Shown here one piece after another: positions 1 to 64,000 of a stretch of 64,000 bases of DNA. This stretch comes from Candidatus Gastranaerophilales bacterium (GTDB taxonomy: Bacteria; Cyanobacteriota; Vampirovibrionia; Gastranaerophilales; Gastranaerophilaceae). The notes under the pieces were generated by a model, which was not told the origin of the DNA, did not search any database, and was given only the letters and a program-made list of their open reading frames with translations. The stretch's first letter is position 1, and the number at the start of each line of letters is the position of its first letter. The translations under genes and the position numbers were made by a program. The DNA is taken from the NCBI GenBank assembly GCA_944324345.1, contig CALUVT010000002.1:248001-312000 (forward strand), in the 5' to 3' direction.

Positions 1-263
1 TGTTTTGAACAGGGGATAATCTTTACAACCCTGTGCCTAAGATGAATATGTATATTTTTCTCTTCAAATTCCTCTGGAGACATCACAAGCAAAAGCCTGT
101 AATCTTCAAAATTTCCTTCAATATAATAAGGTAAACCACATGAAGAGTACGAAACATGGGTATCATCTGTATATAAATCAATTTGCGAATCAGGAGATTC
201 TCTTCTGGATTTTGCAGCAGCTTTAGCACCTGCTGCAACTCCGCCTATAATTACGATTTTCAT
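1..263 (-). CDS. FAD-dependent CoA-disulfide reductase / NADH oxidase-like protein, N-terminal part
   Basis: The gene runs off the left edge, so only the first 87 codons are visible. They start with the Rossmann dinucleotide-binding motif GGVAAGAKAAAKSRR (about residues 7-21), followed by an acidic strand end (IDLYTDD) and the SYSSCGLPYYI segment near residues 42-52. That segment carries the single redox cysteine typical of CoA-disulfide reductases and NADH oxidases/peroxidases of the pyridine nucleotide-disulfide family. The family reduces CoA disulfide, polysulfide, peroxide or O2 with NAD(P)H in the cytoplasm. Which substrate applies here cannot be told without the C-terminal half. The start ATG is at 261-263. 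Confidence 0.82.
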   Translation of the reverse strand, partial: MKIVIIGGVAAGAKAAAKSRRESPDSQIDLYTDDTHVSYSSCGLPYYIEGNFEDYRLLLVMSPEEFEEKNIHIHLRHRVVKIIPCSK

Positions 264-313
264 AGCAATCATAATTTAGCAGATTTGTTCAAATAAAACA
301 ATAATCCCACTTA

Positions 314-454
314 CTAATTTAAACCAGACGTGTTTAAAATAACTTCTTTCATAAAAGAACAATAAGCATCTACATCGCTTTCAAATTGCTCAATATCATC
401 AACTAGGTTAATAATTTCAATAACTATTTTTTCATTTCTTAAATCATCATACAT
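314..454 (-). CDS. Small acidic protein of unknown function (46 aa)
   Basis: A short open frame from ATG at 452-454 to TAG at 314. A GGGAG Shine-Dalgarno lies 9 nt before the start, which is the main support. The product begins MYDDLRNEK and is acidic and helical. It resembles in size, start (MY-x-D) and composition another short minus-strand frame at 37013-37186. No family is recognised. It stands alone between the partial oxidoreductase and a divergent unknown gene. Confidence 0.5.
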   Translation of the reverse strand: MYDDLRNEKIVIEIINLVDDIEQFESDVDAYCSFMKEVILNTSGLN

Positions 455-524
455 AATATACACTCCCTATTACATGTATAATGACGGAATATTTATATTT
501 TTTCTTTAGTTATTTTAAAGTTTT

Positions 525-588
525 TGTTACAAAAATTTATTTTTTAGCAAAAAAATTTTTTAGTGTATTTAAACACATATACTATAAA
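525..588 (+). promoter_or_regulatory. Promoter region with TTAACA/AGCAA-like upstream element
   Basis: GTTACAAAAATTTA at 526-539 and AGCAA at 546-550 precede a TATACT/TATAAA -10 region at 578-588. AGCAA begins 72 nt before the downstream start at 618. Similar boxes precede genes at 14784, 23022, 34677 and 35648 (see findings). Function is inferred. Confidence 0.35.
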
Positions 589-617
589 TAAAGAGATATA
601 CAAGGAGGAAATTTATA

Positions 618-1004
618 ATGGAAATTCAAAAAAAATGTAACCACCCTGCATTTACAGCTAAATTTGTCCCAAACAAGGCTTTTAAAGATGTTGTTAAATA
701 TGCAGAGGGAAATGGATACCTGAGACAGCTTGATACAGCACTCAATGCAATTAAAAATATTGATGGTGAAGACATTCTTTTGATACATGGAAAAAATAAT
801 GGCTATTGTTTTTCTAACTTAACGATGGGTAAAAGAACCGTTTACAACGCTGCGAAAACTTCACCGGAAGAATCTTCGTTCTTCGGGATTCTCGAACTTG
901 GCACACTTGGCACAAAATTGAAAAAACTTCTCGGTTGCGAAATTAAGGAAAGTATAACTGCTGAAAGTATCATGAAAAACTACACTACAGATGTTAAAAT
1001 TTAG
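618..1004 (+). CDS. Hypothetical protein with N-terminal FTA motif (128 aa)
   Basis: Good Shine-Dalgarno (AAGGAGG) 7-8 nt before ATG. The product has no recognised domain. Its N-terminus contains HPAFTAKF, resembling the NFTG / TFTG motifs near the N-termini of other short unknown proteins in this window (3437, 31052). The rest is a mixed alpha/beta soluble protein without signal peptide or membrane segment. Its 3' end overlaps the convergent ABC permease by 4 nt. Probably lineage-specific; function unknown. Confidence 0.7.
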   Translation: MEIQKKCNHPAFTAKFVPNKAFKDVVKYAEGNGYLRQLDTALNAIKNIDGEDILLIHGKNNGYCFSNLTMGKRTVYNAAKTSPEESSFFGILELGTLGTKLKKLLGCEIKESITAESIMKNYTTDVKI

Positions 1005-1882
1005 TTTTCATTATAAACAAGTTTTTTTCTAATTGACCACTGAATAAGAGTTAATACTAAAATTATAAAGAATAAAACGTAGGCAATAGCTGAAGCTTTG
1101 CCTACGTTAAAGTATTCAAAGGCATTTTTATATATTGAATATACAAGCACATTAGTACTGTCTAAGGGTCCTCCTTGAGTCATTAAGTATATCAAATCAA
1201 ATACCTGAAATGAACTTATTGCTGTAATAATAACTACAAAAAATATACTTGGAGACAAAAGCGGAACCGTTACGTATATAAAAGTTTGTATTGGATTTGC
1301 TCCATCAATTTTTGCAGCTTCAAACATATTTTGAGAAATTGCACTAAGAGCTCCTAAAAAGATAATCATATTGTACCCGATTAGTTTCCAAACAGATACG
1401 ATAATCAAAGCCGGCATCGCAAAATTTGAATCATAAAGCCAATTTATATGAATATTTAAAATATAGTTTATAAAACCAATATTTGGATCAAAAATCCACT
1501 CCCAGATAACGCCAACAACAATCATAGGCGTTATGAAAGGAAGAAAATAAGCTGTTTTAAAAAACTCAGACCCTCTTATTTTGGAGTTTAATATACAAGC
1601 CAATATCAATGGAATAATAACACCGAAAACAGATGTTGATATCGCAAAAACAACAGTGTTTATTAATATCTTGTAAAATAAAGGTTCTTTAAAAAGAAGT
1701 CTGTAATTTTCTAACCCTACAAATTCAATAGGGCTTAACAAATCCCACTTAGAAAAGCTCAATGCAAATGAGCATATTACAGGTATTATTATAAAAATAA
1801 ACGTACCTACCAAAGCTGGCAATATAAATAGCCATCCGGCTAATTTTTCGTTGTTTGAGAAATTTTCAAGAAAATTTTTCAT
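1001..1882 (-). CDS. Sugar ABC transporter permease, MalF/UgpA type
   Basis: Inner-membrane subunit of a carbohydrate uptake ABC transporter. About six transmembrane helices are evident, with the cytoplasmic EAA loop (EAAKIDGANPIQTFIYVTVP) that docks the ATPase, and the QGGP motif common in MalF/UgpA permeases. Length from ATG 1882 is 293 aa, normal for the family. A start five codons upstream is possible, but a TATAAT at 1889-1894 ends 6 nt before ATG 1882 and no Shine-Dalgarno is present, so a leaderless start at 1882 is preferred. No binding protein, second permease or ATPase lies next to it, so its partners must be elsewhere. The substrate is unknown. Confidence 0.88.
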   Translation of the reverse strand: MKNFLENFSNNEKLAGWLFILPALVGTFIFIIIPVICSFALSFSKWDLLSPIEFVGLENYRLLFKEPLFYKILINTVVFAISTSVFGVIIPLILACILNSKIRGSEFFKTAYFLPFITPMIVVGVIWEWIFDPNIGFINYILNIHINWLYDSNFAMPALIIVSVWKLIGYNMIIFLGALSAISQNMFEAAKIDGANPIQTFIYVTVPLLSPSIFFVVIITAISSFQVFDLIYLMTQGGPLDSTNVLVYSIYKNAFEYFNVGKASAIAYVLFFIILVLTLIQWSIRKKLVYNEN

Positions 1883-1888
1883 GCTATA

Positions 1889-1894
1889 ATTATA
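1889..1894 (-). promoter_or_regulatory. -10 box of a probable leaderless promoter (ABC permease)
   Basis: TATAAT on the minus strand, 6 nt from ATG 1882, with no Shine-Dalgarno. This is one of at least seven such arrangements in the window. Confidence 0.5.
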
Positions 1895-1920
1895 CAATAA
1901 TAAATAAGGGGATACTTAAT

Positions 1921-3387
1921 ATGAAAAAATATGAACACGCATTCGGGAAAAATGATATTAGAGGCATATATGGTGAGGATATTACTGAAGAGCTTTTCTA
2001 CAATACAGGACGGGCTTTCGTAGAGTGGTTGAAAGAAAATTCAGGGAAACATGAAACAGATATGTGGATAACAATCACTCGTGATGCAAGACTACATTCT
2101 CCTTCACTGGAAAAAGCATTGGAAAATGGCATAACTTCTACAGGAGCAAATGTCGTTAATTTAGGGCTTGCACCGACGCCGCTCGGATACTACAGTGAAG
2201 TTGTAGGTTTACCAAAAAATATAACAGACGGAAAAGATATAATTGCAGCTGCAATTATAACAGCAAGCCATAACCCATCTGAATATAATGGCCTAAAAAT
2301 GACCTTTAATAAAAGAACTCTAACAGAAAAACAAATAGCTGAAGTTAAAGATATTACATTTAAAATTTGGGAAACAACAAAAGACGGAAGTTTGTCAAAA
2401 ATTGGGGCAGTAAAACAATATAACCTTATCCCAGACTACATAAAGGATATGGAAAGTAGGTTTGGGGAAATAGGAAATGGCATAAAAATTGTTGTTGACA
2501 GTGCTAACGCAACAGGCGGAGTTGTAGGACCGGAGCTATACAGAAGACTTGGTTGCGACGTAATCGAATTATTTTCAAAACCTGATGGCAACTTTCCAAA
2601 TCATCACCCAAATCCAAGTGTTGAAAAAACTTTGGATACATTGAAAGAGGTCGTTGTTGAAAATAAAGCCGATATTGGGATAGCTTATGACGGAGACAGT
2701 GACAGAATAGGAATTATTGATGAAGACGGAAAATTTTTAACCGGTGATAAATTACTGCTGATTTATGCGATGGATTTGATTGAAGATTGCAAAAAAACTG
2801 GCACATGTCCAACTGTTGTGAGCGAAGTTAAATGTTCACAAGTTTTGTATGATCAAATAAATAAACATGGCGGGAATGCTGTTATGTGCAAGACCGGCCA
2901 CGGCTACATTAAAGATAAGATGAAAGAAACAAACGCTCTTTTAGCAGGGGAAATGAGTGGTCATACATTTTTTAAAGATAAGTATTACGGATTTGACGAC
3001 GCTATTTATGCTGGGTGCAGAATTATTGAGATAATATCTAAGCACAAAAAGATTAATCCTAATTTCAAAATTTCTGACCTTCTAAAACCTTTTGATGAAG
3101 TATGCTCGTCTCCTGAAGTTCGTTTTCCTTGCCCAAACGAAAGAAAAAAGGAAGTATTGGAAAAATTTAAGCAATGTGTAGAGTCAAATAAAGATATGTT
3201 TGGATCTGAAATTAAAGAAATTATCACTCTAGATGGTATGAGAATAGTTTTTGACGGAGGTTTTGCTCTAATTAGACAAAGCAATACAGAACCTGTTTTT
3301 ACACTTAGGTTTGAAGCTAAAAACAAAGAAGAATGTGAAAAATTCAAATCCTGTATGATAAATACTTTAGAAAAAATCCTTAAATAG
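1921..3387 (+). CDS. Phosphomannomutase/phosphoglucomutase (alpha-D-phosphohexomutase)
   Basis: Interconverts hexose 6-phosphate and hexose 1-phosphate, feeding nucleotide-sugar and envelope polysaccharide synthesis. Family hallmarks in order: catalytic TASHNP at residues 114-119 (phosphoserine S116), Mg-binding DGDSDR at 257-262, sugar-binding GEMSGH at 343-348, and phosphate-binding RQSNTEP at 452-458. The start is ATG 1921, with AAGGGGA upstream. The longer frame from 1855 overlaps the divergent permease promoter and is unlikely. At 488 aa the protein has all four domains. The sequence fits the ManB/AlgC branch; Man versus Glc preference cannot be decided. Confidence 0.93.
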   Translation: MKKYEHAFGKNDIRGIYGEDITEELFYNTGRAFVEWLKENSGKHETDMWITITRDARLHSPSLEKALENGITSTGANVVNLGLAPTPLGYYSEVVGLPKNITDGKDIIAAAIITASHNPSEYNGLKMTFNKRTLTEKQIAEVKDITFKIWETTKDGSLSKIGAVKQYNLIPDYIKDMESRFGEIGNGIKIVVDSANATGGVVGPELYRRLGCDVIELFSKPDGNFPNHHPNPSVEKTLDTLKEVVVENKADIGIAYDGDSDRIGIIDEDGKFLTGDKLLLIYAMDLIEDCKKTGTCPTVVSEVKCSQVLYDQINKHGGNAVMCKTGHGYIKDKMKETNALLAGEMSGHTFFKDKYYGFDDAIYAGCRIIEIISKHKKINPNFKISDLLKPFDEVCSSPEVRFPCPNERKKEVLEKFKQCVESNKDMFGSEIKEIITLDGMRIVFDGGFALIRQSNTEPVFTLRFEAKNKEECEKFKSCMINTLEKILK

Positions 3388-3436
3388 CAAAAAAAAATAT
3401 TTATGGCTTTTATATCCTGCATACAAAGGAGGAAAT

Positions 3437-3997
3437 ATGCAGGCTATCGGATCACAACCAAATTTTACAGGAATATATAGAATAAAAAATACTCCTCAAA
3501 ATGTAAAAGAATTAAGTGAAAAGGTCTTACCTATGTATGAATACATAAGAAAAGAACCTTTTACATTTTATATAGGAGATAACCCTTTTGTCCAAGGACT
3601 TGATATAATTAAGGAAATTGTAGCAAATGCCAACCAAGCATCAAAAGCTTGGCTTGAAATGAATGCAAAAAATCATGGGCAAATCCTTCCGAATTCCAAT
3701 ACGGACTTTATTCATATTATTACTTCTAAAAAAGATGTACAAGAATTTGTTGAATATGCTCTCAAACGCCTTAAAGCTCTTGAGAATACTCCTCTAAATA
3801 GAATAAAAAATTTCTTTAGAGAACGTTTTGGACAGAATGAAAATCCAAATCTCCCTGAACATTTGCAGATAATGGATAAAGCAATAAATTTATATGAAGC
3901 AGAAAAAGCCGAATTTAACAAATACTTACAAGGCAAAAATATTGTTTCAGTATCGTCTCCACAAGATTTATTGTACAAAATGATGACTGAAAAATAA
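3437..3997 (+). CDS. Hypothetical protein with N-terminal NFTG motif (186 aa)
   Basis: AAAGGAGG precedes ATG 3437. The product starts MQAIGSQPNFTGIYRI, another case of a Phe-Thr-Gly motif within the first dozen residues. It continues as a soluble, mostly helical protein with no signal peptide and no recognised domain. It lies 49 nt after the phosphohexomutase on the same strand and before a strong terminator, so co-transcription is possible. Function unknown. Confidence 0.7.
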   Translation: MQAIGSQPNFTGIYRIKNTPQNVKELSEKVLPMYEYIRKEPFTFYIGDNPFVQGLDIIKEIVANANQASKAWLEMNAKNHGQILPNSNTDFIHIITSKKDVQEFVEYALKRLKALENTPLNRIKNFFRERFGQNENPNLPEHLQIMDKAINLYEAEKAEFNKYLQGKNIVSVSSPQDLLYKMMTEK

Positions 3998-4032
3998 AAT
4001 AAAATAAAATTCCTAAATTAAAAAAATTAAAC

Positions 4033-4070
4033 AAAAAGATTACAAACACTTGCATTGTAATCTTTTTGTT
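4033..4070 (+). terminator. Intrinsic terminator
   Basis: Perfect 13-bp stem, AAAAAGATTACAA (4033-4045) with TTGTAATCTTTTT (4055-4067), around a 9-nt loop. Ends the unit containing the gene at 3437 and separates it from the ribosomal operon. Confidence 0.8.
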
Positions 4071-4120
4071 GTTAATATGAAGAAGTCAGAAAAGTTACTC
4101 ACGAATATTTTATCATAAGC

Positions 4121-4224
4121 TATAATTTTAGCTATATTTTGATGTATTCGATGCCGCAAGGTGGTTTAAACCTAAGACTACCGAGCAGAAATAAATTAGA
4201 AATTATAATGAAAGGTAAAAATCA
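4121..4224 (+). promoter_or_regulatory. Promoter and leader of the rpsE operon
   Basis: TATAAT at 4121-4126 sits inside a short palindrome. The following leader of about 90 nt carries a hairpin, GGTGGT (4160-4165) with ACTACC (4177-4182). Because the operon starts at rpsE here, this leader is the natural place for its regulation. The -35 is not clear. Confidence 0.4.
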
Positions 4225-4890
4225 ATGGATTTAGAAAACAAAGATGAATTAAATGTAGAAACAACTGCTGAAGCTGCTGAAACTGTTCAAAATGAAGAAG
4301 TTGTTGCAGAAGTAAAAGCAGAAGAATTACCGGTAGAAGAAGAAAGACCTTCTAAAAGAAGATCTAGAGGAAGCAAAAAACAAAAGATTGAAACAACAGA
4401 AGAAAAACCTCAATCTGAATGGGTAGAACGTGTTGTTCAAATCAACCGTGTAACAAAAGTTGTAAAAGGCGGTAAAAAATTGAGCTTCCGTGCAATTGTT
4501 ATTGTTGGTAACAAAAAAGGCCAAGTAGGTGTAGGATGTGCTAAAGCAGCTGAAGTTATTATCGCTATTCAAAAAGCTATTGCAGACGGCAGAAAAAATC
4601 TTATCACTGTTCCAATTTTCAAAACAACAATCCCACACCCTATTACAGGTCGCTCGGGTGCAGGTGCTGTAATGCTTAAACCGGCATCTCAAGGTACAGG
4701 TATTATTGCCGGTGGCGCTGTTCGTTTGGTTCTTGAGCTTGTAGGTATTGAAAATATTCTTTCAAAATCTTTAGGATCAAAATCACCTTTGAATGCTGCA
4801 AACGCTACTTTAGACGCACTTCAAAAACTTACACCATTCTCAGAAGTTGCTTCAAAACGTGGTTTGACAATGGCTGAATTGCTTAACTAG
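4225..4890 (+). CDS. rpsE: 30S ribosomal protein S5 with extended N-terminus
   Basis: S5 lies at the mRNA entry and decoding side of the small subunit. The conserved core begins near residue 62 ([18 protein letters not shown]) and includes the [16 protein letters not shown] double-stranded RNA-binding segment and the C-terminal domain with [13 protein letters not shown]. The protein is 221 aa against the usual 165. The extra ~60 residues are an acidic stretch followed by a basic [11 protein letters not shown] patch. First gene of an rpsE-rpmD-rplO-secY operon, although S5 is normally preceded by L6 and L18, which are absent here. Start has AAAGG upstream. Confidence 0.96.
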
Positions 4891-4965
4891 TCTACGAAAG
4901 TAGTCTCGTTAGGTTATTCATAAACTTTAAAAATTTTTGTATTATAAGATAAGGAATAAAATAAA

Positions 4966-5157
4966 ATGGCAAAAACACAATTAAAACAAATTAAAATCAA
5001 ACTTACAGGCAGCCTTATAGGTGCTTCTGAAAAACAACGCAGAGTTGTTGCCGGTTTGGGTTTGAAAAAACAAAATCAAGTTGTAGAACACTACAATAGT
5101 GCAACTATTTTAGGTATGGTTAACAAGGTACCTCATTTAGTTCAAATAGTAGAATAG
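4966..5157 (+). CDS. rpmD: 50S ribosomal protein L30
   Basis: A 63-aa protein of standard L30 length with the family pattern: IKIKLTGSLIGASEKQR, then GLGLKKQNQVVEH and GMVNKVPHLVQI. It sits between rpsE and rplO as in most bacteria. L30 is, to my knowledge, missing from photosynthetic cyanobacteria and plastids, so its presence favours a deep non-photosynthetic branch. Preceded by AAGGAATA. Confidence 0.93.
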   Translation: MAKTQLKQIKIKLTGSLIGASEKQRRVVAGLGLKKQNQVVEHYNSATILGMVNKVPHLVQIVE

Positions 5158-5167
5158 GGGCTCAGAA

Positions 5168-5215
5168 GAGAATCCTAAAAGATTAATTTAATATTTTTGG
5201 ATTTTCTCTGTTCTT
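5168..5215 (+). other. Stem-loop between rpmD and rplO
   Basis: GAGAATCC (5168-5175) can pair with GGATTTTCTC from 5199, with a small bulge, and further flanking pairs are possible. There is no T-run after it, so it is more likely an mRNA processing or stability element than a terminator. Confidence 0.35.
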
Positions 5216-5260
5216 CCGATATTGCGTAAGCGAAAGCGAGTAAGAAAGGAATAAATAAAA

Positions 5261-5707
5261 ATGACAATTACATTAGAAGATTTGAGACCTGCAGAAGGTT
5301 CAACACATAAAGTTAAAAGAGTAGGCAGAGGCCGTTCATCAGGAAGAGGTAAAACTTCTTGCCGTGGTCATAATGGTGAAGGACAGCGTTCAGGAAGTTC
5401 TGCTAAAAGAGGTTTTGAAGGCGGACAAATGCCGGGTTACAGACAAATGCCAAAATTAAAAGGGTTTAAATTAATCAACCAGCTTCAATATGCAGAAGTT
5501 AATGTTGGCAGAATCGCTCAATATGGTATGAAAGAAGTCTCTCTTGAAATACTTAAAGAAGCAGGCAGAGTTCACCCTTCTTGCGTTGGTTTAAGAGTTT
5601 TAGGTAACGGTGAATTAAAAGATGCTGTTACTGTTAAAGCTTGTTACGTAACACCATCAGCAAAAGAAAAAATTGAAAAAGCAGGCGGAAAGGTTGAGTT
5701 AGTATAA
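5261..5707 (+). CDS. rplO: 50S ribosomal protein L15
   Basis: 148 aa, normal for L15. The N-terminal glycine/arginine-rich extension (KRVGRGRSSGRGKTSCRGHN) threads into 23S rRNA. GFEGGQMPGYRQMPKLKGF follows, then the globular C-terminal domain ending KIEKAGGKVEL. The stop codon overlaps the secY start by one base, so the two are translationally coupled. AAAGGA precedes the start. Confidence 0.96.
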   Translation: MTITLEDLRPAEGSTHKVKRVGRGRSSGRGKTSCRGHNGEGQRSGSSAKRGFEGGQMPGYRQMPKLKGFKLINQLQYAEVNVGRIAQYGMKEVSLEILKEAGRVHPSCVGLRVLGNGELKDAVTVKACYVTPSAKEKIEKAGGKVELV

Positions 5708-7044
5708 TGGCACCACAAATGAAAATGCCGACAACAGATGATTTGATGTCAATGTGGAATGCATCTGGATTAAAACAAAAGATATTGTTCACATTCCTTA
5801 TGATTGCAGCATTTAGATTCGGTGTTCAGATGCCTTTGTTTGGTATTAATAACCAAATTTTCCAAAATATCGCACAAGGAAACAATATCATAGGATTTTT
5901 GGATTTGTTCTCGGGCGGTGCATTAGGAAAAGTTTCAATATTCGCATTGGGTATCGGACCATACATCACCTCATCTATTATAATCCAGCTCGTTTCTGTT
6001 GTTATTCCTTCATTGGAAAAACTTCAGAAAGAAGAAGGAGAAGCTGGTAGAAGGAAATTATCACAGTATACAAGGGTATTTACCGTTGTATTAGCTGTGT
6101 TCCAGTCATTAATCTTTATGTTATATCTCCATCACTTGCCTGGAGCTGTTTTACCAAATGTTAATCCGCTTATGTTCTTCATAAGCTCAATTGTGGTTTT
6201 AACAGCAGGGTCAGTACTTGTTATGTGGATTTCAGAACTTATTACCGAAAAAGGAATAGGTAACGGTGGTTCACTTATTATCTTTATCGGTATTTTGTCA
6301 GGAATCCCTATTTATGCATCAAGAACTGCACAGATTGTTGCAAACAACTCAATGATGCAGTTAGGGCTTGCAATGTTGCTTTTAATATTCTTTTTGGCAA
6401 TGGTTTTCATTGTTATCATGCAAGAAGCTGTCAGAAAAGTTATTATTGTCAATCCTAAAAGACAGGTTGGAAATAAAGTTTATGGTGGGATGAATTCTTT
6501 CATTCCATTTAAACTCAACCCTGGTGGAGTTATGCCGATTATCTTTGCTATTGCGATCTTGTTATTCCCATCAACTGTTTTGAGCTTGGTTGGGCAAGCA
6601 AATTTCAAAAGCGAAGCTGTAAAAGCTGCAGTTGTTCACCTGACTCAAATATTGAGTCCGGATGGCATAGCATATTATGTTTTATACTTCTTGCTGATTG
6701 TTGCATTGACATTTTTCTATGCATCAATCATGCCAAATATGCAGCCAAAGGATATCGCAGATAACTTAAAGAAATACGGTTCTTCTATTCCGGGGATTAA
6801 ACCTGGAAGACCGACAGCAGAAGCTCTTGATAAAATATTAACTAAAACGACGTTTATCGGAGCTATGGGACTTGGTATTATAGCTTTAGTTCCGTCTCTT
6901 GCAAGTTATCTTACAAACATTAAAACTATACAGGGTATTGGTGCAACATCTCTAATCATCATGGTTGGAGTAGCACTCGACCTAATAAACCAAGTAAGAA
7001 CACACTTGCTTGCAAGAAACTATGAATCATTCTTAAAAGAATAG
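5707..7044 (+). CDS. secY: Preprotein translocase subunit SecY
   Basis: Channel-forming subunit of the Sec translocon in the cytoplasmic membrane. 445 aa with ten predicted transmembrane helices. Signature segments include GGALGKVSIFALGIGPYITS (plug and TM2 region) and the cytoplasmic loop with VNPKRQVGNKVYGG. The C-terminus is YESFLKE. The start overlaps the rplO stop by one base. A terminator follows, so adk and map, which often come next in the operon, are not here. Confidence 0.97.
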   Translation: MAPQMKMPTTDDLMSMWNASGLKQKILFTFLMIAAFRFGVQMPLFGINNQIFQNIAQGNNIIGFLDLFSGGALGKVSIFALGIGPYITSSIIIQLVSVVIPSLEKLQKEEGEAGRRKLSQYTRVFTVVLAVFQSLIFMLYLHHLPGAVLPNVNPLMFFISSIVVLTAGSVLVMWISELITEKGIGNGGSLIIFIGILSGIPIYASRTAQIVANNSMMQLGLAMLLLIFFLAMVFIVIMQEAVRKVIIVNPKRQVGNKVYGGMNSFIPFKLNPGGVMPIIFAIAILLFPSTVLSLVGQANFKSEAVKAAVVHLTQILSPDGIAYYVLYFLLIVALTFFYASIMPNMQPKDIADNLKKYGSSIPGIKPGRPTAEALDKILTKTTFIGAMGLGIIALVPSLASYLTNIKTIQGIGATSLIIMVGVALDLINQVRTHLLARNYESFLKE

Positions 7045-7070
7045 GTCATACATAAATTAAAATAAATAAA

Positions 7071-7101
7071 ATAGTCCCTAGTACTTAGGGGCTATTTTTT
7101 T
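7071..7101 (+). terminator. Intrinsic terminator of the rpsE-secY operon
   Basis: ATAGTCCCTA pairs with TAGGGGCTAT (one G-T pair) around a short loop, followed by seven T. Confidence 0.85.
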
Positions 7102-7159
7102 ATCAAAATAATAGCTATTTTGTTGAATGATAACAACAAAAATAATTTGTATTATATAA

Positions 7160-7229
7160 ATGTAAATCCTCAACTCTTCTGATTGCTCAGTATTTTGCCC
7201 TGACTCATATGATCAGGGCTTTTCTTTCT
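7160..7229 (+). ncRNA. Candidate small RNA ending in its own terminator
   Basis: Between the secY terminator and the PilZ gene lies a second strong terminator hairpin (7197-7219) with no open frame feeding it. A TATTAT at 7150-7155 could be its -10 box, which would give a transcript of about 65 nt. The -35 is poor (TTGAAT at 7123, spacing 21). Alternatively this could be the attenuated leader of the PilZ gene. Confidence 0.3.
7197..7229 (+). terminator. Intrinsic terminator without an obvious gene
   Basis: GCCCTGA (7197-7203) pairs with TCAGGGC (7213-7219), followed by TTTTCTTTCTT. Confidence 0.7.
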
Positions 7230-7287
7230 TAACATATCGACAAATTAAGAAAAATAGTGTAGAATAAGTCTAAAGAGAGAGGATTTT

Positions 7288-7878
7288 ATGAGAGAATTAG
7301 TTGAAAAAGATAGAAAAATTACTGTTGTACCCGCAGACTTTAAATGTGCTAACAAGGGTAAAATTGTTGATGTTGAACCGAGGTATTTTACGGTTGAACT
7401 TGATTATGAACCAAAAGGGATTATGAGACATAATTACTGTGAATTTTACACACAAACTGTTCATGGAACCTTATATTTTGATTCTTATGCTGAAACAATT
7501 GACGGGAATAAGATTAAGGTTGCAAACCCAGCGAAACATAAGTTCCTTCAAAGACGTCAATACAGACGTATTAAATATGTGTATGACTTGTCTTTGAAAG
7601 CAGAAAACGTTACCCATAAAATTACGACACTTGACATATCTGCAGGTGGTATGAAGTTCCGTACAGAAGAAAATATTAATATTGAGGGCAGATATTCAAT
7701 TGTACTTCCACTATCTGAAGAACAATCGATTGAGTGTTTCTTTACTCCTATTAGAATAGAAAAAAATGAAAATGGAGGTTATACGCTTTCAGGCAGATTT
7801 GAGTACAGCAACAGTAAAGATAAAATGACTTTAATACAATTTTGTACAAAAAGAAGCATTGAAATACGTAACAAATAA
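7288..7878 (+). CDS. PilZ domain (c-di-GMP-binding) protein
   Basis: 196 aa with an N-terminal beta-rich YcgR-like part (residues 1-80) and a C-terminal PilZ domain. The c-di-GMP motif RRQYRR is at 89-94 and DISAGGM at 116-122, matching RxxxR and (D/N)xSxxG. Known members tune motility, pili or polysaccharide secretion according to cyclic di-GMP. AGAGAGG precedes the start. Its stop overlaps by one base the start of the decarboxylase-like gene, so the two are coupled. Target unknown. Confidence 0.88.
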   Translation: MRELVEKDRKITVVPADFKCANKGKIVDVEPRYFTVELDYEPKGIMRHNYCEFYTQTVHGTLYFDSYAETIDGNKIKVANPAKHKFLQRRQYRRIKYVYDLSLKAENVTHKITTLDISAGGMKFRTEENINIEGRYSIVLPLSEEQSIECFFTPIRIEKNENGGYTLSGRFEYSNSKDKMTLIQFCTKRSIEIRNK

Positions 7879-8903
7879 TGGGATTAGTTTCACTGTTAAA
7901 AAAAAGAAATAGGAAGCTTTTATTTACAACACCTTCACATTCTCAAAAGTATTTCATTTTTCACAAATTCAGACAATTTTACAAATATGACATATCTGAA
8001 ACGGATGCTTATGAGCCGCAAGCTGCTTTGGAAGATGCCCAAACAAAGGCTTCTAAAATATATGGAACAAAGTATACATATTTTCTTACAAACGGCTCTA
8101 CAAGCGGGATTGTTGCTGCTGTGTTGGCATGCACAAATAGAGGTGATAAAGTTCTAATTTGGGATAAAGCTCATCAATCACATTTAAATGCTGTAAAACT
8201 TGCAGGATGTACCCCAGTATATTATAGTCTTCCTCATATTAAGGATTGGGGTGTTCCAGGCAAAACAACTCCTGAGCTAATTGACATAAAAGGTGTTAAG
8301 GCAGTTATTGTAACTTCTCCGACTTATGAGGGAATTGTTTCTGATATTGAAGCATTAAAGAATATTTGTAAAAAAAACAATGCATTCTTAATTGTTGATG
8401 AAGCACATGGTGCACTCTATCCTTTTTCTGACAAATTACCCCAAAGTGCTGTTAATATTGCAGATTTTACGATCCAATCACTACATAAAACTGCAGGAGG
8501 ACTAAATCCGACAGCTCTATTGCATGTTAATTGTGATATAAATGCCTGCGATGCGATTTCAATGATTAATACAACATCTCCATCATATCCTCTATTAGCA
8601 AGCATTGAAGCAAATATCAGCTTTTTAAATTCAAGCAGAGGCAGAAAAAAAATTGATAAACTTGTAACGACTATCACAGATTTAAAAACTAATATTAAAA
8701 ATATTGAATTTGGCGGAGATGATATAACAAAAATTCTTATAAAACATACAAATTTGTCAGGCTTTGATTTATCAGAAAAACTATACAACGAATTCAACAT
8801 TGAAGATGAAAAAACAAATTCAGTATCAACAATGCTATTGTGCGGGATTGGAACTGATGAGAAAAAACTTGAACAATTATTTAAATCACTAAGCAAAATA
8901 TAA
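7878..8903 (+). CDS. Orn/Lys/Arg decarboxylase family PLP enzyme, short form
   Basis: Fold-type I PLP enzyme of the basic amino acid decarboxylase family. The N-terminal pattern TTPSH, the LTNGSTSG loop that binds cofactor phosphate, DEAH at 174-177 and the Schiff-base lysine in SLHKT (K204) are all present. Family members make putrescine, cadaverine or agmatine. At 341 aa it lacks most of the usual C-terminal domain (members are about 480 aa), so activity or substrate may differ. Coupled to the upstream PilZ gene by a one-base overlap, an unusual pairing. Confidence 0.83.
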   Translation: MGLVSLLKKRNRKLLFTTPSHSQKYFIFHKFRQFYKYDISETDAYEPQAALEDAQTKASKIYGTKYTYFLTNGSTSGIVAAVLACTNRGDKVLIWDKAHQSHLNAVKLAGCTPVYYSLPHIKDWGVPGKTTPELIDIKGVKAVIVTSPTYEGIVSDIEALKNICKKNNAFLIVDEAHGALYPFSDKLPQSAVNIADFTIQSLHKTAGGLNPTALLHVNCDINACDAISMINTTSPSYPLLASIEANISFLNSSRGRKKIDKLVTTITDLKTNIKNIEFGGDDITKILIKHTNLSGFDLSEKLYNEFNIEDEKTNSVSTMLLCGIGTDEKKLEQLFKSLSKI

Positions 8904-9062
8904 TTTTTTGATTTTTAGAGTGGATATTTTTTAATCTTTAAGTTTAACTTTTATATTACAATTTGTTACAAAAGTCTTTTTATTATTAAAGATTTCAAAT
9001 GCAAATGCCGTTACTCAGTAGTGAAAGTTACTAAGGAAATCGAAAGGATTAGCGAGACAACT

Positions 9063-11234
9063 ATGGGAATGGCAGCAGGACAAGCTAGATTATTATCAAT
9101 CACATCTCGTATGTCTGATAACGAGCTTAGAGCTCAGATTATCAACAATCAGAAGATGCGTCTTGCAACAGAAAGCTCACAAGTTAGTGAAGCTTATGTT
9201 AATGCTTTGAACCAGTCTCAAATGATGTTCACGAATTATGATGCTGACAACAACACAAGTTATCAGCAATTAACATTTAATTCACTGACATCTTACAATC
9301 CATATAATAACCAGTACGGACTTGTAAATGCATCAGGTCAGTTGCTTGTTTCAGAAAAAGATGCAACTAATTTTGAGAAAGCTAATGGCAACATGGAAAC
9401 TTTCCTTGGCTATTATGGCTTAGAAGAAAATACAACTTATTTTGACGAATTAGAAAAGAACTATTCAAATGTAATATATAAAGACGCTGATGGTAATACG
9501 CTTTGGGATCCGGCAGCTAATGACTACCATATCCCAATCATGGCTACAGATCAGAATGGAGTTACAACATATGTTGATTCCGGATATACTGCAGAAGAAT
9601 TAAAAGATATGTTCATGGGTTATAATGGACATCGCGGATACGATGCAGCACTATCATCATCAACATATAATGACTACCTCGGGTATGCAGAAAAATTTGA
9701 TGCTGCATATACAACATACGCTACTGCAATAGCAGATATAATAGCAACAAAATTTGAATCACTTGGAGCATCCGAGATTCAAGTATATCTTGATGGGGAT
9801 ACTGCTTCTGAAGGTGAGAATACAATATATTTAGAAAAATTAAGAAACCTTATTATAAACTCGAAAGATAACTCTGATTACAAAACCAATGCAGAAACGA
9901 AAGCATATTTTGATGAGCTGATTGGCACTGATGGTAATAGCGGTAAAATTGTTGATTTAATAAATGGCAAAAACATCGAAACTATTGGCGGTACAAATGG
10001 AACATTTGCAACATCAGGTGAAAATGGCGTAATTATTGATGATTCAATGCTTATAACAAAAACTGATGATGGTAAGTATATTTTACAACTTGTACAAGCT
10101 GTCATAGAAACTAATTCAGAAGGTAAAGAAACAATTACAGGTTATGAGCCTGTAACTGAAACTGTAGAAACTGAATCCGGGCCAGTAGAGCAAGCTGCTT
10201 TGAATGTAACTCTTGATCCAGATAATTCCGGATATGAAGCATCTAATGGTGTAACATATACTTTTGGAGCAAGTATAGAAGAGCTTTACAATACTGCACT
10301 TGATAAAGCCAAAGGAAATAATCCAAACCTTGATAAATGCTATATAACAGCTACTTCTGCAATGACGGCAGATGAAATCAAATCAGAGATGGAAAGTATT
10401 TTTGATAAACTAAAAAATGATGTCTATGTACTCTGGTCTGGAAATGACGCACTATATGCCTATGATGCAGGTGGCAAAGAGACAGAAGCACACAGAGCAT
10501 ACAGAGAAGCTGCTGCAGCCTTTATGGCACATTTGTTAGGTGGAGAAGCACAAGGAGTAAGTTATGCTGAATATAATAAAGGAGCAGATATCGTTGCTAT
10601 AACCGTTAACGGCAAAAGCTACACGATAAGTTTAAGCACAATTAATGCAATTGCAACTGACACAGCGGAATTACAAAATTTTATAATTAACGGTGTTGAA
10701 ACAGAAGAAGGCGAAATATTGAAACCTACTTCAGATGAACTTCAAGATTTGGTTGATGTCATCGTATTAAACAACGTAATGAATACATACGGTGAACCCA
10801 ATGTAACTTGGATTGACGTAAATAATCCAAATGAAAATGGAGAAGCTAAATACAATTGGTATTCAAACTTATTCACACGTATGCAACAAGGCTACAAAAC
10901 TTTACAGGACGGACTTGCTTCAAGTAATGAGTGGATACAATTTGCACTTGAAAGCGGTATCGTAACAATGGAACAAGTTGATTCTGAAAATAATTGGAAT
11001 GGATTAAACTATGCAAATTGTAGTGATATCACAGAACAAACAAATGATACAGCTGTTTCAATAGCAGAGGCCGAATACAATGCTGCAATGAACAAGATAG
11101 AAAACAAAGATAAAAAATATGATCTAGAGTTGAAAAATATAGATACAGAACACAATTCACTTCAAACTGAATATGATTCTATTAAATCAGCCATAGATAA
11201 AAATATTGAAAGAACATTTAAAATATACAGCTAA
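9063..11234 (+). CDS. Large uncharacterised, possibly exported filament-like protein
   Basis: About 723 aa from ATG 9063 (MGMAAGQARLL); a GTG start at 9021 would add 14 residues. I prefer 9063 or 9069, because the conserved-looking helix starts there and AAAGGA and GCGAG lie upstream. The N-terminus is a long amphipathic helix (SITSRMSDNELRAQ and on). The middle is rich in Asn, Asp, Thr, Tyr and acidic residues. The C-terminal ~50 residues form a coiled coil (DLELKNIDTEHNSLQTEYD) ending FKIYS. Helical ends around a variable middle recall flagellin/hook-type axial proteins, but no such domain is recognised. No classical signal peptide. Confidence 0.65.
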   Translation: MGMAAGQARLLSITSRMSDNELRAQIINNQKMRLATESSQVSEAYVNALNQSQMMFTNYDADNNTSYQQLTFNSLTSYNPYNNQYGLVNASGQLLVSEKDATNFEKANGNMETFLGYYGLEENTTYFDELEKNYSNVIYKDADGNTLWDPAANDYHIPIMATDQNGVTTYVDSGYTAEELKDMFMGYNGHRGYDAALSSSTYNDYLGYAEKFDAAYTTYATAIADIIATKFESLGASEIQVYLDGDTASEGENTIYLEKLRNLIINSKDNSDYKTNAETKAYFDELIGTDGNSGKIVDLINGKNIETIGGTNGTFATSGENGVIIDDSMLITKTDDGKYILQLVQAVIETNSEGKETITGYEPVTETVETESGPVEQAALNVTLDPDNSGYEASNGVTYTFGASIEELYNTALDKAKGNNPNLDKCYITATSAMTADEIKSEMESIFDKLKNDVYVLWSGNDALYAYDAGGKETEAHRAYREAAAAFMAHLLGGEAQGVSYAEYNKGADIVAITVNGKSYTISLSTINAIATDTAELQNFIINGVETEEGEILKPTSDELQDLVDVIVLNNVMNTYGEPNVTWIDVNNPNENGEAKYNWYSNLFTRMQQGYKTLQDGLASSNEWIQFALESGIVTMEQVDSENNWNGLNYANCSDITEQTNDTAVSIAEAEYNAAMNKIENKDKKYDLELKNIDTEHNSLQTEYDSIKSAIDKNIERTFKIYS

Positions 11235-11256
11235 CTAAAAAATACTACACACTTTT

Positions 11257-11283
11257 AAAGCAGGTTTTGCCTGCTTTTTTATT
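11257..11283 (+). terminator. Intrinsic terminator
   Basis: AAAGCAGG and CCTGCTTT form a stem with a TTTTG loop and a following T-run, just after the large protein gene. Confidence 0.85.
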
Positions 11284-11392
11284 TATTACAATTATTTTTA
11301 AACAGGATATAAAGATTATGTAAGGAAATCTTAATATCAATGTTTTTTAGTTTATAATTTGAATATGGATAAGATAAATGGAGATAATTATA

Positions 11393-11677
11393 ATGGAAAC
11401 AGTTAATGAAATTCTTTCAAAATTAGAAAATGCAGACAATACAACAAAAAATGAACTTGAAAATGAACTTGTAAATATTGGGGCATCAGCTCTTCCTCAA
11501 TTAGTTGATGAATTACAGGTTGTAAGAGGAATCAAAAGAGGTGTTGTTGCTATGACATTGATTAGAATTGGTGACGCTTCCGTAAAATATTTGAAACAAG
11601 CTGCAGAATGCAATAAAGATTTCCAATGGGTTGCAGAATATTTAATTAGAGAGATTAAAGGTTCTGTTGCAGCTTAG
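11393..11677 (+). CDS. Small HEAT-repeat-like protein (94 aa)
   Basis: Starts METVNEIL at ATG 11393, with GGAG 9 nt upstream. A start at 11378 would contain that Shine-Dalgarno, so it is rejected. The sequence reads as two or three short antiparallel helix pairs (LPQLVDELQVVRGIKRGVVA, then ASVKYLKQAA) typical of HEAT/PBS-lyase-like repeats, which mediate protein contacts. No catalytic residues. Single-gene unit ending at the terminator that begins at 11703. Confidence 0.65.
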   Translation: METVNEILSKLENADNTTKNELENELVNIGASALPQLVDELQVVRGIKRGVVAMTLIRIGDASVKYLKQAAECNKDFQWVAEYLIREIKGSVAA

Positions 11678-11702
11678 TTTTGTATAAAATTAAAAACGAA
11701 GA

Positions 11703-11734
11703 AAAACTGCTTAAATCTCTTAAGCAGTTTTTTT
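11703..11734 (+). terminator. Intrinsic terminator
   Basis: 12-bp stem AAAACTGCTTAA / TTAAGCAGTTTT with a 5-nt loop and T7. It lies inside the longest possible frame of the next gene and argues that that gene starts downstream at 11752. Confidence 0.85.
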
Positions 11735-11738
11735 GTGC

Positions 11739-11744
11739 TAGAAT
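11739..11744 (+). promoter_or_regulatory. Extended -10 box of a probable leaderless promoter
   Basis: TGC-TAGAAT ends 7 nt before ATG 11752, with no Shine-Dalgarno in between. Confidence 0.5.
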
Positions 11745-11751
11745 TGACAAT

Positions 11752-13263
11752 ATGAAAAAGGGGATATTATTCTATTTAACACTTTTCTTACTTATACTTG
11801 CATTTTCAACGGCGGCTAATTATTTTGACTTTGATATTTGGGCTCGATTAATTGCAGGCATGGGCGTTGTTGATGGTGGCAGTGTATTAAAAGCTGATTT
11901 TTTATCTTACACACCTGTACATACTTGGTGGGATCATGAGTGGGGCTCAGGCGTTATATTTTACTTTATTCTAAAATATTTAGGCCCTTACTATCTGATA
12001 ATCCTTCAAGCAATTTTGATGTTCTTAATATTCTTTACTGCATCAAAAATTATAAAATTAAGGACAAATTACAACCCATATAATATTTTATTCTATTTCT
12101 TTACAATTATGTCAGTCATGCCTAATTTAAATAACCCTGTAAGATGTCATATGTTTTCGTTCCTATTGTTTACTGTTTTTATTTATATTTTGGAAAAAGT
12201 ACGCAGAGGAAATAATAAACTTCTATTTTTAATCCCTGTACTTACAATTTTCTGGAACAATGTTCACGGAGGAGTTGTCTCTGGGTTGGGACTCCTTTTA
12301 ATGTACGCTGTTGGCGAGTTTTTAAATAAAAAGAATTTTCTCAAATATATAACTGTATTTTTAATTTCATCAGCTGCATTAATTATAAATCCTTGGGGAA
12401 TTGAATACATTAAGTTCTTATTAATGGCAAATACTATGGAAAGAACGCACATAGTTGAGTGGTGGGGACTTTTTGCTAAATATAATTTGCTAAAATACAT
12501 TATATTCAAACTATTTATGTTATCAACTCTCTTAACAGAAACTTTAAGTATATTTAAGTCTATAAAATTAAATGGAATAAAAGACTGGTATAAACAAGCT
12601 GATAAAGTAAAATATATAGTATTATTATCAACACTTTATCTGGCAATAAGTCATGTAAAACTTATGCCATTCTTTGCAATTGCTTCAATATGTTTTGCTT
12701 ATGAAGATTTTTATAAACTTACGGAGAATTTAAAACTACCTGTTTGGAAAGATAAATTTATTTATGCTGCTTTACTATTTATTTCAATTTTTACGTTTGT
12801 TGCTAAGGATTTTTCCTTACCGGTCGGAATTGGTACTTATCCGGTAAAGGAAGTTGAATTTATACGCAAAAATAATTTAAAGGGCAACATACTCGTAAAT
12901 TTTGGTCTGGGAAGTTATGTTGCATATAAATTATACCCTAATAACAAAATATTTATGGACGGAAGATATGAAGAAGTTTATTTTGACTATATGATACCTA
13001 TGCTAAAGGAATTCTGTTTGGGTTATCCTCATTGGAGAGAAATATTAACATACTTTCCTCCTGACATAATAATTATCGAAAAATATTATCCTATATTTAA
13101 TATTTTGCAAAAAGAAAGTGAATGGACACTTGTCTATCAAGATAAATTATTCGGAGTCTTCCTCCCAAAATCGAAAGCTTCTAACAACTATACTTTGCCG
13201 ACAGATGATATAAATTATTATAAAAATACTCTATTTACTACAGGTATAAAATTTAAGAAATAG
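11752..13263 (+). CDS. Polytopic membrane protein, GT-C glycosyltransferase-like
   Basis: 503 aa from ATG 11752, with about ten hydrophobic helices and a C-terminal soluble region of about 110 residues. The first periplasmic loop carries FDIWARL and WWDHEWGSG; acidic residues there recall the catalytic loop of lipid-linked-sugar GT-C enzymes (PMT/ArnT type). The C-terminal part has an MDGRYEEVYFDY segment. I do not recognise a named family, so glycosyl transfer is inference. A leaderless start is likely: -10 box immediately upstream and a terminator before that. The patatin gene follows after 12 nt with its own promoter. Confidence 0.6.
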   Translation: MKKGILFYLTLFLLILAFSTAANYFDFDIWARLIAGMGVVDGGSVLKADFLSYTPVHTWWDHEWGSGVIFYFILKYLGPYYLIILQAILMFLIFFTASKIIKLRTNYNPYNILFYFFTIMSVMPNLNNPVRCHMFSFLLFTVFIYILEKVRRGNNKLLFLIPVLTIFWNNVHGGVVSGLGLLLMYAVGEFLNKKNFLKYITVFLISSAALIINPWGIEYIKFLLMANTMERTHIVEWWGLFAKYNLLKYIIFKLFMLSTLLTETLSIFKSIKLNGIKDWYKQADKVKYIVLLSTLYLAISHVKLMPFFAIASICFAYEDFYKLTENLKLPVWKDKFIYAALLFISIFTFVAKDFSLPVGIGTYPVKEVEFIRKNNLKGNILVNFGLGSYVAYKLYPNNKIFMDGRYEEVYFDYMIPMLKEFCLGYPHWREILTYFPPDIIIIEKYYPIFNILQKESEWTLVYQDKLFGVFLPKSKASNNYTLPTDDINYYKNTLFTTGIKFKK

Positions 13264-13269
13264 TATAAT
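13264..13269 (+). promoter_or_regulatory. -10 box of a probable leaderless promoter (patatin gene)
   Basis: TATAAT exactly 6 nt before ATG 13276; no Shine-Dalgarno. Confidence 0.5.
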
Positions 13270-13275
13270 AACAAT

Positions 13276-14487
13276 ATGAATAAAAATTTGAAATATACAT
13301 GTTTATTTGGTGGGGGTGCAATCCGAGGAGTATCATATATCGGAGCAATAAAAGCTATGGAAGAGCTTGGAATTTGCATAGACACTTTCGGTGGCTCTTC
13401 AGTGGGTTCTATAATAGCTGCCCTTTTAGCAGTAGGGTACACTGCAGATGAATTAAAACAGATTTTTTTAAAAGTTAATTTTGAACTTTTTAAAGATATA
13501 TCAATAGCCTTTGGACCTATTTTTGCAATAAGCAAAGGGGAAGTCTTTCTTGAATGGGTTAGAGAGCTTATTGAGAAAAAATTTTATGGTGAAAATTATA
13601 AAAAAGGTGCTAACAAAGCCGTAACATTCAAAGATATTGAAAAAAATCTTGTCATAATAACTACAAATCTTTCGAATTTTGAATGTAAAGAGTTTTCACG
13701 CTTTGAAACTCCTGATTATGAAATAGCTTCAGCAATAAGAATTTCATCTTGTATGCCAGGGTTAATGAAGCCAATAGAATATAACAATACTCTTTTGGTA
13801 GATGGCGATTTACAAAAAAGTTTTCCAATGTGGAAGTTATCTAAAAATTTAAATTCTGCTAAAGAAAGAATCCTCGAATTTAGGCTTGAAGGAGATTATG
13901 ATACTAATAATCTTTCAGGGATCGACTACGCAAATGCTGTGTATAGCTGCATGACTGCAATGTCTACATCGTTTATAACAAGTATATATGCAGATAAGGA
14001 CAAATATGATTACATTGTTTTAAATACAGGGGACATTGTCATTGTAGATTTTAATATGAATCAAGCCAAAAGAACTGAACTTATTGAATCAGGATATAAG
14101 CAAACAATGAAATATTTTACGGAAATCTTACCGGTAAAGAAGATTAAAATAAAAAATAACTATGAAAAAATTCTCACATTTATGTTGAGGATTGAAAAGT
14201 TAATCAATTCCAGAAAAATTTTTAAAGCTAAAATAGAGCTTGGAGATTTGTTTATTGAACTTGCAGATTTATCTTTGAACATTGATGCCAACGATTTTAA
14301 TGACATAAAATCATTTAAAGATACATTTATAAAAAATATCAAATATCCACCCCTTTTTGGACCAGTATCATTAGGGAATGAACTTTTAGTTAAGACCGAA
14401 TTGACACGGGTAAACACAAAGTTAAAGGACAAAATTTCAGAACTTGAAGAATATATACTAAAATTCCCAACAAAACAAAATTCTTGA
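13276..14487 (+). CDS. Patatin-like phospholipase
   Basis: Predicted lipid acyl hydrolase with a Ser-Asp dyad. The oxyanion-hole motif GGGAIRG is at 12-18, the nucleophile elbow GSSVG at 40-44 (Ser42), and the Asp motif DGD at 176-178. The catalytic domain covers about residues 7-200. The remaining 200 residues are helical and not recognised. No signal peptide, so a cytoplasmic or peripheral membrane role is likely. The stop codon overlaps the -35 box of the following tRNA promoter. Confidence 0.9.
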   Translation: MNKNLKYTCLFGGGAIRGVSYIGAIKAMEELGICIDTFGGSSVGSIIAALLAVGYTADELKQIFLKVNFELFKDISIAFGPIFAISKGEVFLEWVRELIEKKFYGENYKKGANKAVTFKDIEKNLVIITTNLSNFECKEFSRFETPDYEIASAIRISSCMPGLMKPIEYNNTLLVDGDLQKSFPMWKLSKNLNSAKERILEFRLEGDYDTNNLSGIDYANAVYSCMTAMSTSFITSIYADKDKYDYIVLNTGDIVIVDFNMNQAKRTELIESGYKQTMKYFTEILPVKKIKIKNNYEKILTFMLRIEKLINSRKIFKAKIELGDLFIELADLSLNIDANDFNDIKSFKDTFIKNIKYPPLFGPVSLGNELLVKTELTRVNTKLKDKISELEEYILKFPTKQNS

Positions 14488-14512
14488 CATATTCTAATGT
14501 TTACGCTAATAT
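14484..14512 (+). promoter_or_regulatory. Sigma70-type promoter of tRNA-Leu
   Basis: TTGACA at 14484-14489, a 17-nt spacer and TAATAT at 14507-14512. The -35 overlaps the patatin stop codon. Predicted transcript start near 14519, about 58 nt before the tRNA. Confidence 0.8.
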
Positions 14513-14576
14513 AAATTTGCTCAAAGTCTTGTATATATGCTTAAATGAGCTTTTGAACATACAAAAAAATTTATAT

Positions 14577-14662
14577 GCCCTGGTGGCGGAATCGGTAGAC
14601 GCGTCGGACTTAAAATCCGGTTGGAGTTAAATCCAGTGCCAGTTCAAGTCTGGCCCAGGGCA
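14577..14662 (+). tRNA. tRNA-Leu (anticodon TAA)
   Basis: The acceptor stem GCCCTGG (14577-14583) pairs with CCAGGGC (14655-14661), with A as discriminator. The anticodon arm reads CGGACTTAAAATCCG, giving anticodon TAA. A long variable arm follows, as in class II leucine tRNAs, then a T arm with GTTCAAGTC. The 3' CCA is not encoded. Reads UUA and UUG codons, fitting the AT-rich codon use. Confidence 0.95.
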
Positions 14663-14666
14663 AGTT

Positions 14667-14694
14667 AAAAGAACTCATAAAGAGTTCTTTTTTT
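14667..14694 (+). terminator. Intrinsic terminator of tRNA-Leu
   Basis: AAAAGAACTC and GAGTTCTTTT stem with a 5-nt loop and T-run directly after the tRNA. Confidence 0.85.
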
Positions 14695-14705
14695 ATGTAA
14701 AAAAA

Positions 14706-14752
14706 TGTTAACAAAAATTTAAATTAAAGCAATTTATCGATTTTTATATACT
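14706..14752 (+). promoter_or_regulatory. Shared upstream element and -10 box
   Basis: TGTTAACAAAAAT, then AAAGCAATTT at 14726-14735 and TATACT at 14747-14752. The first two parts recur almost identically at 35566-35597. The AGCAATT...TATACTTTATATATATA arrangement recurs with the same 19-nt offset at 22961-22985. Confidence 0.5.
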
Positions 14753-14783
14753 TTATATATATATATTATACACGAGGATTATT

Positions 14784-15797
14784 ATGACTTTTAATTCTTT
14801 CATGGACAGTATAGGCAATGCATTTAAAAAAGGCTGGAACAATGGTAATCTTGCCAAGGGAATTAGCCTGCTTGGGGCAACAACGTTTACCGTTGGTCTT
14901 ACAGGTGCCGCAATTCATGATATGAATAAAAATAGGTGTTTTGGCAGTTGTGGCAGTATATGGTCATTTAGACCACCATATAACCCAATGAATTACATGA
15001 TGGGCATGAATCTACTGCAAAATAGTATGCTTATTAAGGCAAATCAAAATAACTTATATGCATATAATGGCATGGGAGGCTTACCATTTGTTTCTTCAGG
15101 ATTCCAGTACAATCCTTATGGAGGGATGAACAATTTTTATAGCATAACGGGTGGCATGAACCCTTATCAGTACGGACAAATGTTGATGCAACAGGCTTGT
15201 GCACAAATGCAAAATACCGGTATTACTGACGTTATAGGAGCAACAAAACAGAACAATGAATATGCCGGCGAATGGAAAGCAGATCAAAGTACTGAAGCAG
15301 GAGAACAATTTGATAATGCTTTAAAAGGCATGAATGATTCTGAAGGGAATCCTATTGAAGGGAAAACATTTAAGATTTCAGATGCGGAAAATGCAACAGA
15401 ATATCGTCAAGACCTCTCGGAATTAGGCAAGTCGTACGCTGCATATATTGAAAAAACAAGCGGTAACGGTGATAGACTTTTAAATGAAGAAGAATACATA
15501 AAATTTGAACTTTCTCAGCTACCAAGTGACGCCACAGAAGAACAAAAAGCTAACATAAAATTAGCTGGTCATTATGCATTTTCAAGAATAGATTTAAATA
15601 AAGATGGTAAAGCTGATTGGAAAGAAATTGCAGCAGCAATCGCAACATTTGACACAAATAATAAGGATAAATTAGATGGTCAGGTAACTTCAACAGATGC
15701 ATATAATATTTCAAGTGCATTAGGGAATCCAAATGATCCAACATTCTCACAAAAAATAATTAAAAACTATAAACACTTATTTGGAAATAACGAATAA
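14784..15797 (+). CDS. Uncharacterised protein with C-terminal EF-hand
   Basis: 337 aa. The N-terminus has a weakly hydrophobic segment (AKGISLLGATTFTVGLTGAA) followed by a Met/Asn/Tyr/Pro-rich stretch (PPYNPMNYMMGMNLLQN). The C-terminal third holds a canonical Ca-binding loop DLNKDGKADWKE at 270-281 and a degenerate second one about 20 residues later. Resembles the protein at 23022 in overall style and in its promoter element, so the two may be co-regulated. GAGGA precedes the ATG. Its 3' end overlaps the convergent csaB by 21 nt. Location and role unknown. Confidence 0.68.
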   Translation: MTFNSFMDSIGNAFKKGWNNGNLAKGISLLGATTFTVGLTGAAIHDMNKNRCFGSCGSIWSFRPPYNPMNYMMGMNLLQNSMLIKANQNNLYAYNGMGGLPFVSSGFQYNPYGGMNNFYSITGGMNPYQYGQMLMQQACAQMQNTGITDVIGATKQNNEYAGEWKADQSTEAGEQFDNALKGMNDSEGNPIEGKTFKISDAENATEYRQDLSELGKSYAAYIEKTSGNGDRLLNEEEYIKFELSQLPSDATEEQKANIKLAGHYAFSRIDLNKDGKADWKEIAAAIATFDTNNKDKLDGQVTSTDAYNISSALGNPNDPTFSQKIIKNYKHLFGNNE

Positions 15798-16787
15798 TTC
15801 ATCAAAAATCGACCAATCAAAAGACTTTGAAGCGGCGAATTCAAGAAGTTTTTCGCCGCTTAAATTATGCAATTTCGAATACAGTTCTTCAAAATCAATA
15901 TCAGCACTCATCGGTATAATTGGAATAGAAGCATCAGCAGCAAGCTTTTCAACTTTTATATCATAATTAATAGCACAAGTTTTCACTCCGCTTTTTATTG
16001 CAACCAACAAAGCGTGAAAACGCATTCCAATCATATACTCCAATTTTGAAATTCTCTCTACAATATTATCAGTAACTATTTCTGTATTTATTTCAGGTTT
16101 AATTGAATGTAAAATCACTTCAAATTTTCTTGAAACATCCATATCCAAGCTTTGTTGCAATGAAAATATTTCAATTTTTTTGTCACTAAAATGGTTAGCA
16201 ACAAAGGTAGCTAATTTATTCAAAAGATTTAAATTCATAGTTTTAAAATCTCTTAATTGTATTCCAACAGAATTTTCAGGGTACTTTCTGCCTACATTTA
16301 GAGAATAAATCGGATCACAGACAATTTTCGCACGAACTTTATTGGTATCTAAAAGTTTTAAGCTCAACTCGTCCCGAACAGTAACTAGGGTAGCAAATTT
16401 CAATAAATTCATCACGATATATTCAGCGAAATTATTATTTATAGGTCCAATACCTTGTGCAAAAATCACAACTTTTTTATTAAATAAAAGCCCCAAAGCT
16501 ATAATTGAAGAGTAATAAACCAAACTTTTTAAGCTGGTAACATCTTGTAAAAGGCTTCCTCCACCGGAGATTAAAATGTCAGATTTCGCAATTGATTTAA
16601 CAACCTTAAAAAGATCAAAACTTTTTACAGAATTAACCTTGTACATTTTTGAAGTAAAATCAGGATCAGAAGAAAAAACAGTTATATCAACTCCTATTTT
16701 CTTCAAATGTTCTACTAAAACTGATAAAATAGCTTCATCGCCAAAGTTTTTAAATCCATAATAGCCTGATATTACAGTCTTAACCAT
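15777..16787 (-). CDS. csaB: Polysaccharide pyruvyl transferase, CsaB type
   Basis: Transfers pyruvate from PEP to a cell-envelope polysaccharide. The GT-B-like fold shows GYYGFKNFGDEAIL at the N-terminus, ISGGGSLLQD near residue 85, the AQGIGP motif, and the C-terminal GMRFHALL motif. From ATG 16787 (GAGG upstream) it is 336 aa; the longer frame to 16817 lacks a Shine-Dalgarno. It overlaps the end of kdgK by 8 nt and is co-transcribed with it and eda. Pyruvylated polymer is the known ligand of SLH domains, and an SLH protein is encoded at 38728-40002. Confidence 0.88.
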   Translation of the reverse strand: MVKTVISGYYGFKNFGDEAILSVLVEHLKKIGVDITVFSSDPDFTSKMYKVNSVKSFDLFKVVKSIAKSDILISGGGSLLQDVTSLKSLVYYSSIIALGLLFNKKVVIFAQGIGPINNNFAEYIVMNLLKFATLVTVRDELSLKLLDTNKVRAKIVCDPIYSLNVGRKYPENSVGIQLRDFKTMNLNLLNKLATFVANHFSDKKIEIFSLQQSLDMDVSRKFEVILHSIKPEINTEIVTDNIVERISKLEYMIGMRFHALLVAIKSGVKTCAINYDIKVEKLAADASIPIIPMSADIDFEELYSKLHNLSGEKLLEFAASKSFDWSIFDELFVISK

Positions 16788-17724
16788 TATTACCTCTATA
16801 AATTGAATATACCTCATCTTTGTAAGGGATTGACTTTATAGCACCGATACCTTTCGCCTGGATACCAGCTAAAATTGCGGCAAACCTTGTTGCCTCAAAA
16901 GGTGTAAATCCATGAGTGTAAGCATGCAAAAAGCCACCATTAAAAACATCTCCTGAGCATGTCGTATCAACATAATCAGAAGTGAAGAATTCAGTAAAGA
17001 CAATATTGCCGTTATACCCCGTAAAGTATCCGTTTCTGTCAATTGATTTTAGCACAACAATAGAAATACCCATGTCCCAAAGCTTTTTAATTGCATTTTC
17101 ATAAGAATCAATATCAAGAATATTAACAAAATCATGCTTAGTATTCATAAACATAATATCCACATACGAATCAACCCTTGCAAAGGCTTCTTTTGCATCT
17201 TCAGGAGTCGTTAATCTTGAATGATAATTCGGATCATAAGCTGTAGTTATACCATTACTCTTAGCAAGTTTAAAAGCATATTCAACCGCCTCATCCGCAC
17301 TAGGAGAAAGCGATTGGGTAATACCTGAAGAATATACAATTGAGGAATTTTTAATATATTCTTCACTAATATCCTCAATTGAAAGTTTAGATGGAGCAAT
17401 TTTTTTCCTATAATGCACTATTTCTTTCTCATTGAGGGAAGGTCTTGCTATTATATATAAACCATTTGCTTCGTTAGTCAACTTTACCTGTGATATGTCC
17501 AACCCTTCATATTGCCAGCTTTCAAGCAAAAATTCCTTAAACGGGTCATCTCCAACTCTTGTAATAAAACCTACTTTAGACCCCATTCTTAAAGCCGCAA
17601 TAGCCGAAGCCAAAACATCTCCACCATAACTTTTATAAAGACAACTTGCCTCAGACATTTTCGCATTAGTTGATAATTCAACTAAACTCTCCCCAATTGC
17701 TATTATATCTAATTTTTCATCCAT
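16780..17724 (-). CDS. 2-keto-3-deoxygluconate kinase-like PfkB sugar kinase
   Basis: Ribokinase/PfkB family, 314 aa. N-terminal GESLVELS and SYGGDVLASAIAALRMG form the sugar site. The C-terminal signature DTTCSGDVFNGGFLHAY at about 253-269 contains the catalytic Asp259; GAGD is replaced by CSGD, an acceptable family variant. The adjacent KDPG aldolase gene 6 nt upstream suggests phosphorylation of 2-keto-3-deoxygluconate, i.e. the second half of uronate or Entner-Doudoroff catabolism. Substrate assignment rests on this context. AAAAGG precedes the start. Confidence 0.82.
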   Translation of the reverse strand: MDEKLDIIAIGESLVELSTNAKMSEASCLYKSYGGDVLASAIAALRMGSKVGFITRVGDDPFKEFLLESWQYEGLDISQVKLTNEANGLYIIARPSLNEKEIVHYRKKIAPSKLSIEDISEEYIKNSSIVYSSGITQSLSPSADEAVEYAFKLAKSNGITTAYDPNYHSRLTTPEDAKEAFARVDSYVDIMFMNTKHDFVNILDIDSYENAIKKLWDMGISIVVLKSIDRNGYFTGYNGNIVFTEFFTSDYVDTTCSGDVFNGGFLHAYTHGFTPFEATRFAAILAGIQAKGIGAIKSIPYKDEVYSIYRGNNG

Positions 17725-17730
17725 ATGTGA

Positions 17731-18339
17731 TTAACCTTTTAATTCTTTTAAAACTTTTCTTACTCGTTGAGTAATTTCATCAGTTGTATAGTTTTCATAA
17801 AAATCACGTCCTACCCCAACAACTGATGCTCCTGCATTAATATAAGATTTTATCTCATCAATTTTTACATTTCCAAGTGGCATGATGTTTAAAAATGGCA
17901 TAGGTCTTAACAAATCTTCAACATACATAGCACCACCCATAGCAGTGATAGGATAAATTTTTATCAGCGGTATTCTTGCTTTCCAAGCGCTATAAGCTTC
18001 ATTTGCCGTTGATGTTCCTGCGATATAAGGGATTTGTTTATCTTTCGATATTTTAACCAAATTCATTGAAAAAATTGGCGAAGATATAATCCTGGCTCCT
18101 GACAAAATTGCTGCATCTGCTTGCATTGAGGTTATAACTCCTCCCGCACAAACGTACGCTGATTTCGAAACTTCTTCTATAACCTTGTAAATTTCCGGAG
18201 TTTCAACATTAATCTCAAGAGCCTTAATCCCTCCATCTATTAGTGCTCCTGCTATATCTAAAGCCCTTTTAGGGTCCCTGCTTCTAACTATTGGAAAAAC
18301 TTTTTCATCTGATAAAAGCTTAATTAAATTTTCTGTCAT
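17731..18339 (-). CDS. eda: 2-dehydro-3-deoxy-phosphogluconate (KDPG/KHG) aldolase
   Basis: Class I aldolase that splits KDPG into pyruvate and glyceraldehyde 3-phosphate in the cytoplasm. 202 aa, the normal length. The TIM-barrel markers are FPIVRS, the general base Glu in EINVETP (E42), the phosphate loop CAGGVIT, the AGTSTANEA strand, and the Schiff-base lysine in LIKIYP (K127; usually KFFP). First gene of the eda-kdgK-csaB operon, with AAAAGGAT upstream. Pyruvate from here meets pyk and gpmI products encoded elsewhere in the window. Confidence 0.88.
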   Translation of the reverse strand: MTENLIKLLSDEKVFPIVRSRDPKRALDIAGALIDGGIKALEINVETPEIYKVIEEVSKSAYVCAGGVITSMQADAAILSGARIISSPIFSMNLVKISKDKQIPYIAGTSTANEAYSAWKARIPLIKIYPITAMGGAMYVEDLLRPMPFLNIMPLGNVKIDEIKSYINAGASVVGVGRDFYENYTTDEITQRVRKVLKELKG

Positions 18340-18394
18340 AATCTATCCTTTTTTCGAAATTTATTATATCATAAAAGAAAGGAATTTAGAGAAG

Positions 18395-20344
18395 ATGAAA
18401 ATATTCAAAGGCAAAACCTTCTTTTTAAAGACGATATTTTTTCACATATTTTTGGTACTTATAATCGCATTTGTTTCACTGAATTTTTGGGAAAATCCGA
18501 TATATGATACCATAATTAACAGTGTTAACGCTAATCAACACGGCAGCGATGAAATATCTCTCATCGTAATTGATGACAAATCCCTGGACAGCTACAGATG
18601 GCCTTGGGCAAGGTCTTTATATGGAGAAATTTTTGATTACCTTAATAAATACACTAATGCTAAAGTCGTGGTATTCGATTCAATCCTAAGAAGTCTTGAT
18701 AAAGAAAGACCCGCATCTTCTGATAACTACTTTTTTGACGTAGTAAAGAAGTCTCCAAACTTTGTTGGCGGCTATATGGCACTACTCCCTGAGTATGAGA
18801 ATGTCCAAAGTGGTGAACAATATGACAATGAATTTCATAAAAAGTTTGCAATTGATATATCAGATACCAGAACAAAAAATAACTCCAGACACAGCTTTTA
18901 TAAAAGTCTCACAGTGTTCCCGGAAAGATACTTTAACTCTCTCAGGCAGGTCGGTAGTGTAAATTTAAATCTTGATCCTATTGACGGAGTATTAAGAACA
19001 TCTAATGATTTGATCAGCTATAATGACAATTTTTATCCTTCATTAGCCCTTAGCACCTACCTGCTGGCACATAAAACGGACAAAATTACTCTAACCAATA
19101 AACATATTGTTGTTGATAAAACAGGTTTGAAAATACCCCTTGTAAAAAGAAGCGGTGATCTTTGCCACTACATAAAATATTATAAATTGTACGATAATAC
19201 TTCATTTTCTCATAAAAATTATTCTGCAATAGATATTATAAATTCTTTCAGATTACTCAATGAAGGTAAAAAGCCAATTATAAACCCAAAAGAATTTGAT
19301 AATAAAATTGTTTTGGTAGGTGCAAATGCACTTGGAGTGGAAGATGTTTTGGAGACTTCTATTTCGCTAAATCATCCGGGAGTTGACATACAAGCAACAA
19401 TTTTAAACAACTTTCTTGATAATGATTTTATTATAAAACTTCCGGGAATAATCAATTTTGTAATTATATTATTCTTTACAATTATCACTTTTGCACTAAT
19501 TCTTACATTACCTTTCCTTGCATCTTTAATACTTCTACTAATAGTTGCAGTACTGTACATTATAATGTGTATTTTCTGTTTCAAGCACAATATTGTACCA
19601 AATGTAATTACCCCGATAGCTGTTCAACTTAGCACAATGATATTTGGCTATTCATACCGATTTATCGTAGAAGGTAGAAATAAGGAAAAAATTAAAAATG
19701 CGATGGGGAAATATCTGTCCCAAGATATTATGAAAAATGTCGTTCAAAACATAGATGACATAAAATTAGGAGGGAAAAAAGCCAACGTAACCGTTTTATT
19801 TGCTGATATAAGAGGCTTTACAAGCATGAGCGAAAAAATGACAGCTGAAGAAGTTTCTGTTATTTTAAACGAATATTTTTCTGAAATAGAACCAATTATA
19901 ACAAAATACAATGGTGTAATAAACAAATTTATAGGAGACGCTGTTATGGCAATTTTTGGGGAACCTATACAAGATATAAACCATCCCCAAAACGCTGTAC
20001 GCTGTGCTTGTGAAATGTTAAAAAAAGTTGATCAGCTTCAAGAAAAATGGCTTTTTGAAGGAAAACCTAAAATAGAAATAGGGATAGGAATTAACACAGG
20101 GGAAGCCTTTGTTGGAAATATAGGTTCAGAAAAGCGTCTCGAATACACAGTAATTGGTGATATGGTGAATCTCGCAAGCAGGATAGAAAGTTACAACAAA
20201 GTGTACAAAACCAATATGTTAATAAGCTCTTCAACATATTCATACGTAAGCGATATAGTAGATGTTATAAAGATAGCAGATGTAACTATCCGCGGCAAAG
20301 CTAAAAAAATGGATATATACGAGGTTTTACGATTAAGTGATTGA
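18395..20344 (+). CDS. CHASE2-domain adenylate cyclase
   Basis: Membrane sensor making a cyclic nucleotide. Residues 12-30 are a first transmembrane helix. About 50-345 are an extracytoplasmic CHASE2 sensor (ISLIVIDDKSL, WPWARSLYGEI). Two or three more membrane helices lie at 350-430, and a class III cyclase domain spans about 445-649. Metal-binding Asp471 lies in FADIRGFTSM and Asp515 in GDAVMAIFG. LEYTVIGDMVNLASR supplies the adenine-specificity and transition-state residues, favouring cAMP. The stop overlaps the recG start by 8 nt. Cyanobacteria are rich in this architecture. The signal sensed is unknown. Confidence 0.9.
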   Translation: MKIFKGKTFFLKTIFFHIFLVLIIAFVSLNFWENPIYDTIINSVNANQHGSDEISLIVIDDKSLDSYRWPWARSLYGEIFDYLNKYTNAKVVVFDSILRSLDKERPASSDNYFFDVVKKSPNFVGGYMALLPEYENVQSGEQYDNEFHKKFAIDISDTRTKNNSRHSFYKSLTVFPERYFNSLRQVGSVNLNLDPIDGVLRTSNDLISYNDNFYPSLALSTYLLAHKTDKITLTNKHIVVDKTGLKIPLVKRSGDLCHYIKYYKLYDNTSFSHKNYSAIDIINSFRLLNEGKKPIINPKEFDNKIVLVGANALGVEDVLETSISLNHPGVDIQATILNNFLDNDFIIKLPGIINFVIILFFTIITFALILTLPFLASLILLLIVAVLYIIMCIFCFKHNIVPNVITPIAVQLSTMIFGYSYRFIVEGRNKEKIKNAMGKYLSQDIMKNVVQNIDDIKLGGKKANVTVLFADIRGFTSMSEKMTAEEVSVILNEYFSEIEPIITKYNGVINKFIGDAVMAIFGEPIQDINHPQNAVRCACEMLKKVDQLQEKWLFEGKPKIEIGIGINTGEAFVGNIGSEKRLEYTVIGDMVNLASRIESYNKVYKTNMLISSSTYSYVSDIVDVIKIADVTIRGKAKKMDIYEVLRLSD

Positions 20345-22715
20345 CGATCTTGCACAAATTAAAAAAGCAATAGAAATTGAGATACAATACAGATATATTG
20401 ATATACACGGTAAAACACAATCATTTTCAAGCTACATAAAAAATGAAGCGAAAAAATATTACAAACTTTCTAAAAAAAGTCCTAAGTGGGCTCTTTTAGT
20501 AGAAATATTTGAGCATTACCCGTATGCCAATGTAAATGAACGCAGAAAAAGTATTGACAGATTAATAAAAATACTCAAAACAGAAACAACCCCAAAAACG
20601 TCCATGAATAAAACCTCTCCACATTACAAAAAAGCCGGAGACACAGATGTTGCATATATAAAAGGGGTAGGTCCTAAAATAGCTTACAAACTTAATAAGC
20701 TTGGGATAGATACCGCAAAAGATTTAATGCTCTACTTCCCTAAAAAGCACATTGACTACTCTTCAAGAACATTGATTAAAAACCTTAAAGAAGGAGAAAC
20801 AACAACAGTATTTGGCTACATCAGCTCAGTTTCTGCTTTTAATACAAAAAATAATCTATCTGTCGTAAAGGTTACTATTACTGACGAAAGCGGGAAAATA
20901 GACTTGAGCTTTTTTCAAGCAAAATCAAATCAATTTATGCTCCAAAGAATAAAAGCTCAATTCCCTCACAAAGCTGGAATCATGGTATCAGGGAAAGTTA
21001 AACGTAGCAGCTACGACAACAAATTGACTTTTGATAAACCAAGCTACTCAATAATGACAGGGGAATTTATTGAAGATAAAAATTCAAACCTTAATATTGC
21101 TCGTATTGTCCCAATATACACAGTATGCGAAGATTTAAGCATAAAAGTACTAAGACGTGCAATATTTAATGCTATTCAAATGTACAAAAATGACATTGAA
21201 AATATTGTTCCAGATTATATAAGAGAAAAATACAAAATACTAGATAAAAAAGTTGCAGTAGAACAAATTCATTTTCCTGAAAGTATGGAACTTTTAGAAC
21301 AGTCAAGATTTTCCCTTATATTTGAAGAACTTTTTATTATTCAGCTAAAACTTGCAAGGATAAGGGAAGAAAATTCTCACACTCACTCATCAATTGCATT
21401 GAAAGTAAAAGATAACGGTCTGGTAAAACAATTTATAAATAACCTGCCATTTGAACTGACAGGAGGCCAAAAAAGAGCGGTAAACGAAATTTTAAATGAT
21501 CTAAATTCAGATATCCCTATGGCAAGACTTTTACAAGGAGACGTCGGAAGCGGCAAAACAGTAGTTGCGACAATTATGTTGCTAGCCGGGGTGGAAAATG
21601 GTTATCAGGGGGCGATTATGGCACCTACCGAAATTTTAGCACAACAACACTATAATAATTTAATAAAATGGTTGACACCAATGGGACTGAGTATCGGTTT
21701 ATTTCTCGGCAGCCAAGGGCAAAAGATTAGGGAAAAATTCAGAACTGATTTGCGTAACGGTCAAATGAATATAGCTGTAGGTACGCATGCATTAATACAA
21801 GAAGGTGTAGACTTTAACAACCTTGGTGCAATAGTAGTGGATGAACAACACAGATTCGGAGTTAAACAACGCAATGTTCTAAAAAAGAAATCTCAAAATC
21901 CCCAAATTTTAACAATGACAGCAACGCCAATCCCAAGGACTCTTGCTTTAACTGTCCACGGGGATTTAGATTTAACAATAATAGATGAACTCCCCAAAGG
22001 AAGAAAACCGATTAAAACATCTCTGGTAACCTCTCACAGAGGGGTATATGAACTTATACAAAAAGAAGTAGAACAAGGAAGACAGGCCTATGTTGTTTAT
22101 CCGCTAATTGATGAGAGTGAAACCCTTTCTGCAAAAGCTGCAACTATTGAGGCCGAAAAACTGCAAAAAGAAGTTTTCCCAAATTTTAGAATAGGTTTAC
22201 TTCATGGGAAGTTAAAAAATGCAGAAAAAGAAGAAATTATGTCAGACTTTAAAGAAAAAAAATATGATATACTTGTTTCCACAACAGTTGTTGAAGTTGG
22301 GGTTGATGTTCCTAATGCTACTGTAATGCTTATTGAAAATGCAGAGCGTTTTGGGCTTTCACAACTTCATCAACTTAGAGGCAGAGTTGGAAGAAGTGAT
22401 CTCCAATCATACTGTATACTATACACGGCGTCAAAATCTCAAGAAACAAGAGAAAGACTAAATATAATGACTCAAACAAATGATGGGTTTGTGATTGCCG
22501 AAAAAGATTTGCAACTAAGAGGTCCAGGAGAATTTTTAGGAACAAGGCAGAGCGGATTACCTGATTTAATTATTTCTGATATTGTTAGAGATGCTAAAAT
22601 ACTAGAGGTAGCAAGATCAGAGGCTATTAATTTTATAAAAACACACAATATTGATAATTACCCAACACTAAAAGAGCTAACATCAACAAATATATTTGGC
22701 AGCCTTGATATATAG
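20337..22715 (+). CDS. recG: ATP-dependent DNA helicase RecG
   Basis: Branch-migration helicase for stalled forks and Holliday junctions. 792 aa. An N-terminal ~100-residue extension precedes the wedge domain (VAYIKGVGPKIAYKLNKLGI, OB-fold VFGYISSV). Walker A GDVGSGKT is at 401-408, the DEQH box at 502-505, motif III TATPIPRTLAL, and motif VI QLRGRVGRSDLQSYC. The extension is longer than in E. coli RecG (693 aa), as in cyanobacterial forms. GTG start within the cyclase 3' end, so translation is probably coupled. Confidence 0.95.
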   Translation: MIDDLAQIKKAIEIEIQYRYIDIHGKTQSFSSYIKNEAKKYYKLSKKSPKWALLVEIFEHYPYANVNERRKSIDRLIKILKTETTPKTSMNKTSPHYKKAGDTDVAYIKGVGPKIAYKLNKLGIDTAKDLMLYFPKKHIDYSSRTLIKNLKEGETTTVFGYISSVSAFNTKNNLSVVKVTITDESGKIDLSFFQAKSNQFMLQRIKAQFPHKAGIMVSGKVKRSSYDNKLTFDKPSYSIMTGEFIEDKNSNLNIARIVPIYTVCEDLSIKVLRRAIFNAIQMYKNDIENIVPDYIREKYKILDKKVAVEQIHFPESMELLEQSRFSLIFEELFIIQLKLARIREENSHTHSSIALKVKDNGLVKQFINNLPFELTGGQKRAVNEILNDLNSDIPMARLLQGDVGSGKTVVATIMLLAGVENGYQGAIMAPTEILAQQHYNNLIKWLTPMGLSIGLFLGSQGQKIREKFRTDLRNGQMNIAVGTHALIQEGVDFNNLGAIVVDEQHRFGVKQRNVLKKKSQNPQILTMTATPIPRTLALTVHGDLDLTIIDELPKGRKPIKTSLVTSHRGVYELIQKEVEQGRQAYVVYPLIDESETLSAKAATIEAEKLQKEVFPNFRIGLLHGKLKNAEKEEIMSDFKEKKYDILVSTTVVEVGVDVPNATVMLIENAERFGLSQLHQLRGRVGRSDLQSYCILYTASKSQETRERLNIMTQTNDGFVIAEKDLQLRGPGEFLGTRQSGLPDLIISDIVRDAKILEVARSEAINFIKTHNIDNYPTLKELTSTNIFGSLDI

Positions 22716-23021
22716 AAATATGTTTATTAACCTCATAAAGAAAAAACATACAAAGCAAGCATTTATTTAGGATTTATGGATTTTGTACATGCAAGAGCAT
22801 CAAATAAAAAAAAGCATTCTTAAAAAACAAATTAAATCTAACAAGTTTAATGTAATGTGGACTTTTTAAGTTAAATGGGTTTTTAAAGATTAAATTTTGG
22901 GCATATATTATTATCCCCTTCTTAATTGTGAAGAAATATTAAGTAAAAAAGTAAGAAAAAAGCAATTATATAACTCATATATACTTTATATATATAAGAG
23001 AGTATAATAAGAGGAACAGAC
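22716..23021. other. 306-nt intergenic region
   Basis: Holds the 5' region of the gene at 23022, including the AGCAATT element and -10 box. No supported open frame (the best is 26 codons without a Shine-Dalgarno), no tRNA and no clear terminator for recG. Confidence 0.6.
22961..22985 (+). promoter_or_regulatory. Shared AGCAATT...TATACT promoter element
   Basis: AGCAATTATA at 22961 and TATACT at 22980-22985, followed by a TATATATA tract. It matches the promoter of the gene at 14784 with identical spacing (19 nt between the box starts). Confidence 0.5.
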
Positions 23022-23969
23022 ATGGGTTACTATGGTATAACAGGCTGGTCAGGCGGAGGCAGAAGACCTATAAATTATGGGTTAAAAGCTGGGCAGTTTA
23101 GAATGACAAAATATAATATCCCTCAAAATACAACCATTATCAATAATAATATTTCGGTTGGCGGTTACAGAGGAGGTTATAATTATAATTATTTTGACAA
23201 CCAATGCTATAATAACTCAACTCCTAGTTGGCTGAATTGGATGATGGGCATCGGCCTTGGGACATCATTGCTAGGCAGCATCTTAAGCTTATTTGGCGGC
23301 AACAGAACGGAAGCCGGTGCTCAGGAAACAGGTACAAATCCAGCAGGTACAAATCCTAGAGCTACAGGGCAAGAGCAACAAGGTGAATTTGATGGGCTTA
23401 AACAGCTTTACCCAGACGGAAGCTTTTCAAAAATCGGTGACACATACTATGCACTAATTGATGGAGTTCGTTATGAATCTAATACAATAGATGGTTTACT
23501 TGATGAAATTCCTAGTGGACAAACAGCAGTTCAGACTCCTGAGGCTAAAGATAGCGATGAGACTCCAGAGCTAACAGCACTTGAACAAGCATACCAAAGT
23601 AATGATGTAGACAACTACGCGCCTGTTAAATTTGAAGAAAATAATTTAGCAAATATATTCAAAAACATTTCCGGCGTATTTGACTACGGTAAAGATAGCA
23701 ATGGCAGAGAAATTGGTGATTTCGAAAACGCCAAAGCTGACTTACAGGGTAAAACAGAATTCAAAAAAGGTGACATTATACAAATTGGCGGAAAAAATTA
23801 CAAAATCCTTAATACAGATGGTTTCGTATACCTTCAAGATGTTGATTCAACCAGAAATGGTAATCAGGTATACATACTAGAAAAAACAGCCTCAGGGGCA
23901 TATCAATTGTCACAAAGAAGTTTCACTGGAACAGAAGGTTTTGGAAGAGCCGCTTGGCCACAATCATAA
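23022..23969 (+). CDS. Uncharacterised Gly/Asn-rich protein
   Basis: 315 aa. The N-terminal ~60 residues are rich in Gly, Asn and Tyr (GWSGGGRRP, GGYRGGYNYNYFDN). One hydrophobic segment WMMGIGLGTSLLGSILSLFG lies around residues 70-90. A polar linker and a C-terminal beta-rich domain follow, with a FKKGDIIQIGGKNYKIL motif like small SH3/KOW-type barrels (weak resemblance). AGAGG precedes the ATG. A single-gene unit between its own promoter and a terminator. Shares promoter architecture with 14784. Function unknown. Confidence 0.66.
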   Translation: MGYYGITGWSGGGRRPINYGLKAGQFRMTKYNIPQNTTIINNNISVGGYRGGYNYNYFDNQCYNNSTPSWLNWMMGIGLGTSLLGSILSLFGGNRTEAGAQETGTNPAGTNPRATGQEQQGEFDGLKQLYPDGSFSKIGDTYYALIDGVRYESNTIDGLLDEIPSGQTAVQTPEAKDSDETPELTALEQAYQSNDVDNYAPVKFEENNLANIFKNISGVFDYGKDSNGREIGDFENAKADLQGKTEFKKGDIIQIGGKNYKILNTDGFVYLQDVDSTRNGNQVYILEKTASGAYQLSQRSFTGTEGFGRAAWPQS

Positions 23970-23974
23970 AACAA

Positions 23975-24003
23975 AAAACTCCTTATTTAAAGGAGTTTTT
24001 TTA
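23975..24003 (+). terminator. Intrinsic terminator
   Basis: AAAACTCCTT and AAGGAGTTTT stem with loop ATTT and T-run. Confidence 0.85.
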
Positions 24004-24073
24004 TAAGAAAATTATTTGCAAGAATATAAATTAAATGTATAATATTTTTGTTGAGAGAAAGAAGGTTTTTCAA

Positions 24074-24511
24074 ATGAATAATTTTAAAGTCGCAATTGGC
24101 TCAGACCATGGTGGTTTTGAATATAAGCAGGCTATTATTGAATTTTTAAAATCAAAGAATATAGATTATGTAGATGTGGGAACATATTCAAAGGAGTCTT
24201 GTGACTATCCTGTTTTTGCAAAAAAGGTTTGCGAAAAAATCTTATCAAATGAGGTTCAACGTGGAATTCTAATATGTGGAACAGGAATTGGTATGTCAAT
24301 TGCGGCCAACAAAATAAAAGGTATAAGAGCTTCTTTGTGTGGCGATACGTTTTCAGCAAGAGCTACAAGGGCACACAATAATTCAAATGTGCTTTGTATA
24401 GGACAACGGGTAATTGGAGAAGCTCTAGCTCTTGATATCGTCGATATATGGCTGAAAACAGATTTCGAAGGCGGTAGACATCAAAGAAGAATTGATATGA
24501 TTGAGTCATAA
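24074..24511 (+). CDS. rpiB: Ribose-5-phosphate isomerase B
   Basis: Interconverts ribose 5-phosphate and ribulose 5-phosphate. 145 aa from ATG 24074, which has GAAGG upstream; the frame from 24035 overlaps the promoter TATAAT. Family motifs: IGSDHGGFEYK at the N-terminus, VGTYSKESCDYP, the active-site loop ICGTGIGMSIAANK with catalytic Cys, and HNNSNVLCIGQRVIG. Transcribed with rsfS downstream, 63 nt away. Confidence 0.94.
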   Translation: MNNFKVAIGSDHGGFEYKQAIIEFLKSKNIDYVDVGTYSKESCDYPVFAKKVCEKILSNEVQRGILICGTGIGMSIAANKIKGIRASLCGDTFSARATRAHNNSNVLCIGQRVIGEALALDIVDIWLKTDFEGGRHQRRIDMIES

Positions 24512-24574
24512 ATTTCTTGCAGATGATAAGGTTTTGTGATAAAATAGTAGAACACATTAGTAGAAGGAAAATTT

Positions 24575-24967
24575 ATGCAAGAAGAAATCGATTCAAAAAA
24601 ACTTGCCTGCGTAATAGCACAAGTACTTGATGATAAGCTAGGTAAAGATATAACAATCTTAAATATCAGTAATGTCTCTTCCCTTGCTGATTATTTCGTA
24701 ATAGTAACCGGCGACTCAACACCTCAGGTAAAAGCTCTGATGAATGAAACAAAAGATAAAATCAAAGAATTATTCTCACGCTCACCTTTAAGAGTCGAAA
24801 ATGATGCAAAAAACAGATGGAATCTTTTGGATTATGGCGATGTTGTAGTCCATATATTACATAAGGAAGAACGAGAAACTTATGCAATAGAGAAGTTTTG
24901 GAGTAACGCATTCAGCATCAATGAGAACGAGTGGCGTGAAATATCAAAGGAATATTCAAAGTTTTAA
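24575..24967 (+). CDS. rsfS: Ribosomal silencing factor RsfS
   Basis: Binds L14 on the 50S subunit and blocks subunit joining under nutrient limitation. 130 aa, with the family core NVSSLADYFVIVTGDSTPQVKAL, then NRWNLLDYGDVVVHI and the C-terminal FWSNA. AAGGAAAA precedes ATG. In many bacteria rsfS follows nadD; here it follows rpiB and ends at a terminator. Confidence 0.94.
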   Translation: MQEEIDSKKLACVIAQVLDDKLGKDITILNISNVSSLADYFVIVTGDSTPQVKALMNETKDKIKELFSRSPLRVENDAKNRWNLLDYGDVVVHILHKEERETYAIEKFWSNAFSINENEWREISKEYSKF

Positions 24968-24978
24968 TAACGTAATTG

Positions 24979-25005
24979 GCTCCGCATAAGTGGAGCTTTT
25001 CTTTT
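24979..25005 (+). terminator. Intrinsic terminator
   Basis: GCTCC (24979-24983) with GGAGC (24992-24996), followed by TTTTCTTTT. Confidence 0.75.
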
Positions 25006-25115
25006 AAGCAGATTGATTTATCCTGTTACATTTCTAAATAGTGTTGCAATATGGAAGAAATAATGTAAAATAAAAGCAGGTATACTTTTGAAATAAGAGA
25101 GAAAAGCAGGTCATA

Positions 25116-26174
25116 ATGAGTACAGAAATTGAAAAGCAAATCAATGAACTAATAGTAGAAATGGCGAAAGAGCCAAAAAATATCGAGAACTATCACAAAC
25201 TTGCAGAACTTTATCTAAAAGTTGAAGATTACGATAAAGTAATGTCGGTACTTGAAAGTCTTTTAACTATAAAACCGGATGATGTACAAGCCCTTATAGG
25301 TATGGGTACTATGTGGTTTTATGAGAAAGATTTCAGAAAATCTCTTTCCTACTACAACAGAGCTCTTGAAATTAATCCTAAAAACTTCCTCATATACTAT
25401 AACATGGGTAATGTTTTTGCTGAGTGGAAAAACTTTTCGAAAGCACTTTTTTACTACAATAGAGCAATTGATTTAAACTCTACTAATCCCGAAATTTATA
25501 ATGCAATAGCTCTCTTATACCAAGATAACGAAGATTATGTAGAATCAAAAGCTTATTATGAGAAAGCACTTTCACTTGACCCAGAAAACCTTACAGCTCT
25601 TGTAGATATGGGTAATGTTTGTTTTAAGCTTTTTGATTATGAAACAGCACTCGAACTTTATAAAAAAGTTTTTGCACTTAACCCTGATAATAAAATTGTT
25701 GCAATATGTATAGGCAATACCCTGACATTAATGAGAGAAAGAGAGAAAGCATACAGCTATTTTGAAAAAGCTTTAAAAATGGAAGGTGACAACTATAAAG
25801 CCTACATCTGTTATGCAATTGCACTTTCTGAATTTGGGGAATACGATATGGCAGTTGAAATGTATAAACGTGCAGAAAAAGTTCAACCCAAAGAAATTGA
25901 TGCCCAAATTCTTCTGGCTAATTTATATACAAATTTCAACCACATGGACTTGGCAATGGACCTATACAAAGAAGCTATCAGGCTAAAACCGAACAGTGCA
26001 GAAACGTATATGCTCCTTGGCAATGCACATTACCTTAAGGGTGAAATTGAACAAGCAATTGCCTCTTATCGTGCTTCAATTAATATTTCTCCTGAAAATG
26101 ATGAATATAGGTTAATTTACACGCAAGTGCTTGATGAGTATATTGATAAAAAAAGAAGTGGAGAAACTGCATAA
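25116..26174 (+). CDS. Tetratricopeptide repeat protein
   Basis: 352 aa consisting almost entirely of about nine TPR units of 34 residues (for example YYNMGNVFAEWKNFSKALFY, then NAIALLYQDNEDYVESKAYY). Such solenoids are protein-binding scaffolds. No signal peptide or catalytic domain, so probably cytoplasmic. The stop is directly followed by the ATG of a small membrane protein gene (no gap), suggesting that the two products work together. Confidence 0.9.
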   Translation: MSTEIEKQINELIVEMAKEPKNIENYHKLAELYLKVEDYDKVMSVLESLLTIKPDDVQALIGMGTMWFYEKDFRKSLSYYNRALEINPKNFLIYYNMGNVFAEWKNFSKALFYYNRAIDLNSTNPEIYNAIALLYQDNEDYVESKAYYEKALSLDPENLTALVDMGNVCFKLFDYETALELYKKVFALNPDNKIVAICIGNTLTLMREREKAYSYFEKALKMEGDNYKAYICYAIALSEFGEYDMAVEMYKRAEKVQPKEIDAQILLANLYTNFNHMDLAMDLYKEAIRLKPNSAETYMLLGNAHYLKGEIEQAIASYRASINISPENDEYRLIYTQVLDEYIDKKRSGETA

Positions 26175-26585
26175 ATGCGTGAAAATAACTCAGCTTACCT
26201 TATAGAAAGAATTGTAGCCGGTTTTTCTTATCTTACAATGGGTATGGCAGGCTTTATTTGGTTAATTATAAGTCTTTTTACAAAAGCTGGATTGAAACCT
26301 TTTTTGCAGTATCACATATTTCAGTCAATATTTATATCTTTGGCGTTCGCTGTTTTATCAATATTTGTCGGATGGGTTTCAAACATTTTGAGTTTTGTGC
26401 CATTCATAAACAAAGTGGTTGCACAGTTGACTTTTCTGCTCAATATGCCTTTGATGTTTAATTATTCTTTGATTCAGACAGTTATTTATGTATTTCTGAT
26501 TTACCTTGCAGTAATGGCTTTTGCCGGAAAATATAGTTATATACCTTGGATTTCAGAAATCATTGATCAAAACGTTTCCAGATAA
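26175..26585 (+). CDS. Tic20-like / DUF4870-like small membrane protein
   Basis: 136 aa with four predicted transmembrane helices. FLQYHIFQSIFISLAF resembles the FLRFH-QS motif in the first half of bacterial Tic20-family and DUF4870 proteins; cyanobacterial Tic20 homologues are the ancestors of the chloroplast import subunit. The match is by eye and moderate. Begins immediately after the TPR gene stop, so strictly co-translated with it. Role unknown. Confidence 0.6.
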   Translation: MRENNSAYLIERIVAGFSYLTMGMAGFIWLIISLFTKAGLKPFLQYHIFQSIFISLAFAVLSIFVGWVSNILSFVPFINKVVAQLTFLLNMPLMFNYSLIQTVIYVFLIYLAVMAFAGKYSYIPWISEIIDQNVSR

Positions 26586-26612
26586 ATAAAAACCCTGCAA
26601 AAGATGCAGGGA
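26584..26612 (-). terminator. Intrinsic terminator of the phosphodiester glycosidase gene
   Basis: CCCTGC/GCAGGG stem with a 7-nt loop. The T-tract is on the minus strand (26584-26592), so it serves the minus-strand gene ending at 26648; it also lies just past the plus-strand gene. Confidence 0.75.
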
Positions 26613-26647
26613 GCTGTGCAATGATGAAAAGATTATGAATTATGATA

Positions 26648-27907
26648 TTAAGATTTATCAATTTTTGTAAGGACAACAGCATTCGATAAAGGAATACCAC
26701 CTTTCATTTGCGGGTTATTTACAACTTTGCCGTTAACATACATAACTGTTGAACCACCACCATCAAGATTGATTGCACCAACACAGCCTATTGACTGCAT
26801 AAAATTTGCAAGTTCCATCAATGTCATACCGATTGAACTACCTTCTCGCCCATCAACCGCAACGAGTATTATGTTGTTATCAGAAGTATATCCAATAGTG
26901 CTTCTTGGGTTTCTTCCGCCTATTGCTCCAAGTTTTTGAGCAGTCATGTCAACATAAACCTCTCCATTTTTTACAAGATAGGGACCACCACTTATAATAT
27001 GTTTTACACCTTGCCAATCCGGAATTGTATTTAAAGAAAGTTTAACATCTTTTTTATCAAGAAGAGCATATAATATACTTTTTGGCCCTGAAATAACATA
27101 TCCGTTTGGGGGGATTTCAACAGCATTTGCAGAAGCTTTAGTGATTTTATTATCAATTACCTGTAATCCTACACCATATTTTGGTGCTGCAGGAGAATAT
27201 TTGCCCCACTGAGGAGTATAAACAAGAACGTGTGTAGAGAGCATTCTAGGTTGATTTATATTGTCAACTTTAACAGTTTTTCCACTTCCCTTTATAGAAG
27301 CATTTAATTGAACTCTTGCAATATCAAAGCCGTCATCAAAAATTCCTAATGCAACTCTATCATATATTGGGCCGGTATACATTTTTTTGTTAATCATTAA
27401 AGTCCCAAGTGGAACTCCTGATTGAGGTTTAAAATATGTACCGTTTAAGGCAACAATTGCGTCATTATTTTTTGCGATAGTTGAAATTGTCTTTCTGCTT
27501 TTTAAAGTTGAATTTGACGACAAAACAGGAGTAATCTCGAGATTATTCGCTAGTTTAAAGTCTATTTCAACAACATTAATTCTTACAGGCCTTCCGTTGT
27601 AATACTTAGTTAACTTTATGTGCTTAACGCCATCAGTAACGTCAGCAATGACAGCTTTAGGGTATTTTTCTTTAATCAAATTATCAAAATTTTTTTGTCT
27701 TACTTGTGGAGAAATTTCATTCATGATTTTTTCTTTTGAGAAATTTACATCAAAGTCAGGCACTGAAACTTTTGCAACTTTAACTCCGCTTGCATGAATC
27801 GGCATCAGCACCTGACACAAAATTAAAACCCCAATTACAGATATGTTAACAAGAACTTCTGTTAATTTTCTCAGCTCATAGTTTTCAGCATAATAGAACG
27901 TATCCAT
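26648..27907 (-). CDS. Phosphodiester glycosidase family (NAGPA/DUF2233) exported protein
   Basis: 419 aa from ATG 27907, which follows AGAGGTG. One membrane segment lies at about residues 18-38 (ISVIGVLILCQVLMPIHAS), so the catalytic part is probably outside the cytoplasm. The domain resembles uncovering enzyme: AIVALNGTYFKPQSGVPLGT, the RSTIGYTSDNNIILVAVDGR strand, and the signature INLDGGGSTVMYVNGKVVN near the C-terminus. The family cleaves GlcNAc-phosphodiesters or acts in exopolysaccharide metabolism. Preceded by a structured leader of about 150 nt. Substrate unknown. Confidence 0.85.
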   Translation of the reverse strand: MDTFYYAENYELRKLTEVLVNISVIGVLILCQVLMPIHASGVKVAKVSVPDFDVNFSKEKIMNEISPQVRQKNFDNLIKEKYPKAVIADVTDGVKHIKLTKYYNGRPVRINVVEIDFKLANNLEITPVLSSNSTLKSRKTISTIAKNNDAIVALNGTYFKPQSGVPLGTLMINKKMYTGPIYDRVALGIFDDGFDIARVQLNASIKGSGKTVKVDNINQPRMLSTHVLVYTPQWGKYSPAAPKYGVGLQVIDNKITKASANAVEIPPNGYVISGPKSILYALLDKKDVKLSLNTIPDWQGVKHIISGGPYLVKNGEVYVDMTAQKLGAIGGRNPRSTIGYTSDNNIILVAVDGREGSSIGMTLMELANFMQSIGCVGAINLDGGGSTVMYVNGKVVNNPQMKGGIPLSNAVVLTKIDKS

Positions 27908-28055
27908 GATGTCACCTCTGACTTTAAGTAACCGGATACCTTTTTTATTTGTGAGTGGGGTGGGGAATAACACTCAGAGAAGGACTATTTAGCTGTTTAG
28001 AGACGTAAATTTCTTTTTCTTCTTCGTGACGTCCCTAAATAGGAACGTCCCTCTA
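27908..28055 (-). promoter_or_regulatory. Structured 5' leader of the phosphodiester glycosidase gene
   Basis: On the minus strand, TTTAGGGACGT (28039-28029) can pair with ACGTCTCTAAA (28006-27996), an 11-bp stem. Nearer the start, GTCA-GAGG-TGAC (27922-27911) forms a small hairpin whose loop is the Shine-Dalgarno. This could be a regulatory leader; it matches no riboswitch class I know. Confidence 0.45.
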
Positions 28056-28060
28056 CTACT

Positions 28061-28089
28061 ATTGTAACATATTTTAACAAAAACCTCAA
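28061..28089 (-). promoter_or_regulatory. Promoter of the phosphodiester glycosidase gene
   Basis: On the minus strand, TTGAGG (28089-28084), a 17-nt spacer and extended -10 TGT-TACAAT (28066-28061). Predicted start near 28054. Confidence 0.65.
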
Positions 28090-28149
28090 TACCTTACCAC
28101 ACAAGAAATACAAAGATTTTACAAAACTAAATAAGGGCAAATTTACACT

Positions 28150-28590
28150 TTATTTTAAATATTTTTTTATTATTTTTGCAGCTTCTTTTGAAGATAAATT
28201 TAGCTCTTCTGTTGTTATTACGGGTTCAGAATCTGAAGAGCGTTTAAGATTAAAATTAACAAAAGGCTTTCCTTCAAAATTTCCATTTGATAATGTTAGT
28301 TTTGCTTCTTTACCAAATACAGTTTCTTGTACAAAAAGATCCACTTTTCCTGATTTAGCGCCATACACACCCAAATTAGTTTTAGCACTATATCTGTTTT
28401 TCATTAGTTTCATAAAAATATCACTAACAACATCTTCAACAATCTTTTTCTGAGATACCCCTGAAAAAGACACACTATCTGAATTCACAGCTAAATTAAA
28501 ACGAGGATTTAAAGTTCTTCCTTGGTTGTAATTTAGAGAATTAAAAAAAATAGGGGTTACATACGGGGTATTTGTAATTTTTGAAATCAT
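28150..28590 (-). CDS. Hypothetical protein with N-terminal FSG motif (146 aa)
   Basis: AAGGAT precedes ATG 28590. The N-terminal ~45 residues are polar and probably disordered and end in SVSFSGVSQK. A compact alpha/beta domain follows, rich in Lys and Phe (LTLSNGNFEGKPFVNFNLK). No signal peptide, membrane segment or recognised family. A stand-alone minus-strand gene between the helicase and the structured-leader gene. The FSG motif links it loosely to other short unknown proteins in the window. Confidence 0.62.
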   Translation of the reverse strand: MISKITNTPYVTPIFFNSLNYNQGRTLNPRFNLAVNSDSVSFSGVSQKKIVEDVVSDIFMKLMKNRYSAKTNLGVYGAKSGKVDLFVQETVFGKEAKLTLSNGNFEGKPFVNFNLKRSSDSEPVITTEELNLSSKEAAKIIKKYLK

Positions 28591-28651
28591 AATTTTATAT
28601 CCTTAACTTTTACACAGTGATATTAAACTTAAAACAAAGAGTTCTGTCAAA

Positions 28652-30937
28652 TTAGTCTACATCAACCGGTTCTCTCAGTATTTTTTCAATCGCATCTCTA
28701 GCAGTAAAAACAAGTGGCTCAGGCACGTTTGCAATTGTTGTGAACTGCCTTAAAACATCGACAACACGTTTAAATGAACGTACAATATCTCCCTCACCCA
28801 TATCAATTTGCTCAGTAATTGTCTGCCACTCAGCACCTTCCACCCAAAGTTCTATTAAAGAACTAAAATAAGGATTAATATACATTGGTGCATCAACCAA
28901 GTATCTGTTTTGAACTTTTTCAAGTTTTCTTCTTATATTTCTAATTTGATTTAAAGTTTTTCTTACAGGCTCAGATATAGGCAAATAAGGGATATCAATC
29001 CTTAAATCTTCAGTGGTTATGGCACAAATTACTGCCGCAAGTTGAGCAGGCGTAAGATTTTCTAAAACATTTGAAAATATAATTTCAGCAATGAAAAGTT
29101 CGTTTTCCGAACGTATCTGGGATGTAGTTACGCCCTTGGATGTCGGATAATCATCTAAAAGGTAACCTAAATCAATTAATACACTTCTATGTGATAAGAA
29201 CTTATTCCAAAAAATATCTCTTTGTCTTTCAATCTCTTTGTCCAACTTGCTTAAACGCACCGAAAATCGAGAAATTATCTCGACATTTTTTGAATGTTTT
29301 TTATATAGTTTACAATTATCACAAGGATATCCATGCATTTTATTTAACAATGCCTTAGTTTCTTTCCCGAACTGAATAGCTTCTTGTGATAATGGTCTAT
29401 TTTTCGAGCGTTCTTGCTTGCATATTTTTTTATAGGTTTGTCTGTTTTGAACATATAAATGCCTTAGCTTATCATATTCAAACAGTTCTTTATCAGACAA
29501 TCTGTTTGGACAAATAAAATTTCTGGAAGAGATATCATTTTCTAATTGTTCTCTTAATTTCAAAAGTGGCTGAAGTCTTGAACCTGCTGAAAAATATCCG
29601 AAACTTTTTAAAATAAGTTCTTTTGCTTCATCTAAACTAAAACGCTGTAGTAAGTTCAAAACCATTGAATATGAAGGGGAAAATCTGCTTTCCAAAGGAT
29701 TTGCATCACTCAAAACAAGTTCCGCAACCTCTTCCGGTGATTGGAATTGTGACCCTACGATTACAACATATCCTACTTCATCCATACCACGTCTACCTGC
29801 TCGGCCTGACATCTGTAAGAACTCGCTTGCAGTAAGCATCCTATGACCGCTGTCAGTACGTTTGCTGGTTGAACTGATAACAGTAGAACGAGCCGGCATA
29901 TTTATACCAGCAGCCAAAGTTTCAGTCGCAAAAACAACTTTTATCAAACCTTTCTGAAATAATTTTTCAACAAGATTTTTCCAAGCAGGTAAAAGTCCAG
30001 CATGATGAGAAGCTACACCATTATACAAATACTCAAGATGCTTATTGTTATATAAATGAGGATTTTCCGCAATATACTCATCTACAAACTGCTTAATTTG
30101 AGCCTGTTCCCCTCTTGTGATAAGTTCAAGTGATGCACATTTTTCCATTTGTTCATCACATTTTTTTCTGGAGAAAGTAAAATATATTGCAGGTAACATA
30201 TCATTTTCTTTTAGATTTCTGACAATATCCTTAACAAAAGAACGTTTATTTTGAAATTTTTTACCATAGAGACGTTTTTCGGGTTTTATTTTTTTATTAA
30301 GCTGACCACTCGGAGTCAATAATGGCAATAATTTTGTGGGCTGCGAACTATCAAAATAATAAAACTTCAAAGGAACAGGCCTAAAATCAGTATCAACAAG
30401 TTCTGTTCTTGAATGCACAGAATTGATCCAGTCTGTTAGTTCATCTGCATTAGCAACTGTAGCTGAGAGAGCTATTATCTGAACATTTACTGGACAATAA
30501 ATAATACTTTCTTCCCAAACAGTTCCCCTCTGTTCATCATTCATATAGTGAACTTCGTCCAACACTACATATTGAACTTCCTTCATGTTATCTGCAACAG
30601 CTCCAAAATTAGTTCCATAAAGCATATTTCGAAATACCTCTGTTGTCATAACAACGATTTGGGCATTTCTGTTTATAGAAGTATCGCCGGTCAAAAGCCC
30701 AACCTTATCAACCCCATATTTTTCACCAAAATCATAATACTTTTGGTTCGAAAGAGCCTTTAAAGGAGTTGTATAAAATATTCTTTTACCTTGCTCAAGA
30801 GCACGATGAATAGCATGTTGGGCTATAACGGTCTTACCTGCACCTGTTGGGGCACACACAACAACACTCTTACCGTCATCAATATATTCACAAGCCTTTT
30901 TTTGAAATTCATCCAGCTCAAAAGGGAATTCGTACAT
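28652..30937 (-). CDS. Ski2/Mtr4-like DEVH-box RNA helicase
   Basis: 761 aa superfamily 2 helicase. Walker A APTGAGKT at 29-36, DEVH at 127-130, SAT motif (ALSATVANADEL), and motif VI QMSGRAGRRGMDEVGYVV. The C-terminal region has a Cys pair (CDNCKLY) and ends in a DSHCT-like helical domain (MGEGDIVRSFKRVVDVLRQF). Cyanobacteria and plastids (ISE2) carry this type, which acts in RNA processing and turnover. AAGGAG precedes the start. The gene is monocistronic. Confidence 0.9.
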   Translation of the reverse strand: MYEFPFELDEFQKKACEYIDDGKSVVVCAPTGAGKTVIAQHAIHRALEQGKRIFYTTPLKALSNQKYYDFGEKYGVDKVGLLTGDTSINRNAQIVVMTTEVFRNMLYGTNFGAVADNMKEVQYVVLDEVHYMNDEQRGTVWEESIIYCPVNVQIIALSATVANADELTDWINSVHSRTELVDTDFRPVPLKFYYFDSSQPTKLLPLLTPSGQLNKKIKPEKRLYGKKFQNKRSFVKDIVRNLKENDMLPAIYFTFSRKKCDEQMEKCASLELITRGEQAQIKQFVDEYIAENPHLYNNKHLEYLYNGVASHHAGLLPAWKNLVEKLFQKGLIKVVFATETLAAGINMPARSTVISSTSKRTDSGHRMLTASEFLQMSGRAGRRGMDEVGYVVIVGSQFQSPEEVAELVLSDANPLESRFSPSYSMVLNLLQRFSLDEAKELILKSFGYFSAGSRLQPLLKLREQLENDISSRNFICPNRLSDKELFEYDKLRHLYVQNRQTYKKICKQERSKNRPLSQEAIQFGKETKALLNKMHGYPCDNCKLYKKHSKNVEIISRFSVRLSKLDKEIERQRDIFWNKFLSHRSVLIDLGYLLDDYPTSKGVTTSQIRSENELFIAEIIFSNVLENLTPAQLAAVICAITTEDLRIDIPYLPISEPVRKTLNQIRNIRRKLEKVQNRYLVDAPMYINPYFSSLIELWVEGAEWQTITEQIDMGEGDIVRSFKRVVDVLRQFTTIANVPEPLVFTARDAIEKILREPVDVD

Positions 30938-31051
30938 AACATCTCCTTATACATATTATGCCAAAAATATTAATATTTGTAAAATAGTTAATAATTGCTA
31001 GCAAATATTTAATTTATAAGTGTTACTATAAGCAACATAGAAGGAGAAATC

Positions 31052-31507
31052 ATGAAAATAGAAAGTTATCAAAACAGAAGTAATAATACATTTACAGGTT
31101 TCAGATTCGATAATGCTAGCAAAGGGAGATTTGTTAGGGTATTGCGAGAGATTAACGATCCAGTTTTTACAGATAAATGCAGATCAGTAATCAACAGTCA
31201 AAAGAAAAATCCAATACCAATAGACATAAGAAATATGGAACACTTCTTTGGACAAGAAGTAGATGATGGTTTTTTAGCTTATGTAAATGGAAAATTTTCA
31301 CACGACGATTCAGCAATTGATTCAATTGGATTGATGAATATTAGATGCATGATCGATGGGGAATACAGTCTTCTCAGATTCTTGAAAAAGGCAGCTAAAG
31401 AAGCAGACAACGTTTACCATAAATGCATGCATAGGGCGATAGAAAACGGACGTAATGAAACCAGATTGAATGAAAGAGTTATAAGAAGTATTGATGAACT
31501 GGCATAA
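31052..31507 (+). CDS. Hypothetical protein with N-terminal FTG motif (151 aa)
   Basis: AGAAGGAG precedes ATG 31052. The N-terminus SYQNRSNNTFTGFRFD carries the Phe-Thr-Gly motif seen in other short proteins here. The rest is soluble, helical and basic near the C-terminus, with no recognised domain. Its promoter region (TTTATAAGTGTTA) resembles that of the gene at 45760. Ends at a strong bidirectional terminator. Confidence 0.66.
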   Translation: MKIESYQNRSNNTFTGFRFDNASKGRFVRVLREINDPVFTDKCRSVINSQKKNPIPIDIRNMEHFFGQEVDDGFLAYVNGKFSHDDSAIDSIGLMNIRCMIDGEYSLLRFLKKAAKEADNVYHKCMHRAIENGRNETRLNERVIRSIDELA

Positions 31508-31525
31508 GAATATATAATTTATAAA

Positions 31526-31553
31526 AAAAAAGCTCCCTTTGGGGAGCTTTTTT
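31526..31553. terminator. Bidirectional intrinsic terminator
   Basis: AGCTCCC (31531-31537) and GGGAGCT (31542-31548) are flanked by A-runs and T-runs on both sides, serving the plus-strand gene at 31052 and the minus-strand serS. Confidence 0.85.
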
Positions 31554-31584
31554 AGTTATGTTTAATCCATAAAACTTTTTGTTA

Positions 31585-32850
31585 CTATATTTTGTCAAAT
31601 CCAGTATATTTTCTCAAAACTTCAGGGATAACTATTGAACCGTCAGCCTGTTGATAATTTTCAACTATCGCAGCAAATGTTCTACCTACGGCTAATCCAG
31701 AGCCATTTATGGTATGTACAAATCTTGTTTTGCCTGTTTCTTTATCTCTATATCTTATATTTGCACGTCTAGCCTGGTAATCACCGTAATTTGAACAACT
31801 TGAAATTTCCTTGTAAGTTCCGTAAGACGGCATCCAAACTTCTAAATCCCAGCACTTGTTAGCAGAGAAACCAATATCACCAGTTGATAAAGCTTCTCTT
31901 CTATAAGGAAGCTCAAGCAATTGCAACATTTTTTCTGCGTCTTCAGTCAATTTTTCATGTTCCTCTTTACTTGTTTCAGGCGTACATAACTTTACAAGCT
32001 CAACCTTATTAAACTGGTGAACCCTTATTAAGCCTCTAGTATCTTTACCTGCAGAACCTGATTCTCTTCTGAAACAAGGAGTGTAAGCAGTCATATATTT
32101 TGGAAGATCTGCTTCTGAAAGAATTTCATTTGCATATATATTTGTTACAGGAACCTCTGCAGTTGGGATTAAGTACAAATCTTCATTCTCACATTTGTAC
32201 ATATCATCTTTAAACTTTGGAAGCTGTCCGGTACCTGTCATAGTAGCAGCGTTTGCCATAAATGGAGGCAAAACTTCTTCATATCCTTGTTCAGATGTAT
32301 GATAGTCTAAAAAGAAATTTATAATAGCTCGCTCAAGTTTTGCACCCTTTCCTCTGTACAAAATAAATCTACTTTGGGAAAGTTTTACACCTCTTTCAAA
32401 ATCCACAAGTCCTTTCTCTTCGCACAAGTCCCAGTGTGCTTTAAATTCAAAATCAAATTTTCTAGGCTCACCCCACTTGTAAACTTCAACATTATCGTCT
32501 TCAGAAAGGCCTATTGGGGTAGTTTCATCCGGAATATTCGGGATATGCAAAAGTATATCACGTTGTTTATTATCTAATTCCGATAAATTTTCCTCAAGGT
32601 GCTTAATGTCATCTCCAAGTTTTCTTACCTCTTCTTGCACATCATCAGTATTTTCGCCATTCTTTTTCATAATGCCGATTTTTTGAGAATCATTTTTCCT
32701 TTTTGCTCTGAGTTCATCTACCTGAGTTTGAATTTTTCGTCTTTCAACGTCTATATCCAAAACCTCGTTAATAGAAAGTTCAGGATTTCTTCTTTTTAAA
32801 AGCTCATTAATTTTATCAGGATTTTCTCTTATCAATTTGATATCAAGCAT
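31585..32850 (-). CDS. serS: Seryl-tRNA synthetase
   Basis: Class II synthetase charging tRNA-Ser. 421 aa. The N-terminal coiled-coil arm spans about 30-105 ([16 protein letters not shown] onward), and the catalytic core includes [20 protein letters not shown], motif 2 [21 protein letters not shown], and motif 3 [24 protein letters not shown] precedes the start. Monocistronic and ending at the bidirectional terminator. Confidence 0.97.
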
Positions 32851-32950
32851 TATAAACCTCTTTCGTTATTTAACATTCCAGTAAATATTTTAGTTTAAAT
32901 ATAAGTTATAATCAAGAATAAAATTAACTGTGTATAATTGTAAAGAATTA

Positions 32951-32978
32951 TTGAAGTTCTTGACACATGATGTATAAT
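32951..32978 (+). promoter_or_regulatory. Promoter of the gene at 33003
   Basis: TTGAAG (32951-32956), a 16-nt spacer and TATAAT (32973-32978) preceded by TG. It overlaps the upstream ATG of the longest frame, which therefore is probably not used. Confidence 0.65.
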
Positions 32979-33002
32979 ACACTTAGAGGGATATTAAAGA
33001 TA

Positions 33003-33329
33003 ATGATGTTTAAAAAACTTGTTCAGAAACTAAATATAGAAAAAGAAAAAACATCAGGAGCTGCTATAAATCCTATAGATGTCGATTTTGATACTAGAAA
33101 AAATGATTTTTTAAATAAGCTTACGCAAAATGCCGTCAAAATGTATGAGAGAAAATGTGATGTTAAAAATTTTACTAAACTTGTTCTCTCGGATCCGGAA
33201 AATACATCCCATAATGATTTAGTCAATCAACTCTTTAAGCACGGAGTAATTGATCCTGCTGATGAGAAAAGGCTTTTAGAATTGTCAGATAATACAAGAT
33301 TTTTGAAAGATTTAGGGCTAATGGAGTAA
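33003..33329 (+). CDS. Hypothetical protein (108 aa)
   Basis: Starts MMFKKLVQKLNIEKEK at ATG 33003 or 33006; the longer frame from 32967 starts inside the -10 box. AGAGGG lies 13 nt upstream, a loose fit. The protein is soluble and helical, with a Lys-rich N-terminus and an acidic C-terminus (DPADEKRLLELSDNTRFLKD). No family recognised. It ends 7 nt before the 3' end of the convergent isocitrate dehydrogenase gene. Confidence 0.6.
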   Translation: MMFKKLVQKLNIEKEKTSGAAINPIDVDFDTRKNDFLNKLTQNAVKMYERKCDVKNFTKLVLSDPENTSHNDLVNQLFKHGVIDPADEKRLLELSDNTRFLKDLGLME

Positions 33330-33336
33330 TTTCTCT

Positions 33337-34332
33337 CTACTCTAAATTATTAATAACAGCTTCAGTAAAGGCAGAAGTTGTTAACGTTCCGCCTAAATCT
33401 TTAGTAAATGAGGAACTGTCAAAAGTTTTAAACAGAGCTTTCTCTATTTTTAGTGCATATTCTCTTTCCCCTATATATCTTAACATTTCTATAGCCGAAA
33501 GCAACATAGCTGTTGGGTTTGCAAGATTTTTCCCTTTTATATCAGGAGCAGAACCATGCACCGGCTCGAATACCGCATAGTCTTTACCAATATTTGCCCC
33601 CTGTGCTACCCCAAGGCCACCAATCAAACCTGCACAAAGATCTGATACAATATCTCCATATAGATTAGGCAAAACCAAAACATCAAACTGTGAGGGATTT
33701 TGTACTAATTGCATACATAAATTATCAACAAGAATTTCTCTAGTTTTAATTTGTTTATAATCACTCGCAACCTTCCTAAAACTTTCAAGAAAAAGCCCAT
33801 CAGAAAGTTTCATTATATTTGCCTTAGTAACAACACAAACTTCAGTGCGATTATTTTCAATAGCATAATCAAAAGCAAATTTGGAAATTCTCTCTGAAGC
33901 ACCTCGGGTAATAAGCTTTATACTCTCAGCAGTATCACAATCCACTTGTCTTTCAATCCCTGCATACAAATCCTCAGTGTTTTCTCTTACAACAACTAAA
34001 TCAACATTAGAAAACCGCGTTTTTATATTCGGGAGATTTTTACAAGGTCTAACATTGGCATATAAGTCCAATGTTTTTCTCAATTGCACATTTACAGAAC
34101 GAAATCCTTTACCAATTGGAGTAGTCACAGGAGCCTTTAAAGCGATACCATTTCGTTTAATAGATTGAATGACTCTATCAGGTAAGGGTACACCCTCCTT
34201 TTCTATAACATCTGCCCCCGCAGTTTGCAAGTCCCAATCTATCTTCAATCCTGAAGCATCTATAATCTTGACAACCGCATCAGAAATTTCAGGGCCTATA
34301 CCATCCCCATTAATCAATGTTATCTGTCTCAT
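33337..34332 (-). CDS. Isocitrate dehydrogenase, short NAD-type family
   Basis: 331-aa beta-decarboxylating dehydrogenase (isocitrate/isopropylmalate family). GDGIGPEI is at 9-16. FRSVNVQLRKTLDLYANVRP is the isocitrate-binding helix; Ser plus Asn-x-x-Leu-Arg favours isocitrate over isopropylmalate. ENTEDLYAGIE follows, then VTKANIMK and NLYGDIVSDLCAGLIGG with the metal-binding Asp residues, and GSAPDIKGKNLANP near the cofactor site. Oxidises isocitrate to 2-oxoglutarate. Overlaps the end of the small Cys-containing gene upstream. GAGGAA precedes ATG. Confidence 0.86.
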   Translation of the reverse strand: MRQITLINGDGIGPEISDAVVKIIDASGLKIDWDLQTAGADVIEKEGVPLPDRVIQSIKRNGIALKAPVTTPIGKGFRSVNVQLRKTLDLYANVRPCKNLPNIKTRFSNVDLVVVRENTEDLYAGIERQVDCDTAESIKLITRGASERISKFAFDYAIENNRTEVCVVTKANIMKLSDGLFLESFRKVASDYKQIKTREILVDNLCMQLVQNPSQFDVLVLPNLYGDIVSDLCAGLIGGLGVAQGANIGKDYAVFEPVHGSAPDIKGKNLANPTAMLLSAIEMLRYIGEREYALKIEKALFKTFDSSSFTKDLGGTLTTSAFTEAVINNLE

Positions 34333-34528
34333 TATTCCTCACAATATGTAATTTACGTTCAAATTTTTCAAAAAATCCGCAATTTTCAACGGTCAAACTA
34401 TCTTCAAGATAAACAACTCCAAGCCCTAAAGCAGTTAACAAAGGACAAGACACCCCTTTTGCATAATTCCTGCAATCCACACATTGATCATCTTCTTCAA
34501 TATAAATCTTACCGTTGTCGCAATACAT
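34310..34528 (-). CDS. Small cysteine-rich protein (72 aa), possible metal binder
   Basis: From ATG 34528 the product starts MYCDNGK and contains CVDC at about residues 16-19 plus further Cys at 3, 28 and in VENCGFF. The spaced cysteines suggest a zinc or Fe-S site. A TATAAT on the minus strand at 34540-34535 leaves exactly 6 nt before this ATG, so a leaderless start here is favoured over the longer frame to 34591. Overlaps the isocitrate dehydrogenase start by 23 nt, so co-expressed with it. Function unknown. Confidence 0.6.
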   Translation of the reverse strand: MYCDNGKIYIEEDDQCVDCRNYAKGVSCPLLTALGLGVVYLEDSLTVENCGFFEKFERKLHIVRNNETDNID

Positions 34529-34534
34529 ACAAGC

Positions 34535-34540
34535 ATTATA
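34535..34540 (-). promoter_or_regulatory. -10 box of a probable leaderless promoter
   Basis: TATAAT on the minus strand, 6 nt before ATG 34528. Confidence 0.45.
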
Positions 34541-34583
34541 CAACTCCTGAAGTCTTTTGTAAATAAATACATATTTAATATTT

Positions 34584-34610
34584 CTTAACAATTACAATTA
34601 AATTAGCAAT
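34584..34610 (+). promoter_or_regulatory. Divergent copy of the TTAACAA...AGCAAT element
   Basis: TTAACAATTAC followed by AGCAAT at 34605-34610, which begins 72 nt before ATG 34677. Same order as upstream of 618, 14784 and 35648. Confidence 0.35.
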
Positions 34611-34676
34611 AATGAAGAAAAAAATTTTTTCATATATGTAAGGTAGGTTAAGTTATAAACTATTGGAAGGTGTAAA

Positions 34677-35498
34677 ATGGTTGGTATCTCAAGAATATTA
34701 AAAGCTGGCGGAAAACTTTTATTTGATCCGACTTTTCAAGATACGGTAACAGAAACAATTAAAGCATCCAGAAAAACTATAGGGTACAGAAATATCCCCA
34801 AACAAATTGGCGATGCATTCGTTAAAGCTGAAAGAACAACGAGAAATACTCCGTTTTGGTCAAATTTAAAAGATTCATTAAAAAGTTTGTTTCCAGACAT
34901 GAAAAACGCTTGGAAAACAGCATCAGGTTTTGGAAGCAAGAGTAAAGGTGTTTTTAAAGAACTATGGAAAAGAATGCCATTGATTGGGGTTTTGATGACA
35001 GCAGCTTTTGAAGTCCCTAATATCCTATCTGCATTCAAAGATAAAGGCTTGTTCGGAGGAACGGCAGAAACCGGAAAATCAACGGTTAGATTAGCTGGAG
35101 CAACATCAGGCTTTATGATTGGGCAGGGATTAATTCCAATACCATTTGTTGGTGGTATCATAGGAGCTTACGTAGGTGATTGGTTAACAAGTAAAATTGT
35201 TGGCAAAAGCCACACTGAAAAAAAGGCAATAGCTGAAAGTCAAGGCCAAGTTCCATTTACTGAATTTGGAAAAGATAAACAATTAGATGTCGGACCTTTA
35301 TCAACATACCCATATCCCTCTTTTAGCCCGAATAGATATCTTGCAATGTCAAGCCAAAATTATATGCAGCCAACAATTAATCCACAACAATTAATGGCAA
35401 TGCAACAAATGTTATATAGTGGTGGGTTGGGGGATCCAATGAACCAAGACTTTATGGCTATGAATTCAGGTATTAACAGATTAAACTATATGTGCTAA
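34677..35498 (+). CDS. Glycine-zipper membrane-active-like protein, paralogue 1
   Basis: 273 aa, GGAAGG before ATG. A basic helical N-terminus is followed by MPLIGVLMTAAFEVPNILSA and then a Gly-rich hydrophobic hairpin, MIGQGLIPIPFVGGIIGAYV, around residues 145-170. The C-terminus is Met/Gln/Pro-rich. The same order (helix, E-(I/V)P-x-I-x-x-AF, Gly-zipper hairpin) occurs in the next gene, so the two are paralogues. Gly-zipper hairpins are found in pore-forming or membrane-inserting proteins; that role is inference. No signal peptide seen. Confidence 0.66.
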   Translation: MVGISRILKAGGKLLFDPTFQDTVTETIKASRKTIGYRNIPKQIGDAFVKAERTTRNTPFWSNLKDSLKSLFPDMKNAWKTASGFGSKSKGVFKELWKRMPLIGVLMTAAFEVPNILSAFKDKGLFGGTAETGKSTVRLAGATSGFMIGQGLIPIPFVGGIIGAYVGDWLTSKIVGKSHTEKKAIAESQGQVPFTEFGKDKQLDVGPLSTYPYPSFSPNRYLAMSSQNYMQPTINPQQLMAMQQMLYSGGLGDPMNQDFMAMNSGINRLNYMC

Positions 35499-35517
35499 TA
35501 GCAGCAAAAATAATGGC

Positions 35518-35553
35518 AAAAAGCATAAATCCTATGTGATTTATGCTTTTTTA
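35518..35553 (+). terminator. Intrinsic terminator
   Basis: AAAAGCATAAAT and ATTTATGCTTTT stem followed by T-run. Confidence 0.85.
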
Positions 35554-35565
35554 CTATTTAATATT

Positions 35566-35597
35566 TGTTAACAAAAATGTAAACTGAAAAGCAATTT
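35566..35597 (+). promoter_or_regulatory. Shared TGTTAACAAAAAT...AAAGCAATTT element
   Basis: TGTTAACAAAAATG at 35566-35579 and AAAGCAATTT at 35588-35597, almost identical to 14706-14735. The AGCAAT box lies 58 nt before ATG 35648 (56 nt at 14784). Confidence 0.5.
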
Positions 35598-35647
35598 TTC
35601 ATCACAATAATTTTTATTATAAATATAGGGGAAACTAAGGGGAAAAA

Positions 35648-36979
35648 ATGTTTAGCACGAGCGACATTATTACAGACAATAAAATATTGACAGATTATTT
35701 GTATGGAGTTCAAGCCCCATTACAAACGGCAAATATTTCTGATAAGCTTAAATCTTTAGAGACTGAAATGCTTACAGGTAGTGCTTTTATGCTTGCAATG
35801 CCGGTTTTAGGTTCAGCTTTAAAACCTCTAAAAATCTACAAAAATAGAAATGGTCAAACTTTTGCAGAGGCCTGGAAGAAAGCTGCAGCAGACAGTAAGG
35901 CAAATAGAGCAGTACTTAGCGGCAGTAATTTTTGGGAATCACGCAATAATCGCAGTCTTTTTAACGAAATAGACAGAATTGGGAAAGAACTCCCCACATA
36001 CAAAGCTGATGTTGACATAACACAATTAAATCAGAAAAAACTTTTGAAATATAATAACGCCAAAATAAAAAGTTCCTACTATGATGATGCAAGACGTTTG
36101 GTAGAAGAAACCAAGACAATGCTAGAAGATGCAAAAAATAATGGGACTAAAATATCAAAAGAACAATTAAAAAATCAATATAACAAAATCCTAAAAGCAA
36201 TGAGAGATGGTGATGCCAGAGTAAACATTGCAATGAAAAACGGTATTTTAAAGCCAACTTCAGCATATGGACGCCTAAAACACAACATTAAACTAAAAAC
36301 AGGTGCCTACAAATATAAAGGAGCAATGCTAAGGAGTGTAAAAGGAGCATCCGGCGTAAGGCTAGCATCTAAATGTGTTAAAGGTGCAGGTGTCATGGCA
36401 TTACTCGAAGCGGCCATAGAAATTCCAGATATTGTTGCAGCATTTAAAATAGATAAAGCAGAACGAGCACAAGGTAAAGAATCAAATAGAGCCCAAAAAC
36501 AATTATTAAAATCAGGGACAAAAGTCGGAGCAAGTATCCTTGGTTACGCCTTAGGTGCAGCAGCAGCCGGTACAATTGCCGGTTCAGTACTACCAGGTCT
36601 TGGGAATGCTGCCGGGGCAATTATAGGTTTTACCGGAGGGCTTATAGGAGGCTTTATAGCAAGCTTTACAGCCGGCAAAACTATGGATGCCGTAACAGGA
36701 GAAAAGAATTCTTTAGATATTTCAGAAAAAGAGCTCTACGCAGAAGAAAAAAACAGGGAAAAAATGCAAGCATCCGCACAAACTGCGAAATTAGGAGCCT
36801 TAAGCAACAAATACCAAGATGACATACTAAACGCTATTGCAAATGAAATCAACGAAGGTGGAGAATTGCCTGAGGAAGTTTTACAAGCGTTTGAAAATCT
36901 GCTAAATGAAAGAGAAAGTGGTCAAAGCAGGACATTAGATTTATTGGAAGATATTAACAACTTTGAATTTAGCGTATAA
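35648..36979 (+). CDS. Glycine-zipper membrane-active-like protein, paralogue 2
   Basis: 443 aa, AAGGGG before ATG. The long soluble N-terminal part includes a coiled-coil-like stretch (residues about 140-185). ALLEAAIEIPDIVAAFKIDKA near 250 matches the equivalent site in the 34677 protein. A strongly Gly/Ala-rich hydrophobic hairpin spans about 295-340 (GASILGYALGAAAAGTIAGS, GAIIGFTGGLIGGFIASF). The C-terminus is acidic and helical. Own promoter element and terminator, so the paralogues are separate units. Could be a pore-forming, scaffold or envelope protein; nothing decides this. Confidence 0.66.
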   Translation: MFSTSDIITDNKILTDYLYGVQAPLQTANISDKLKSLETEMLTGSAFMLAMPVLGSALKPLKIYKNRNGQTFAEAWKKAAADSKANRAVLSGSNFWESRNNRSLFNEIDRIGKELPTYKADVDITQLNQKKLLKYNNAKIKSSYYDDARRLVEETKTMLEDAKNNGTKISKEQLKNQYNKILKAMRDGDARVNIAMKNGILKPTSAYGRLKHNIKLKTGAYKYKGAMLRSVKGASGVRLASKCVKGAGVMALLEAAIEIPDIVAAFKIDKAERAQGKESNRAQKQLLKSGTKVGASILGYALGAAAAGTIAGSVLPGLGNAAGAIIGFTGGLIGGFIASFTAGKTMDAVTGEKNSLDISEKELYAEEKNREKMQASAQTAKLGALSNKYQDDILNAIANEINEGGELPEEVLQAFENLLNERESGQSRTLDLLEDINNFEFSV

Positions 36980-37010
36980 AAAACAGGGGTATCAAAACCC
37001 CTGTTTTTCT
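36980..37010. terminator. Bidirectional intrinsic terminator
   Basis: AACAGGGG (36982-36989) and CCCCTGTT (36998-37005) with T-runs on both strands. Confidence 0.8.
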
Positions 37011-37012
37011 AT

Positions 37013-37186
37013 TTAAATTGAAGATACATTAAAATCTCTTTCAGCACGACTAGAAGTACATTCAAATATAGGTTTTAAAAACCTCTCTATAGCAGCTTCC
37101 ATGGTGCTTATTTCATTTTTTAAAGCCTTATAATTTTCTTCTTTAACATCCCTCAATGCATTTTCAAAAATTTCATCATGGTACAT
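37013..37186 (-). CDS. Small helical protein of unknown function (57 aa)
   Basis: ATG at 37184-37186 preceded by AAGGAG at good spacing; stop TAA next to the bidirectional terminator. The product starts MYHDEIFENALRDVK and is charged and helical with one Cys. Size and N-terminus recall the 46-aa protein at 314-454. No family recognised. Confidence 0.55.
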   Translation of the reverse strand: MYHDEIFENALRDVKEENYKALKNEISTMEAAIERFLKPIFECTSSRAERDFNVSSI

Positions 37187-37359
37187 ATCCAATCTCCTTA
37201 TAAATCATGCAGATAAGACTGCAAACTACTTCACATATTCCCACTAACGGAAGATTTAACAACATTCTTTAATATAATTCACAATATTGTTACAAAATTT
37301 ATTATTTCTACAAAATAAAATAAGTTTAATGTAGAATATATAAGTACAGGGGAAAAAGA

Positions 37360-38193
37360 ATGGCAACTGATTTTTTAACAAGTTACGATTATTATTCTAG
37401 CAGACGCGATATGGAAGTCATATCAAATATAGTTGAGTCTTTGAAGAAAATTCTTGAAGAGGATAGACTACAAACACAACCTTTGTTTTTGAAAACATCC
37501 GAAAATTTAATCTTAAATATAGCAAGAAAAGTCGTTCAAGAAAAGAAAAAGACTTTCCTAATCGGCATTACGGGTGAAAGTGCATCCGGAAAAACCGTTT
37601 TTGTTGACAATACGATAAAGGCTTGTGTAAAAAAGAAAAAAGAAGGTATTTATACAGTTATACGATGTGATGATTATTACAAAGATACTTCTAAAGAATT
37701 GCTGCAAGCCGGAAGTTATGAAGAATTGTTTAAAACAGGATTTAGTTTTGATACTCCTGATGCAATTGATTTAGAGTTAATGAAAAAACATCTTATGAAA
37801 TTAAAAGCAGGAAGAGAAATTGTATCCCCTAAATATGATTTTGTAACTTGTGTTTCTGACCCTAACGGAGAAGTTAAAAAACCGGCGAAGGTTGTTTTGA
37901 CAGAAGGTTTATACGTCCTAAATGAAGGAATTAGAGATATTATGGACGTAAAAGTCTATGTTTATACCCCATTAGAAGTTATTAAAGAAAGATGGTATAA
38001 ACGAGCAGCATTGAGAGGTAAGACCGGAGCTGCGGCAGACCTTCAATTCCAAGATGTAAACAAGACTGCACAGCAATATATTCGTCCAGCCTATCAAATA
38101 TCCGATGCAGTTATCAATGGTATGGTTTCTCAAAAATACATACAAGATATTACAGATAAAATTTTTAACACTTTAAAAGATATTGTTGAATAA
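37360..38193 (+). CDS. Uridine kinase / phosphoribulokinase-family P-loop kinase
   Basis: 277 aa. An N-terminal ~65-residue helical extension precedes Walker A GESASGKT at 72-79, the IRCDDYYKD motif that positions the phosphate acceptor, SFDTPDAIDLELM, YDFVTCVSDP, and VVLTEGLYVLNE. This pattern fits uridine/cytidine kinase (UMP from uridine), though the extension and the weak base-binding region leave the substrate open. Single gene with its own terminator; AGGGGA before ATG. Confidence 0.82.
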   Translation: MATDFLTSYDYYSSRRDMEVISNIVESLKKILEEDRLQTQPLFLKTSENLILNIARKVVQEKKKTFLIGITGESASGKTVFVDNTIKACVKKKKEGIYTVIRCDDYYKDTSKELLQAGSYEELFKTGFSFDTPDAIDLELMKKHLMKLKAGREIVSPKYDFVTCVSDPNGEVKKPAKVVLTEGLYVLNEGIRDIMDVKVYVYTPLEVIKERWYKRAALRGKTGAAADLQFQDVNKTAQQYIRPAYQISDAVINGMVSQKYIQDITDKIFNTLKDIVE

Positions 38194-38195
38194 AA

Positions 38196-38222
38196 AAAAG
38201 ACCTGTATAACAGGTCTTTTTT
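38196..38222. terminator. Bidirectional intrinsic terminator
   Basis: AAAAGACCTG and CAGGTCTTTT stem with loop TATAA; A-run and T-run flanks serve both the kinase gene and the minus-strand Cys-rich gene. Confidence 0.85.
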
Positions 38223-38233
38223 CTATTTGTTAT

Positions 38234-38584
38234 TTATTGATTGTTTTGCATGCAGGAAGAACAACGTGGTTGAATTTGTTCACAAGTGTCACAAACATCA
38301 GGGAAAGCTCTTGTGCAAGTCGGACATGTATTTAAAGTTACCCTGGTACACTCATCGCATTTCATTTTTTGGACTTTGCACTTGTTGCAATTTTTAAACC
38401 CTGTAAAAGGATTTAAACTGAAATTTGTTCTATTTTCACCAATTCCGATATAAGGTAAAGGATTTGCATAAGAGATATACGGCATTGGGTTTAAAGACTG
38501 CATCCCTTCCCAGGCGGCAAAAGACGATTGTGCAGATAACAAAATTGCACCTGCTAATAATAAACTGATACTTAAATTTTTCAT
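38234..38584 (-). CDS. Secreted protein with five CxxC motifs (116 aa)
   Basis: Signal peptide MKNLSISLLLAGAILLSAQSSFA with an SFA-A cleavage site. A short Pro/Tyr/Asn region follows, and then a cysteine-knuckle array: CNKC, CDEC, CPTC, CDTC and CSSC, separated by 6, 7, 7 and 6 residues. Such spacing suggests two or more zinc-ribbon or disulfide-linked modules outside the cytoplasm. GGGAG precedes ATG. Encoded beside the SLH protein on the same strand, but separated by that gene's terminator. Not a family I recognise. Confidence 0.7.
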   Translation of the reverse strand: MKNLSISLLLAGAILLSAQSSFAAWEGMQSLNPMPYISYANPLPYIGIGENRTNFSLNPFTGFKNCNKCKVQKMKCDECTRVTLNTCPTCTRAFPDVCDTCEQIQPRCSSCMQNNQ

Positions 38585-38672
38585 AAAATACTCCCATAAC
38601 TTACGACTGCAAAACCAGTCTTCAAATTTATTTTAAACTTTATGAATAATTTTTACTATATCCAAAATAACA

Positions 38673-38703
38673 AGAGGACTACCCGAAAGTAGTCCTCTTT
38701 TAT
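38673..38703 (-). terminator. Intrinsic terminator of the SLH gene
   Basis: AGAGGACTAC / GTAGTCCTCT stem with a 6-nt loop. T-rich tracts follow on both strands; position suits the minus-strand SLH gene ending at 38728. Confidence 0.75.
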
Positions 38704-38727
38704 AACAATCTATAAAAACAATTTTAA

Positions 38728-40002
38728 TTAAAGTGATTGTTGAACTCTGCAAACTGATGCATCATCAAGTAAGATAACAAATACTTCTTCTCCGGCTTTT
38801 GCATGATATTTCAAACCAGGAGTAACAAGACCTGTTACCAAACCAACAGCAGCACCAACAGGAGTACCAATTGCTATACCTGTTCCAATCTTGTCAGGGC
38901 TAGGTATGAAGGCAAAACCTACACCAGCACCGGTACCTATAGCACCACCTGTAACTGTACATAGTACCAACTTACCTGCAGTCATCCAAGGACCTTCTTT
39001 CAATGAATAATCCTTTGAAAACGGTTTAGCATTAAATGCTAATTCTTTTCCGTTTGGCAAAACAATTTTGGTCAATTGAGGATAAACTCTTGCATTCTTG
39101 TTAAACCATTTTTGGTCTTTAATTTCGTTTATCTGTGCTATAAATTTTGTACCTTCTGGAATTACAAGAGTACCTTCCTTAGTATAAATAGCTTCAGGAG
39201 CTACAAATGTAACAATGTCACCAGCTTTATGGTCTTCAGATTTGAATTTTTCTGAGAAAGCTACTGCCAAAACATTACCTTCAGCTATAACACTTTCAAC
39301 ATTGTTAATCATAACTTCGTTATTTGGAGCCTTTCTTGTAACATCCAAATGCTCAACTCTTGTTTTACCAAGGTATTGTTCTTTAACCAAGTCTAATTTT
39401 TCTTTTAATCTTGCTAAAAGAACCGCAGCTTCAGCTCTTGACAAATTATCATTTGGTCTGAGTTCTCTTGAATCAGGATAATTTACATAAATACCATAGT
39501 TAATAGTCTTAGCATAAACTTTCTTAGCCCAAGCTGGTATTGCAGAAGCATCCTTAAACTGGTTAAGAACAGAAGTATCAGCATTCATATCTTTTGTGAT
39601 ATGGCTCATAACAGATTGAGCTTCAGATCTTAAAACTGCTCTATTTGGCTTAAACGTATTGTCAGGATAACCGTAAACTAAACCTAGCTGTTGAGAACGT
39701 AAAACATTTTCGTAATAAGAATCACCTTTTAAAACATCAGTAAACTTATTAGAGATATTCACATTCAGATTCTCATCAGAAAGAACCTTCAAGAGAGCTG
39801 TAACAAATTCTGCCCTTGTAATAGTTTTCTCCGGGTTAAAACGATCTCCAGTCAAGGTCATTATGTTATTGTCAACAACAACATTAATTTCCTTACTAGC
39901 CCAATAATTTTGGTTCACGTCAGCGATAGACGCAGCAAAAACAAGTCCAGCATTATACATAACCAAACATAATGCCACAACTCCTAAAATAAATTTCCGC
40001 AT
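38728..40002 (-). CDS. S-layer homology (SLH) domain protein
   Basis: 424 aa with a Sec signal peptide (about 1-23). Three SLH domains follow: NYWASKEINVVVDNNIM with ITRAEFVTAL, YYENVLRSQQLGLVYGYPDN with VLRSEA, and AWAKKVYAKTINYGIYVNYP with LSRAEAAVLLARL (to about 195). The C-terminal part has beta-strands and a Gly-rich hydrophobic region (VTGGAIGTGAGVGFAF, GTPVGAAVGLVTGLVTPG). SLH domains tether the protein to pyruvylated wall polysaccharide, which the csaB product at 15777 would make. GAGGAA precedes ATG. Confidence 0.9.
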   Translation of the reverse strand: MRKFILGVVALCLVMYNAGLVFAASIADVNQNYWASKEINVVVDNNIMTLTGDRFNPEKTITRAEFVTALLKVLSDENLNVNISNKFTDVLKGDSYYENVLRSQQLGLVYGYPDNTFKPNRAVLRSEAQSVMSHITKDMNADTSVLNQFKDASAIPAWAKKVYAKTINYGIYVNYPDSRELRPNDNLSRAEAAVLLARLKEKLDLVKEQYLGKTRVEHLDVTRKAPNNEVMINNVESVIAEGNVLAVAFSEKFKSEDHKAGDIVTFVAPEAIYTKEGTLVIPEGTKFIAQINEIKDQKWFNKNARVYPQLTKIVLPNGKELAFNAKPFSKDYSLKEGPWMTAGKLVLCTVTGGAIGTGAGVGFAFIPSPDKIGTGIAIGTPVGAAVGLVTGLVTPGLKYHAKAGEEVFVILLDDASVCRVQQSL

Positions 40003-40121
40003 TTTTAATTCCTCATATTTACTAGTAAACCTTTTTCGTGTATGATTATATCGTAGAATTAATAATTTGTAAACATGATATTAAAAAGTTGTATTATTTA
40101 CCCAATAAAGAAAGGAAAATT

Positions 40122-41558
40122 ATGGATAGTTACACTATGACGAAGATTGTTGCAACGCTTGGGCCTGCAACATCAACAAAAGAGAAAATCAGAGCTCTTT
40201 TCCATGCTGGTGTTACCATGTTCAGGTTAAATTCCTCACACGGTGATGTTGATATGCACAAAACAAACTTATCATACATTAGAGAGCTCGAAAAAGAAGA
40301 AAAAACATTGATACCTGTACTTTTAGACTTACAGGGACCTAAAATCAGAATCGGGAATTTGCCAGAATCAATCGAAATTAGCAAGGGGCAAATTTTAAAA
40401 TTTCGCCATCAACCTGAAGTTACAGGAGACATTCTTCCTGTTGATTACAAAGGCATGGCTGATGATGTAACCCCTGGCGAAAAAATCATGATTGATGATG
40501 GTAAAATTCAACTTGAAGTTGTTAAAGTAGAAGACAGAGTTATTTTTGCCAAAGTATTAACAGATGGGCTTCTAAAACAAAGAAAAGGTATAAATATCCC
40601 TGGTTCACAAGGAAGCTTAGATGTACTAACTGCAAGAGATTTAACTTTCGTTGAATTTGCAGCACACAACGACATTGACTACCTTGGACTTTCATTTGTA
40701 AGAAATGCTTCAGATGTTGTACAACTTCGTAAATTATTAGAAGAACACGGGAACAAAACAGCAAAAATTATTTCAAAAATTGAAAAACCTCAGGCAGTTG
40801 AAAATATCGACAGTATTATTGAAGTATCTGATGGTATTATGGTTGCAAGAGGCGACTTAGGCATTGAAATTTCAACAGAGAAAGTTCCAATTGTACAAAA
40901 GACTATAATAAGAAAAGCAAATGCAAAAAGAAAAGTAGTAATTGTTGCAACACAAATGCTTGACAGTATGATTGAAAACCCAATTCCTACACGTGCAGAA
41001 ACTTCTGACGTAGCGAATGCAATACTTGACGGCACAGATGCAATCATGTTATCCGGAGAAACAGCTGCAGGGGCTTATCCTGTTGAAGCAGTTGCAATGA
41101 TGAAAAAGATCGCTGATACCGTTGAAGAATCTCCATTTATGAGAAAAAATAAGTTCCCGCGTAAAATGATTGAGGAAGAAAAAGATTCTCAAGCAATGGC
41201 AATTGGTATGTCTATTGCTGACATGGCTAGAAAAATGCATATAAAAGCTGCGATTGCACTTACTGGAAGTGGATTTACAGCTGCTATGCTTGCAGAAGCA
41301 AAATTGAGCGTTCCAATCTTTGCTTGCTGTCCTAACAGACACATTTGCAGAGATGTAAAATTGTTTAGAGGAGTATATCCAGTTTCTCTTGATTTTAACG
41401 GATCAATAGACAAAGCTTCGATAGCTATGTTAGATGAATTCTTGATGAACAACTTAAAACTTGAAAAAGGTGATTACGTTGTAATTACCGGTTCTGTTCC
41501 TGAATTACTTGTTGGTGGAACAAACTTCATCAAAATTCATGAAATAGGTAAAAACTAA
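40122..41558 (+). CDS. pyk: Pyruvate kinase
   Basis: Converts PEP and ADP to pyruvate and ATP. 478 aa from ATG 40122 (AAAGGAAAA upstream). The N-terminus is TKIVATLGPAT with the active-site RLNSSHGD. LDLQGPKIRIG opens the B domain, followed by ISKIEKPQAVENIDSI, VARGDLGIEI, and DVANAILDGTDAIMLSGETA at the catalytic face. The C-terminal domain ends near 478, so no extra PEP-utiliser domain is present. Single gene with terminator. Confidence 0.97.
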   Translation: MDSYTMTKIVATLGPATSTKEKIRALFHAGVTMFRLNSSHGDVDMHKTNLSYIRELEKEEKTLIPVLLDLQGPKIRIGNLPESIEISKGQILKFRHQPEVTGDILPVDYKGMADDVTPGEKIMIDDGKIQLEVVKVEDRVIFAKVLTDGLLKQRKGINIPGSQGSLDVLTARDLTFVEFAAHNDIDYLGLSFVRNASDVVQLRKLLEEHGNKTAKIISKIEKPQAVENIDSIIEVSDGIMVARGDLGIEISTEKVPIVQKTIIRKANAKRKVVIVATQMLDSMIENPIPTRAETSDVANAILDGTDAIMLSGETAAGAYPVEAVAMMKKIADTVEESPFMRKNKFPRKMIEEEKDSQAMAIGMSIADMARKMHIKAAIALTGSGFTAAMLAEAKLSVPIFACCPNRHICRDVKLFRGVYPVSLDFNGSIDKASIAMLDEFLMNNLKLEKGDYVVITGSVPELLVGGTNFIKIHEIGKN

Positions 41559-41585
41559 TGCTATTGAAGATTAAATAAAAAAATA

Positions 41586-41616
41586 AAAAGTCCCGAATTA
41601 ATTCGGGACTTTTTTA
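41586..41616. terminator. Bidirectional intrinsic terminator
   Basis: Perfect palindromic stem AAAAGTCCCGAATT / AATTCGGGACTTTT followed by T-runs on both strands, between pyk and yjbQ. Confidence 0.85.
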
Positions 41617-41641
41617 TGTTTTTGTATCAAAAAAATTATTA

Positions 41642-42061
41642 CTAATAAACTATTTGCACATAAACAGTTCTTGTACGAGCTTTGTTATCAAAATCAATTA
41701 AAACTATTTGCTGCCATTGACCAAGTTGTAAAGCACCATCAATAAGGGGTACCATAGTACTGTTACCGACAATTGAAGCTCTTACGTGAGCGTATCCATT
41801 TCCGTCGTGCCAAGTTGCGTCATGATGATAATCTTGGTTCTGCATAGGTGCAAATTTTTCCAAAGCTTCAGGTAAATCCACCAGTAATCCAGGTTCAAAC
41901 TCAATATTTGAAATAGAAACAGTACTCCCTGCGACATATACATGAACAACAGCAGACTGCAAAGAATGGCTGTAAACAGCATTTTTTACCTTTTGAGTTA
42001 TATCAATTATATCGGTGAAACCTTGAGTATTAATAGTAAATTTTTCATTTATAACAGTCAT
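41642..42061 (-). CDS. yjbQ: YjbQ / UPF0047 family protein
   Basis: 139 aa with the family signature: FTDIIDITQKV, VVHVYVAGSTVSISNIE, a His-rich site DYHHDATWHDGNGYAHVRAS, and QLGQWQQIVLIDFD. Members have weak thiamin phosphate synthase activity, but the physiological role is unsettled. ATG 42061 follows GGGGTG; the GTG six nt upstream is less likely. Second gene of an obgE-yjbQ pair (17-nt gap). Confidence 0.88.
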   Translation of the reverse strand: MTVINEKFTINTQGFTDIIDITQKVKNAVYSHSLQSAVVHVYVAGSTVSISNIEFEPGLLVDLPEALEKFAPMQNQDYHHDATWHDGNGYAHVRASIVGNSTMVPLIDGALQLGQWQQIVLIDFDNKARTRTVYVQIVY

Positions 42062-42078
42062 ACACACCCCACAAATAT

Positions 42079-43362
42079 TTAACCGAAAATTTCGTCAGAA
42101 TAAAAAGCAAATTCCAAGTGATTTATGATAACAGTATCCCCATCTTTTATCCCAAGCTTTGAGAGTTCATCAAAAACACCCATACCTTTGAGAATATTTT
42201 GAAGTCTTATAACTTGCTCTGCATTTCTCTCATCAGTTACAGAAGCTAATCGGGAAATCTTTCCACCCTGTACAATAAATGTATCCTTCGAGACTTTAAA
42301 TATCTCGAAACTGCTATCATCATTGTTATAAGCTCCTGTATCTTCTTCAACAATCACATTAATTGATGTTTTTGGTATTTCATCGACTTTTTTAGCAACA
42401 AAATCCATAAGTTCAGATAGATTTTCCCCGCTTACAGCTGAAATTTCAAAAAGATCTGGGACAACTTTTTTGAACTCATTTTCAACAAGTCTTCTTTTGT
42501 CCTCATCGACAGAATCTATTTTATTTAAAACAACAACCTGGTACAAATTAGCAAGATGTTCAGAATATTTTGCCAATTCGGAATTTATTTTTGCATAATT
42601 TTCAAAAGGATTATCCTCAGTTATGTCTACAAGGTGTATAAGGAAACGACATCTTTCAACATGTCTTAAAAAATCGTGACCTAAACCTACTCCTTCAGAC
42701 GCACCTTCAATAAGTCCAGGGATATCAGCAACAACATAGCCGTCTCCGGAACGTTTTTTTACTACACCTAAATTCGGAATTAATGTTGTAAAAGGATAAT
42801 CCGCAATTTTTGGTTTAGCAGAACTAATTCTACTTATCAACGTCGATTTTCCTGCATTTGGCATTCCTAAAAGTCCGACATCAGCTATGAGCTTTAATTC
42901 TAAGAACAACTCTCTTTCAATTGAGGGTTCTCCTGGTTCACAAAACTGCGGGGCACGTTTTTGAGCTGTAGCAAATCTTGCATTACCTCTGCCACCACGA
43001 CCGCCCTTTGCAACCAGAACTTTTTGACCGTTCTTTGTTAAATCAGCAATTACACTCCCTGTTTTAACATCCTTAACAACTGTACCAACAGGAACTTTTA
43101 TAACAAGTTCCTTGGCACAACGCCCGTGCATATTTTTAATTCCGCCATTTTCACCTGCATCAGCCTTAAAAACAGACTTATGCTTAAAATCCATAAGTGT
43201 TGACATATTTTCATCAGCGACTAGAAACACATCACCGCCATTGCCACCGTCACCACCTGCAGGGCCACCTTTATCAACATATTTTTCTCTTCGCCAAGCG
43301 ACCATTCCATTGCCGCCACGGCCAGATACTACCCTAATTTTCGACTTGTCTATAAACTTCAT
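42079..43362 (-). CDS. obgE: GTPase ObgE/CgtA
   Basis: Ribosome-assembly and stress GTPase. 427 aa. The N-terminal Obg fold is rich in glycine (GRGGNGMVAWRREKY, GGPAGGDGGNGGDVFLV). The G domain has G1 GMPNAGKST, the switch DIPGLIEGASEGVGLGHDFL and NKID. The C-terminal OCT domain (about 345-427) starts SSFEIFKVSKDTFIVQG. The promoter region is shared with the divergent tsaD. No clear Shine-Dalgarno before the ATG. Confidence 0.96.
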   Translation of the reverse strand: MKFIDKSKIRVVSGRGGNGMVAWRREKYVDKGGPAGGDGGNGGDVFLVADENMSTLMDFKHKSVFKADAGENGGIKNMHGRCAKELVIKVPVGTVVKDVKTGSVIADLTKNGQKVLVAKGGRGGRGNARFATAQKRAPQFCEPGEPSIERELFLELKLIADVGLLGMPNAGKSTLISRISSAKPKIADYPFTTLIPNLGVVKKRSGDGYVVADIPGLIEGASEGVGLGHDFLRHVERCRFLIHLVDITEDNPFENYAKINSELAKYSEHLANLYQVVVLNKIDSVDEDKRRLVENEFKKVVPDLFEISAVSGENLSELMDFVAKKVDEIPKTSINVIVEEDTGAYNNDDSSFEIFKVSKDTFIVQGGKISRLASVTDERNAEQVIRLQNILKGMGVFDELSKLGIKDGDTVIINHLEFAFYSDEIFG

Positions 43363-43411
43363 TTTGATACCGATTTACGTCTTTTTTACTTGTTTCAAAA
43401 TCTCTTTGTAA

Positions 43412-43417
43412 TATAAT
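43412..43417 (+). promoter_or_regulatory. -10 box close to the tsaD start
   Basis: TATAAT 9 nt before ATG 43427, without a Shine-Dalgarno, giving at most a few nt of leader. Confidence 0.4.
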
Positions 43418-43426
43418 AATATTACT

Positions 43427-44482
43427 ATGAAAAACATAAAAAACAAATTATTCTCTAAAGAGCTTGTAAAAATTGGACCTGATAGCGGGTATGATAATTA
43501 TATTATGGCAATAGAATCAAGTTGCGATGAGACGGCTTGTGCTATTGTTAAAAACGGAAGAGAAGTAATCTCAAATGTTGTGGCATCACAAATTAAAACG
43601 CACGCACAATTTGGCGGAGTAATACCGGAAATTGCAGCAAGAGAGCATTTAGATTCCATTAATATAGTAATAGAAGAAGCTTTTAAACAAGCAAAGGAAA
43701 GTATCGGAATTGAACCAAAGGATATAACGGCATTTGCAGGCACTGTTGGTCCGGGGCTTGTAGGATGTTTGCTTGTAGGGCTTAATGCGGCAAAAACACT
43801 TGCCCTAACTTATGACAAACCGTTTATTGGGGTTAATCATTTAAATGCTCACCTTTGCGGAAACTATCTTGATACAGATTTAAAGCCTCCGTTTATGGCA
43901 CTATTGGTAAGTGGCGGGCACACACAAATAATTGATGTTAAGTCTTACTCTGAACAAAATATTCTGGGAGAAACAATTGATGATGCTGTAGGAGAAGCTT
44001 ATGATAAAGTAGCAAGACTTATTGGATTACCATATCCGGGAGGTCCAAAACTTGACAAGCTTGCTCAAGAAGGAAATCCTTATGCTTTTAAACTTCCAGA
44101 AGCTAAAGTTGACGGTTACAATTTCAGCTTTAGCGGTTTAAAAACTGCTGTTTTAAGGCTGGTAAAATCATTTCCTGAACAAGAAATGCCGGTAAAAGAT
44201 ATTTGTGCAAGTTTTCAGGAATGTGTGTCATCAACTCTTGTTCACAAGTTGAAAAAGGCTATTGAAAATTCCGGATATAAACAGGTTGTTATAGCCGGAG
44301 GAGTAGCCGCAAATTCAGAAATTAGAAAAAAAATATTTGCTCTGGAAAATGAAGGCTACAGAGTTTTTGCACCTCCAATGAAATATTGCACGGATAATGC
44401 TGCAATGGTTGCATCTTGTGCCTACTTTAATACGAATACATTTGATGATATAAACACTGAAGTTTTCTCACGAGTAAAATAA
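43427..44482 (+). CDS. tsaD: tRNA N6-threonylcarbamoyladenosine transferase TsaD
   Basis: Attaches threonylcarbamoyl to A37 of ANN-decoding tRNAs, with TsaB, TsaE and TsaC. 351 aa: AIESSCDETACAIV, IPEIAAREHL, GPGLVGCLLVGL, metal-binding HLNAHLCG, LLVSGGHTQI, and PGGPKLDKLAQEG, with C-terminal AGGVAANSEIR and CTDNAAMVA. A start at the internal ATG 43505 (MAIESSCDE) would match usual TsaD length better. ATG 43427 adds about 26 residues but sits next to the promoter, so it remains the first choice. Confidence 0.95.
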   Translation: MKNIKNKLFSKELVKIGPDSGYDNYIMAIESSCDETACAIVKNGREVISNVVASQIKTHAQFGGVIPEIAAREHLDSINIVIEEAFKQAKESIGIEPKDITAFAGTVGPGLVGCLLVGLNAAKTLALTYDKPFIGVNHLNAHLCGNYLDTDLKPPFMALLVSGGHTQIIDVKSYSEQNILGETIDDAVGEAYDKVARLIGLPYPGGPKLDKLAQEGNPYAFKLPEAKVDGYNFSFSGLKTAVLRLVKSFPEQEMPVKDICASFQECVSSTLVHKLKKAIENSGYKQVVIAGGVAANSEIRKKIFALENEGYRVFAPPMKYCTDNAAMVASCAYFNTNTFDDINTEVFSRVK

Positions 44483-44590
44483 TCGTAAATATTTGTAAAG
44501 ATATTGCTAAAACATTAACAAAAAATTTTTATTACAGACTTAGTAGTATAGTAAACATCTTGGGAAAACTATACTATGAAATCTTTTTGT

Positions 44591-44615
44591 GCGGAACCAT
44601 ACTTTGGATTCCGCA
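44591..44615. other. Hairpin downstream of tsaD
   Basis: GCGGAACC and GGATTCCGC can form a stem with one bulge, followed by ATTATTATT. It may be a weak terminator for tsaD or for a short transcript starting near 44560; no long T-run. Confidence 0.35.
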
Positions 44616-44621
44616 TTATTA

Positions 44622-45584
44622 TTAAGCAGAAATTTTTGAGCACACTCTTGAAACAATAAAATCTGTAATTTTCTTTTCAAGATTACAACCAAAATAACCA
44701 TTGATTTCCTTGATAAAGTAGCAAGGACTTGTAACATTGATTTCAATAATTTTTCCATCAATAACATCAAGCCCAACCATTGGCAAACCAAGATTATTGA
44801 GCTCTTTTGCAACAGGGATAAACTTTTCTTTCTCTTCAAGAGATAACTCTGCTTTTACGATATTTGAATCACAATGTTCGTTAAATTTAAAATCATCATT
44901 CGATGGCAGTTTTTGCACACAAACATCCAAAACTTCATCTCCTAAGAATAAAACTCTTTTATCTCCAAATTTTGCTTTTGGTAAGTACTCTTGTACCATA
45001 ATAAGTTTTTTTTGATTATTTGTCATTGTGTTTATAATAACAGCGGTGTTTTTATCTCCTTTTTTTAGAGTCATGACACCTGAGCCAAAACAACCATTTA
45101 AAGGTTTTAAAACAATTTCCTCATGCATATTCAAAAAATCTATTATATCATTCTTGGAAGAAGTTACGATATTTTGAGGCATTAGATTTAAAAATTTTAA
45201 TGCATGCAATTTTTCGTTAAAATTACGTATTGAATATGGATCATTAAGTAATAAAGTTTTTTCTCTGTCAACAAAATCAAAAATATAAGTAGCATTTATG
45301 TAATCAACATCAACAGGAGGATCAGGTCTAAAAATAACCAATCTGAAATTTTCAATTTTTACTGATTTTAGATTTTTATCATAAAATATATCCTCGTCAT
45401 TTTCATAAACTTTATAACAATGAGCTATTGCTTCACCGCAAACAATTGAGAGATGGTCAATTGTAGCAATAAAAACATTAATATTACTCCTCAAGAGTTC
45501 CCTTATAATCCAAAAGTTTGTAACAAGATTATTAAATTCAAAATACTTTAGCTCTAGTCTATCAATAATAAATAAAACATCCAT
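44622..45584 (-). CDS. gshB: Glutathione synthetase-like ATP-grasp enzyme
   Basis: 320 aa in the order of bacterial GshB: an N-terminal domain with RPDPPVDVDYINATYI, then the ATP-grasp region EIVLKPLNGCFGSGVMTLKK, MVQEYLPKAKFGDKRVLFLG, and the Mg-binding GLDVIDGKIIEINVTSP. It would join gamma-glutamylcysteine and glycine. gshA is not in the window, and a related peptide ligase role cannot be excluded. GAGAGG precedes ATG. Confidence 0.85.
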   Translation of the reverse strand: MDVLFIIDRLELKYFEFNNLVTNFWIIRELLRSNINVFIATIDHLSIVCGEAIAHCYKVYENDEDIFYDKNLKSVKIENFRLVIFRPDPPVDVDYINATYIFDFVDREKTLLLNDPYSIRNFNEKLHALKFLNLMPQNIVTSSKNDIIDFLNMHEEIVLKPLNGCFGSGVMTLKKGDKNTAVIINTMTNNQKKLIMVQEYLPKAKFGDKRVLFLGDEVLDVCVQKLPSNDDFKFNEHCDSNIVKAELSLEEKEKFIPVAKELNNLGLPMVGLDVIDGKIIEINVTSPCYFIKEINGYFGCNLEKKITDFIVSRVCSKISA

Positions 45585-45759
45585 AAGTCACCTCTCTAAA
45601 GAGGATACAACCATCCTACAAATTATGCAATAGTAATGAAGTATAAATACCTTAATAATCTGTAATATATAAATTAAAAAAGGCAAAAAAAAGAGTTTAT
45701 AAGTGTTATCATACATGTAAAGTAGTGAAGTATAGTTTTGTATTAGAAAGGTTAAGATA

Positions 45760-46572
45760 ATGTCTATAGCTGCAGTAAATAAATCTGGGGTTGAAACTTC
45801 TAAGAAGAGAAATTCAGCAACAATTGCAATCCCAACAATTGGGCTTGGTGTAGTTGGAGCCGGTACGGGATATTTAGCCGGAGGCAAGGGGCCAAAATTA
45901 GAAGATATCTTTGCAATGGAACCTGATAAATTTGAATCATATGTAAGAAATGTAAATGATGATTTAGAAAATGATGTTGATGAGATTAGAGAAAGCATTA
46001 AAGATTTGCATGAAGATGGTAGCGAGTACGTTGTAGATAAAGATAAGCAAAAAGCATATGACGCAGAGGTAGAAAAGCAGGTTCTTCCGCAAGACTCTCC
46101 GGAAGAAACAAACTATAAACAAGCAAAAGAAAATTATGACAAAAAACTCCTTGAGAAATTAAATGAGGGGAAAGAGGAAGCTGCTAAATTTAAAACCCTT
46201 GATGAAGCAGATGAAGCAGCAAAAAATGCAGCTAAACAAGCCATTTCTGAATCTAATGAAGCAAAAGCACTAACAACTGCTGAAAACAATATTCGAGCAG
46301 TAAAAGAAGATTTGTTAAGAAAATCTACTGATGCACAAGCAAAGAATATTGTTGTAGAATTTGATAACGCCGTAGAAGCAGCTAAAAATAAAAAGGCAGC
46401 AAAGATTGCAGAATTTATTGGCGACGAAAATGTAAAATCAGCTTTTGAAAAGATTAAAAAGCTGTTCCCAAAAGAAGGGAAAGGCAAAACCGCTGCAATA
46501 TGGGGTGCTTTTGGTGCATCATTAGGTCTTATTGCAGGATTAGTGATAAACGGAACAAGAAAGCAATCATAA
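45760..46572 (+). CDS. Coiled-coil protein with hydrophobic segments at both ends
   Basis: 270 aa. A Gly-rich hydrophobic stretch (IAIPTIGLGVVGAGTGYLAG) near residues 22-41 and another at the C-terminus (AAIWGAFGASLGLIAGLVIN) flank about 190 residues of very charged, Ala/Glu/Lys-rich helix, probably coiled coil. This dumbbell layout would place both ends at a membrane. AGAAAGG precedes ATG. No family recognised. Single gene with a strong terminator. Confidence 0.66.
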   Translation: MSIAAVNKSGVETSKKRNSATIAIPTIGLGVVGAGTGYLAGGKGPKLEDIFAMEPDKFESYVRNVNDDLENDVDEIRESIKDLHEDGSEYVVDKDKQKAYDAEVEKQVLPQDSPEETNYKQAKENYDKKLLEKLNEGKEEAAKFKTLDEADEAAKNAAKQAISESNEAKALTTAENNIRAVKEDLLRKSTDAQAKNIVVEFDNAVEAAKNKKAAKIAEFIGDENVKSAFEKIKKLFPKEGKGKTAAIWGAFGASLGLIAGLVINGTRKQS

Positions 46573-46586
46573 ATATTCAATAAATA

Positions 46587-46620
46587 AAAAAACGACAGAA
46601 TATACGTTCTGTCGTTTTTT
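46587..46620. terminator. Bidirectional intrinsic terminator
   Basis: 14-bp stem AAAAAACGACAGAA / TTCTGTCGTTTTTT with a 6-nt loop, between convergent genes. Confidence 0.9.
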
Positions 46621-46640
46621 GCATGTACAAATAAAAACAG

Positions 46641-47303
46641 TTAAACAACTTTGTCAGGATCAAGTACAACACAACGAGAGTTATTTACCTGTAAAAGAGC
46701 AGCAAATTTTTCTAAATCTGTCTTTATTTCGTCAAAAGTATTGTAATGCATAGGTATAACAGTTTGTGCACCCAACCAGTCGGCAGCAACTGCAGCATGT
46801 TCTACATCCATTGTATAATGTCCGCCAATAGGTAACATTGCAATATTTGGGCGATATAACTCTTTTATGGTTTTCATTTCTGAAGTTAAACCTGTATCAC
46901 CTGCATGGTAAATTCTTACATTTTCTACATCAAAAATAATTCCCGCAGGTTCACCTGCATACCTTCCATCAGGTAAAGAACTTGTATGAGAAGCTGGAAC
47001 AAATACGACTCTGCCCCAATCATAATTCAGCCATCCGCCAAAATTAATTGAACGGACTTTACATCCTTGTTCTTTACAATACTGAGCGAGTTCAACAATT
47101 GCAGTAATTGTTGCATCTTTTTCTTTTGCTATTTCAATAGCTTGACCGAGATGATCTCCATGTGCATGTGTTAAAAATATGTCAGTAATATTTGCATTAT
47201 GCCAGTCATACTTAGGGTTAATACTGACATATGGATCAACCATAATAGAATTATCTTTTAACTTAATTTCAAAAGCACTGTGTCCAATATACTTCAAATC
47301 CAT
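46641..47303 (-). CDS. UPF0173-type metal-dependent hydrolase
   Basis: 220-aa metallo-beta-lactamase fold protein: IGHSAFEI at the N-terminus, metal site HAHGDH at 46-51, VPASHTSSLPDG, IYHAGDTGL, and IGGHYTMDVEHA, ending PMHYNTF. This set is the YtkL/UPF0173 family; its substrate is unknown. AAAAGGAG precedes ATG. Divergent from ribD, whose promoter lies in the 61-nt gap. Confidence 0.9.
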   Translation of the reverse strand: MDLKYIGHSAFEIKLKDNSIMVDPYVSINPKYDWHNANITDIFLTHAHGDHLGQAIEIAKEKDATITAIVELAQYCKEQGCKVRSINFGGWLNYDWGRVVFVPASHTSSLPDGRYAGEPAGIIFDVENVRIYHAGDTGLTSEMKTIKELYRPNIAMLPIGGHYTMDVEHAAVAADWLGAQTVIPMHYNTFDEIKTDLEKFAALLQVNNSRCVVLDPDKVV

Positions 47304-47352
47304 AACAATCTCCTTTTATAATACCTTCATTCAAATATAGCAAATTTTATAG

Positions 47353-47358
47353 TAGAAT
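47353..47358 (+). promoter_or_regulatory. -10 box of a probable leaderless promoter (ribD)
   Basis: TAGAAT exactly 6 nt before ATG 47365; no Shine-Dalgarno. Confidence 0.45.
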
Positions 47359-47364
47359 GCAAAT

Positions 47365-48408
47365 ATGCAATATGAACAATTAATGAAAAAATGTATAGAG
47401 CTAGCAAAAATGGGTGAGGGGAATACTTCACCAAATCCTCTTGTGGGGTGTGTTGTATTAAACAAATATGGGGAAGAGATTTCTACAGGCTACCACAAAA
47501 AATATGGTGATAACCATGCAGAAAGAGATGCCTTGCTAAAACTTAAAAATGGAGAAGAAACAGGAGGTACATTAATTGTCAATCTTGAACCCTGCACACA
47601 TTATGGGAAAACACCTCCCTGCACGGATTTAATAATTGAGAGAGGCATAAAAAAAGTTGTTATAGGAATGAAAGATGTAAATCCTATCGTCCGAGGCAAT
47701 GGAATTGAAAAGCTCAAAAAAGCAGGGATTGAAGTTATACAAGATGTACTAACTTATGAATGCGAAAGACTTAACGAAGTTTTTATCAAAAATATGACAC
47801 AAAATAAAGTTTTTGTAGCACTAAAGACCGCTACAACACTTGACGGAAAAATTGCAACTAATAGCGGATCTTCCAAATGGATAACATCAGCAAAGTCAAG
47901 AGAAGAGGTAAAAAAAATCCGTAACCGATATGACGCAATACTTACAACTTCATCAACTATTCTCGCAGATAACCCGACAATGGCACACCAGAAAAAACTT
48001 ATACTTGATAGAAAACTCAAAACAAACTTAGAATCACCAATATACAAAGAAGGTGAAATATATCTTTTTAACGAAACTCTTGATATGTTTGAAGGCGGAA
48101 TAAATTTTATAAAAACACCTGTCGAGGATGAAAAATTAAATATCGAATTTATTTTAAAAAAAGCATTCGACTTGGGAATCAAGAGTGTTTTAGTGGAAGC
48201 TGGCGGGCATTTAAATGGAGAAATTTTAAAATTTACTGACAAAATTTATCATTTTATAGCTCCCAAGATTACCGCAGACAATTCATCACTCTCTTGTTTC
48301 GATTCCAGAAAAATAAACGACATAAATGAATGCTATAACTTTAAAATTGAACGTGTAGATATTTTTGATCCGGATATATTATTAACTTACTATCCTATTT
48401 CAAAATAG
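47365..48408 (+). CDS. ribD: Bifunctional riboflavin biosynthesis protein RibD
   Basis: Deaminates and then reduces the pyrimidine intermediate of riboflavin synthesis. 347 aa. The N-terminal deaminase has zinc ligands His51 in HAE and Cys77/Cys86 in PCTHYGKTPPC. The C-terminal reductase begins around 145 with VALKTATTLDGKIAT and contains SKWITSAKSREEVKKIRNRYDA and VEAGGHLNGE. No other rib gene and no FMN riboswitch is next to it. It appears to have a leaderless promoter. Confidence 0.94.
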   Translation: MQYEQLMKKCIELAKMGEGNTSPNPLVGCVVLNKYGEEISTGYHKKYGDNHAERDALLKLKNGEETGGTLIVNLEPCTHYGKTPPCTDLIIERGIKKVVIGMKDVNPIVRGNGIEKLKKAGIEVIQDVLTYECERLNEVFIKNMTQNKVFVALKTATTLDGKIATNSGSSKWITSAKSREEVKKIRNRYDAILTTSSTILADNPTMAHQKKLILDRKLKTNLESPIYKEGEIYLFNETLDMFEGGINFIKTPVEDEKLNIEFILKKAFDLGIKSVLVEAGGHLNGEILKFTDKIYHFIAPKITADNSSLSCFDSRKINDINECYNFKIERVDIFDPDILLTYYPISK

Positions 48409-48419
48409 CAAAAAAGTTG

Positions 48420-48425
48420 TATAAT
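48420..48425 (+). promoter_or_regulatory. -10 box of a probable leaderless promoter
   Basis: TATAAT 7 nt before ATG 48433; no Shine-Dalgarno. Confidence 0.5.
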
Positions 48426-48432
48426 TAAACTT

Positions 48433-49755
48433 ATGAAGAAAAAATCTACAATATCAGGGACTTTCTACCCATCAGATAAAGAAGATTTAAAGCGGCTTAT
48501 ACAAGAATTTACAATCGAGCCGCCCAAATATAAATCTCGTGCAGTAATTGTTCCACATGCCGGTTACAAATATTCAGGCAGGCTGGCTGCGGAAGGTATC
48601 CAGCATCTTAAAAGAGATGCAAAAAATGTTTTTATATTTGCCCCCTCACACTATGAAAGAGTTTATGGATGTACTGTTCCTGAATACAGTTCTTTCGAAA
48701 CGATATTTGGGGATATTGAAATAAACACGGAACTTACAAAGCAAATTTCAAAGCTTTGCGACTGCAACATCAGTAACTACGCATTTGAAAAAGAACATTC
48801 AATAGAGGTTCAACTACCTTTTATAAAAGCATTCCTCCCTTCTGCTAAAATTGTTCCCGTCTTGTACGGTTGTGAAAATTTCAAAAACTTATGCAACACT
48901 TTAGAACATTTTTGGAATGATGAGGATAACGTTTTTCTTATATCAAGTGACTTAAGCCATTTTTATCCTGAAAAAGAAGCCGTTAAAATTGACAACTATA
49001 CAGCAAAAATGATTGAGGAGAACTATTTAAATAACTTTGAACAAGAACAGGCATGTGGTGCTGTTGGGATTTGCGGTCTTATTGAGTTTGCAAAAAAACA
49101 TAATTTTTCACTGATTCGAATAGGGCTTACAAACTCTGCAGCTACGACAGGGGATTCTTCAAGAGTTGTAGGTTATGGCAGTTGGTTTTTATACGAAGGA
49201 GAGAAAAATTATTATATAAAAAAATACTTTTCCGACTTTGTTGTAGATATTTGCAGAAAAAGCATTTTGTCAGGGCTGCAACTTGGTCAATTTAATATTA
49301 AAAATTATGATAGAGTTTTCGACGAATTTGGAGCATCATTTGTAACTCTCGAACTTGATGGAATTTTACGAGGGTGTATAGGCTCAATTATTCCCCACAA
49401 ACCACTATTGAAAGATTTACTGCATAACGCTCATGCTGCGGCATTTTCAGACCCAAGGTTTCCAACTCTTACGCTTAATGAATACAATAAAATTGCTATT
49501 AAGGTTTCACTGCTTTCAAAACCTGAAAGGATTGAATTTGAAACTGAAGAAGAATTACTTGATGTTCTAAAACCAGGAATCCACGGATTAATAATACGCG
49601 ACGGGAATTACCAATCAGTTTTCTTGCCTGATGTGTGGGAACAACTACCTGATAAGCAAGTCTTTATTGAACAGTTAAAACTCAAAGCAGGTCTGCCTAA
49701 AAATTATTTTTCTGAAAACCTTGAAGCATTTAAATTCACAACAACAAAAATTTAG
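48433..49755 (+). CDS. MEMO-AMMECR1 fusion (AmmeMemoRadiSam system proteins B and A)
   Basis: 440 aa in two domains. Residues 1-265 are MEMO-like (FYPSDKEDL, VPHAGYKYSGRLA, FIFAPSHYE, EHSIEVQLPF, LISSDLSHFYP), a dioxygenase-like fold with His residues placed for metal. Residues about 268-440 are AMMECR1-like (FVTLELDGILRGCIGSI, HAAAFSDPRFP, GLIIRDGNYQSVFLPDVWEQ). The two usually occur with a radical SAM partner, which is not in the window. The biochemical role of the system is not established. Overlaps the convergent small gene by 4 nt. Confidence 0.88.
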   Translation: MKKKSTISGTFYPSDKEDLKRLIQEFTIEPPKYKSRAVIVPHAGYKYSGRLAAEGIQHLKRDAKNVFIFAPSHYERVYGCTVPEYSSFETIFGDIEINTELTKQISKLCDCNISNYAFEKEHSIEVQLPFIKAFLPSAKIVPVLYGCENFKNLCNTLEHFWNDEDNVFLISSDLSHFYPEKEAVKIDNYTAKMIEENYLNNFEQEQACGAVGICGLIEFAKKHNFSLIRIGLTNSAATTGDSSRVVGYGSWFLYEGEKNYYIKKYFSDFVVDICRKSILSGLQLGQFNIKNYDRVFDEFGASFVTLELDGILRGCIGSIIPHKPLLKDLLHNAHAAAFSDPRFPTLTLNEYNKIAIKVSLLSKPERIEFETEEELLDVLKPGIHGLIIRDGNYQSVFLPDVWEQLPDKQVFIEQLKLKAGLPKNYFSENLEAFKFTTTKI

Positions 49756-50075
49756 TATAATAAATACAATTTTGGGCTTTCTAAACTTGCAGCCTCACCT
49801 ACATTTTCAGCATAACTGTCAGCGTTTGGTAATAAGCTGATAACAGATTGGTATGCATTACCATTAAAATCATTCATTTCAACCTGATTTTTAGACAAAC
49901 GTCTGTGATCCTCTTTTAAACCATTTAGTTGTTCATGGATAACATTAAGTTTATCGTTAATAACATCAAGTTTATCAGCGGTAGGTAAAAGTTCAAATCT
50001 TGAATTTGGGTAAGAAAACCCATTGTACTTACTTGAAGAACCAAAATTTAACCCACTTACCCTATTAACTAACAT
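49752..50075 (-). CDS. Hypothetical coiled-coil protein with N-terminal NFG motif (107 aa)
   Basis: AAAGGAG precedes ATG 50075. The start MLVNRVSGLNFGSSSKYNGF has a Phe-Gly motif like other short proteins here. A short coiled coil follows (KLDVINDKLNVIHEQLNGLK), with a leucine/isoleucine heptad. Lies 15 nt after dnaX on the same strand, so probably co-transcribed with it. No family recognised. Confidence 0.62.
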   Translation of the reverse strand: MLVNRVSGLNFGSSSKYNGFSYPNSRFELLPTADKLDVINDKLNVIHEQLNGLKEDHRRLSKNQVEMNDFNGNAYQSVISLLPNADSYAENVGEAASLESPKLYLLY

Positions 50076-50090
50076 CTGATTAACTCCTTT

Positions 50091-51995
50091 CTATTCAATG
50101 ACCTTTCCATCAAAAAGTTCCATTACCATATTTACATTATCAGAATACATGGAAGAATTTATACTTGAAGGATGCTTTAACTTCTTTTCTTCCACAACTT
50201 CCTCTTTCAATTCTTGAACTTCACTCTCATCAATCTCAGGTTCAATATTCTTATTTACTTCGACAGGTGAAGGTTTAGGTACACTAGCAGGTTGTTGTAC
50301 CTGTTTTATTTCTGCATCTGAAGGATGCGGAAGTCTTACTATGACATTCGAATTCTTTTGCCCGAAGAGCGAATCAACAGCCTCTATTAGTGCTTGTTTT
50401 TTACTACCGGACTGAACTTGACTTAAGAAGATTTCATTTTTCATAGTCAAAACTGTTTTATCAGCAGTTATTTTAACAGGTGTGGCCCACTGCTTCAAAA
50501 GTGCACGAGTCGGAACATTGTGAACAAGTTCCAATAGTTTAGCCCAAAGTGCCATAATATCTCCAGCGTCATGATGTTTCGACATAGGCATAGGAGAAAA
50601 ATCTTCAGCTTTACTCGGCGAAATATTCTGTTTTGCATCAATACTTTCACCTGTTTCAACAATTTTTGTTTCTGAATTCTTTGTGATACTTTCATTATCA
50701 TTTGGTGACATTGAAGGATTTTTCGGTAAAGATTCTTTTGTAGCATCAATAGGCTTTGATACATTTTCTTCTTTAACAGAAGGTTTAACAGTTATTGGAG
50801 CAATATTTTTCAGCTCCGGTGTAATCCTTACCTGAACATTACCGCCTTCTAGCTTTGCTACCCTATTTTGCAATTCTATAAGGGAAGTATTTTCCGCAAG
50901 ATTTGCAAGATCTATTATAGAAACTTCTAACCATAAACGAGGATTGTTTGTCAGTTTAAGTTCCTTAATGTACTCTGCACATTTATCTATGAGAAATACT
51001 ATTTGATGAGTCTCTACATTTTCTGCTTGTGATGACAACACTCCTAACTGAAGATCATTTGCCTGAGTAAGTTCAATTGCAACTTCCTTTCTACAATTTT
51101 TAACTATTAAAAGATTTTTAAAATAATCCATAAGATTAGTCAAAATTTGAACAGGCTCATTACCAGAATTGTATATTTTTTCTAGCTCCTCAATCGCTTC
51201 TTGAGGATTTGAGTTGATAATCTTATCCGACAGAGAATTTAATGTATCAAAGGACAAACGACCTAAAAGAGTGTTTATATCTTCAGTTGTAATGGGAGAA
51301 TCACTATCCAAAACACTCAATTGATCTAAAAGAGCAATACTGTCACGCATACCACCAGCAGAATTTTTAGCAATTGTAAGTAACGCATCATCAGTTATAT
51401 TAATCTTTTCATTATCAGAAATATATCTCAGGTGTTTAACAATATCATCTGTAGTTATACGTTTAAAATCAAACCTTTGACAGCGACTTTTGATTGTATC
51501 AAGCACCTTATGGACTTCGGTTGTCGCAAGAATAAAAATAACATTTTTTGGGGGCTCTTCTAAAGTCTTCAATAAAGCATTAAATGCCGTTGTTGAGAGC
51601 ATATGAACTTCATCTATAATATAAATTTTATACCTGCTGTTTACAGGTGCATACATAACCTTTTCCAAAATATTTTGTGCATCTTCCACTTTCCTATTAC
51701 TTGCAGCATCAATTTCTATAACATCCATAGGTGTAGAATTTGTTATATCAACGCAATTTTCACACACACCGCAAGGGTTGATTGTCGGGCCTTCTTTGCA
51801 ATTTAATGACTTAGCAAAAATTCTCGCAGTGGAAGTTTTACCTGTTCCTCTCGGGCCTGTAAAAAGGTATGCATGAGAAATTTTATTAAGCTCTATAGCA
51901 TTTCTTAAAGCTTTTTTAATGTGTTCTTGTCCAACGACTTCTTCCAGCTTTTGTGGACGATACTTTCTATACAAAGGTACATATTTTTCATTCAT
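50091..51995 (-). CDS. dnaX: DNA polymerase III subunit gamma/tau
   Basis: Clamp-loader ATPase. 634 aa. Walker A GPRGTGKTS at 47-55, the zinc module CKEGPTINPCGVCENC, Walker B IYIIDEVHML, sensor FILATTE, and the arginine-finger region IKSRCQRFDF. The C-terminal ~270 residues (tau-like) are low-complexity and Lys/Ser/Glu-rich around a conserved-looking patch (IMALWAKLLELVHNVPTRAL). TGT-TATAAT ends 6 nt before the ATG and there is no Shine-Dalgarno, so leaderless initiation is likely. Confidence 0.96.
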   Translation of the reverse strand: MNEKYVPLYRKYRPQKLEEVVGQEHIKKALRNAIELNKISHAYLFTGPRGTGKTSTARIFAKSLNCKEGPTINPCGVCENCVDITNSTPMDVIEIDAASNRKVEDAQNILEKVMYAPVNSRYKIYIIDEVHMLSTTAFNALLKTLEEPPKNVIFILATTEVHKVLDTIKSRCQRFDFKRITTDDIVKHLRYISDNEKINITDDALLTIAKNSAGGMRDSIALLDQLSVLDSDSPITTEDINTLLGRLSFDTLNSLSDKIINSNPQEAIEELEKIYNSGNEPVQILTNLMDYFKNLLIVKNCRKEVAIELTQANDLQLGVLSSQAENVETHQIVFLIDKCAEYIKELKLTNNPRLWLEVSIIDLANLAENTSLIELQNRVAKLEGGNVQVRITPELKNIAPITVKPSVKEENVSKPIDATKESLPKNPSMSPNDNESITKNSETKIVETGESIDAKQNISPSKAEDFSPMPMSKHHDAGDIMALWAKLLELVHNVPTRALLKQWATPVKITADKTVLTMKNEIFLSQVQSGSKKQALIEAVDSLFGQKNSNVIVRLPHPSDAEIKQVQQPASVPKPSPVEVNKNIEPEIDESEVQELKEEVVEEKKLKHPSSINSSMYSDNVNMVMELFDGKVIE

Positions 51996-52001
51996 GGTAA
52001 T

Positions 52002-52007
52002 ATTATA
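52002..52007 (-). promoter_or_regulatory. Extended -10 box of a probable leaderless dnaX promoter
   Basis: TGT-TATAAT on the minus strand, 6 nt before ATG 51995. A second TATAAT at 52015-52020 on the plus strand serves the divergent carboxypeptidase gene (15 nt to ATG 52036). Confidence 0.5.
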
Positions 52008-52035
52008 ACAGAGTTATAATAAATTTGGATACATT

Positions 52036-52839
52036 ATGAACTTAATTAAACCTCCTTTACTAAAACAAGGCGATACAATAGGGATTTTGGCACCATCAGG
52101 GGCAATGGATGATGACACAAATCTTAAACGAGCTATCCGATTTTTTGAAAACAAAGGGTTCAGGATAAAATTATCCGACAACGTTTATTCAAAAAGCAGA
52201 TATCTTGCAGGCTCCGATAAGGAAAGATTAACCGCTCTTCACCAAATGTTTGACGATAAATCTATCAATGCGATTATATGCCTGAGGGGCGGGTATGGAG
52301 CAATTAGGCTTATTAATAAAATTGACTATGAATTAGTTCGCAAAAATCCTAAAATATTTTGCGGATATTCTGACATAACCGCACTTAACGCAATGTTTTT
52401 AAAACGGGCAGGGCTCATAACCTACTCAGGTCCAATGATATTGAGTGATTTTGGACAGGAAAATTTATGCGAATATACAATTAACAATTTCTTTAATACG
52501 GTTTGTAATGATGTGTTTGAGTACAAAGGAAGATTTTGGGGAGGGAATTTATCGACTCTTGTTTCTTTATGCGGGCAAGACTTTATTCCTGATTTTGAAT
52601 TTACTCTATTTTTAGAAGACTTAAATGAGCCTCCATATAAAATTGACAAGATGGTTACACAACTCTTTAATATTCCCAAAATCAGAAAATATACAAAAGC
52701 TGTAGCTATTGGAGATTTTTTAGGAGTTGATAATATTGAATATATATTTGAAGAACTAAATTTACCTCTTATAAAAGATTTTCCGGCCTCACATTCAGAA
52801 AAGAAATTAACAATTCCATACGGTCTTGAAATCAAATAA
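52036..52839 (+). CDS. ldcA: Muramoyltetrapeptide LD-carboxypeptidase (peptidase S66)
   Basis: Removes the terminal D-Ala from tetrapeptides during peptidoglycan recycling. 267 aa, slightly short for the family (about 300). GDTIGILAPSG opens the N-terminal domain, LRGGYGAIRLI follows, and the nucleophile is in GYSDIT (Ser112). FLEDLNEPPYKIDKM holds the catalytic Glu, and the C-terminal His lies in PASHSEK. Divergent from dnaX; no good Shine-Dalgarno, so a very short leader is likely. Confidence 0.9.
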   Translation: MNLIKPPLLKQGDTIGILAPSGAMDDDTNLKRAIRFFENKGFRIKLSDNVYSKSRYLAGSDKERLTALHQMFDDKSINAIICLRGGYGAIRLINKIDYELVRKNPKIFCGYSDITALNAMFLKRAGLITYSGPMILSDFGQENLCEYTINNFFNTVCNDVFEYKGRFWGGNLSTLVSLCGQDFIPDFEFTLFLEDLNEPPYKIDKMVTQLFNIPKIRKYTKAVAIGDFLGVDNIEYIFEELNLPLIKDFPASHSEKKLTIPYGLEIK

Positions 52840-52921
52840 TTATTGAAATTCTATTGATTTTTGCACTCTAAAATAATAAAATAACTAAAGAATAGCTTTT
52901 TTAATCTTAATTTATGGAATT

Positions 52922-53695
52922 ATGAATAGTAAAAGATATAGAAAAATACTTGCACAACTGCTTGTGTGTTGGATTTTCCCTAAACATATAAGAAAAGAAG
53001 TTCGAAAATTACTCATTAATTTTTCAATTAAAGAGTACTTTTACTATAAAAACTTGGGTTACAAAATAGTACCTCTTGGCGATTTTTGCCTACCAAGGGT
53101 TGTCACAACTGTCGCAAAACTCAAACCATACAAGTATTATGGAGAAAAAAGCTACCCTTTTGATTTATGCCTTCATGGGAACATGCCCCAAATAACAGAA
53201 TGTATTAACAGAAAATTTGACGACTATATAGAAAATATTGTTTTTGATGAAAAAAGAAAAAACTTCGTTAACAAAAAATACGGGGCAAGGTATATTCACG
53301 AAACCAAAATGAAATTACCACAAATAAAAAACAAATATAAAAAACGAATTCAAAACTTCAAAAATACCATAGCAAACAAAGAAAAAATATATTTTATTTA
53401 CTCAAATTATGATTTTTCCAAATACCCAACAAACAAAGATGTTGCGGATTTATATAATTCTCTTTGTAAAATACGCAAAGGTCTGAATTTCGAACTTATC
53501 CTTCTTCTACCTGAAAAAATTGAAAATATAAACAATCCAAAAATTAAGCAAATAGTAAAAGACTGGGAACCAGATGATGGGATTTGGGTAGAAGACTTTT
53601 TTAAGACAGAAAATCAGCAAAAAGTAAAACTTACTAAAAATAAGGAATTTTATACTTATTTGAAGAAAGAATTAACTGCACTAATTACTAAATAA
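52922..53695 (+). CDS. DUF1796-like putative papain-type cysteine peptidase
   Basis: 257 aa, strongly basic. The core reads VPLGDFCLPRVVTT, then SYPFDLCLHGNMPQI and the NKKYGARYIHETKM segment. This is the Cys...FD...Y-x-x-x-(F/Y)-x-H pattern of DUF1796 proteins, often found near polysaccharide genes. The match is by eye. No signal peptide. The start at 52922 has only a weak GGA upstream. It lies 82 nt after ldcA and may be co-transcribed. Confidence 0.6.
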   Translation: MNSKRYRKILAQLLVCWIFPKHIRKEVRKLLINFSIKEYFYYKNLGYKIVPLGDFCLPRVVTTVAKLKPYKYYGEKSYPFDLCLHGNMPQITECINRKFDDYIENIVFDEKRKNFVNKKYGARYIHETKMKLPQIKNKYKKRIQNFKNTIANKEKIYFIYSNYDFSKYPTNKDVADLYNSLCKIRKGLNFELILLLPEKIENINNPKIKQIVKDWEPDDGIWVEDFFKTENQQKVKLTKNKEFYTYLKKELTALITK

Positions 53696-53778
53696 TTAAT
53701 TAAATATTAAATATATACCTTTGTGAAATTTTTTGAGCTAAAATATATTTATGTGTAAGATAAATAAGGATAAAGACT

Positions 53779-54630
53779 ATGTGGGATTATTCAGATAAAG
53801 TTATAGATCATTACAGAAACCCAAGAAATGTTGGGAAAATTGATAATGCAGATGCTATAGGAGAAGCAGGTTCACTAGCCTGCGGCGACTCTTTAAAAAT
53901 TTACTTAAAAATTAAGGACGGAATAGTTACTGATGCCAAATTCCAAACTTTTGGCTGCGGCTCGGCAGTTGCAAGCTCAAGTATCTTAACCGAAATGATT
54001 ATCGGAAAAACTATAGATGAAGTAAAAAAGATTACTAATAAAGACATCGCAGATCAACTTGGAGGTCTTCCGCCTGAAAAAATGCACTGCTCTGTTATGG
54101 GATATGAGGCATTAGAAGATGCTTTGAAAAATTATGATGATTATACGGATTTAGATGACATAAGAAATGAAGAAGAAGCAAACAAACAAAGAGAAAAAAT
54201 AGTTTGCACCTGCTTTGGAATTACAGAAAATGTTATTTGGGATGCAATTAAAATAAACGGTTTAAAAACAGTTGAGGAAATAACAAACTATACGAAAGCC
54301 GGTGGCGCTTGCGGTAAGTGCAAAGGTCTAATTCAAGACATAATAAATACTTATTACAAAAAAGAAGGCCAAGAAAAAACAGAACCAACACTTACTCCTG
54401 CTCAAAAGATTCTAAAAATAAACAATGTAATAGAAAAACAAATTTCACCCGAATTAATGAAAGATGGCGGAGATATCACACTTGTTGACATTGACGGGAA
54501 TAAAGTTTTGGTAAAACTTCGCGGAAAATGTTCCGGATGCAAAAATTCACATCTTACTCTCAAAGCCTTTGTTGAAAAGACACTAAGAGATGCAGTAGAT
54601 GAAAATATTGAAGTTGTGGAGGTTGAATAA
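53779..54630 (+). CDS. nifU: Fe-S cluster scaffold NifU (three-domain form)
   Basis: 283 aa. The N-terminal IscU domain has three cluster cysteines (SLACGDS, FGCGSA, MHCSVMG). The central [2Fe-2S] BFD-like domain has CTCFGITE and GGACGKCKG around 140-190. The C-terminal Nfu domain has CSGCKNS near 257. It assembles Fe-S clusters from sulfur supplied by the cysteine desulfurase encoded next, whose start overlaps its stop by one base. Full-length NifU is used here for general Fe-S assembly; no nitrogenase genes are visible. AAGGAT precedes ATG. Confidence 0.95.
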   Translation: MWDYSDKVIDHYRNPRNVGKIDNADAIGEAGSLACGDSLKIYLKIKDGIVTDAKFQTFGCGSAVASSSILTEMIIGKTIDEVKKITNKDIADQLGGLPPEKMHCSVMGYEALEDALKNYDDYTDLDDIRNEEEANKQREKIVCTCFGITENVIWDAIKINGLKTVEEITNYTKAGGACGKCKGLIQDIINTYYKKEGQEKTEPTLTPAQKILKINNVIEKQISPELMKDGGDITLVDIDGNKVLVKLRGKCSGCKNSHLTLKAFVEKTLRDAVDENIEVVEVE

Positions 54631-55823
54631 TGAGTTTAATATATTTAGATAATAACGCTACAACGAAAGTTGATCCGCAAGTTTTGGATGCAATGATGCC
54701 TTATTTAAAAGAAGAGTACGCAAACCCTTCAAGTGTATACGATTTTGCAAAACGCTCCAACCATGCAGTCCGTGATGCAAGAGGTGTTATGAAAGATTTC
54801 TTTAATGCAAAAGACGAAAAAGAAATAATATTTACCTCCTGCGGTTCTGAAAGTGCTAATACTGCTATTCGCGGCGTATTAAACATGAATAAAAACAAAA
54901 GACATATAATTACGACCAAAGTTGAACACCCTTGTGTTTTAAACCTATACCAAACACTTGAAAAAGAAGGATATAGAGTTGATTATATAGGTGTGAATTC
55001 AAATGGAGAATTAGATATTGAACAGCTAAAAGAAGCAATCTGTGACGATACGGCATTGGTGTCAGTAATGTATGCAAATAACGAAACCGGCGTAATATTT
55101 CCTATCGCACAAATTTCAGAAATAATAAAATCCAAAAACAAAGAAACAAAATTCTTTGTTGATGCTGTTCAAGTATCGGGTAAAATTCCCATAGATGTTC
55201 AAGCAATCGGAGCCGATTTAGTAGGAATTTCCGGACACAAATTTCACGCTCCAAAAGGCGTTGGGGCATTGTATGTTAATTCTAAAACACTTATAACTCC
55301 ATTGATTATTGGCGGTCACCAAGAACGCGGTAAACGTGCGGGGACTGAAAATGTTCCATATATTGTAGGTATGGCAAAGGCGGCAGAACTTGCTACCGAT
55401 CATTTAAAATATGAGGCAACAGAAGTAAAAAGACTTCGTGACAAATTGGAAAAAAATATTGTTAAAAATGTTTTCAATGCACGATTGAACACCGGAGTGG
55501 TAAACAGAGTTCCAAACACTACAAATATTGGGTTTGAATATATTGAAGGTGAACTGATTTTACTTCACTTAAGCGATTTAGGGATTTGTGCAAGCTCAGG
55601 GAGTGCATGTACATCAGGCTCTCTGGAACCAAGCCACGTTTTAAGAGCTATGAATGTGCCTTTCACGGCAATTCATGGAAGCATAAGATTTTCTTTAAGC
55701 AAATTTACAACTGAAAAAGAAATTGATTATGTATGTGAAAAAATGCCGGGAATAATTGAAAAACTGACAAATTTATCACCTTTCCAAAATGAATTGGAAG
55801 CATTAAAAAAATTGAGAAACTAG
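54630..55823 (+). CDS. nifS: Cysteine desulfurase NifS/IscS
   Basis: PLP enzyme releasing sulfur from cysteine for NifU. 397 aa: YLDNNATTKVDPQVLDAM, TSCGSESANTAIRG, the PLP lysine in SGHKFHAPKGVGALYV, GTENVPYIVGMAKAA, and the persulfide cysteine in ASSGSACTSGSLEPSHVL on a mobile loop. GGAGG precedes ATG inside the end of nifU. The operon ends at a terminator. Confidence 0.96.
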   Translation: MSLIYLDNNATTKVDPQVLDAMMPYLKEEYANPSSVYDFAKRSNHAVRDARGVMKDFFNAKDEKEIIFTSCGSESANTAIRGVLNMNKNKRHIITTKVEHPCVLNLYQTLEKEGYRVDYIGVNSNGELDIEQLKEAICDDTALVSVMYANNETGVIFPIAQISEIIKSKNKETKFFVDAVQVSGKIPIDVQAIGADLVGISGHKFHAPKGVGALYVNSKTLITPLIIGGHQERGKRAGTENVPYIVGMAKAAELATDHLKYEATEVKRLRDKLEKNIVKNVFNARLNTGVVNRVPNTTNIGFEYIEGELILLHLSDLGICASSGSACTSGSLEPSHVLRAMNVPFTAIHGSIRFSLSKFTTEKEIDYVCEKMPGIIEKLTNLSPFQNELEALKKLRN

Positions 55824-55854
55824 ATTAATTAATACTACTATTTTCCAATAAATA

Positions 55855-55887
55855 AAAAAACGTAATACTAAAGTATTGCGTTTTTTT
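55855..55887 (+). terminator. Intrinsic terminator of nifU-nifS
   Basis: AAAACGTAATACT and AGTATTGCGTTTT stem (one G-T pair) with a 2-nt gap and T-run. Confidence 0.8.
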
Positions 55888-55976
55888 GCTTATTTTTTTG
55901 ATTTTTCAAATCGCGAGTATGTAGAATAGTTTTCATCTACGTTCAGCTTTATCCTAATGCATAAGGAGTTTTTGCT

Positions 55977-56906
55977 ATGAAAAATTTTATTGTAACCTTA
56001 TGCATTATATTTAGTATAAATAATCTTGTTTTTGCGAGTCAATATTCTCAAATACTTGATAAGATAGAAAATTCACTTTATGGATTCACATACACAACAT
56101 CTGATGATGCCTCAAGACTTTCGAGAATAGAAGAAAGTGTATACGGGCAGAGCAAACCTAACAAATCAATTAATGAAAGAATTGCAAGTTTGAATAAAGA
56201 TATATCCGCAGAACAAATAGGGCAAGAAATAACTCCTAAAGAAGATACGTTCGCACAAGAAGATGACTACAGAGAAACTATAGCCCAAGAAAAGATGCCA
56301 CCTGCAGGTGCTAACGTTGACTATCCATCTATAAATGAACTTGAGAAAAAAGTTTTTAAACAAGAATTTAAAAATACAGATTTAAATACCAGACTCGCAA
56401 AACTTGAAAAAGAGACCTTTGGACAAACATACGATACCGATGCTTTTTCAAGTCGTGTAGAAAGATTACAAGCAAAAATAAAGCCTGATTCACTTATGAA
56501 TAACAGTATTGCCCAAGATTCAAATGAATACTATGATGGAGATTCTATTCCTCTGGATAAAAATTACAATCTGTCGGAATATAGTCCGCCCGAATTTGAC
56601 TATGATGCATACAACTCCAGAAATCAAAAACCTGTAAGAATAAATCTTGCCTCAGTTGAAAAAACAATATTCAAACAAAGTTTTAATCAAGACTCAATGG
56701 ATAATAGGCTATCCAGACTTGAAAGCACTATGTTCGGGACAACATTTGACAACGATACCGAAAATGACAGGTTAAGAAGAATTTCAAGTGCCTTCAATGC
56801 AATGAAAACAGCCAGCAAATATGATTCTAACAAGTTTTCACAAAATATGGCAACAGCAATGCAAATAGGTACAATCTTACTTATGATACTTGCATGTGTA
56901 TTGTAA
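55977..56906 (+). CDS. Exported repeat protein with C-terminal anchor
   Basis: 309 aa. Signal peptide (about 1-20, VFA-S). Three repeats of about 40-45 residues follow, each pairing (I/L/V)E-x-x-(I/V/L)(Y/F)(G/K)-x-x-(F/Y) with a second half RL-x-(R/K)(L/I)E-x-x-(T/V/M)(F/Y)G: SLYGFTYT...SRIEESVYGQ, KVFKQEFK...AKLEKETFGQ and TIFKQSFN...SRLESTMFGT. The last 20 residues are a hydrophobic helix. AAGGAG precedes ATG. I know similar LEkxxFGq repeats from cyanobacteria-lineage proteins but no function. Confidence 0.72.
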   Translation: MKNFIVTLCIIFSINNLVFASQYSQILDKIENSLYGFTYTTSDDASRLSRIEESVYGQSKPNKSINERIASLNKDISAEQIGQEITPKEDTFAQEDDYRETIAQEKMPPAGANVDYPSINELEKKVFKQEFKNTDLNTRLAKLEKETFGQTYDTDAFSSRVERLQAKIKPDSLMNNSIAQDSNEYYDGDSIPLDKNYNLSEYSPPEFDYDAYNSRNQKPVRINLASVEKTIFKQSFNQDSMDNRLSRLESTMFGTTFDNDTENDRLRRISSAFNAMKTASKYDSNKFSQNMATAMQIGTILLMILACVL

Positions 56907-56913
56907 TAACTAA

Positions 56914-56942
56914 AAAGAGGTTAGCAAGTACTAACCTCTTTC
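56914..56942. terminator. Bidirectional intrinsic terminator
   Basis: AAAGAGGTTAG and CTAACCTCTTT stem with a 6-nt loop, between the repeat protein gene and the convergent rpsU. Confidence 0.85.
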
Positions 56943-56963
56943 ATATTATATTTTTTGAAAAGA

Positions 56964-57137
56964 CTAAACTTTTCTTTTTCTAGCAGCTTCAGATTTACGT
57001 TTTCTCTTTACGCTAGGTTTTTCGTATCTTTCACGTTTTTTAACTTCTGAAAGGATACCGGCTTTTTGAATTTTTTTCTTGAAACGTCTAAGAGCACTTT
57101 CAATAGATTCGTTTTCGCCAACTTTAACTTCTGCCAT
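56964..57137 (-). CDS. rpsU: 30S ribosomal protein S21
   Basis: 57 aa from ATG 57137 to TAG 56964. The sequence [20 protein letters not shown], followed by [20 protein letters not shown] and a very basic tail [13 protein letters not shown], is characteristic of S21, which helps mRNA binding at the platform of the small subunit. AGGTGG precedes the ATG. Monocistronic. The pilin A promoter lies behind it in the divergent direction. Confidence 0.93.
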
Positions 57138-57226
57138 TTATATTTTCACCACCTTTATGGTCATTTACTAATACTATATGAAAATTATACATAAAAAAAA
57201 AAATTTTTCAAGAGATAACAGACATC

Positions 57227-57255
57227 TTGACAAATCATGAAGAATAATAAATAAT
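57227..57255 (+). promoter_or_regulatory. Sigma70-type promoter of pilin A
   Basis: TTGACA (57227-57232), a 17-nt spacer and AATAAT (57250-57255). Predicted start near 57262, leaving about 20 nt before ATG 57283, with AAGGAG at 57270-57275. Confidence 0.65.
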
Positions 57256-57282
57256 TATGGAAGAGAGATAAGGAGCACATTT

Positions 57283-58076
57283 ATGGAAGAAATGAAAAAG
57301 CTTAGAATTGCCCCCCCCCCGAAGTTTTGGGCATAATTAGAGTTGATTACATGCGAAGTTTTGCCTTTACACTTGCTGAAGTTTTAATAACTCTTGGGAT
57401 TATAGGAGTTGTCGCTGCTTTAACTATACCGGGACTTTTACGTGATTACCGAAACAAAGTTTTAAAAGAGCAGTTTAACACAGCTTATTCAATCGTTAAC
57501 GAAGCTACAAAACGAATGAGCCTTGATAATCCCGATATTATGAACACTTATTGCGGTACAAATGCATCAAATAACACATTAGAGGCTAGAACGAAGTTTG
57601 GGAAAGATTTTTCAAAATATTTTGATGTAATCATAGACCAAACCTCTCAAGGGACAAATATAAGCAAACTATATGGAATAAGAAGTCTAAATCAACCAAA
57701 TTACAAAAAATTTGACAAAGGACCTGATGGCAACGGATTTAATGATGGGGCTTTTGTGATAAAAAATGGAATGATTATTCTAAATGGTCACTGTTGGATA
57801 GGAGCATCAAATAAAAAGGGACAGCACGTAGAATTTTTAATAGATACAAATGGAACAAAAGGACCTAATGCACTTGGATACGACCTTTTTTACTTCTGGA
57901 TTGATAACGAAAACAAGATAGTAACCTGCCCGCAAATCCCAGATAATACTAGATACTGTAATTTTTTAACAGAGGACACCACAGGAGCACACAATGGTGT
58001 AAATTGTTCAACTTTTGCACTAAGAAATCAATTTCCACAAGATGAAACAAAAACATACTGGGAAAACTTGCCTTAA
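57283..58076 (+). CDS. Type IV pilin-like protein A, phase-OFF by a C10 tract
   Basis: ATG 57283 has an ideal Shine-Dalgarno (AAGGAG, 7-nt gap), but translation reaches ten C at 57311-57320 and then stops at TAA 57334-57336. With eleven (or eight) C the same start would read through into the long frame, which is open from 57327 to 58076. That frame encodes a prepilin helix FTLAEVLITLGIIGVVAALT (Glu at +5) and a globular domain with several Cys ending TYWENLP. As written, no start inside the long frame has a Shine-Dalgarno (TTG 57327, ATG 57351). The pilin resembles pilin B at 62738. Ends overlap the convergent SNF2 gene by 4 nt. Confidence 0.8.
57311..57320 (+). repeat. Homopolymeric C10 tract in the pilin A leader
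   Basis: Ten consecutive C between G residues, inside codons 10-13 of the reading frame from ATG 57283. A run of this length is exceptional in this AT-rich window and is of the kind prone to slipped-strand mispairing. Confidence 0.9.
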
Positions 58077-61045
58077 GCTGACAATGTGAAGATTTGATAA
58101 ATCTCTTCATCAGAAAGTTCAGTAATGATTTTTTCGCCCTCATAAACTGCCAAATCTGCAAGTTCTTTCTTAGATTTTAGCATTTCATCAATTTTTTCTT
58201 CAAATGTACCTAGAGTAATCATCCTATGAACCATTACGTTCTTATCTTGGCCAATACGGTAAGTCCTGTCTGTTGCCTGATCTTCAACAGCAGGATTCCA
58301 CCACAAATCATAATGAATTACATTTGTTGCACTCGTCAGGTTTAACCCTGTTCCACCTGCTTTTAGAGAAAGAACCATAATTTTTGCATCATCATCATTT
58401 TGGAAACGATTAATCAAATCCTCTCTTTGAGGAACAGTTAATGACCCATGGAAGAACAAAGGTACTGTCTCACACTCGTCAGGAATAACCTTACACAATA
58501 TGTCACCCATTTCTTTATATTGGGTAAAAATCAGAGTTTTCTCGTTGTTATCAAGTATACTTTGAACAGTAGATATACACTTGTCCATTTTCCCCGAAAG
58601 CTCTTTACTCATTTCACCACCTTTCAAAAATTGGTACGGGTGGTTACAAATTTGTTTCAAGGCAGTAATTAACTTGAATATATTACCTCTTCTGTTGATT
58701 CCTGTGAAACCTGATATTTTTTCCATCATTTCATTAAGTGTTTTTTCATACAGAACTGCTTGAGGTTTAGATAAATAACAATAGTCATTAATTACCATTT
58801 TTTCAGGCAAATCTGTTATTACATGTTTATCAGTTTTTAAACGCCTCAAAACAAATGGAGATACAGACATTCTCAATTTTGCTGCTCTCGAAGTTTCCTT
58901 AAACCTTTCAATCGGTATTGCATAACTTTTCTGGAACTCTCTTAGAGTACCTAAATAACCCTGGTTGATAAAATCAAATATAGACCAAAGCTCTGTAAGT
59001 CTATTTTCGACAGGAGTACCGGTCATAGCAATTTTTATATCTGATTTAAGCATTTTTACAGCCAAAGTTTGGGCAGTATCAGGATTTTTAATGTTTTGAG
59101 CTTCATCAACAACAATCATACCCCAAGCATTTTTCTTTAACTCTTCAACATCAATTCTCATAATTGCGTAAGTTGTTAAAATAACATCATGCTTCAAATC
59201 CAATTGTCTCTCTGCTCCGTGGTAAATAACAGCATCTAAAGACGGAGCAAACATCTGCAATTCCTTCATCCAGTTTCCCATCAAAGTTGTCGGACAGATT
59301 ACCAGAACAGGTTTATCAAGTTTATTTTCTTCTTTTAATTTTAATATAAGACTTATTACCTGAATAGTTTTACCAAGCCCCATATCATCTGCCATACAAG
59401 CTCCAAAGCCTTTAGAAACGTTTGTCCACAGCCATTTTAAACCTGTTTGTTGATATGGTCTTAATTCACCTTTTAATAAAGCGGGAGGAGCAACTTCAAT
59501 TGGCTTGTTGAAGTCTTGTATAACCCTTGCGAATGCCTCATCATAATCAAAATCATATTGAGCAAGCTGACCTGACATAGATGCCTGAATGAGTTCCATT
59601 CTTGTCATTGACTTCAAATTAGATTTTGCTATCTGTTCAAAGATTTTTTTTGTATCTTCTTTATCTATCAAAACATATTTATTCTTATATTTTATAAGCC
59701 CATTTTCACCTTCAACAAGTTTATTAAACTCTTCTACAGAAAGTTTATCGTTACCAATTGCAATTTCATAAGAGAAATCTAAAATATCATCAAGAGATAT
59801 CTTTGAGGAAGAGTTGTTATTAAAAATATCAGCCAATTCTTTTGATCTGGAAGTTTTGACTTTAGCATTTATAGAAGCTCTGGGAACAACAATATTAGTC
59901 AACTCTTTTGGCAAAATAACTTCAATTTGAGCCTTTTGCAGATAATAAGCAGTTTTTGTAATTATTTGATAAACCTGATTTAAGTCTAAATCCAGATATA
60001 GTTTTTCCTCATCTTCAAACAAATCCTCTAACTCTGGCATATATCTAATCGCATAGTTGAGTTGTTTTTCGACAATTCTTGCAATATCAGAAGAATTTGC
60101 ACCAAAAACTTCCTCATCACTATACAACTTATCAACCAAAACATCCTCATCTGTTTTTCTGTTTTTTATATGGACTTTCAGGCGGAAAAGTTCTTGATTT
60201 TCTAACTTATCAATTTTAAAAAACGGGATAACATCATACTTTCCAAGATAAAGTTCGTCAAACCATTGAGCAAAGCTTTCCGCAATATCATGTCCCTTCA
60301 TAACAGAACGCTGCTCTAAATCTTTAATCATATATGTTCCTGATTTAACATCTTTAAATTTATATGCCTTTATCCCAAGGAACTTATAAATTACATAGTT
60401 TAAATAAGTATATATAAAATCATTAATAAAGTTTTTTGGTTTTTCTCCCTTTATAAACAAATCGTCGGGAATATTTTCTTCAAATTGGTTAATTATACGT
60501 GCTAATTGTTGAGAATTTATAATCGGTTCATAAACAATTTTGAACATTGAACCGTGTTTTTTTATAGTAGGAATGAAATAGAGTTTTTCAATAAGCTTCA
60601 TAACAAAATATGTAAGCTTATTCATATAAATAAATGTTGGAGTTAAGGCATCCAAATCAACAACATTGCCGAACCCTCCAAAATAATCCATTACCAAATC
60701 CAAACTCATTGAATAGCCGACCTTGTCGCCAAGAACTTCTGATTTAAAGCGGAACAATGAACCTTTTGACTTTAAGTAATATTGAAAATTATTCGTTGGA
60801 GTAACAAAAAAAGATAATTTATCGTTGTTGTTAACCAAATAAAAATTCGTGTTTCTTGCAGGAGCATTAGGGCTCAAAAACACACCTGCGAATTCATCTT
60901 CAACAGTCTGATATATCAAACTCAAAGTATAGCGAAAGTCTTTATTCTTAAATCCTTCAGGATTTTCTGAAAGATTAAAAAAAAGTTCATCAACATTATT
61001 TTTTTTAAAAGAAAAATCTATATCCAAATTTTTTATATCAGCCAT
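58073..61045 (-). CDS. SNF2-family (Swi2/Snf2, HepA/RapA-like) helicase
   Basis: 990 aa from ATG 61045 (TTGGAAAC upstream). The longer frame to 61090 begins inside the gpmI terminator hairpin and is rejected. The N-terminal ~520 residues are an uncharacterised, mainly alpha/beta region. The ATPase core follows: LRPYQQTGLKWLW, Walker A DDMGLGKTIQ, DEAQ box, MTGTPVENRLTELWSIFDF, then the second lobe LIFTQYKEMGD, LSLKAGGTGLNLT and the DRTYRIGQ arginine motif. Bacterial members remodel protein-nucleic acid complexes, for example RNA polymerase recycling. Follows gpmI on the same strand. Confidence 0.92.
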   Translation of the reverse strand: MADIKNLDIDFSFKKNNVDELFFNLSENPEGFKNKDFRYTLSLIYQTVEDEFAGVFLSPNAPARNTNFYLVNNNDKLSFFVTPTNNFQYYLKSKGSLFRFKSEVLGDKVGYSMSLDLVMDYFGGFGNVVDLDALTPTFIYMNKLTYFVMKLIEKLYFIPTIKKHGSMFKIVYEPIINSQQLARIINQFEENIPDDLFIKGEKPKNFINDFIYTYLNYVIYKFLGIKAYKFKDVKSGTYMIKDLEQRSVMKGHDIAESFAQWFDELYLGKYDVIPFFKIDKLENQELFRLKVHIKNRKTDEDVLVDKLYSDEEVFGANSSDIARIVEKQLNYAIRYMPELEDLFEDEEKLYLDLDLNQVYQIITKTAYYLQKAQIEVILPKELTNIVVPRASINAKVKTSRSKELADIFNNNSSSKISLDDILDFSYEIAIGNDKLSVEEFNKLVEGENGLIKYKNKYVLIDKEDTKKIFEQIAKSNLKSMTRMELIQASMSGQLAQYDFDYDEAFARVIQDFNKPIEVAPPALLKGELRPYQQTGLKWLWTNVSKGFGACMADDMGLGKTIQVISLILKLKEENKLDKPVLVICPTTLMGNWMKELQMFAPSLDAVIYHGAERQLDLKHDVILTTYAIMRIDVEELKKNAWGMIVVDEAQNIKNPDTAQTLAVKMLKSDIKIAMTGTPVENRLTELWSIFDFINQGYLGTLREFQKSYAIPIERFKETSRAAKLRMSVSPFVLRRLKTDKHVITDLPEKMVINDYCYLSKPQAVLYEKTLNEMMEKISGFTGINRRGNIFKLITALKQICNHPYQFLKGGEMSKELSGKMDKCISTVQSILDNNEKTLIFTQYKEMGDILCKVIPDECETVPLFFHGSLTVPQREDLINRFQNDDDAKIMVLSLKAGGTGLNLTSATNVIHYDLWWNPAVEDQATDRTYRIGQDKNVMVHRMITLGTFEEKIDEMLKSKKELADLAVYEGEKIITELSDEEIYQIFTLSA

Positions 61046-61071
61046 AAGTTTCCAATCTAATTGTTTTAAAC

Positions 61072-61100
61072 AGACAGATGCTATTTCCAAGCATCTGTCT
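61072..61100 (-). terminator. Hairpin after gpmI
   Basis: Perfect 11-bp inverted repeat AGACAGATGCT / AGCATCTGTCT with a 7-nt loop, followed on the minus strand by GTTT. Only a short T-run, so possibly a partial terminator or mRNA-stabilising hairpin ahead of the SNF2 gene. Confidence 0.6.
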
Positions 61101-61108
61101 AATGTAAT

Positions 61109-62635
61109 CTATTTAATTAAAGAATCGCAATCCATTTCTGCAGGTTTTGGAATGCCCATCAACTGTAAGACTGTCGGAGCAATATTACATAAAGCACCGT
61201 CATCTTTCAGCTCAACACCTTTAGGTCCATTTATTATCACAAAAGGAACCTTATTTGTTGTGTGAGCAGTTTGAGGCTTTCCTGTTTCAGCGTTTACCAT
61301 AACTTCTGAATTTCCGTGATCAGCAGTTAAGAGCATTGTTACGCCATTTTTTACACAAGCATCAGCAATTTTTCCAACACATTCATCAACAACATGGCAT
61401 GCCTTTGTTGCAGCTTCAATTACGCCTGTGTGACCAACCATGTCAGGGTTAGCAAAATTCACTAATATAAATCCATATTCAGGATTTTCAATAGCTTTTA
61501 ATACATTATCACAAACCTCAACTGCACTCATTTCAGGTTGCATATCGTACGTCGGAACCTTAGGTGATGGGACCAAAACGCGTGTTTCATGAGGTTGAGG
61601 TTCATCAATTCCCCCATTAAAGAAAAATGTAACATGGGCATATTTTTCTGTTTCAGCTGTTCTAAACTGTTTTACGCCATTAGCTTCTAAAACATCACCC
61701 AATATATTTACAAGATGTTCTTTCGGGAAAGCAACTGGGAAAGTAAAATCCTCATTATAACTTGTCATTGTTATATAACAAAGATTTTTTAATACTTTCT
61801 TCCTTTCAAAGCCATCAAAATCTTTGAAATTCAAAGCTTTTGAAATTTCTCTTGCTCTGTCAGGTCTGTAGTTGAAAAAGATTATAGCATCGTTATCGTG
61901 TATTCTTGACTCTTCGCCTCCAATAACAGTAGGAAGAACGAATTCATCATTATCACCTCTTTCATAAGATGCCTTAACACCTTCACAAGCAGATGAGCTA
62001 TGTTCACCCTCGCCAAATAATAAAGCATTATAACCCTTTTCAACTCTATCCCAACGGTTATCTCTATCCATTATATAGTAACGGCCGATAATCGTTGCAA
62101 CAGGAGGAAGACCATATTTTTTCAGCTCATCCTCAACCGGTTGTATAAACGTACAAGCACTTTGTGGTGGAGTGTCACGCCCGTCTAAAAAGGCGTGAAC
62201 ATAAACTTTCTTCAATCCGTGGTCAGCAGCCATTTTAATCAAAGCCAACAAGTGATCCAAAGAGGAATGCACACCCCCGGTAGAAACAAGTCCAAAAATA
62301 TGCAAAGCTGAATTATTTTCTTTTGCATGATTTATAGCCATTAAAAAACGTTCATTTTTGAAAAAAGAACCATCTTTAATAGCTCTGTTAATTCTGGATA
62401 AATCCTGATGAACAACTCTACCTGCACCCAAATTCAAGTGTCCTACTTCACTGTTACCCATTTGCCCTTCAGGCAAACCAACATACTGACCGTCAGCATG
62501 AATAGAAATTGTAGGATATTCTTTTTCTAGTTTTTCAACATGGACAGGATGTGAAAGTCTTGTCGCATCAAATTCAGGGTGATTTTTACTAATTCCCCAA
62601 CCGTCCATAATACATAATAATACTCTCTGTGTCAT
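61109..62635 (-). CDS. gpmI: 2,3-bisphosphoglycerate-independent phosphoglycerate mutase
   Basis: Converts 3-phosphoglycerate to 2-phosphoglycerate using two Mn ions. 508 aa. Alkaline-phosphatase-like fold with CIMDGWG at 8-14, the phosphoserine loop GQMGNSEVGH (Ser62), HAFLDGRDTPP, GRYYIMDRDNRWDR, FFNYRPDRARE, NFANPDMVGHTG, and LTADHGNSE near the C-terminus. GAGG precedes ATG. Lies 102 nt after pilin B on the same strand. Confidence 0.97.
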   Translation of the reverse strand: MTQRVLLCIMDGWGISKNHPEFDATRLSHPVHVEKLEKEYPTISIHADGQYVGLPEGQMGNSEVGHLNLGAGRVVHQDLSRINRAIKDGSFFKNERFLMAINHAKENNSALHIFGLVSTGGVHSSLDHLLALIKMAADHGLKKVYVHAFLDGRDTPPQSACTFIQPVEDELKKYGLPPVATIIGRYYIMDRDNRWDRVEKGYNALLFGEGEHSSSACEGVKASYERGDNDEFVLPTVIGGEESRIHDNDAIIFFNYRPDRAREISKALNFKDFDGFERKKVLKNLCYITMTSYNEDFTFPVAFPKEHLVNILGDVLEANGVKQFRTAETEKYAHVTFFFNGGIDEPQPHETRVLVPSPKVPTYDMQPEMSAVEVCDNVLKAIENPEYGFILVNFANPDMVGHTGVIEAATKACHVVDECVGKIADACVKNGVTMLLTADHGNSEVMVNAETGKPQTAHTTNKVPFVIINGPKGVELKDDGALCNIAPTVLQLMGIPKPAEMDCDSLIK

Positions 62636-62737
62636 AATTTTAGTCCTCTATTTATATTTCATATTTACAGAAATTTTAGCAAGAACAAAGAAAAATTACA
62701 ACAATCAAAAATAGCTACGACCAAACAGCACTCGAAA

Positions 62738-63507
62738 TTATGGGAGACATTCCCAGTAAGTTTTGGAAGAATCAGTTTCGCACTTATTTGCTACTGCATA
62801 TTTAGAGCAAGTAAAACCCTGATAGTGTTCTCTTTGACTTGTAAGACATCCACCAAAAGCAGTGTATGGGACCAAATTATTATTTTTATCAATACTAAAC
62901 GAAAACAAATCATATCCTAAACGATTGGGGCCTTTGGCCGGGCCATTTATATCAATGTGATAACCAGAACCAGCCCAAGGGCCCATAAATATAAGTATAC
63001 CACTGCTTGTAATTATTGATTTTGTAGTTAGTGAATCTGGGTCGATATGGGCATAACTACCCTTTACAAAAGAATCATACGCTTTTGGATTTCCACCTGC
63101 ACATTTCAGATAATATATATTGCACATTCTTGAATTTGAGATATATTTTATGAGCCTGTCCAAATGATTTGAATATCTGTCCTTTCCTGGTATTGAGCTA
63201 TCCTGCAAATCATTATACATAGAAGGATAATCCTGAGCCATAGCCATATTTGCGTTTGCGAGAACTGAATAAGCAGTTTTAAACTGGGTTTCTAAAACCT
63301 TTTTTTGATATTTGGCAATCAAGGCCGGAATAGTTATTGCAGCAATAACACCAATTATACCAAGGGTAATCAAAACTTCTCCAAGAGTAAATGCATCTCT
63401 TTTGCATATCACATCTTTACTATAAAAAGAAGAAGCTTCTAAAACGCCCCCCCCCCGAAAATACCACTGCAAGTGGATTTACGATTATTAATAAATAAAC
63501 TCTTCAT
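62738..63507 (-). CDS. Type IV pilin-like protein B, phase-OFF by a G10 tract
   Basis: ATG 63507 has AAAAGGAG 6 nt upstream and encodes MKSLFINNRKSTCSGIFGGG, but after ten G it stops at TAG near 63439. With eleven (or eight) G the start joins the pilin frame running to 62738. That frame has the prepilin motif FTLGEVLITLGIIGVIAAIT after an unusually long leader, a Cys-containing globular domain, GPNRLGYDLFSFSID and the C-terminus TYWECLP. The only other start in the pilin frame is a TTG at 63472 without a Shine-Dalgarno. Paralogue of pilin A. It lies 24 nt behind the T-run of a structured RNA. Confidence 0.8.
63447..63456 (-). repeat. Homopolymeric G10 tract (coding strand) in the pilin B leader
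   Basis: Ten consecutive G on the minus strand within codons 18-21 of the frame from ATG 63507. Same length and same frame effect as the C10 tract of pilin A. Confidence 0.9.
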
Positions 63508-63530
63508 ATTCAGCTCCTTTTCTATTCTTT

Positions 63531-63711
63531 AAAAAAAGCCCTGCACAGATGTGATTTTGTTGCCTGCGTGGTCTCGCAGGTGGGTGAACGCCTCGGATTA
63601 TCCGTTTCCCGCTGGCGATTATCAATCGGCGGGTATACTTCACATCCTGTCAGAGTCAATTCTCCCTTTTATAATAAATGTAGGAACAAAATAAGCACCC
63701 ATACAGAGCTT
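63531..63711 (-). ncRNA. Structured RNA upstream of pilin B (6S-like RNA or regulatory leader)
   Basis: Predicted transcript of about 180 nt with GC-richer, heavily paired sequence. The ends pair (AAGCTCTG 63711-63704 with CAGGGCTT 63543-63536), and seven T follow. Inside is a second stem GATGTGA / TCACATC enclosing three hairpins: CCCGC...GCGGG, CGGAT...ATCCG, and CCTGCG-AGACCA-CGCAGG. The last is preceded by TTCACC and followed by AACA, as in the 3' half of 6S RNA. Length and paired ends also fit 6S RNA. However, no separate promoter fits in the 24 nt before pilin B, so it may instead be a terminating leader that controls it. No known riboswitch class recognised. Confidence 0.55.
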
Positions 63712-63715
63712 ACAT

Positions 63716-63744
63716 ATTATAACACATATTTTTTGCAAATTCAA
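63716..63744 (-). promoter_or_regulatory. Promoter of the structured RNA / pilin B leader
   Basis: On the minus strand, TTGAAT (63744-63739), a 17-nt spacer and extended -10 TGT-TATAAT (63721-63716). One of the best promoters in the window; predicted start near 63710. Confidence 0.75.
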
Positions 63745-63763
63745 TATTCAAACTGTTTATAAT

Positions 63764-63982
63764 TTATTTTGAATACTTATTTGCACCAAAATAAAAGCCA
63801 ACATACGCAGACAAAAGAACAACAGAAACTACATTGAATATAGTCAAATTTGCACTTTCATCATAAAATATGTTTAACAAGGCTGTTATTACAGCTAAGA
63901 CTAAAGCAACTAAAGTATATTTAAATGTACTTTTCGATAAAATCTTATCATTTGATATATTATTGGAATTTACATTTGTCAT
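63764..63982 (-). CDS. Small two-helix membrane protein, possibly partial at its 5' end
   Basis: 72 aa from ATG 63982: a polar Asn/Ser-rich N-terminus, then two transmembrane helices (LVALVLAVITALLNIFY and FNVVSVVLLSAYVGFYFGA) joined by a short acidic loop, ending KYSK. No Shine-Dalgarno precedes this ATG and the frame stays open to the window edge, so the true start may lie outside. It reads towards the structured-RNA promoter. No family recognised. Confidence 0.55.
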   Translation of the reverse strand: MTNVNSNNISNDKILSKSTFKYTLVALVLAVITALLNIFYDESANLTIFNVVSVVLLSAYVGFYFGANKYSK

Positions 63983-64000
63983 CGAATTTATGTTTGAAAG

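What the first reader, a model, noticed from the sequence alone, without database searches (positions are those of the whole stretch)
34677..36979. Tandem glycine-zipper paralogues that look membrane-active
Two adjacent, separately transcribed genes encode proteins sharing an E-(I/V)P-x-I-x-x-AF helix followed by a Gly/Ala-zipper hydrophobic hairpin, on different N- and C-terminal bodies. Such hairpins occur in pore-forming toxins, phage tail-tip proteins and membrane remodelling proteins. No immunity-like gene is obvious beside them. They share the upstream element described above.
Basis: partly seen in the sequence, partly recalled or inferred. Interest (0 to 1): 0.5.

Follow-up and report, generated by a model that had tools for sequence, protein, structure and literature searches.

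The report
Paired membrane-hairpin proteins under RpaB-like promoters
Two neighbouring genes belong to a protein family found in nearly every sampled member of a lineage that appears to be the non-photosynthetic relatives of cyanobacteria; they encode related membrane-hairpin proteins and are probably switched on by a regulator known from photosynthesis control, which gives a concrete way to ask what that regulator does in cells without photosynthesis.

Summary
P1 (34677-35498) and P2 (35648-36979) are intact genes with their own promoters; different bodies surround a shared hydrophobic Gly-zipper hairpin (hhalign 98.8%, hairpin only). They do not look like a toxin cassette. P1 is in 33 of 33 same-genus genomes, P2 beside it in 32 of 33; the hairpin is in 183 of 192 genomes of the order. 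Viral-contig scans found no relative; neither protein reaches a Pfam cut-off. The hairpin resembles phage tape-measure segments.

The shared upstream element is the strongest part: a conserved direct repeat resembling the cyanobacterial HLR1/RpaB box, and a rigid GCAATT-N16-CTTTATAT promoter. Both recur in the genome, often before lineage-specific proteins (12 box sites in 424 kb against 0-2 with altered spacing; 38 promoter sites against 1 control). An RpaB equivalog is present.

Best reading: co-regulated, membrane-inserting proteins of what is probably the Gastranaerophilales, RpaB-controlled. Which membrane is unknown; both AlphaFold models failed. Boldest reading: a translocon-like pair of a second, flagellin-independent type III export system; nothing links them directly.

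The parts
34677..35498 (+). P1, 273 aa: N-terminal body, Gly-zipper hairpin, variable linker, conserved C-terminal tail
   Evidence: ORF; match in 33 of 33 same-genus genomes; alignment A1
34968..35225 (+). P1 hairpin region (residues 98-183), shared with P2
   Evidence: hhalign A1 vs A2, 98.8%, P1 columns 98-190; identity 0.61
35355..35495 (+). P1 conserved C-terminal tail (residues 227-273)
   Evidence: identity 0.60 against 0.32 for the linker before it; profile A3 matches in each of the 33 genus members (32 below 1e-10, one at 1e-4); other hits are E 0.06 or worse
35648..36979 (+). P2, 443 aa: long N-terminal body, Gly-zipper hairpin, C-terminal body
   Evidence: ORF; match in 32 of 33 same-genus genomes by the P2 query; alignment A2
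36365..36727 (+). P2 hairpin region (residues 240-360)
34573..34594 (+). HLR1-like direct repeat upstream of P1 (21.0 bits)
   Evidence: 3 mismatches to the strict HLR1 consensus here; position conserved in relatives
35556..35577 (+). HLR1-like direct repeat upstream of P2 (20.1 bits)
   Evidence: 3 mismatches to strict HLR1 here
34606..34635 (+). P1 copy of the GCAATT-N16-CTTTATAT promoter (3 mismatches in this genome)
   Evidence: sequence; form GCAAWW-N16-YTTTAT in 26 of 33 P1 upstream regions
35591..35620 (+). probable P2 copy of the same promoter (second half degenerate)
   Evidence: sequence; GCAAT in 28 of 33 but GCAAWW-N16-YTTTAT in only 9 of 33 P2 upstream regions
34640..34676 (+). 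P1 5' leader with two ribosome-binding-site-like repeats (AAGGTAGGTTA ... GGAAGGTG)
   Evidence: conserved in P1 relatives
35625..35647 (+). P2 5' leader with two GGGGAAA repeats
   Evidence: conserved in P2 relatives
35518..35551 (+). terminator-like hairpin between P1 and P2
37013..37192 (-). small ORF (59 aa) convergent with P2; relation unknown
   Evidence: relatives beside the pair in 9 of 23 loci, this one included
14784..15797 (+). regulon candidate: 337 aa Asn/Tyr/Met-rich protein with the exact promoter and an HLR1-like site
23022..23969 (+). regulon candidate: 315 aa Asn/Tyr/Gly-rich protein with the exact promoter and an HLR1-like site
9021..11234 (+). regulon candidate: 737 aa protein of a 'QARLLSIT(A/S)R' family with an HLR1-like site (14.8 bits)
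   Evidence: similar proteins in other genera with sites: L101 20.4 bits, L102 14.2 bits

Best explanation
P1 and P2 are paralogous, lineage-specific proteins that are made in the cytoplasm without an evident signal peptide (read by eye) and insert a Gly/Ala-zipper helical hairpin into a lipid bilayer. Their different N- and C-terminal bodies dock partners; in P1 a variable Gln-rich linker presents a highly conserved C-terminal tail. The tandem is a core feature of the genus; the hairpin family is core in the order (inferred to be Gastranaerophilales), where several genera have only one member. Each gene has its own promoter of one special type, GCAATT-N16-CTTTATAT or a degenerate form of it, preceded by an HLR1-like direct repeat that the retained RpaB response regulator most likely binds, so that the two are co-expressed with a set of other, mostly lineage-specific proteins. 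Shown: paralogy in the hairpin, distribution, synteny in the genus, conserved promoter and box, recurrence of both in the genome, an RpaB equivalog. Inferred: membrane insertion, co-assembly, RpaB binding and activation, and the cell's own envelope as first-choice site.
For: Distribution and synteny: P1 in 33/33 and adjacent P2 in 32/33 same-genus genomes (G024); hairpin profile A4 in 183/192 order genomes; of 90 hits in a phylum sample of 194, 4 lie outside the order. Paralogy; a third own-genome paralogue P3. Box: a matrix retrained without the own genome's sites gives 12 sites of 18 bits or more in 424 kb (P1 and P2 among them), against 0-2 at 11 other spacings, 0 for reversed columns and at most 3 for 40 column permutations; the 16 best sites are intergenic; 16 of 32 family genes in other genera against 14 of 316 neighbouring ORFs have a site of 14 bits or more, 5 of those 14 being the family gene's own site; strict HLR1 in 2/33 P1 and 8/33 P2 upstream regions, 0.000 in shuffles. 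Promoter: 38 sites against 1 for the control, spacer 16 in 8 of 9; P3 has the exact form. RpaB: 362.5 bits, cut-off 330. HLR1 definition from passages of PMC9241938.
Against: No structure supports membrane insertion: mean pLDDT 37.5 and 43.4 with 2 and 1 sequences. Hydropathy peaks are moderate (1.6-1.7) and P1's GxxxG count is only p 0.03. The window's own P1 and P2 boxes each have 3 mismatches to strict HLR1, and 3 or fewer mismatches occur in 38-45% of shuffled upstream regions, so the assignment rests on relatives and matrix. At the lower threshold of 14 bits the matrix finds 23 sites against 11 for spacer +1 and for reversed columns. Exact TTWACA repeats show no peak at gap 4. 16 of 32 family genes in other genera have no site of 14 bits; P3 has none. 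Only 9 of 33 P2 upstream regions have the promoter with its spacing. RpaB binding is untested and two other OmpR-family regulators are over the cut-off. Some regulon candidates are ordinary genes (by my reading an aminotransferase, infC and glnA).
Confidence: 0.55

Rival explanations
1. P1 and P2 are exported, membrane-inserting proteins (translocon-like or inclusion-membrane-like) of a second, non-flagellar type III export system kept in the order.
For: FHIPEP hits in 192/192 order genomes, falling into score classes; flagellin hits in 72/192 and in none of the 22 own-genus genomes sampled (hand-counted). The own genome has FliE, FliF, an unknown 340 aa gene, FliH and FlhA in a row. P1/P2 have no evident signal peptide and sit in a set of proteins of the same kind, one with a CHAP match below the cut-off (E 0.0015).
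Against: Neither the promoter nor an HLR1-like site of 14 bits was found in the 20 kb around the export operon. No translocator family among Pfam hits for P1/P2 and no translocator chain in PDB profile searches. FHIPEP is universal in the sample, so co-occurrence carries no information. Rod, hook and motor genes were not searched, so the system could still be a flagellar remnant.
Confidence: 0.2
2. Domesticated phage tape-measure fragments: the hairpin was captured from a phage tail protein and reused.
For: The best sequence resemblances are phage tail and tape-measure segments.
Against: The resemblance lies mainly in the Gly-rich hairpin and may be convergent; no viral-contig relatives; no phage genes recognised among the neighbours.
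Confidence: 0.15
3. Secreted pore-forming toxins or bacteriocins.
For: Hairpin type; weak pyocin S5 match (E 0.21).
Against: Conserved in place across the genus, one pair per genome, no evident signal peptide, no recognisable immunity gene.
Confidence: 0.06
4. Ordinary inner-membrane proteins; the repeat is an AT-rich promoter feature and not a regulator site.
For: Exact repeat counts by gap are not peaked; at 14 bits the controls reach half the observed count; AT-rich genome.
Against: Spacer-shift and column-permutation controls at 18 bits; enrichment at family genes in other genera.
Confidence: 0.15

Closest known systems
Phage tail tape measure proteins (PDB 9ki1; PHROG 167, 794, 23574)
   Same: Gly/Ala-rich hydrophobic segment; sequence similarity centred on it
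   Different: P1 and P2 are 273 and 443 aa, chromosomal, with no tail genes recognised beside them and no relatives found in viral contigs
Cyanobacterial HLR1 element / RpaB regulon (PMC9241938, passages)
   Same: Direct repeat (G/T)TTACA(T/A)(T/A) with 2 nt between; upstream of the promoter core; RpaB equivalog present
   Different: No photosynthesis gene recognised among the candidate targets; many sites deviate (TTAACA, TTAATA); most targets seen are lineage-specific proteins
Type III secretion translocators (SctE/SctB; recalled, from no call)
   Same: Tandem pair of hydrophobic-hairpin proteins without evident signal peptides; flagellar-type export genes in the genome
   Different: No sequence match; no chaperone or export gene recognised beside them
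Chlamydial Inc proteins (recalled, from no call)
   Same: Variable bodies around a short hydrophobic hairpin
   Different: No evidence of export; order-wide conservation

Membership tests
Phage tail tape measure protein | Similarity beyond the hydrophobic segment | tested here: not met
   PDB and phage-genome matches cover only the hairpin; some PHROG alignments extend into the bodies at E 1e-5 to 1e-3, too weak to count
Phage tail tape measure protein | Encoded in a phage tail module or viral contig | tested here: not met
Pore-forming bacteriocin | Adjacent immunity gene and patchy spread | tested here: not met
   Conserved distribution; no immunity-like gene recognised, although a small convergent ORF of unknown role is present
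Pore-forming bacteriocin | Pore formation | not testable with these tools
   Needs an assay
[quoted passage not shown]
   Exact in 2/33 P1 and 8/33 P2 upstream regions (shuffled 0.000); 3 mismatches in the window's own two
HLR1 element | RpaB in the same genome | tested here: met
   NF045944, 362.5 bits, cut-off 330
HLR1 element | Bound by RpaB | not testable with these tools
   Needs gel-shift or ChIP
Type III translocator (SctE/SctB) | Sequence match to a known translocator family | tested here: not met
   None among Pfam hits of the two proteins or PDB profile hits
Type III translocator (SctE/SctB) | Export dependent on the type III apparatus | not testable with these tools
   Some apparatus genes present; export untested
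Gly-zipper membrane hairpin protein | Hydrophobic helices with GxxxG spacing conserved in the family | tested here: met
   (P1 only p 0.03)
Gly-zipper membrane hairpin protein | Insertion into a membrane | not testable with these tools
   Structure models too poor

The most novel reading that the evidence does not exclude
The order carries a second, flagellin-independent type III export system (a divergent FlhA class kept even where flagellin is absent), and P1/P2 are its membrane-inserting pair, functionally like a translocon, expressed together with a set of exported lineage-specific proteins under RpaB. A regulator known from photosynthesis control would here run a host- or neighbour-contact programme in non-photosynthetic relatives of cyanobacteria.
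Probability: 0.15. Interest if true: 0.92.

Novelty: new variant of a known kind. Interest (0 to 1): 0.6.

Why it matters
RpaA, RpaB and NblS homologues were noted in Melainabacteria in 2013 with the remark that without photosynthesis they may have another function (PMC3787301, passages; see also PMC4040986, passages). A candidate RpaB target set that includes this conserved pair makes that open question directly testable. The pair also represents two protein families for which no Pfam match over the cut-off was found here, conserved across a lineage with little known biology. The side survey suggests that the incomplete flagellar gene sets reported for some members (PMC4040986, passages) may in part be a separate export system.

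Tried and rejected
Structure prediction: P1 with one relative (mean pLDDT 37.5) and P2 alone (43.4) were too poor, so no fold search was run. Family searches in Pfam, NCBIfam, PHROGs, PADLOC and PDB sequences gave hairpin-level or chance matches. Set aside: Membralin (P2, E 0.081), thylo_ssl2009 (P1, E 0.05), C19orf12 (5 of 24 P1 members, best 0.0014), DUF6861 (2 of 20 P2 members, best 2.9e-5), Gly-zipper_Omp (3 of 20, best 8.9e-5), DUF3482 (3 of 20, best 1.3e-4), PADLOC PDC-M09B (P1, 4.4e-7, best stretch residues 139-189). For members other than the two window proteins the tables give E-values only, so I cannot say whether a cut-off is reached. Exact TTWACA repeat counts by gap did not peak at the expected gap; the matrix controls at 18 bits did. 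The P1 tail profile gave no convincing match outside P1. A PDB search with the N-terminal part of the 9021 protein gave no flagellin or hook match. Rfam found nothing in 33800-37400. The promoter and box were looked for around the export operon and not found (upstream sequence read). Gene names such as serS, icd, udk, pyk, bamA, skp, infC, glnA and the aminotransferase are my reading of the sequences, from no call, and 'no signal peptide' was judged by eye.
Full report
What is there. P1 (34677-35498, 273 aa) and P2 (35648-36979, 443 aa) are intact ORFs on the + strand, separated by 149 bases that hold a terminator-like hairpin (35518-35551) and a second promoter region. P1 has EVPNILSAF at residues 112-120, P2 EIPDIVAAF at 258-266, each followed by a hydrophobic Gly-rich hairpin. 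GxxxG pairs exceed shuffles (P1 5 against 2.05, p 0.03; P2 8 against 2.74, p 0.0007). The families were aligned separately (A1, 24 rows; A2, 20 rows); profile comparison gives 98.8% and E 6e-17 over the hairpin only. In P1 the conserved blocks are the hairpin (mean pairwise identity 0.61) and the last 47 residues (0.60), against 0.32 to 0.37 elsewhere (23 of the 24 rows; the partial L060 row was dropped). The tail belongs to P1: its profile matches in each of 33 genus members (32 below 1e-10, one at 1e-4); all other hits in the 58 genomes are E 0.06 or worse.

Distribution. In the genome of the window (1.76 Mb, 5 contigs, 99.93% complete) P1 and P2 are single copy; a weaker third paralogue, P3 (297 aa, E 2e-7), lies elsewhere. 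Of 33 same-genus genomes, 33 have P1 and 32 have P2 beside it, by comparing coordinates; one of these, G024, was missed by the P2 query but has the gene at the next position; in G029 the P2 match is on another contig. Profile A4 (hairpins of both families) matches 183 of 192 genomes of the order at E 0.001. In a phylum sample of 194 genomes 90 match at 1e-4, 4 of them outside the order. Viral contigs: no relative confirmed in two pattern-based scans. Phage records: one hit for P1, a tape measure protein, none for P2. In the 20 stretches fetched from other genera and families the window's gene order recurs in part around the pair; several carry only one of the two genes. This is a conserved chromosomal gene pair of the genus and a core family of the order, not a toxin cassette or a prophage remnant.

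What it resembles. Neither window protein reaches a Pfam cut-off. Among relatives the best Pfam matches are in few members. PHROG and PDB matches point to phage tail, tape-measure and lysin profiles, centred on the hairpin; A1 finds no PDB chain up to E 10. Structure prediction failed for both, so membrane insertion rests on sequence.

The upstream element. Upstream regions of P1 and P2 in the genus conserve, in this order, a direct repeat of TTWACA type, AGCAATTT, an AT-rich second box and two ribosome-binding-site-like repeats of different type in P1 and P2. A matrix from the repeats was scanned over 464 kb of the own genome (424 kb of C2, 20 kb each of C1 and C3): the 16 best sites are intergenic. 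Retrained without own sites and scanned over the 424 kb, it gives 12 sites at 18 bits, P1 and P2 among them, against 0-2 for each of 11 other spacings, 0 for reversed columns and at most 3 for 40 column permutations; at 14 bits it is 23 against up to 11 for other spacings, 11 for reversed columns and up to 14 for permutations. The repeat fits the published HLR1 definition (passages of PMC9241938): exact in 2 of 33 P1 and 8 of 33 P2 upstream regions against 0.000 in shuffles, although the window's own two copies have 3 mismatches, which shuffles often reach (38-45%). In other genera 16 of 32 family genes and 14 of 316 neighbouring ORFs have a site at 14 bits; 5 of the 14 share a family gene's site. 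The second element, GCAATT-N16-CTTTATAT, occurs 38 times in the own genome with up to 1 mismatch against 1 for the reversed control, with a rigid spacer (8 of 9 at 16). In 30 of these 38 sites, which were looked at, genes behind it include P3, two Asn/Tyr-rich window proteins (14784, 23022) and several proteins without a Pfam match over the cut-off; one exact site precedes what I read as an aminotransferase, and several sites, mostly with 1 mismatch, have no sensible gene behind them. The genome has three OmpR-family regulators over the cut-off, one of them an RpaB equivalog (362.5 bits, cut-off 330).

Mechanism. RpaB (or a relative) acts on the repeat, the special promoter fires, P1 and P2 are made together with other mostly lineage-specific proteins, and their hairpins insert into a bilayer where the zippers pack. 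The conserved bodies and the P1 tail bind unknown partners. The regulatory steps are inferred from sequence and from what is known of HLR1 and RpaB, the membrane steps from general knowledge of Gly-zipper hairpins. The cell's own envelope is the default site.

Export alternative. FHIPEP hits occur in 192 of 192 genomes, flagellin hits in 72 of 192. By hand count of the two tables, 69 genomes have a best FHIPEP hit below 1e-240 and all 69 have flagellin; of the other 123 (best hit 1e-181 to 1e-222, except G068 and G138 with only about 1e-48), 3 have flagellin (G041, G112, G167). In the capped match list at least 23 of the 69 also show a second, full-length FHIPEP near 1e-218, the class that the own genus has. 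The own genome has FliE, FliF, a 340 aa gene without Pfam match, FliH and FlhA in a row and no flagellin hit. [quoted passage not shown] Rod, hook and motor genes were not searched. Nothing ties P1/P2 to this system directly: neither promoter nor box was found around its operon, and there is no translocator homology. I keep it as the novel case.

Literature. Nine searches were made, covering HLR1/RpaB, and Melainabacteria, Gastranaerophilales, Gastranaerophilaceae or Vampirovibrionia with secretion, type III secretion, T3SS, flagella, RpaB, glycine zipper or secretion system. In the listings and in the passages read I saw no description of this pair, of the promoter, or of an RpaB target in this lineage. 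I read passages only, of PMC9241938, PMC3787301, PMC5877343, PMC4040986, PMC9025218 and PMC7018530; the other listed papers were not opened, and one search listed 15 of 167. The library holds only open-licence papers.

Noticed in passing
L170:5158-11136 (own genome contig C1, about 443.2-449.1 kb): FliE, FliF, an unknown 340 aa gene, FliH and FlhA in a row in a genome with no flagellin hit; FHIPEP falls into score classes across 192 genomes and only the strongest follows flagellin.
   Followed up: partly
L171:7223-8701 (own genome contig C3, about 317.2-318.7 kb): A 492 aa protein whose only Pfam match is the C-terminal half of FHIPEP (profile 321-655), without the membrane part, a few genes downstream of what look like bamA and skp.
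   Followed up: no
genome-wide; e.g. upstream of window 14784-15797 and 23022-23969: GCAATT-N16-CTTTATAT promoter class with 38 sites in the genome, several before Asn/Tyr/Met/Pro-rich lineage-specific proteins; possibly an alternative sigma factor.
   Followed up: partly
L093:1486-2379 (own genome contig C2, about 424 kb): Third paralogue P3 (297 aa) with the same hairpin type and the exact promoter but no HLR1-like site; longer look-alikes occur in other families of the order (L111:8338-9474, L112:7834-8850).
   Followed up: partly
window 37013-37192 (-): Small 59 aa ORF convergent with P2, with relatives beside the pair in 9 of 23 loci.
   Followed up: no
window 3437-3997, 31052-31507, 28150-28590 (-), 49752-50075 (-): Several small proteins of unknown function carry an F-(T/S/G)-G type motif near the N-terminus (NFTG, FTGF, FSG, NFGS); could be a shared signal (read).
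   Followed up: no
window 9021-11234; L101:15600-17525 (-), L102:9417-10880 (-): A family with 'QARLLSIT(A/S)R' near the start recurs in other genera with HLR1-like sites upstream; no Pfam match over the cut-off for the window member.
   Followed up: partly

Follow-up and report, generated by a model that had tools for sequence, protein, structure and literature searches.

Ten-base G/C tracts in the leaders of type IV pilin-like genes of a Gastranaerophilales bacterium: probable phase variation of a large pilin repertoire

Two tract-bearing pilin genes in the window

The window analyzed in this study is a stretch of 64,000 nucleotides (C2:248001-312000) from the 1.76 Mb genome of a Gastranaerophilales bacterium (G000), called the source genome below. 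It contains two type IV pilin-like genes, designated pilin A and pilin B, in which a homopolymer of ten bases separates the start codon from the frame of the pilin body (Table 1). The initial annotation had described for pilin A a Shine-Dalgarno sequence (AAGGAG), the start at ATG 57283, a run of exactly ten C and an in-frame TAA at 57334-57336, and had stated that one added C or two removed C would join this start to the pilin frame. Direct reading of the sequence bore out each of these statements. The tract is directly preceded by a G (57310), it begins 28 nt past the first base of the ATG, and the pilin frame is open to 58076. ORF translation gives a TTG-start ORF of 249 amino acids in this frame (57327-58076). 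The prepilin profile score of pilin A is 19.3 bits, just below the cut-off of 21.2 bits, and its FTLAEVLITLG motif is intact.

The same layout recurs on the opposite gene strand in pilin B, near the window end, a gene that the initial annotation does not mention. The region upstream of pilin B (63530-63700) is locally GC-rich (GCGTGGTCTCGCAGGTGGGTGAACGCCTCGG...), and an Rfam search of the window end, including this region, matched no RNA element.

Table 1. Features of the two pilin loci and associated elements (window positions unless another contig is given).
Feature	Position	Strand	Remarks
Shine-Dalgarno AAGGAG of the tract-bearing pilin A start	57270..57275	+	read from sequence
Pilin A ORF as read at C10	57283..57336	+	ATG 57283-57285; OFF product MEEMKKLRIAPPPKFWA, then stop
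AAGCTT flank, pilin A	57298..57303	+	3' of the G10 run on the G strand; conserved in both gene orientations
C10 tract, pilin A	57311..57320	+	minus strand (leading here) has G10; OFF at 10, ON at 11 or 8
Pilin A frame, class III / type IV pilin-like	57321..58076	+	FTLAEVLITLGIIGVVAALT; open from tract to stop
Internal alternative ATG, pilin A	57351..57353	+	MRSFA followed by FTLAEV; without Shine-Dalgarno; possible tract-independent start
Pilin B body	62738..63446	-	FTLGEVLITLGIIGVIAAI; frame open from tract
AAGCTT flank, pilin B tract	63433..63438	-	
G10 tract, pilin B	63447..63456	-	C10 on the plus strand; OFF at 10, ON at 11 or 8
ATG of pilin B	63505..63507	-	product at G10 MKSLFINNRKSTCSGIFGGGAF, then stop; frame reading
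Shine-Dalgarno AAGGAG, pilin B	63514..63519	-	read from sequence
Cumulative GC skew peak, likely replication terminus	14000..27000	.	G000:C2 about 262-275 kb; tracts switch strand across it
OafA-like acyltransferase with internal C10	L033:1284-2375		G000:C3 about 52 kb; ON at 10; sole non-pilin tract of at least 10 in the genome

Tracts in the source genome

Pilin A is not an isolated case: the source genome has 47 pilin loci of this kind, pilin A among them. This genome contains 48 G/C tracts of at least ten bases versus about 0.05 expected for its size and 33% GC, so chance can be excluded. Tracts of exactly ten bases account for 44 of them and eleven is rare; among shorter runs, length 9 occurs three times and length 8 does not occur. 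Forty-seven tracts lie between a Shine-Dalgarno-preceded start (ATG, with one GTG) and a pilin signature, and the remaining one is internal to the ORF of an acyltransferase (Acyl_transf_3, E 1e-29), which stays open with a tract of ten. The run is G-sense in 41 tracts and C-sense in seven. Since there are 69 matches to the pilin signature and 47 tract loci, some pilins have no tract. The prepilin N-terminal motif (FTLxE, N_methyl, IV_pilin_GFxxxE) scores above the curated cut-off at L023, L027, L030, L029 and L002, and the tract genes are predicted by their signatures to encode type IV pilin-like proteins. At L002:1471-3008 (G000:C1 about 211.9 kb), a single ORF combines a prepilin N-terminus (N_methyl) with head repeats of the YadA type, known from trimeric autotransporter adhesins (YadA_head, E 1.6e-26), and its leader contains a G10 tract that is in frame at 10.

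Reading frames at the tract pilins

The frame analysis covered 89 pilin loci in four species, with all tract lengths taken from assembly consensus. Ten-base tracts were found at 82 loci, where the gene was OFF in 79, ON in two and without a clear start in one. Six loci had eleven bases (four ON, two OFF) and one had twelve (OFF). Among the 88 loci with a clear start, 81 belong to the class that is ON at 8 or 11. The frame from tract to pilin motif was open at 89 of 89 loci, an open pilin frame being a condition of detection that only three tracts failed, and the other two frames contained stops at 87 and 85 loci. A Shine-Dalgarno-preceded start (ATG or GTG) was present at 88 of 89 loci, nearly every locus had an early stop in the zero frame, and the downstream ORF was at least 218 codons long in 83 of 86; the OFF genes thus keep an intact body. 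This logic was the same for G-sense and C-sense genes. In the source genome, the consensus was ON at three of the 47 loci with length 11 and at two with length 10. In G060, a member of a different genus, all 14 ten-base tracts were OFF, and the ON class was 8/11 for all 15 tracts sampled. Loci of G007 had at first seemed to be ON at 10; this reading was dropped, as the true Shine-Dalgarno and ATG lie further upstream and give OFF.

The uniformity of the OFF phase differs from what is expected of unrelated contingency genes, about a third of which would be ON, whereas here ten bases nearly always mean OFF. Part of this uniformity is explained by the descent of the pilin genes from a common ancestor. 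In the leader between tract and motif, no third-codon-position bias was found (130, 165 and 145 differences at positions 1, 2 and 3); the leader stays free of stops without sign of amino acid constraint.

An internal in-frame ATG is present at 47 of the 89 loci and is lacking at 42. In addition, a promoter-like element (TTGTAA, about 17 bases, TGnTATAAT) was seen by eye within the leader of many tract pilins (for example L010, L026, L031 and L040). It lies between the tract and FTLAEV, directly 5' of an ATG or ATA codon (the frame reads YNSDMKHH), where it could possibly give rise to a leaderless internal transcript. With about half of the loci having an internal ATG, many of them beside this promoter-like TGnTATAAT, OFF loci may not be silent, and OFF pilins, including pilin A by way of ATG 57351, might be expressed at some level. 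Some pilins of G003 and G009, such as L101, L108 and L120, have very long leaders before FTLAEV, segments of which recur between loci and have the look of repeat insertions.

Replication strand and flanking sequence

Third-position GC skew predicted the strand of the tract in 40 of 40 cases (two species), which places the run of G on the leading strand for genes of either direction. The direction of replication in this statement is read from the skew; a search for the DnaA motif in the stretches examined gave no match, so the origin is placed by skew alone. In the source genome, the probability that base and replication strand would agree at every tract by chance is about 1.4e-8 (1 in C(48,7)) if the loci are taken as independent. 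Strand-specific slippage could produce this polarity, as could deamination that erodes C runs on the more exposed strand.

The flanks are conserved as well. Read on the G strand, the source genome has C at -1 in 48 of 48 tracts, T at -2 in 45 and C at +1 in 47. AGCTT occurs within 20 nt on the 3' side in 32 of 48 tracts and on the 5' side in three. These counts were not chosen by AGCTT. In a larger motif set, which was partly chosen by it, AGCTT is found in each of the three frames and in genes of either sense and is therefore a feature of the DNA, not of the protein. The TC-G10-C...AGCTT context is conserved in the genus of the window; the flank in G060 differs, so AGCTT is lineage-specific. 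As a cause of the tracts, a genus-wide flank motif was rejected, since species without TC-G10...AGCTT matches still have tracts and the other genus has another flank.

When 84,980 species genomes were scanned for TC-G10-CNNTNNNAGCTT, 44 stretches were returned. One was from Pseudomonas, and the others were Gastranaerophilales, Melainabacteria or uncultured bacterium records and one 'Fusobacterium sp. CAG:439'. The latter record (L141, FR900465.1) has the Gastranaerophilales tract motif and is probably mislabelled.

Tract length among copies and relatives

Several pairs of paralogues differ by single bases in the tract. For example, a tandem pair in G001 (L074) has nearly identical Shine-Dalgarno, leader, tract and flank, with G11 (ON) in one copy versus G10 (OFF) in the other. 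Loci with a shared leader differ in the same way in G003 (L241 and L125, C11 ON versus C10 OFF) and in the source genome (L030, G11 ON versus L005, G10 OFF). A tandem pair in G060 (L263) has G12 and G10, and both eleven-base tracts of G029 are ON. As read from the assemblies, these differences between paralogues show that length changes did occur; they do not give the frequency of such changes.

The initial annotation had proposed a count of tract lengths in related genomes, in which a mixture would support switching. Across the assemblies of 33 genomes of the genus, with non-pilin tracts included, lengths 9, 10 and 11 all occur (148, 1,621 and 150 tracts), but the lengths are hardly spread, as 1,621 of these 1,919 tracts have length 10. 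Ten-base tracts are present in 29 of the 33 genomes, with up to 169 in one relative. In the wider order, several genera of this family commonly carry them, and other families nearly lack them.

The relative G002 is a natural contrast to the species locked at 10, with a broad range of lengths from 9 to 15 (L270-L287). Many of its tracts lie in genes for a fucosyltransferase, a polysialyltransferase, Glycos_transf_2 (GT2), an epimerase and a polysaccharide deacetylase. Sugar-modification genes of this type are textbook targets of phase variation. Loss of mismatch repair was rejected as a cause of the tracts or of the broad lengths in G002, since mutS1 was above the cut-off in 13 of 14 genomes and mutL in 32 of 33, and both are present in tract-rich and tract-poor species alike, G002 included.

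Interpretation of the tracts

We consider it probable, with real room for doubt, that the C10 tract at 57311 belongs to a set of 48 simple-sequence contingency tracts in this genome and that a large pilin repertoire is subject to slipped-strand phase variation; this is the best explanation of the data. Translation would start at the Shine-Dalgarno-preceded ATG, and at length 10 the ribosome would meet a stop a few codons on, so that the pilin is not produced (OFF). During replication, slipped-strand mispairing would occasionally give length 11, or rarely 8, which would join the start to the pilin frame (ON). The equilibrium of slippage would be near 10, with the frames arranged such that 10 is OFF. 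With the length resting at 10, which nearly always gives the OFF frame, any one pilin would be ON only in the smaller part of the lineages. Populations would then be heterogeneous, and one cell would express and display on its surface a small, changing subset of the pilins.

This reading had been offered for pilin A in the initial annotation. It gains from the open pilin frames, from paralogues that are one G apart and from the tracts of a relative in phase-variable surface genes, while switching between cells is what we infer from them. The tracts of G002 in sugar-modification genes, together with the length changes, make slipped-strand phase variation the natural reading. However, several results count against slippage in its simple form. 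First, the lengths are far tighter than in known systems, so that a strong restoring force or selection has to be assumed. Secondly, mutS and mutL are present. Third, the replication-strand rule is not predicted by simple slippage, and the strand polarity and conserved flank are not required by it.

A dedicated process, to which we assign a distinctly smaller probability, should also be weighed. It would maintain the ten-base length, the off-by-one frame and the leading-strand context, either as a replication-coupled factor that reads TC-G10-C...AGCTT and sets or switches the length, or as programmed recoding. If it exists, the repertoire would be a controlled switch of low duty cycle, not a passive mutational one.

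Programmed recoding taken by itself is somewhat less probable still. Length 10 would here be the working length, and on G10 or C10 a -1 frameshift by the ribosome or slippage of RNA polymerase would yield a fixed pilin fraction per gene. This would hold the tract at 10, since 8 or 11 bases would make expression constitutive and 9 or 12 would abolish it. The uniform OFF state at 10 is equally expected from such a site, and the uniform length and off-by-one frame in two genera and the early zero-frame stop at nearly every locus agree with it. However, the orientation of the tract goes with the replication strand rather than with the sense of the mRNA, and one DNA motif serves G-sense and C-sense genes. 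Both senses would need a -1 shift, although the tRNAs that read GGG differ from those that read CCC. There are eleven-base alleles, most of them ON, and lengths are broad in the sugar-modification genes of the relative. Lastly, no common downstream RNA element was seen other than AGCTT, which is on the G strand of the DNA whatever the sense.

It is improbable that TC-G10-C...AGCTT is chiefly a site of recombination or repair which shuffles pilin leaders and bodies, comparable to the guanine quartet of pilE/pilS, with the effect on frame secondary. A directional motif conserved at about 48 dispersed loci with G always on the leading strand is what such a site would show, and identical leaders occur at loci far apart (L003/L005/L030; L012/L036/L037). 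However, ordinary duplication fits the shared leaders, and nearly all loci have their own Shine-Dalgarno and start and are not silent start-less cassettes. A near-match to the motif also lies within the unrelated acyltransferase, and the sister genus has G10 and the OFF frame with a different flank. An error of sequencing or assembly that fixes the count at 10 is hardly credible, for although homopolymers are error-prone and all sequences used are consensus assemblies, ten-base tracts occur in 29 of 33 genomes of the genus, contig names of relatives are of both the SPAdes (NODE) and the MEGAHIT (k127/k141) type, lengths of 9, 11, 12 and 13-15 are reported where present, and pilin tracts of 11 mostly coincide with ON.

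Significance and comparison with known systems

The probable slipped-strand phase variation of pilins in non-photosynthetic cyanobacterial relatives, which are little-studied and known from gut samples, suggests an exceptionally large phase-variable gene set within one family, aimed at the pilus surface. The same tract at dozens of loci per genome in dozens of species is also a natural test of homopolymer length and strand in bacteria, in which the questions are why the length is 10, why it is almost always OFF and why G is always on the leading strand. In practice, gene prediction may place the starts of these pilins at internal codons or call frameshifts. The initial annotation knew of no phase-variable pilin in this lineage, and our literature searches agree: for Gastranaerophilales and phase variation they returned no paper, and the sole Melainabacteria match concerned flagellin diversity. 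Coverage of the literature was incomplete, so novelty is provisional. The slipped-strand mechanism is known; its present form and scale appear to be undescribed.

Four known systems are close to the arrangement reported here. The Vlp proteins of Mycoplasma, as cited in PMC11868660, are combinatorial surface lipoproteins, and as far as that citation describes them they likewise are a family of surface paralogues with combinatorial variation in expression. They belong to another organism and protein family, whereas the genes described here are type IV pilin-like, dispersed on the chromosome and equipped with in-frame tracts. The pilE/pilS antigenic variation of Neisseria with its guanine quartet (PMC3547852) also combines many pilin variants with a G-rich element near the 5' end of the pilin gene. 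Unlike that system, start-less silent cassettes and a single expression locus were not found here, and each pilin has its own start and tract.

The phasome of Campylobacter jejuni is similar in having many in-frame poly-G/C tracts of around 8-11 bases per genome. Strain NCTC11168 has 29 poly-G/C loci of 7 or more, a set of colonies gave G8 257, G9 214, G10 431, G11 77 and G12 9, and flanks were reported to be without influence on slippage (PMC4965091). C. jejuni is without mismatch repair (PMC4235727). In contrast to this spread from G8 to G12, the tracts described here occur with mutS and mutL present, are tight in length and almost always OFF at 10, and have conserved flanks and strand.

Lastly, the poly-G contingency genes of Neisseria (pilC1/pilC2, lgt/pgl) resemble the present loci in that a pilus or surface gene has a G/C homopolymer within its reading frame, and the frame sets ON or OFF. 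In that genus tracts of at least 9 count as phase-variable, the genomes of the pathogens and of N. lactamica have 15-19 poly-G tracts on average, and pilC is listed with G 9-20 (PMC5953494). Those tracts have wide ranges and lie in genes for a pilus-associated protein and for sugar enzymes, whereas the source genome has 44 ten-base tracts, and a relative up to 169; nearly all tracts of the source genome belong to genes for the pilin subunits themselves, and their length is nearly fixed at 10.
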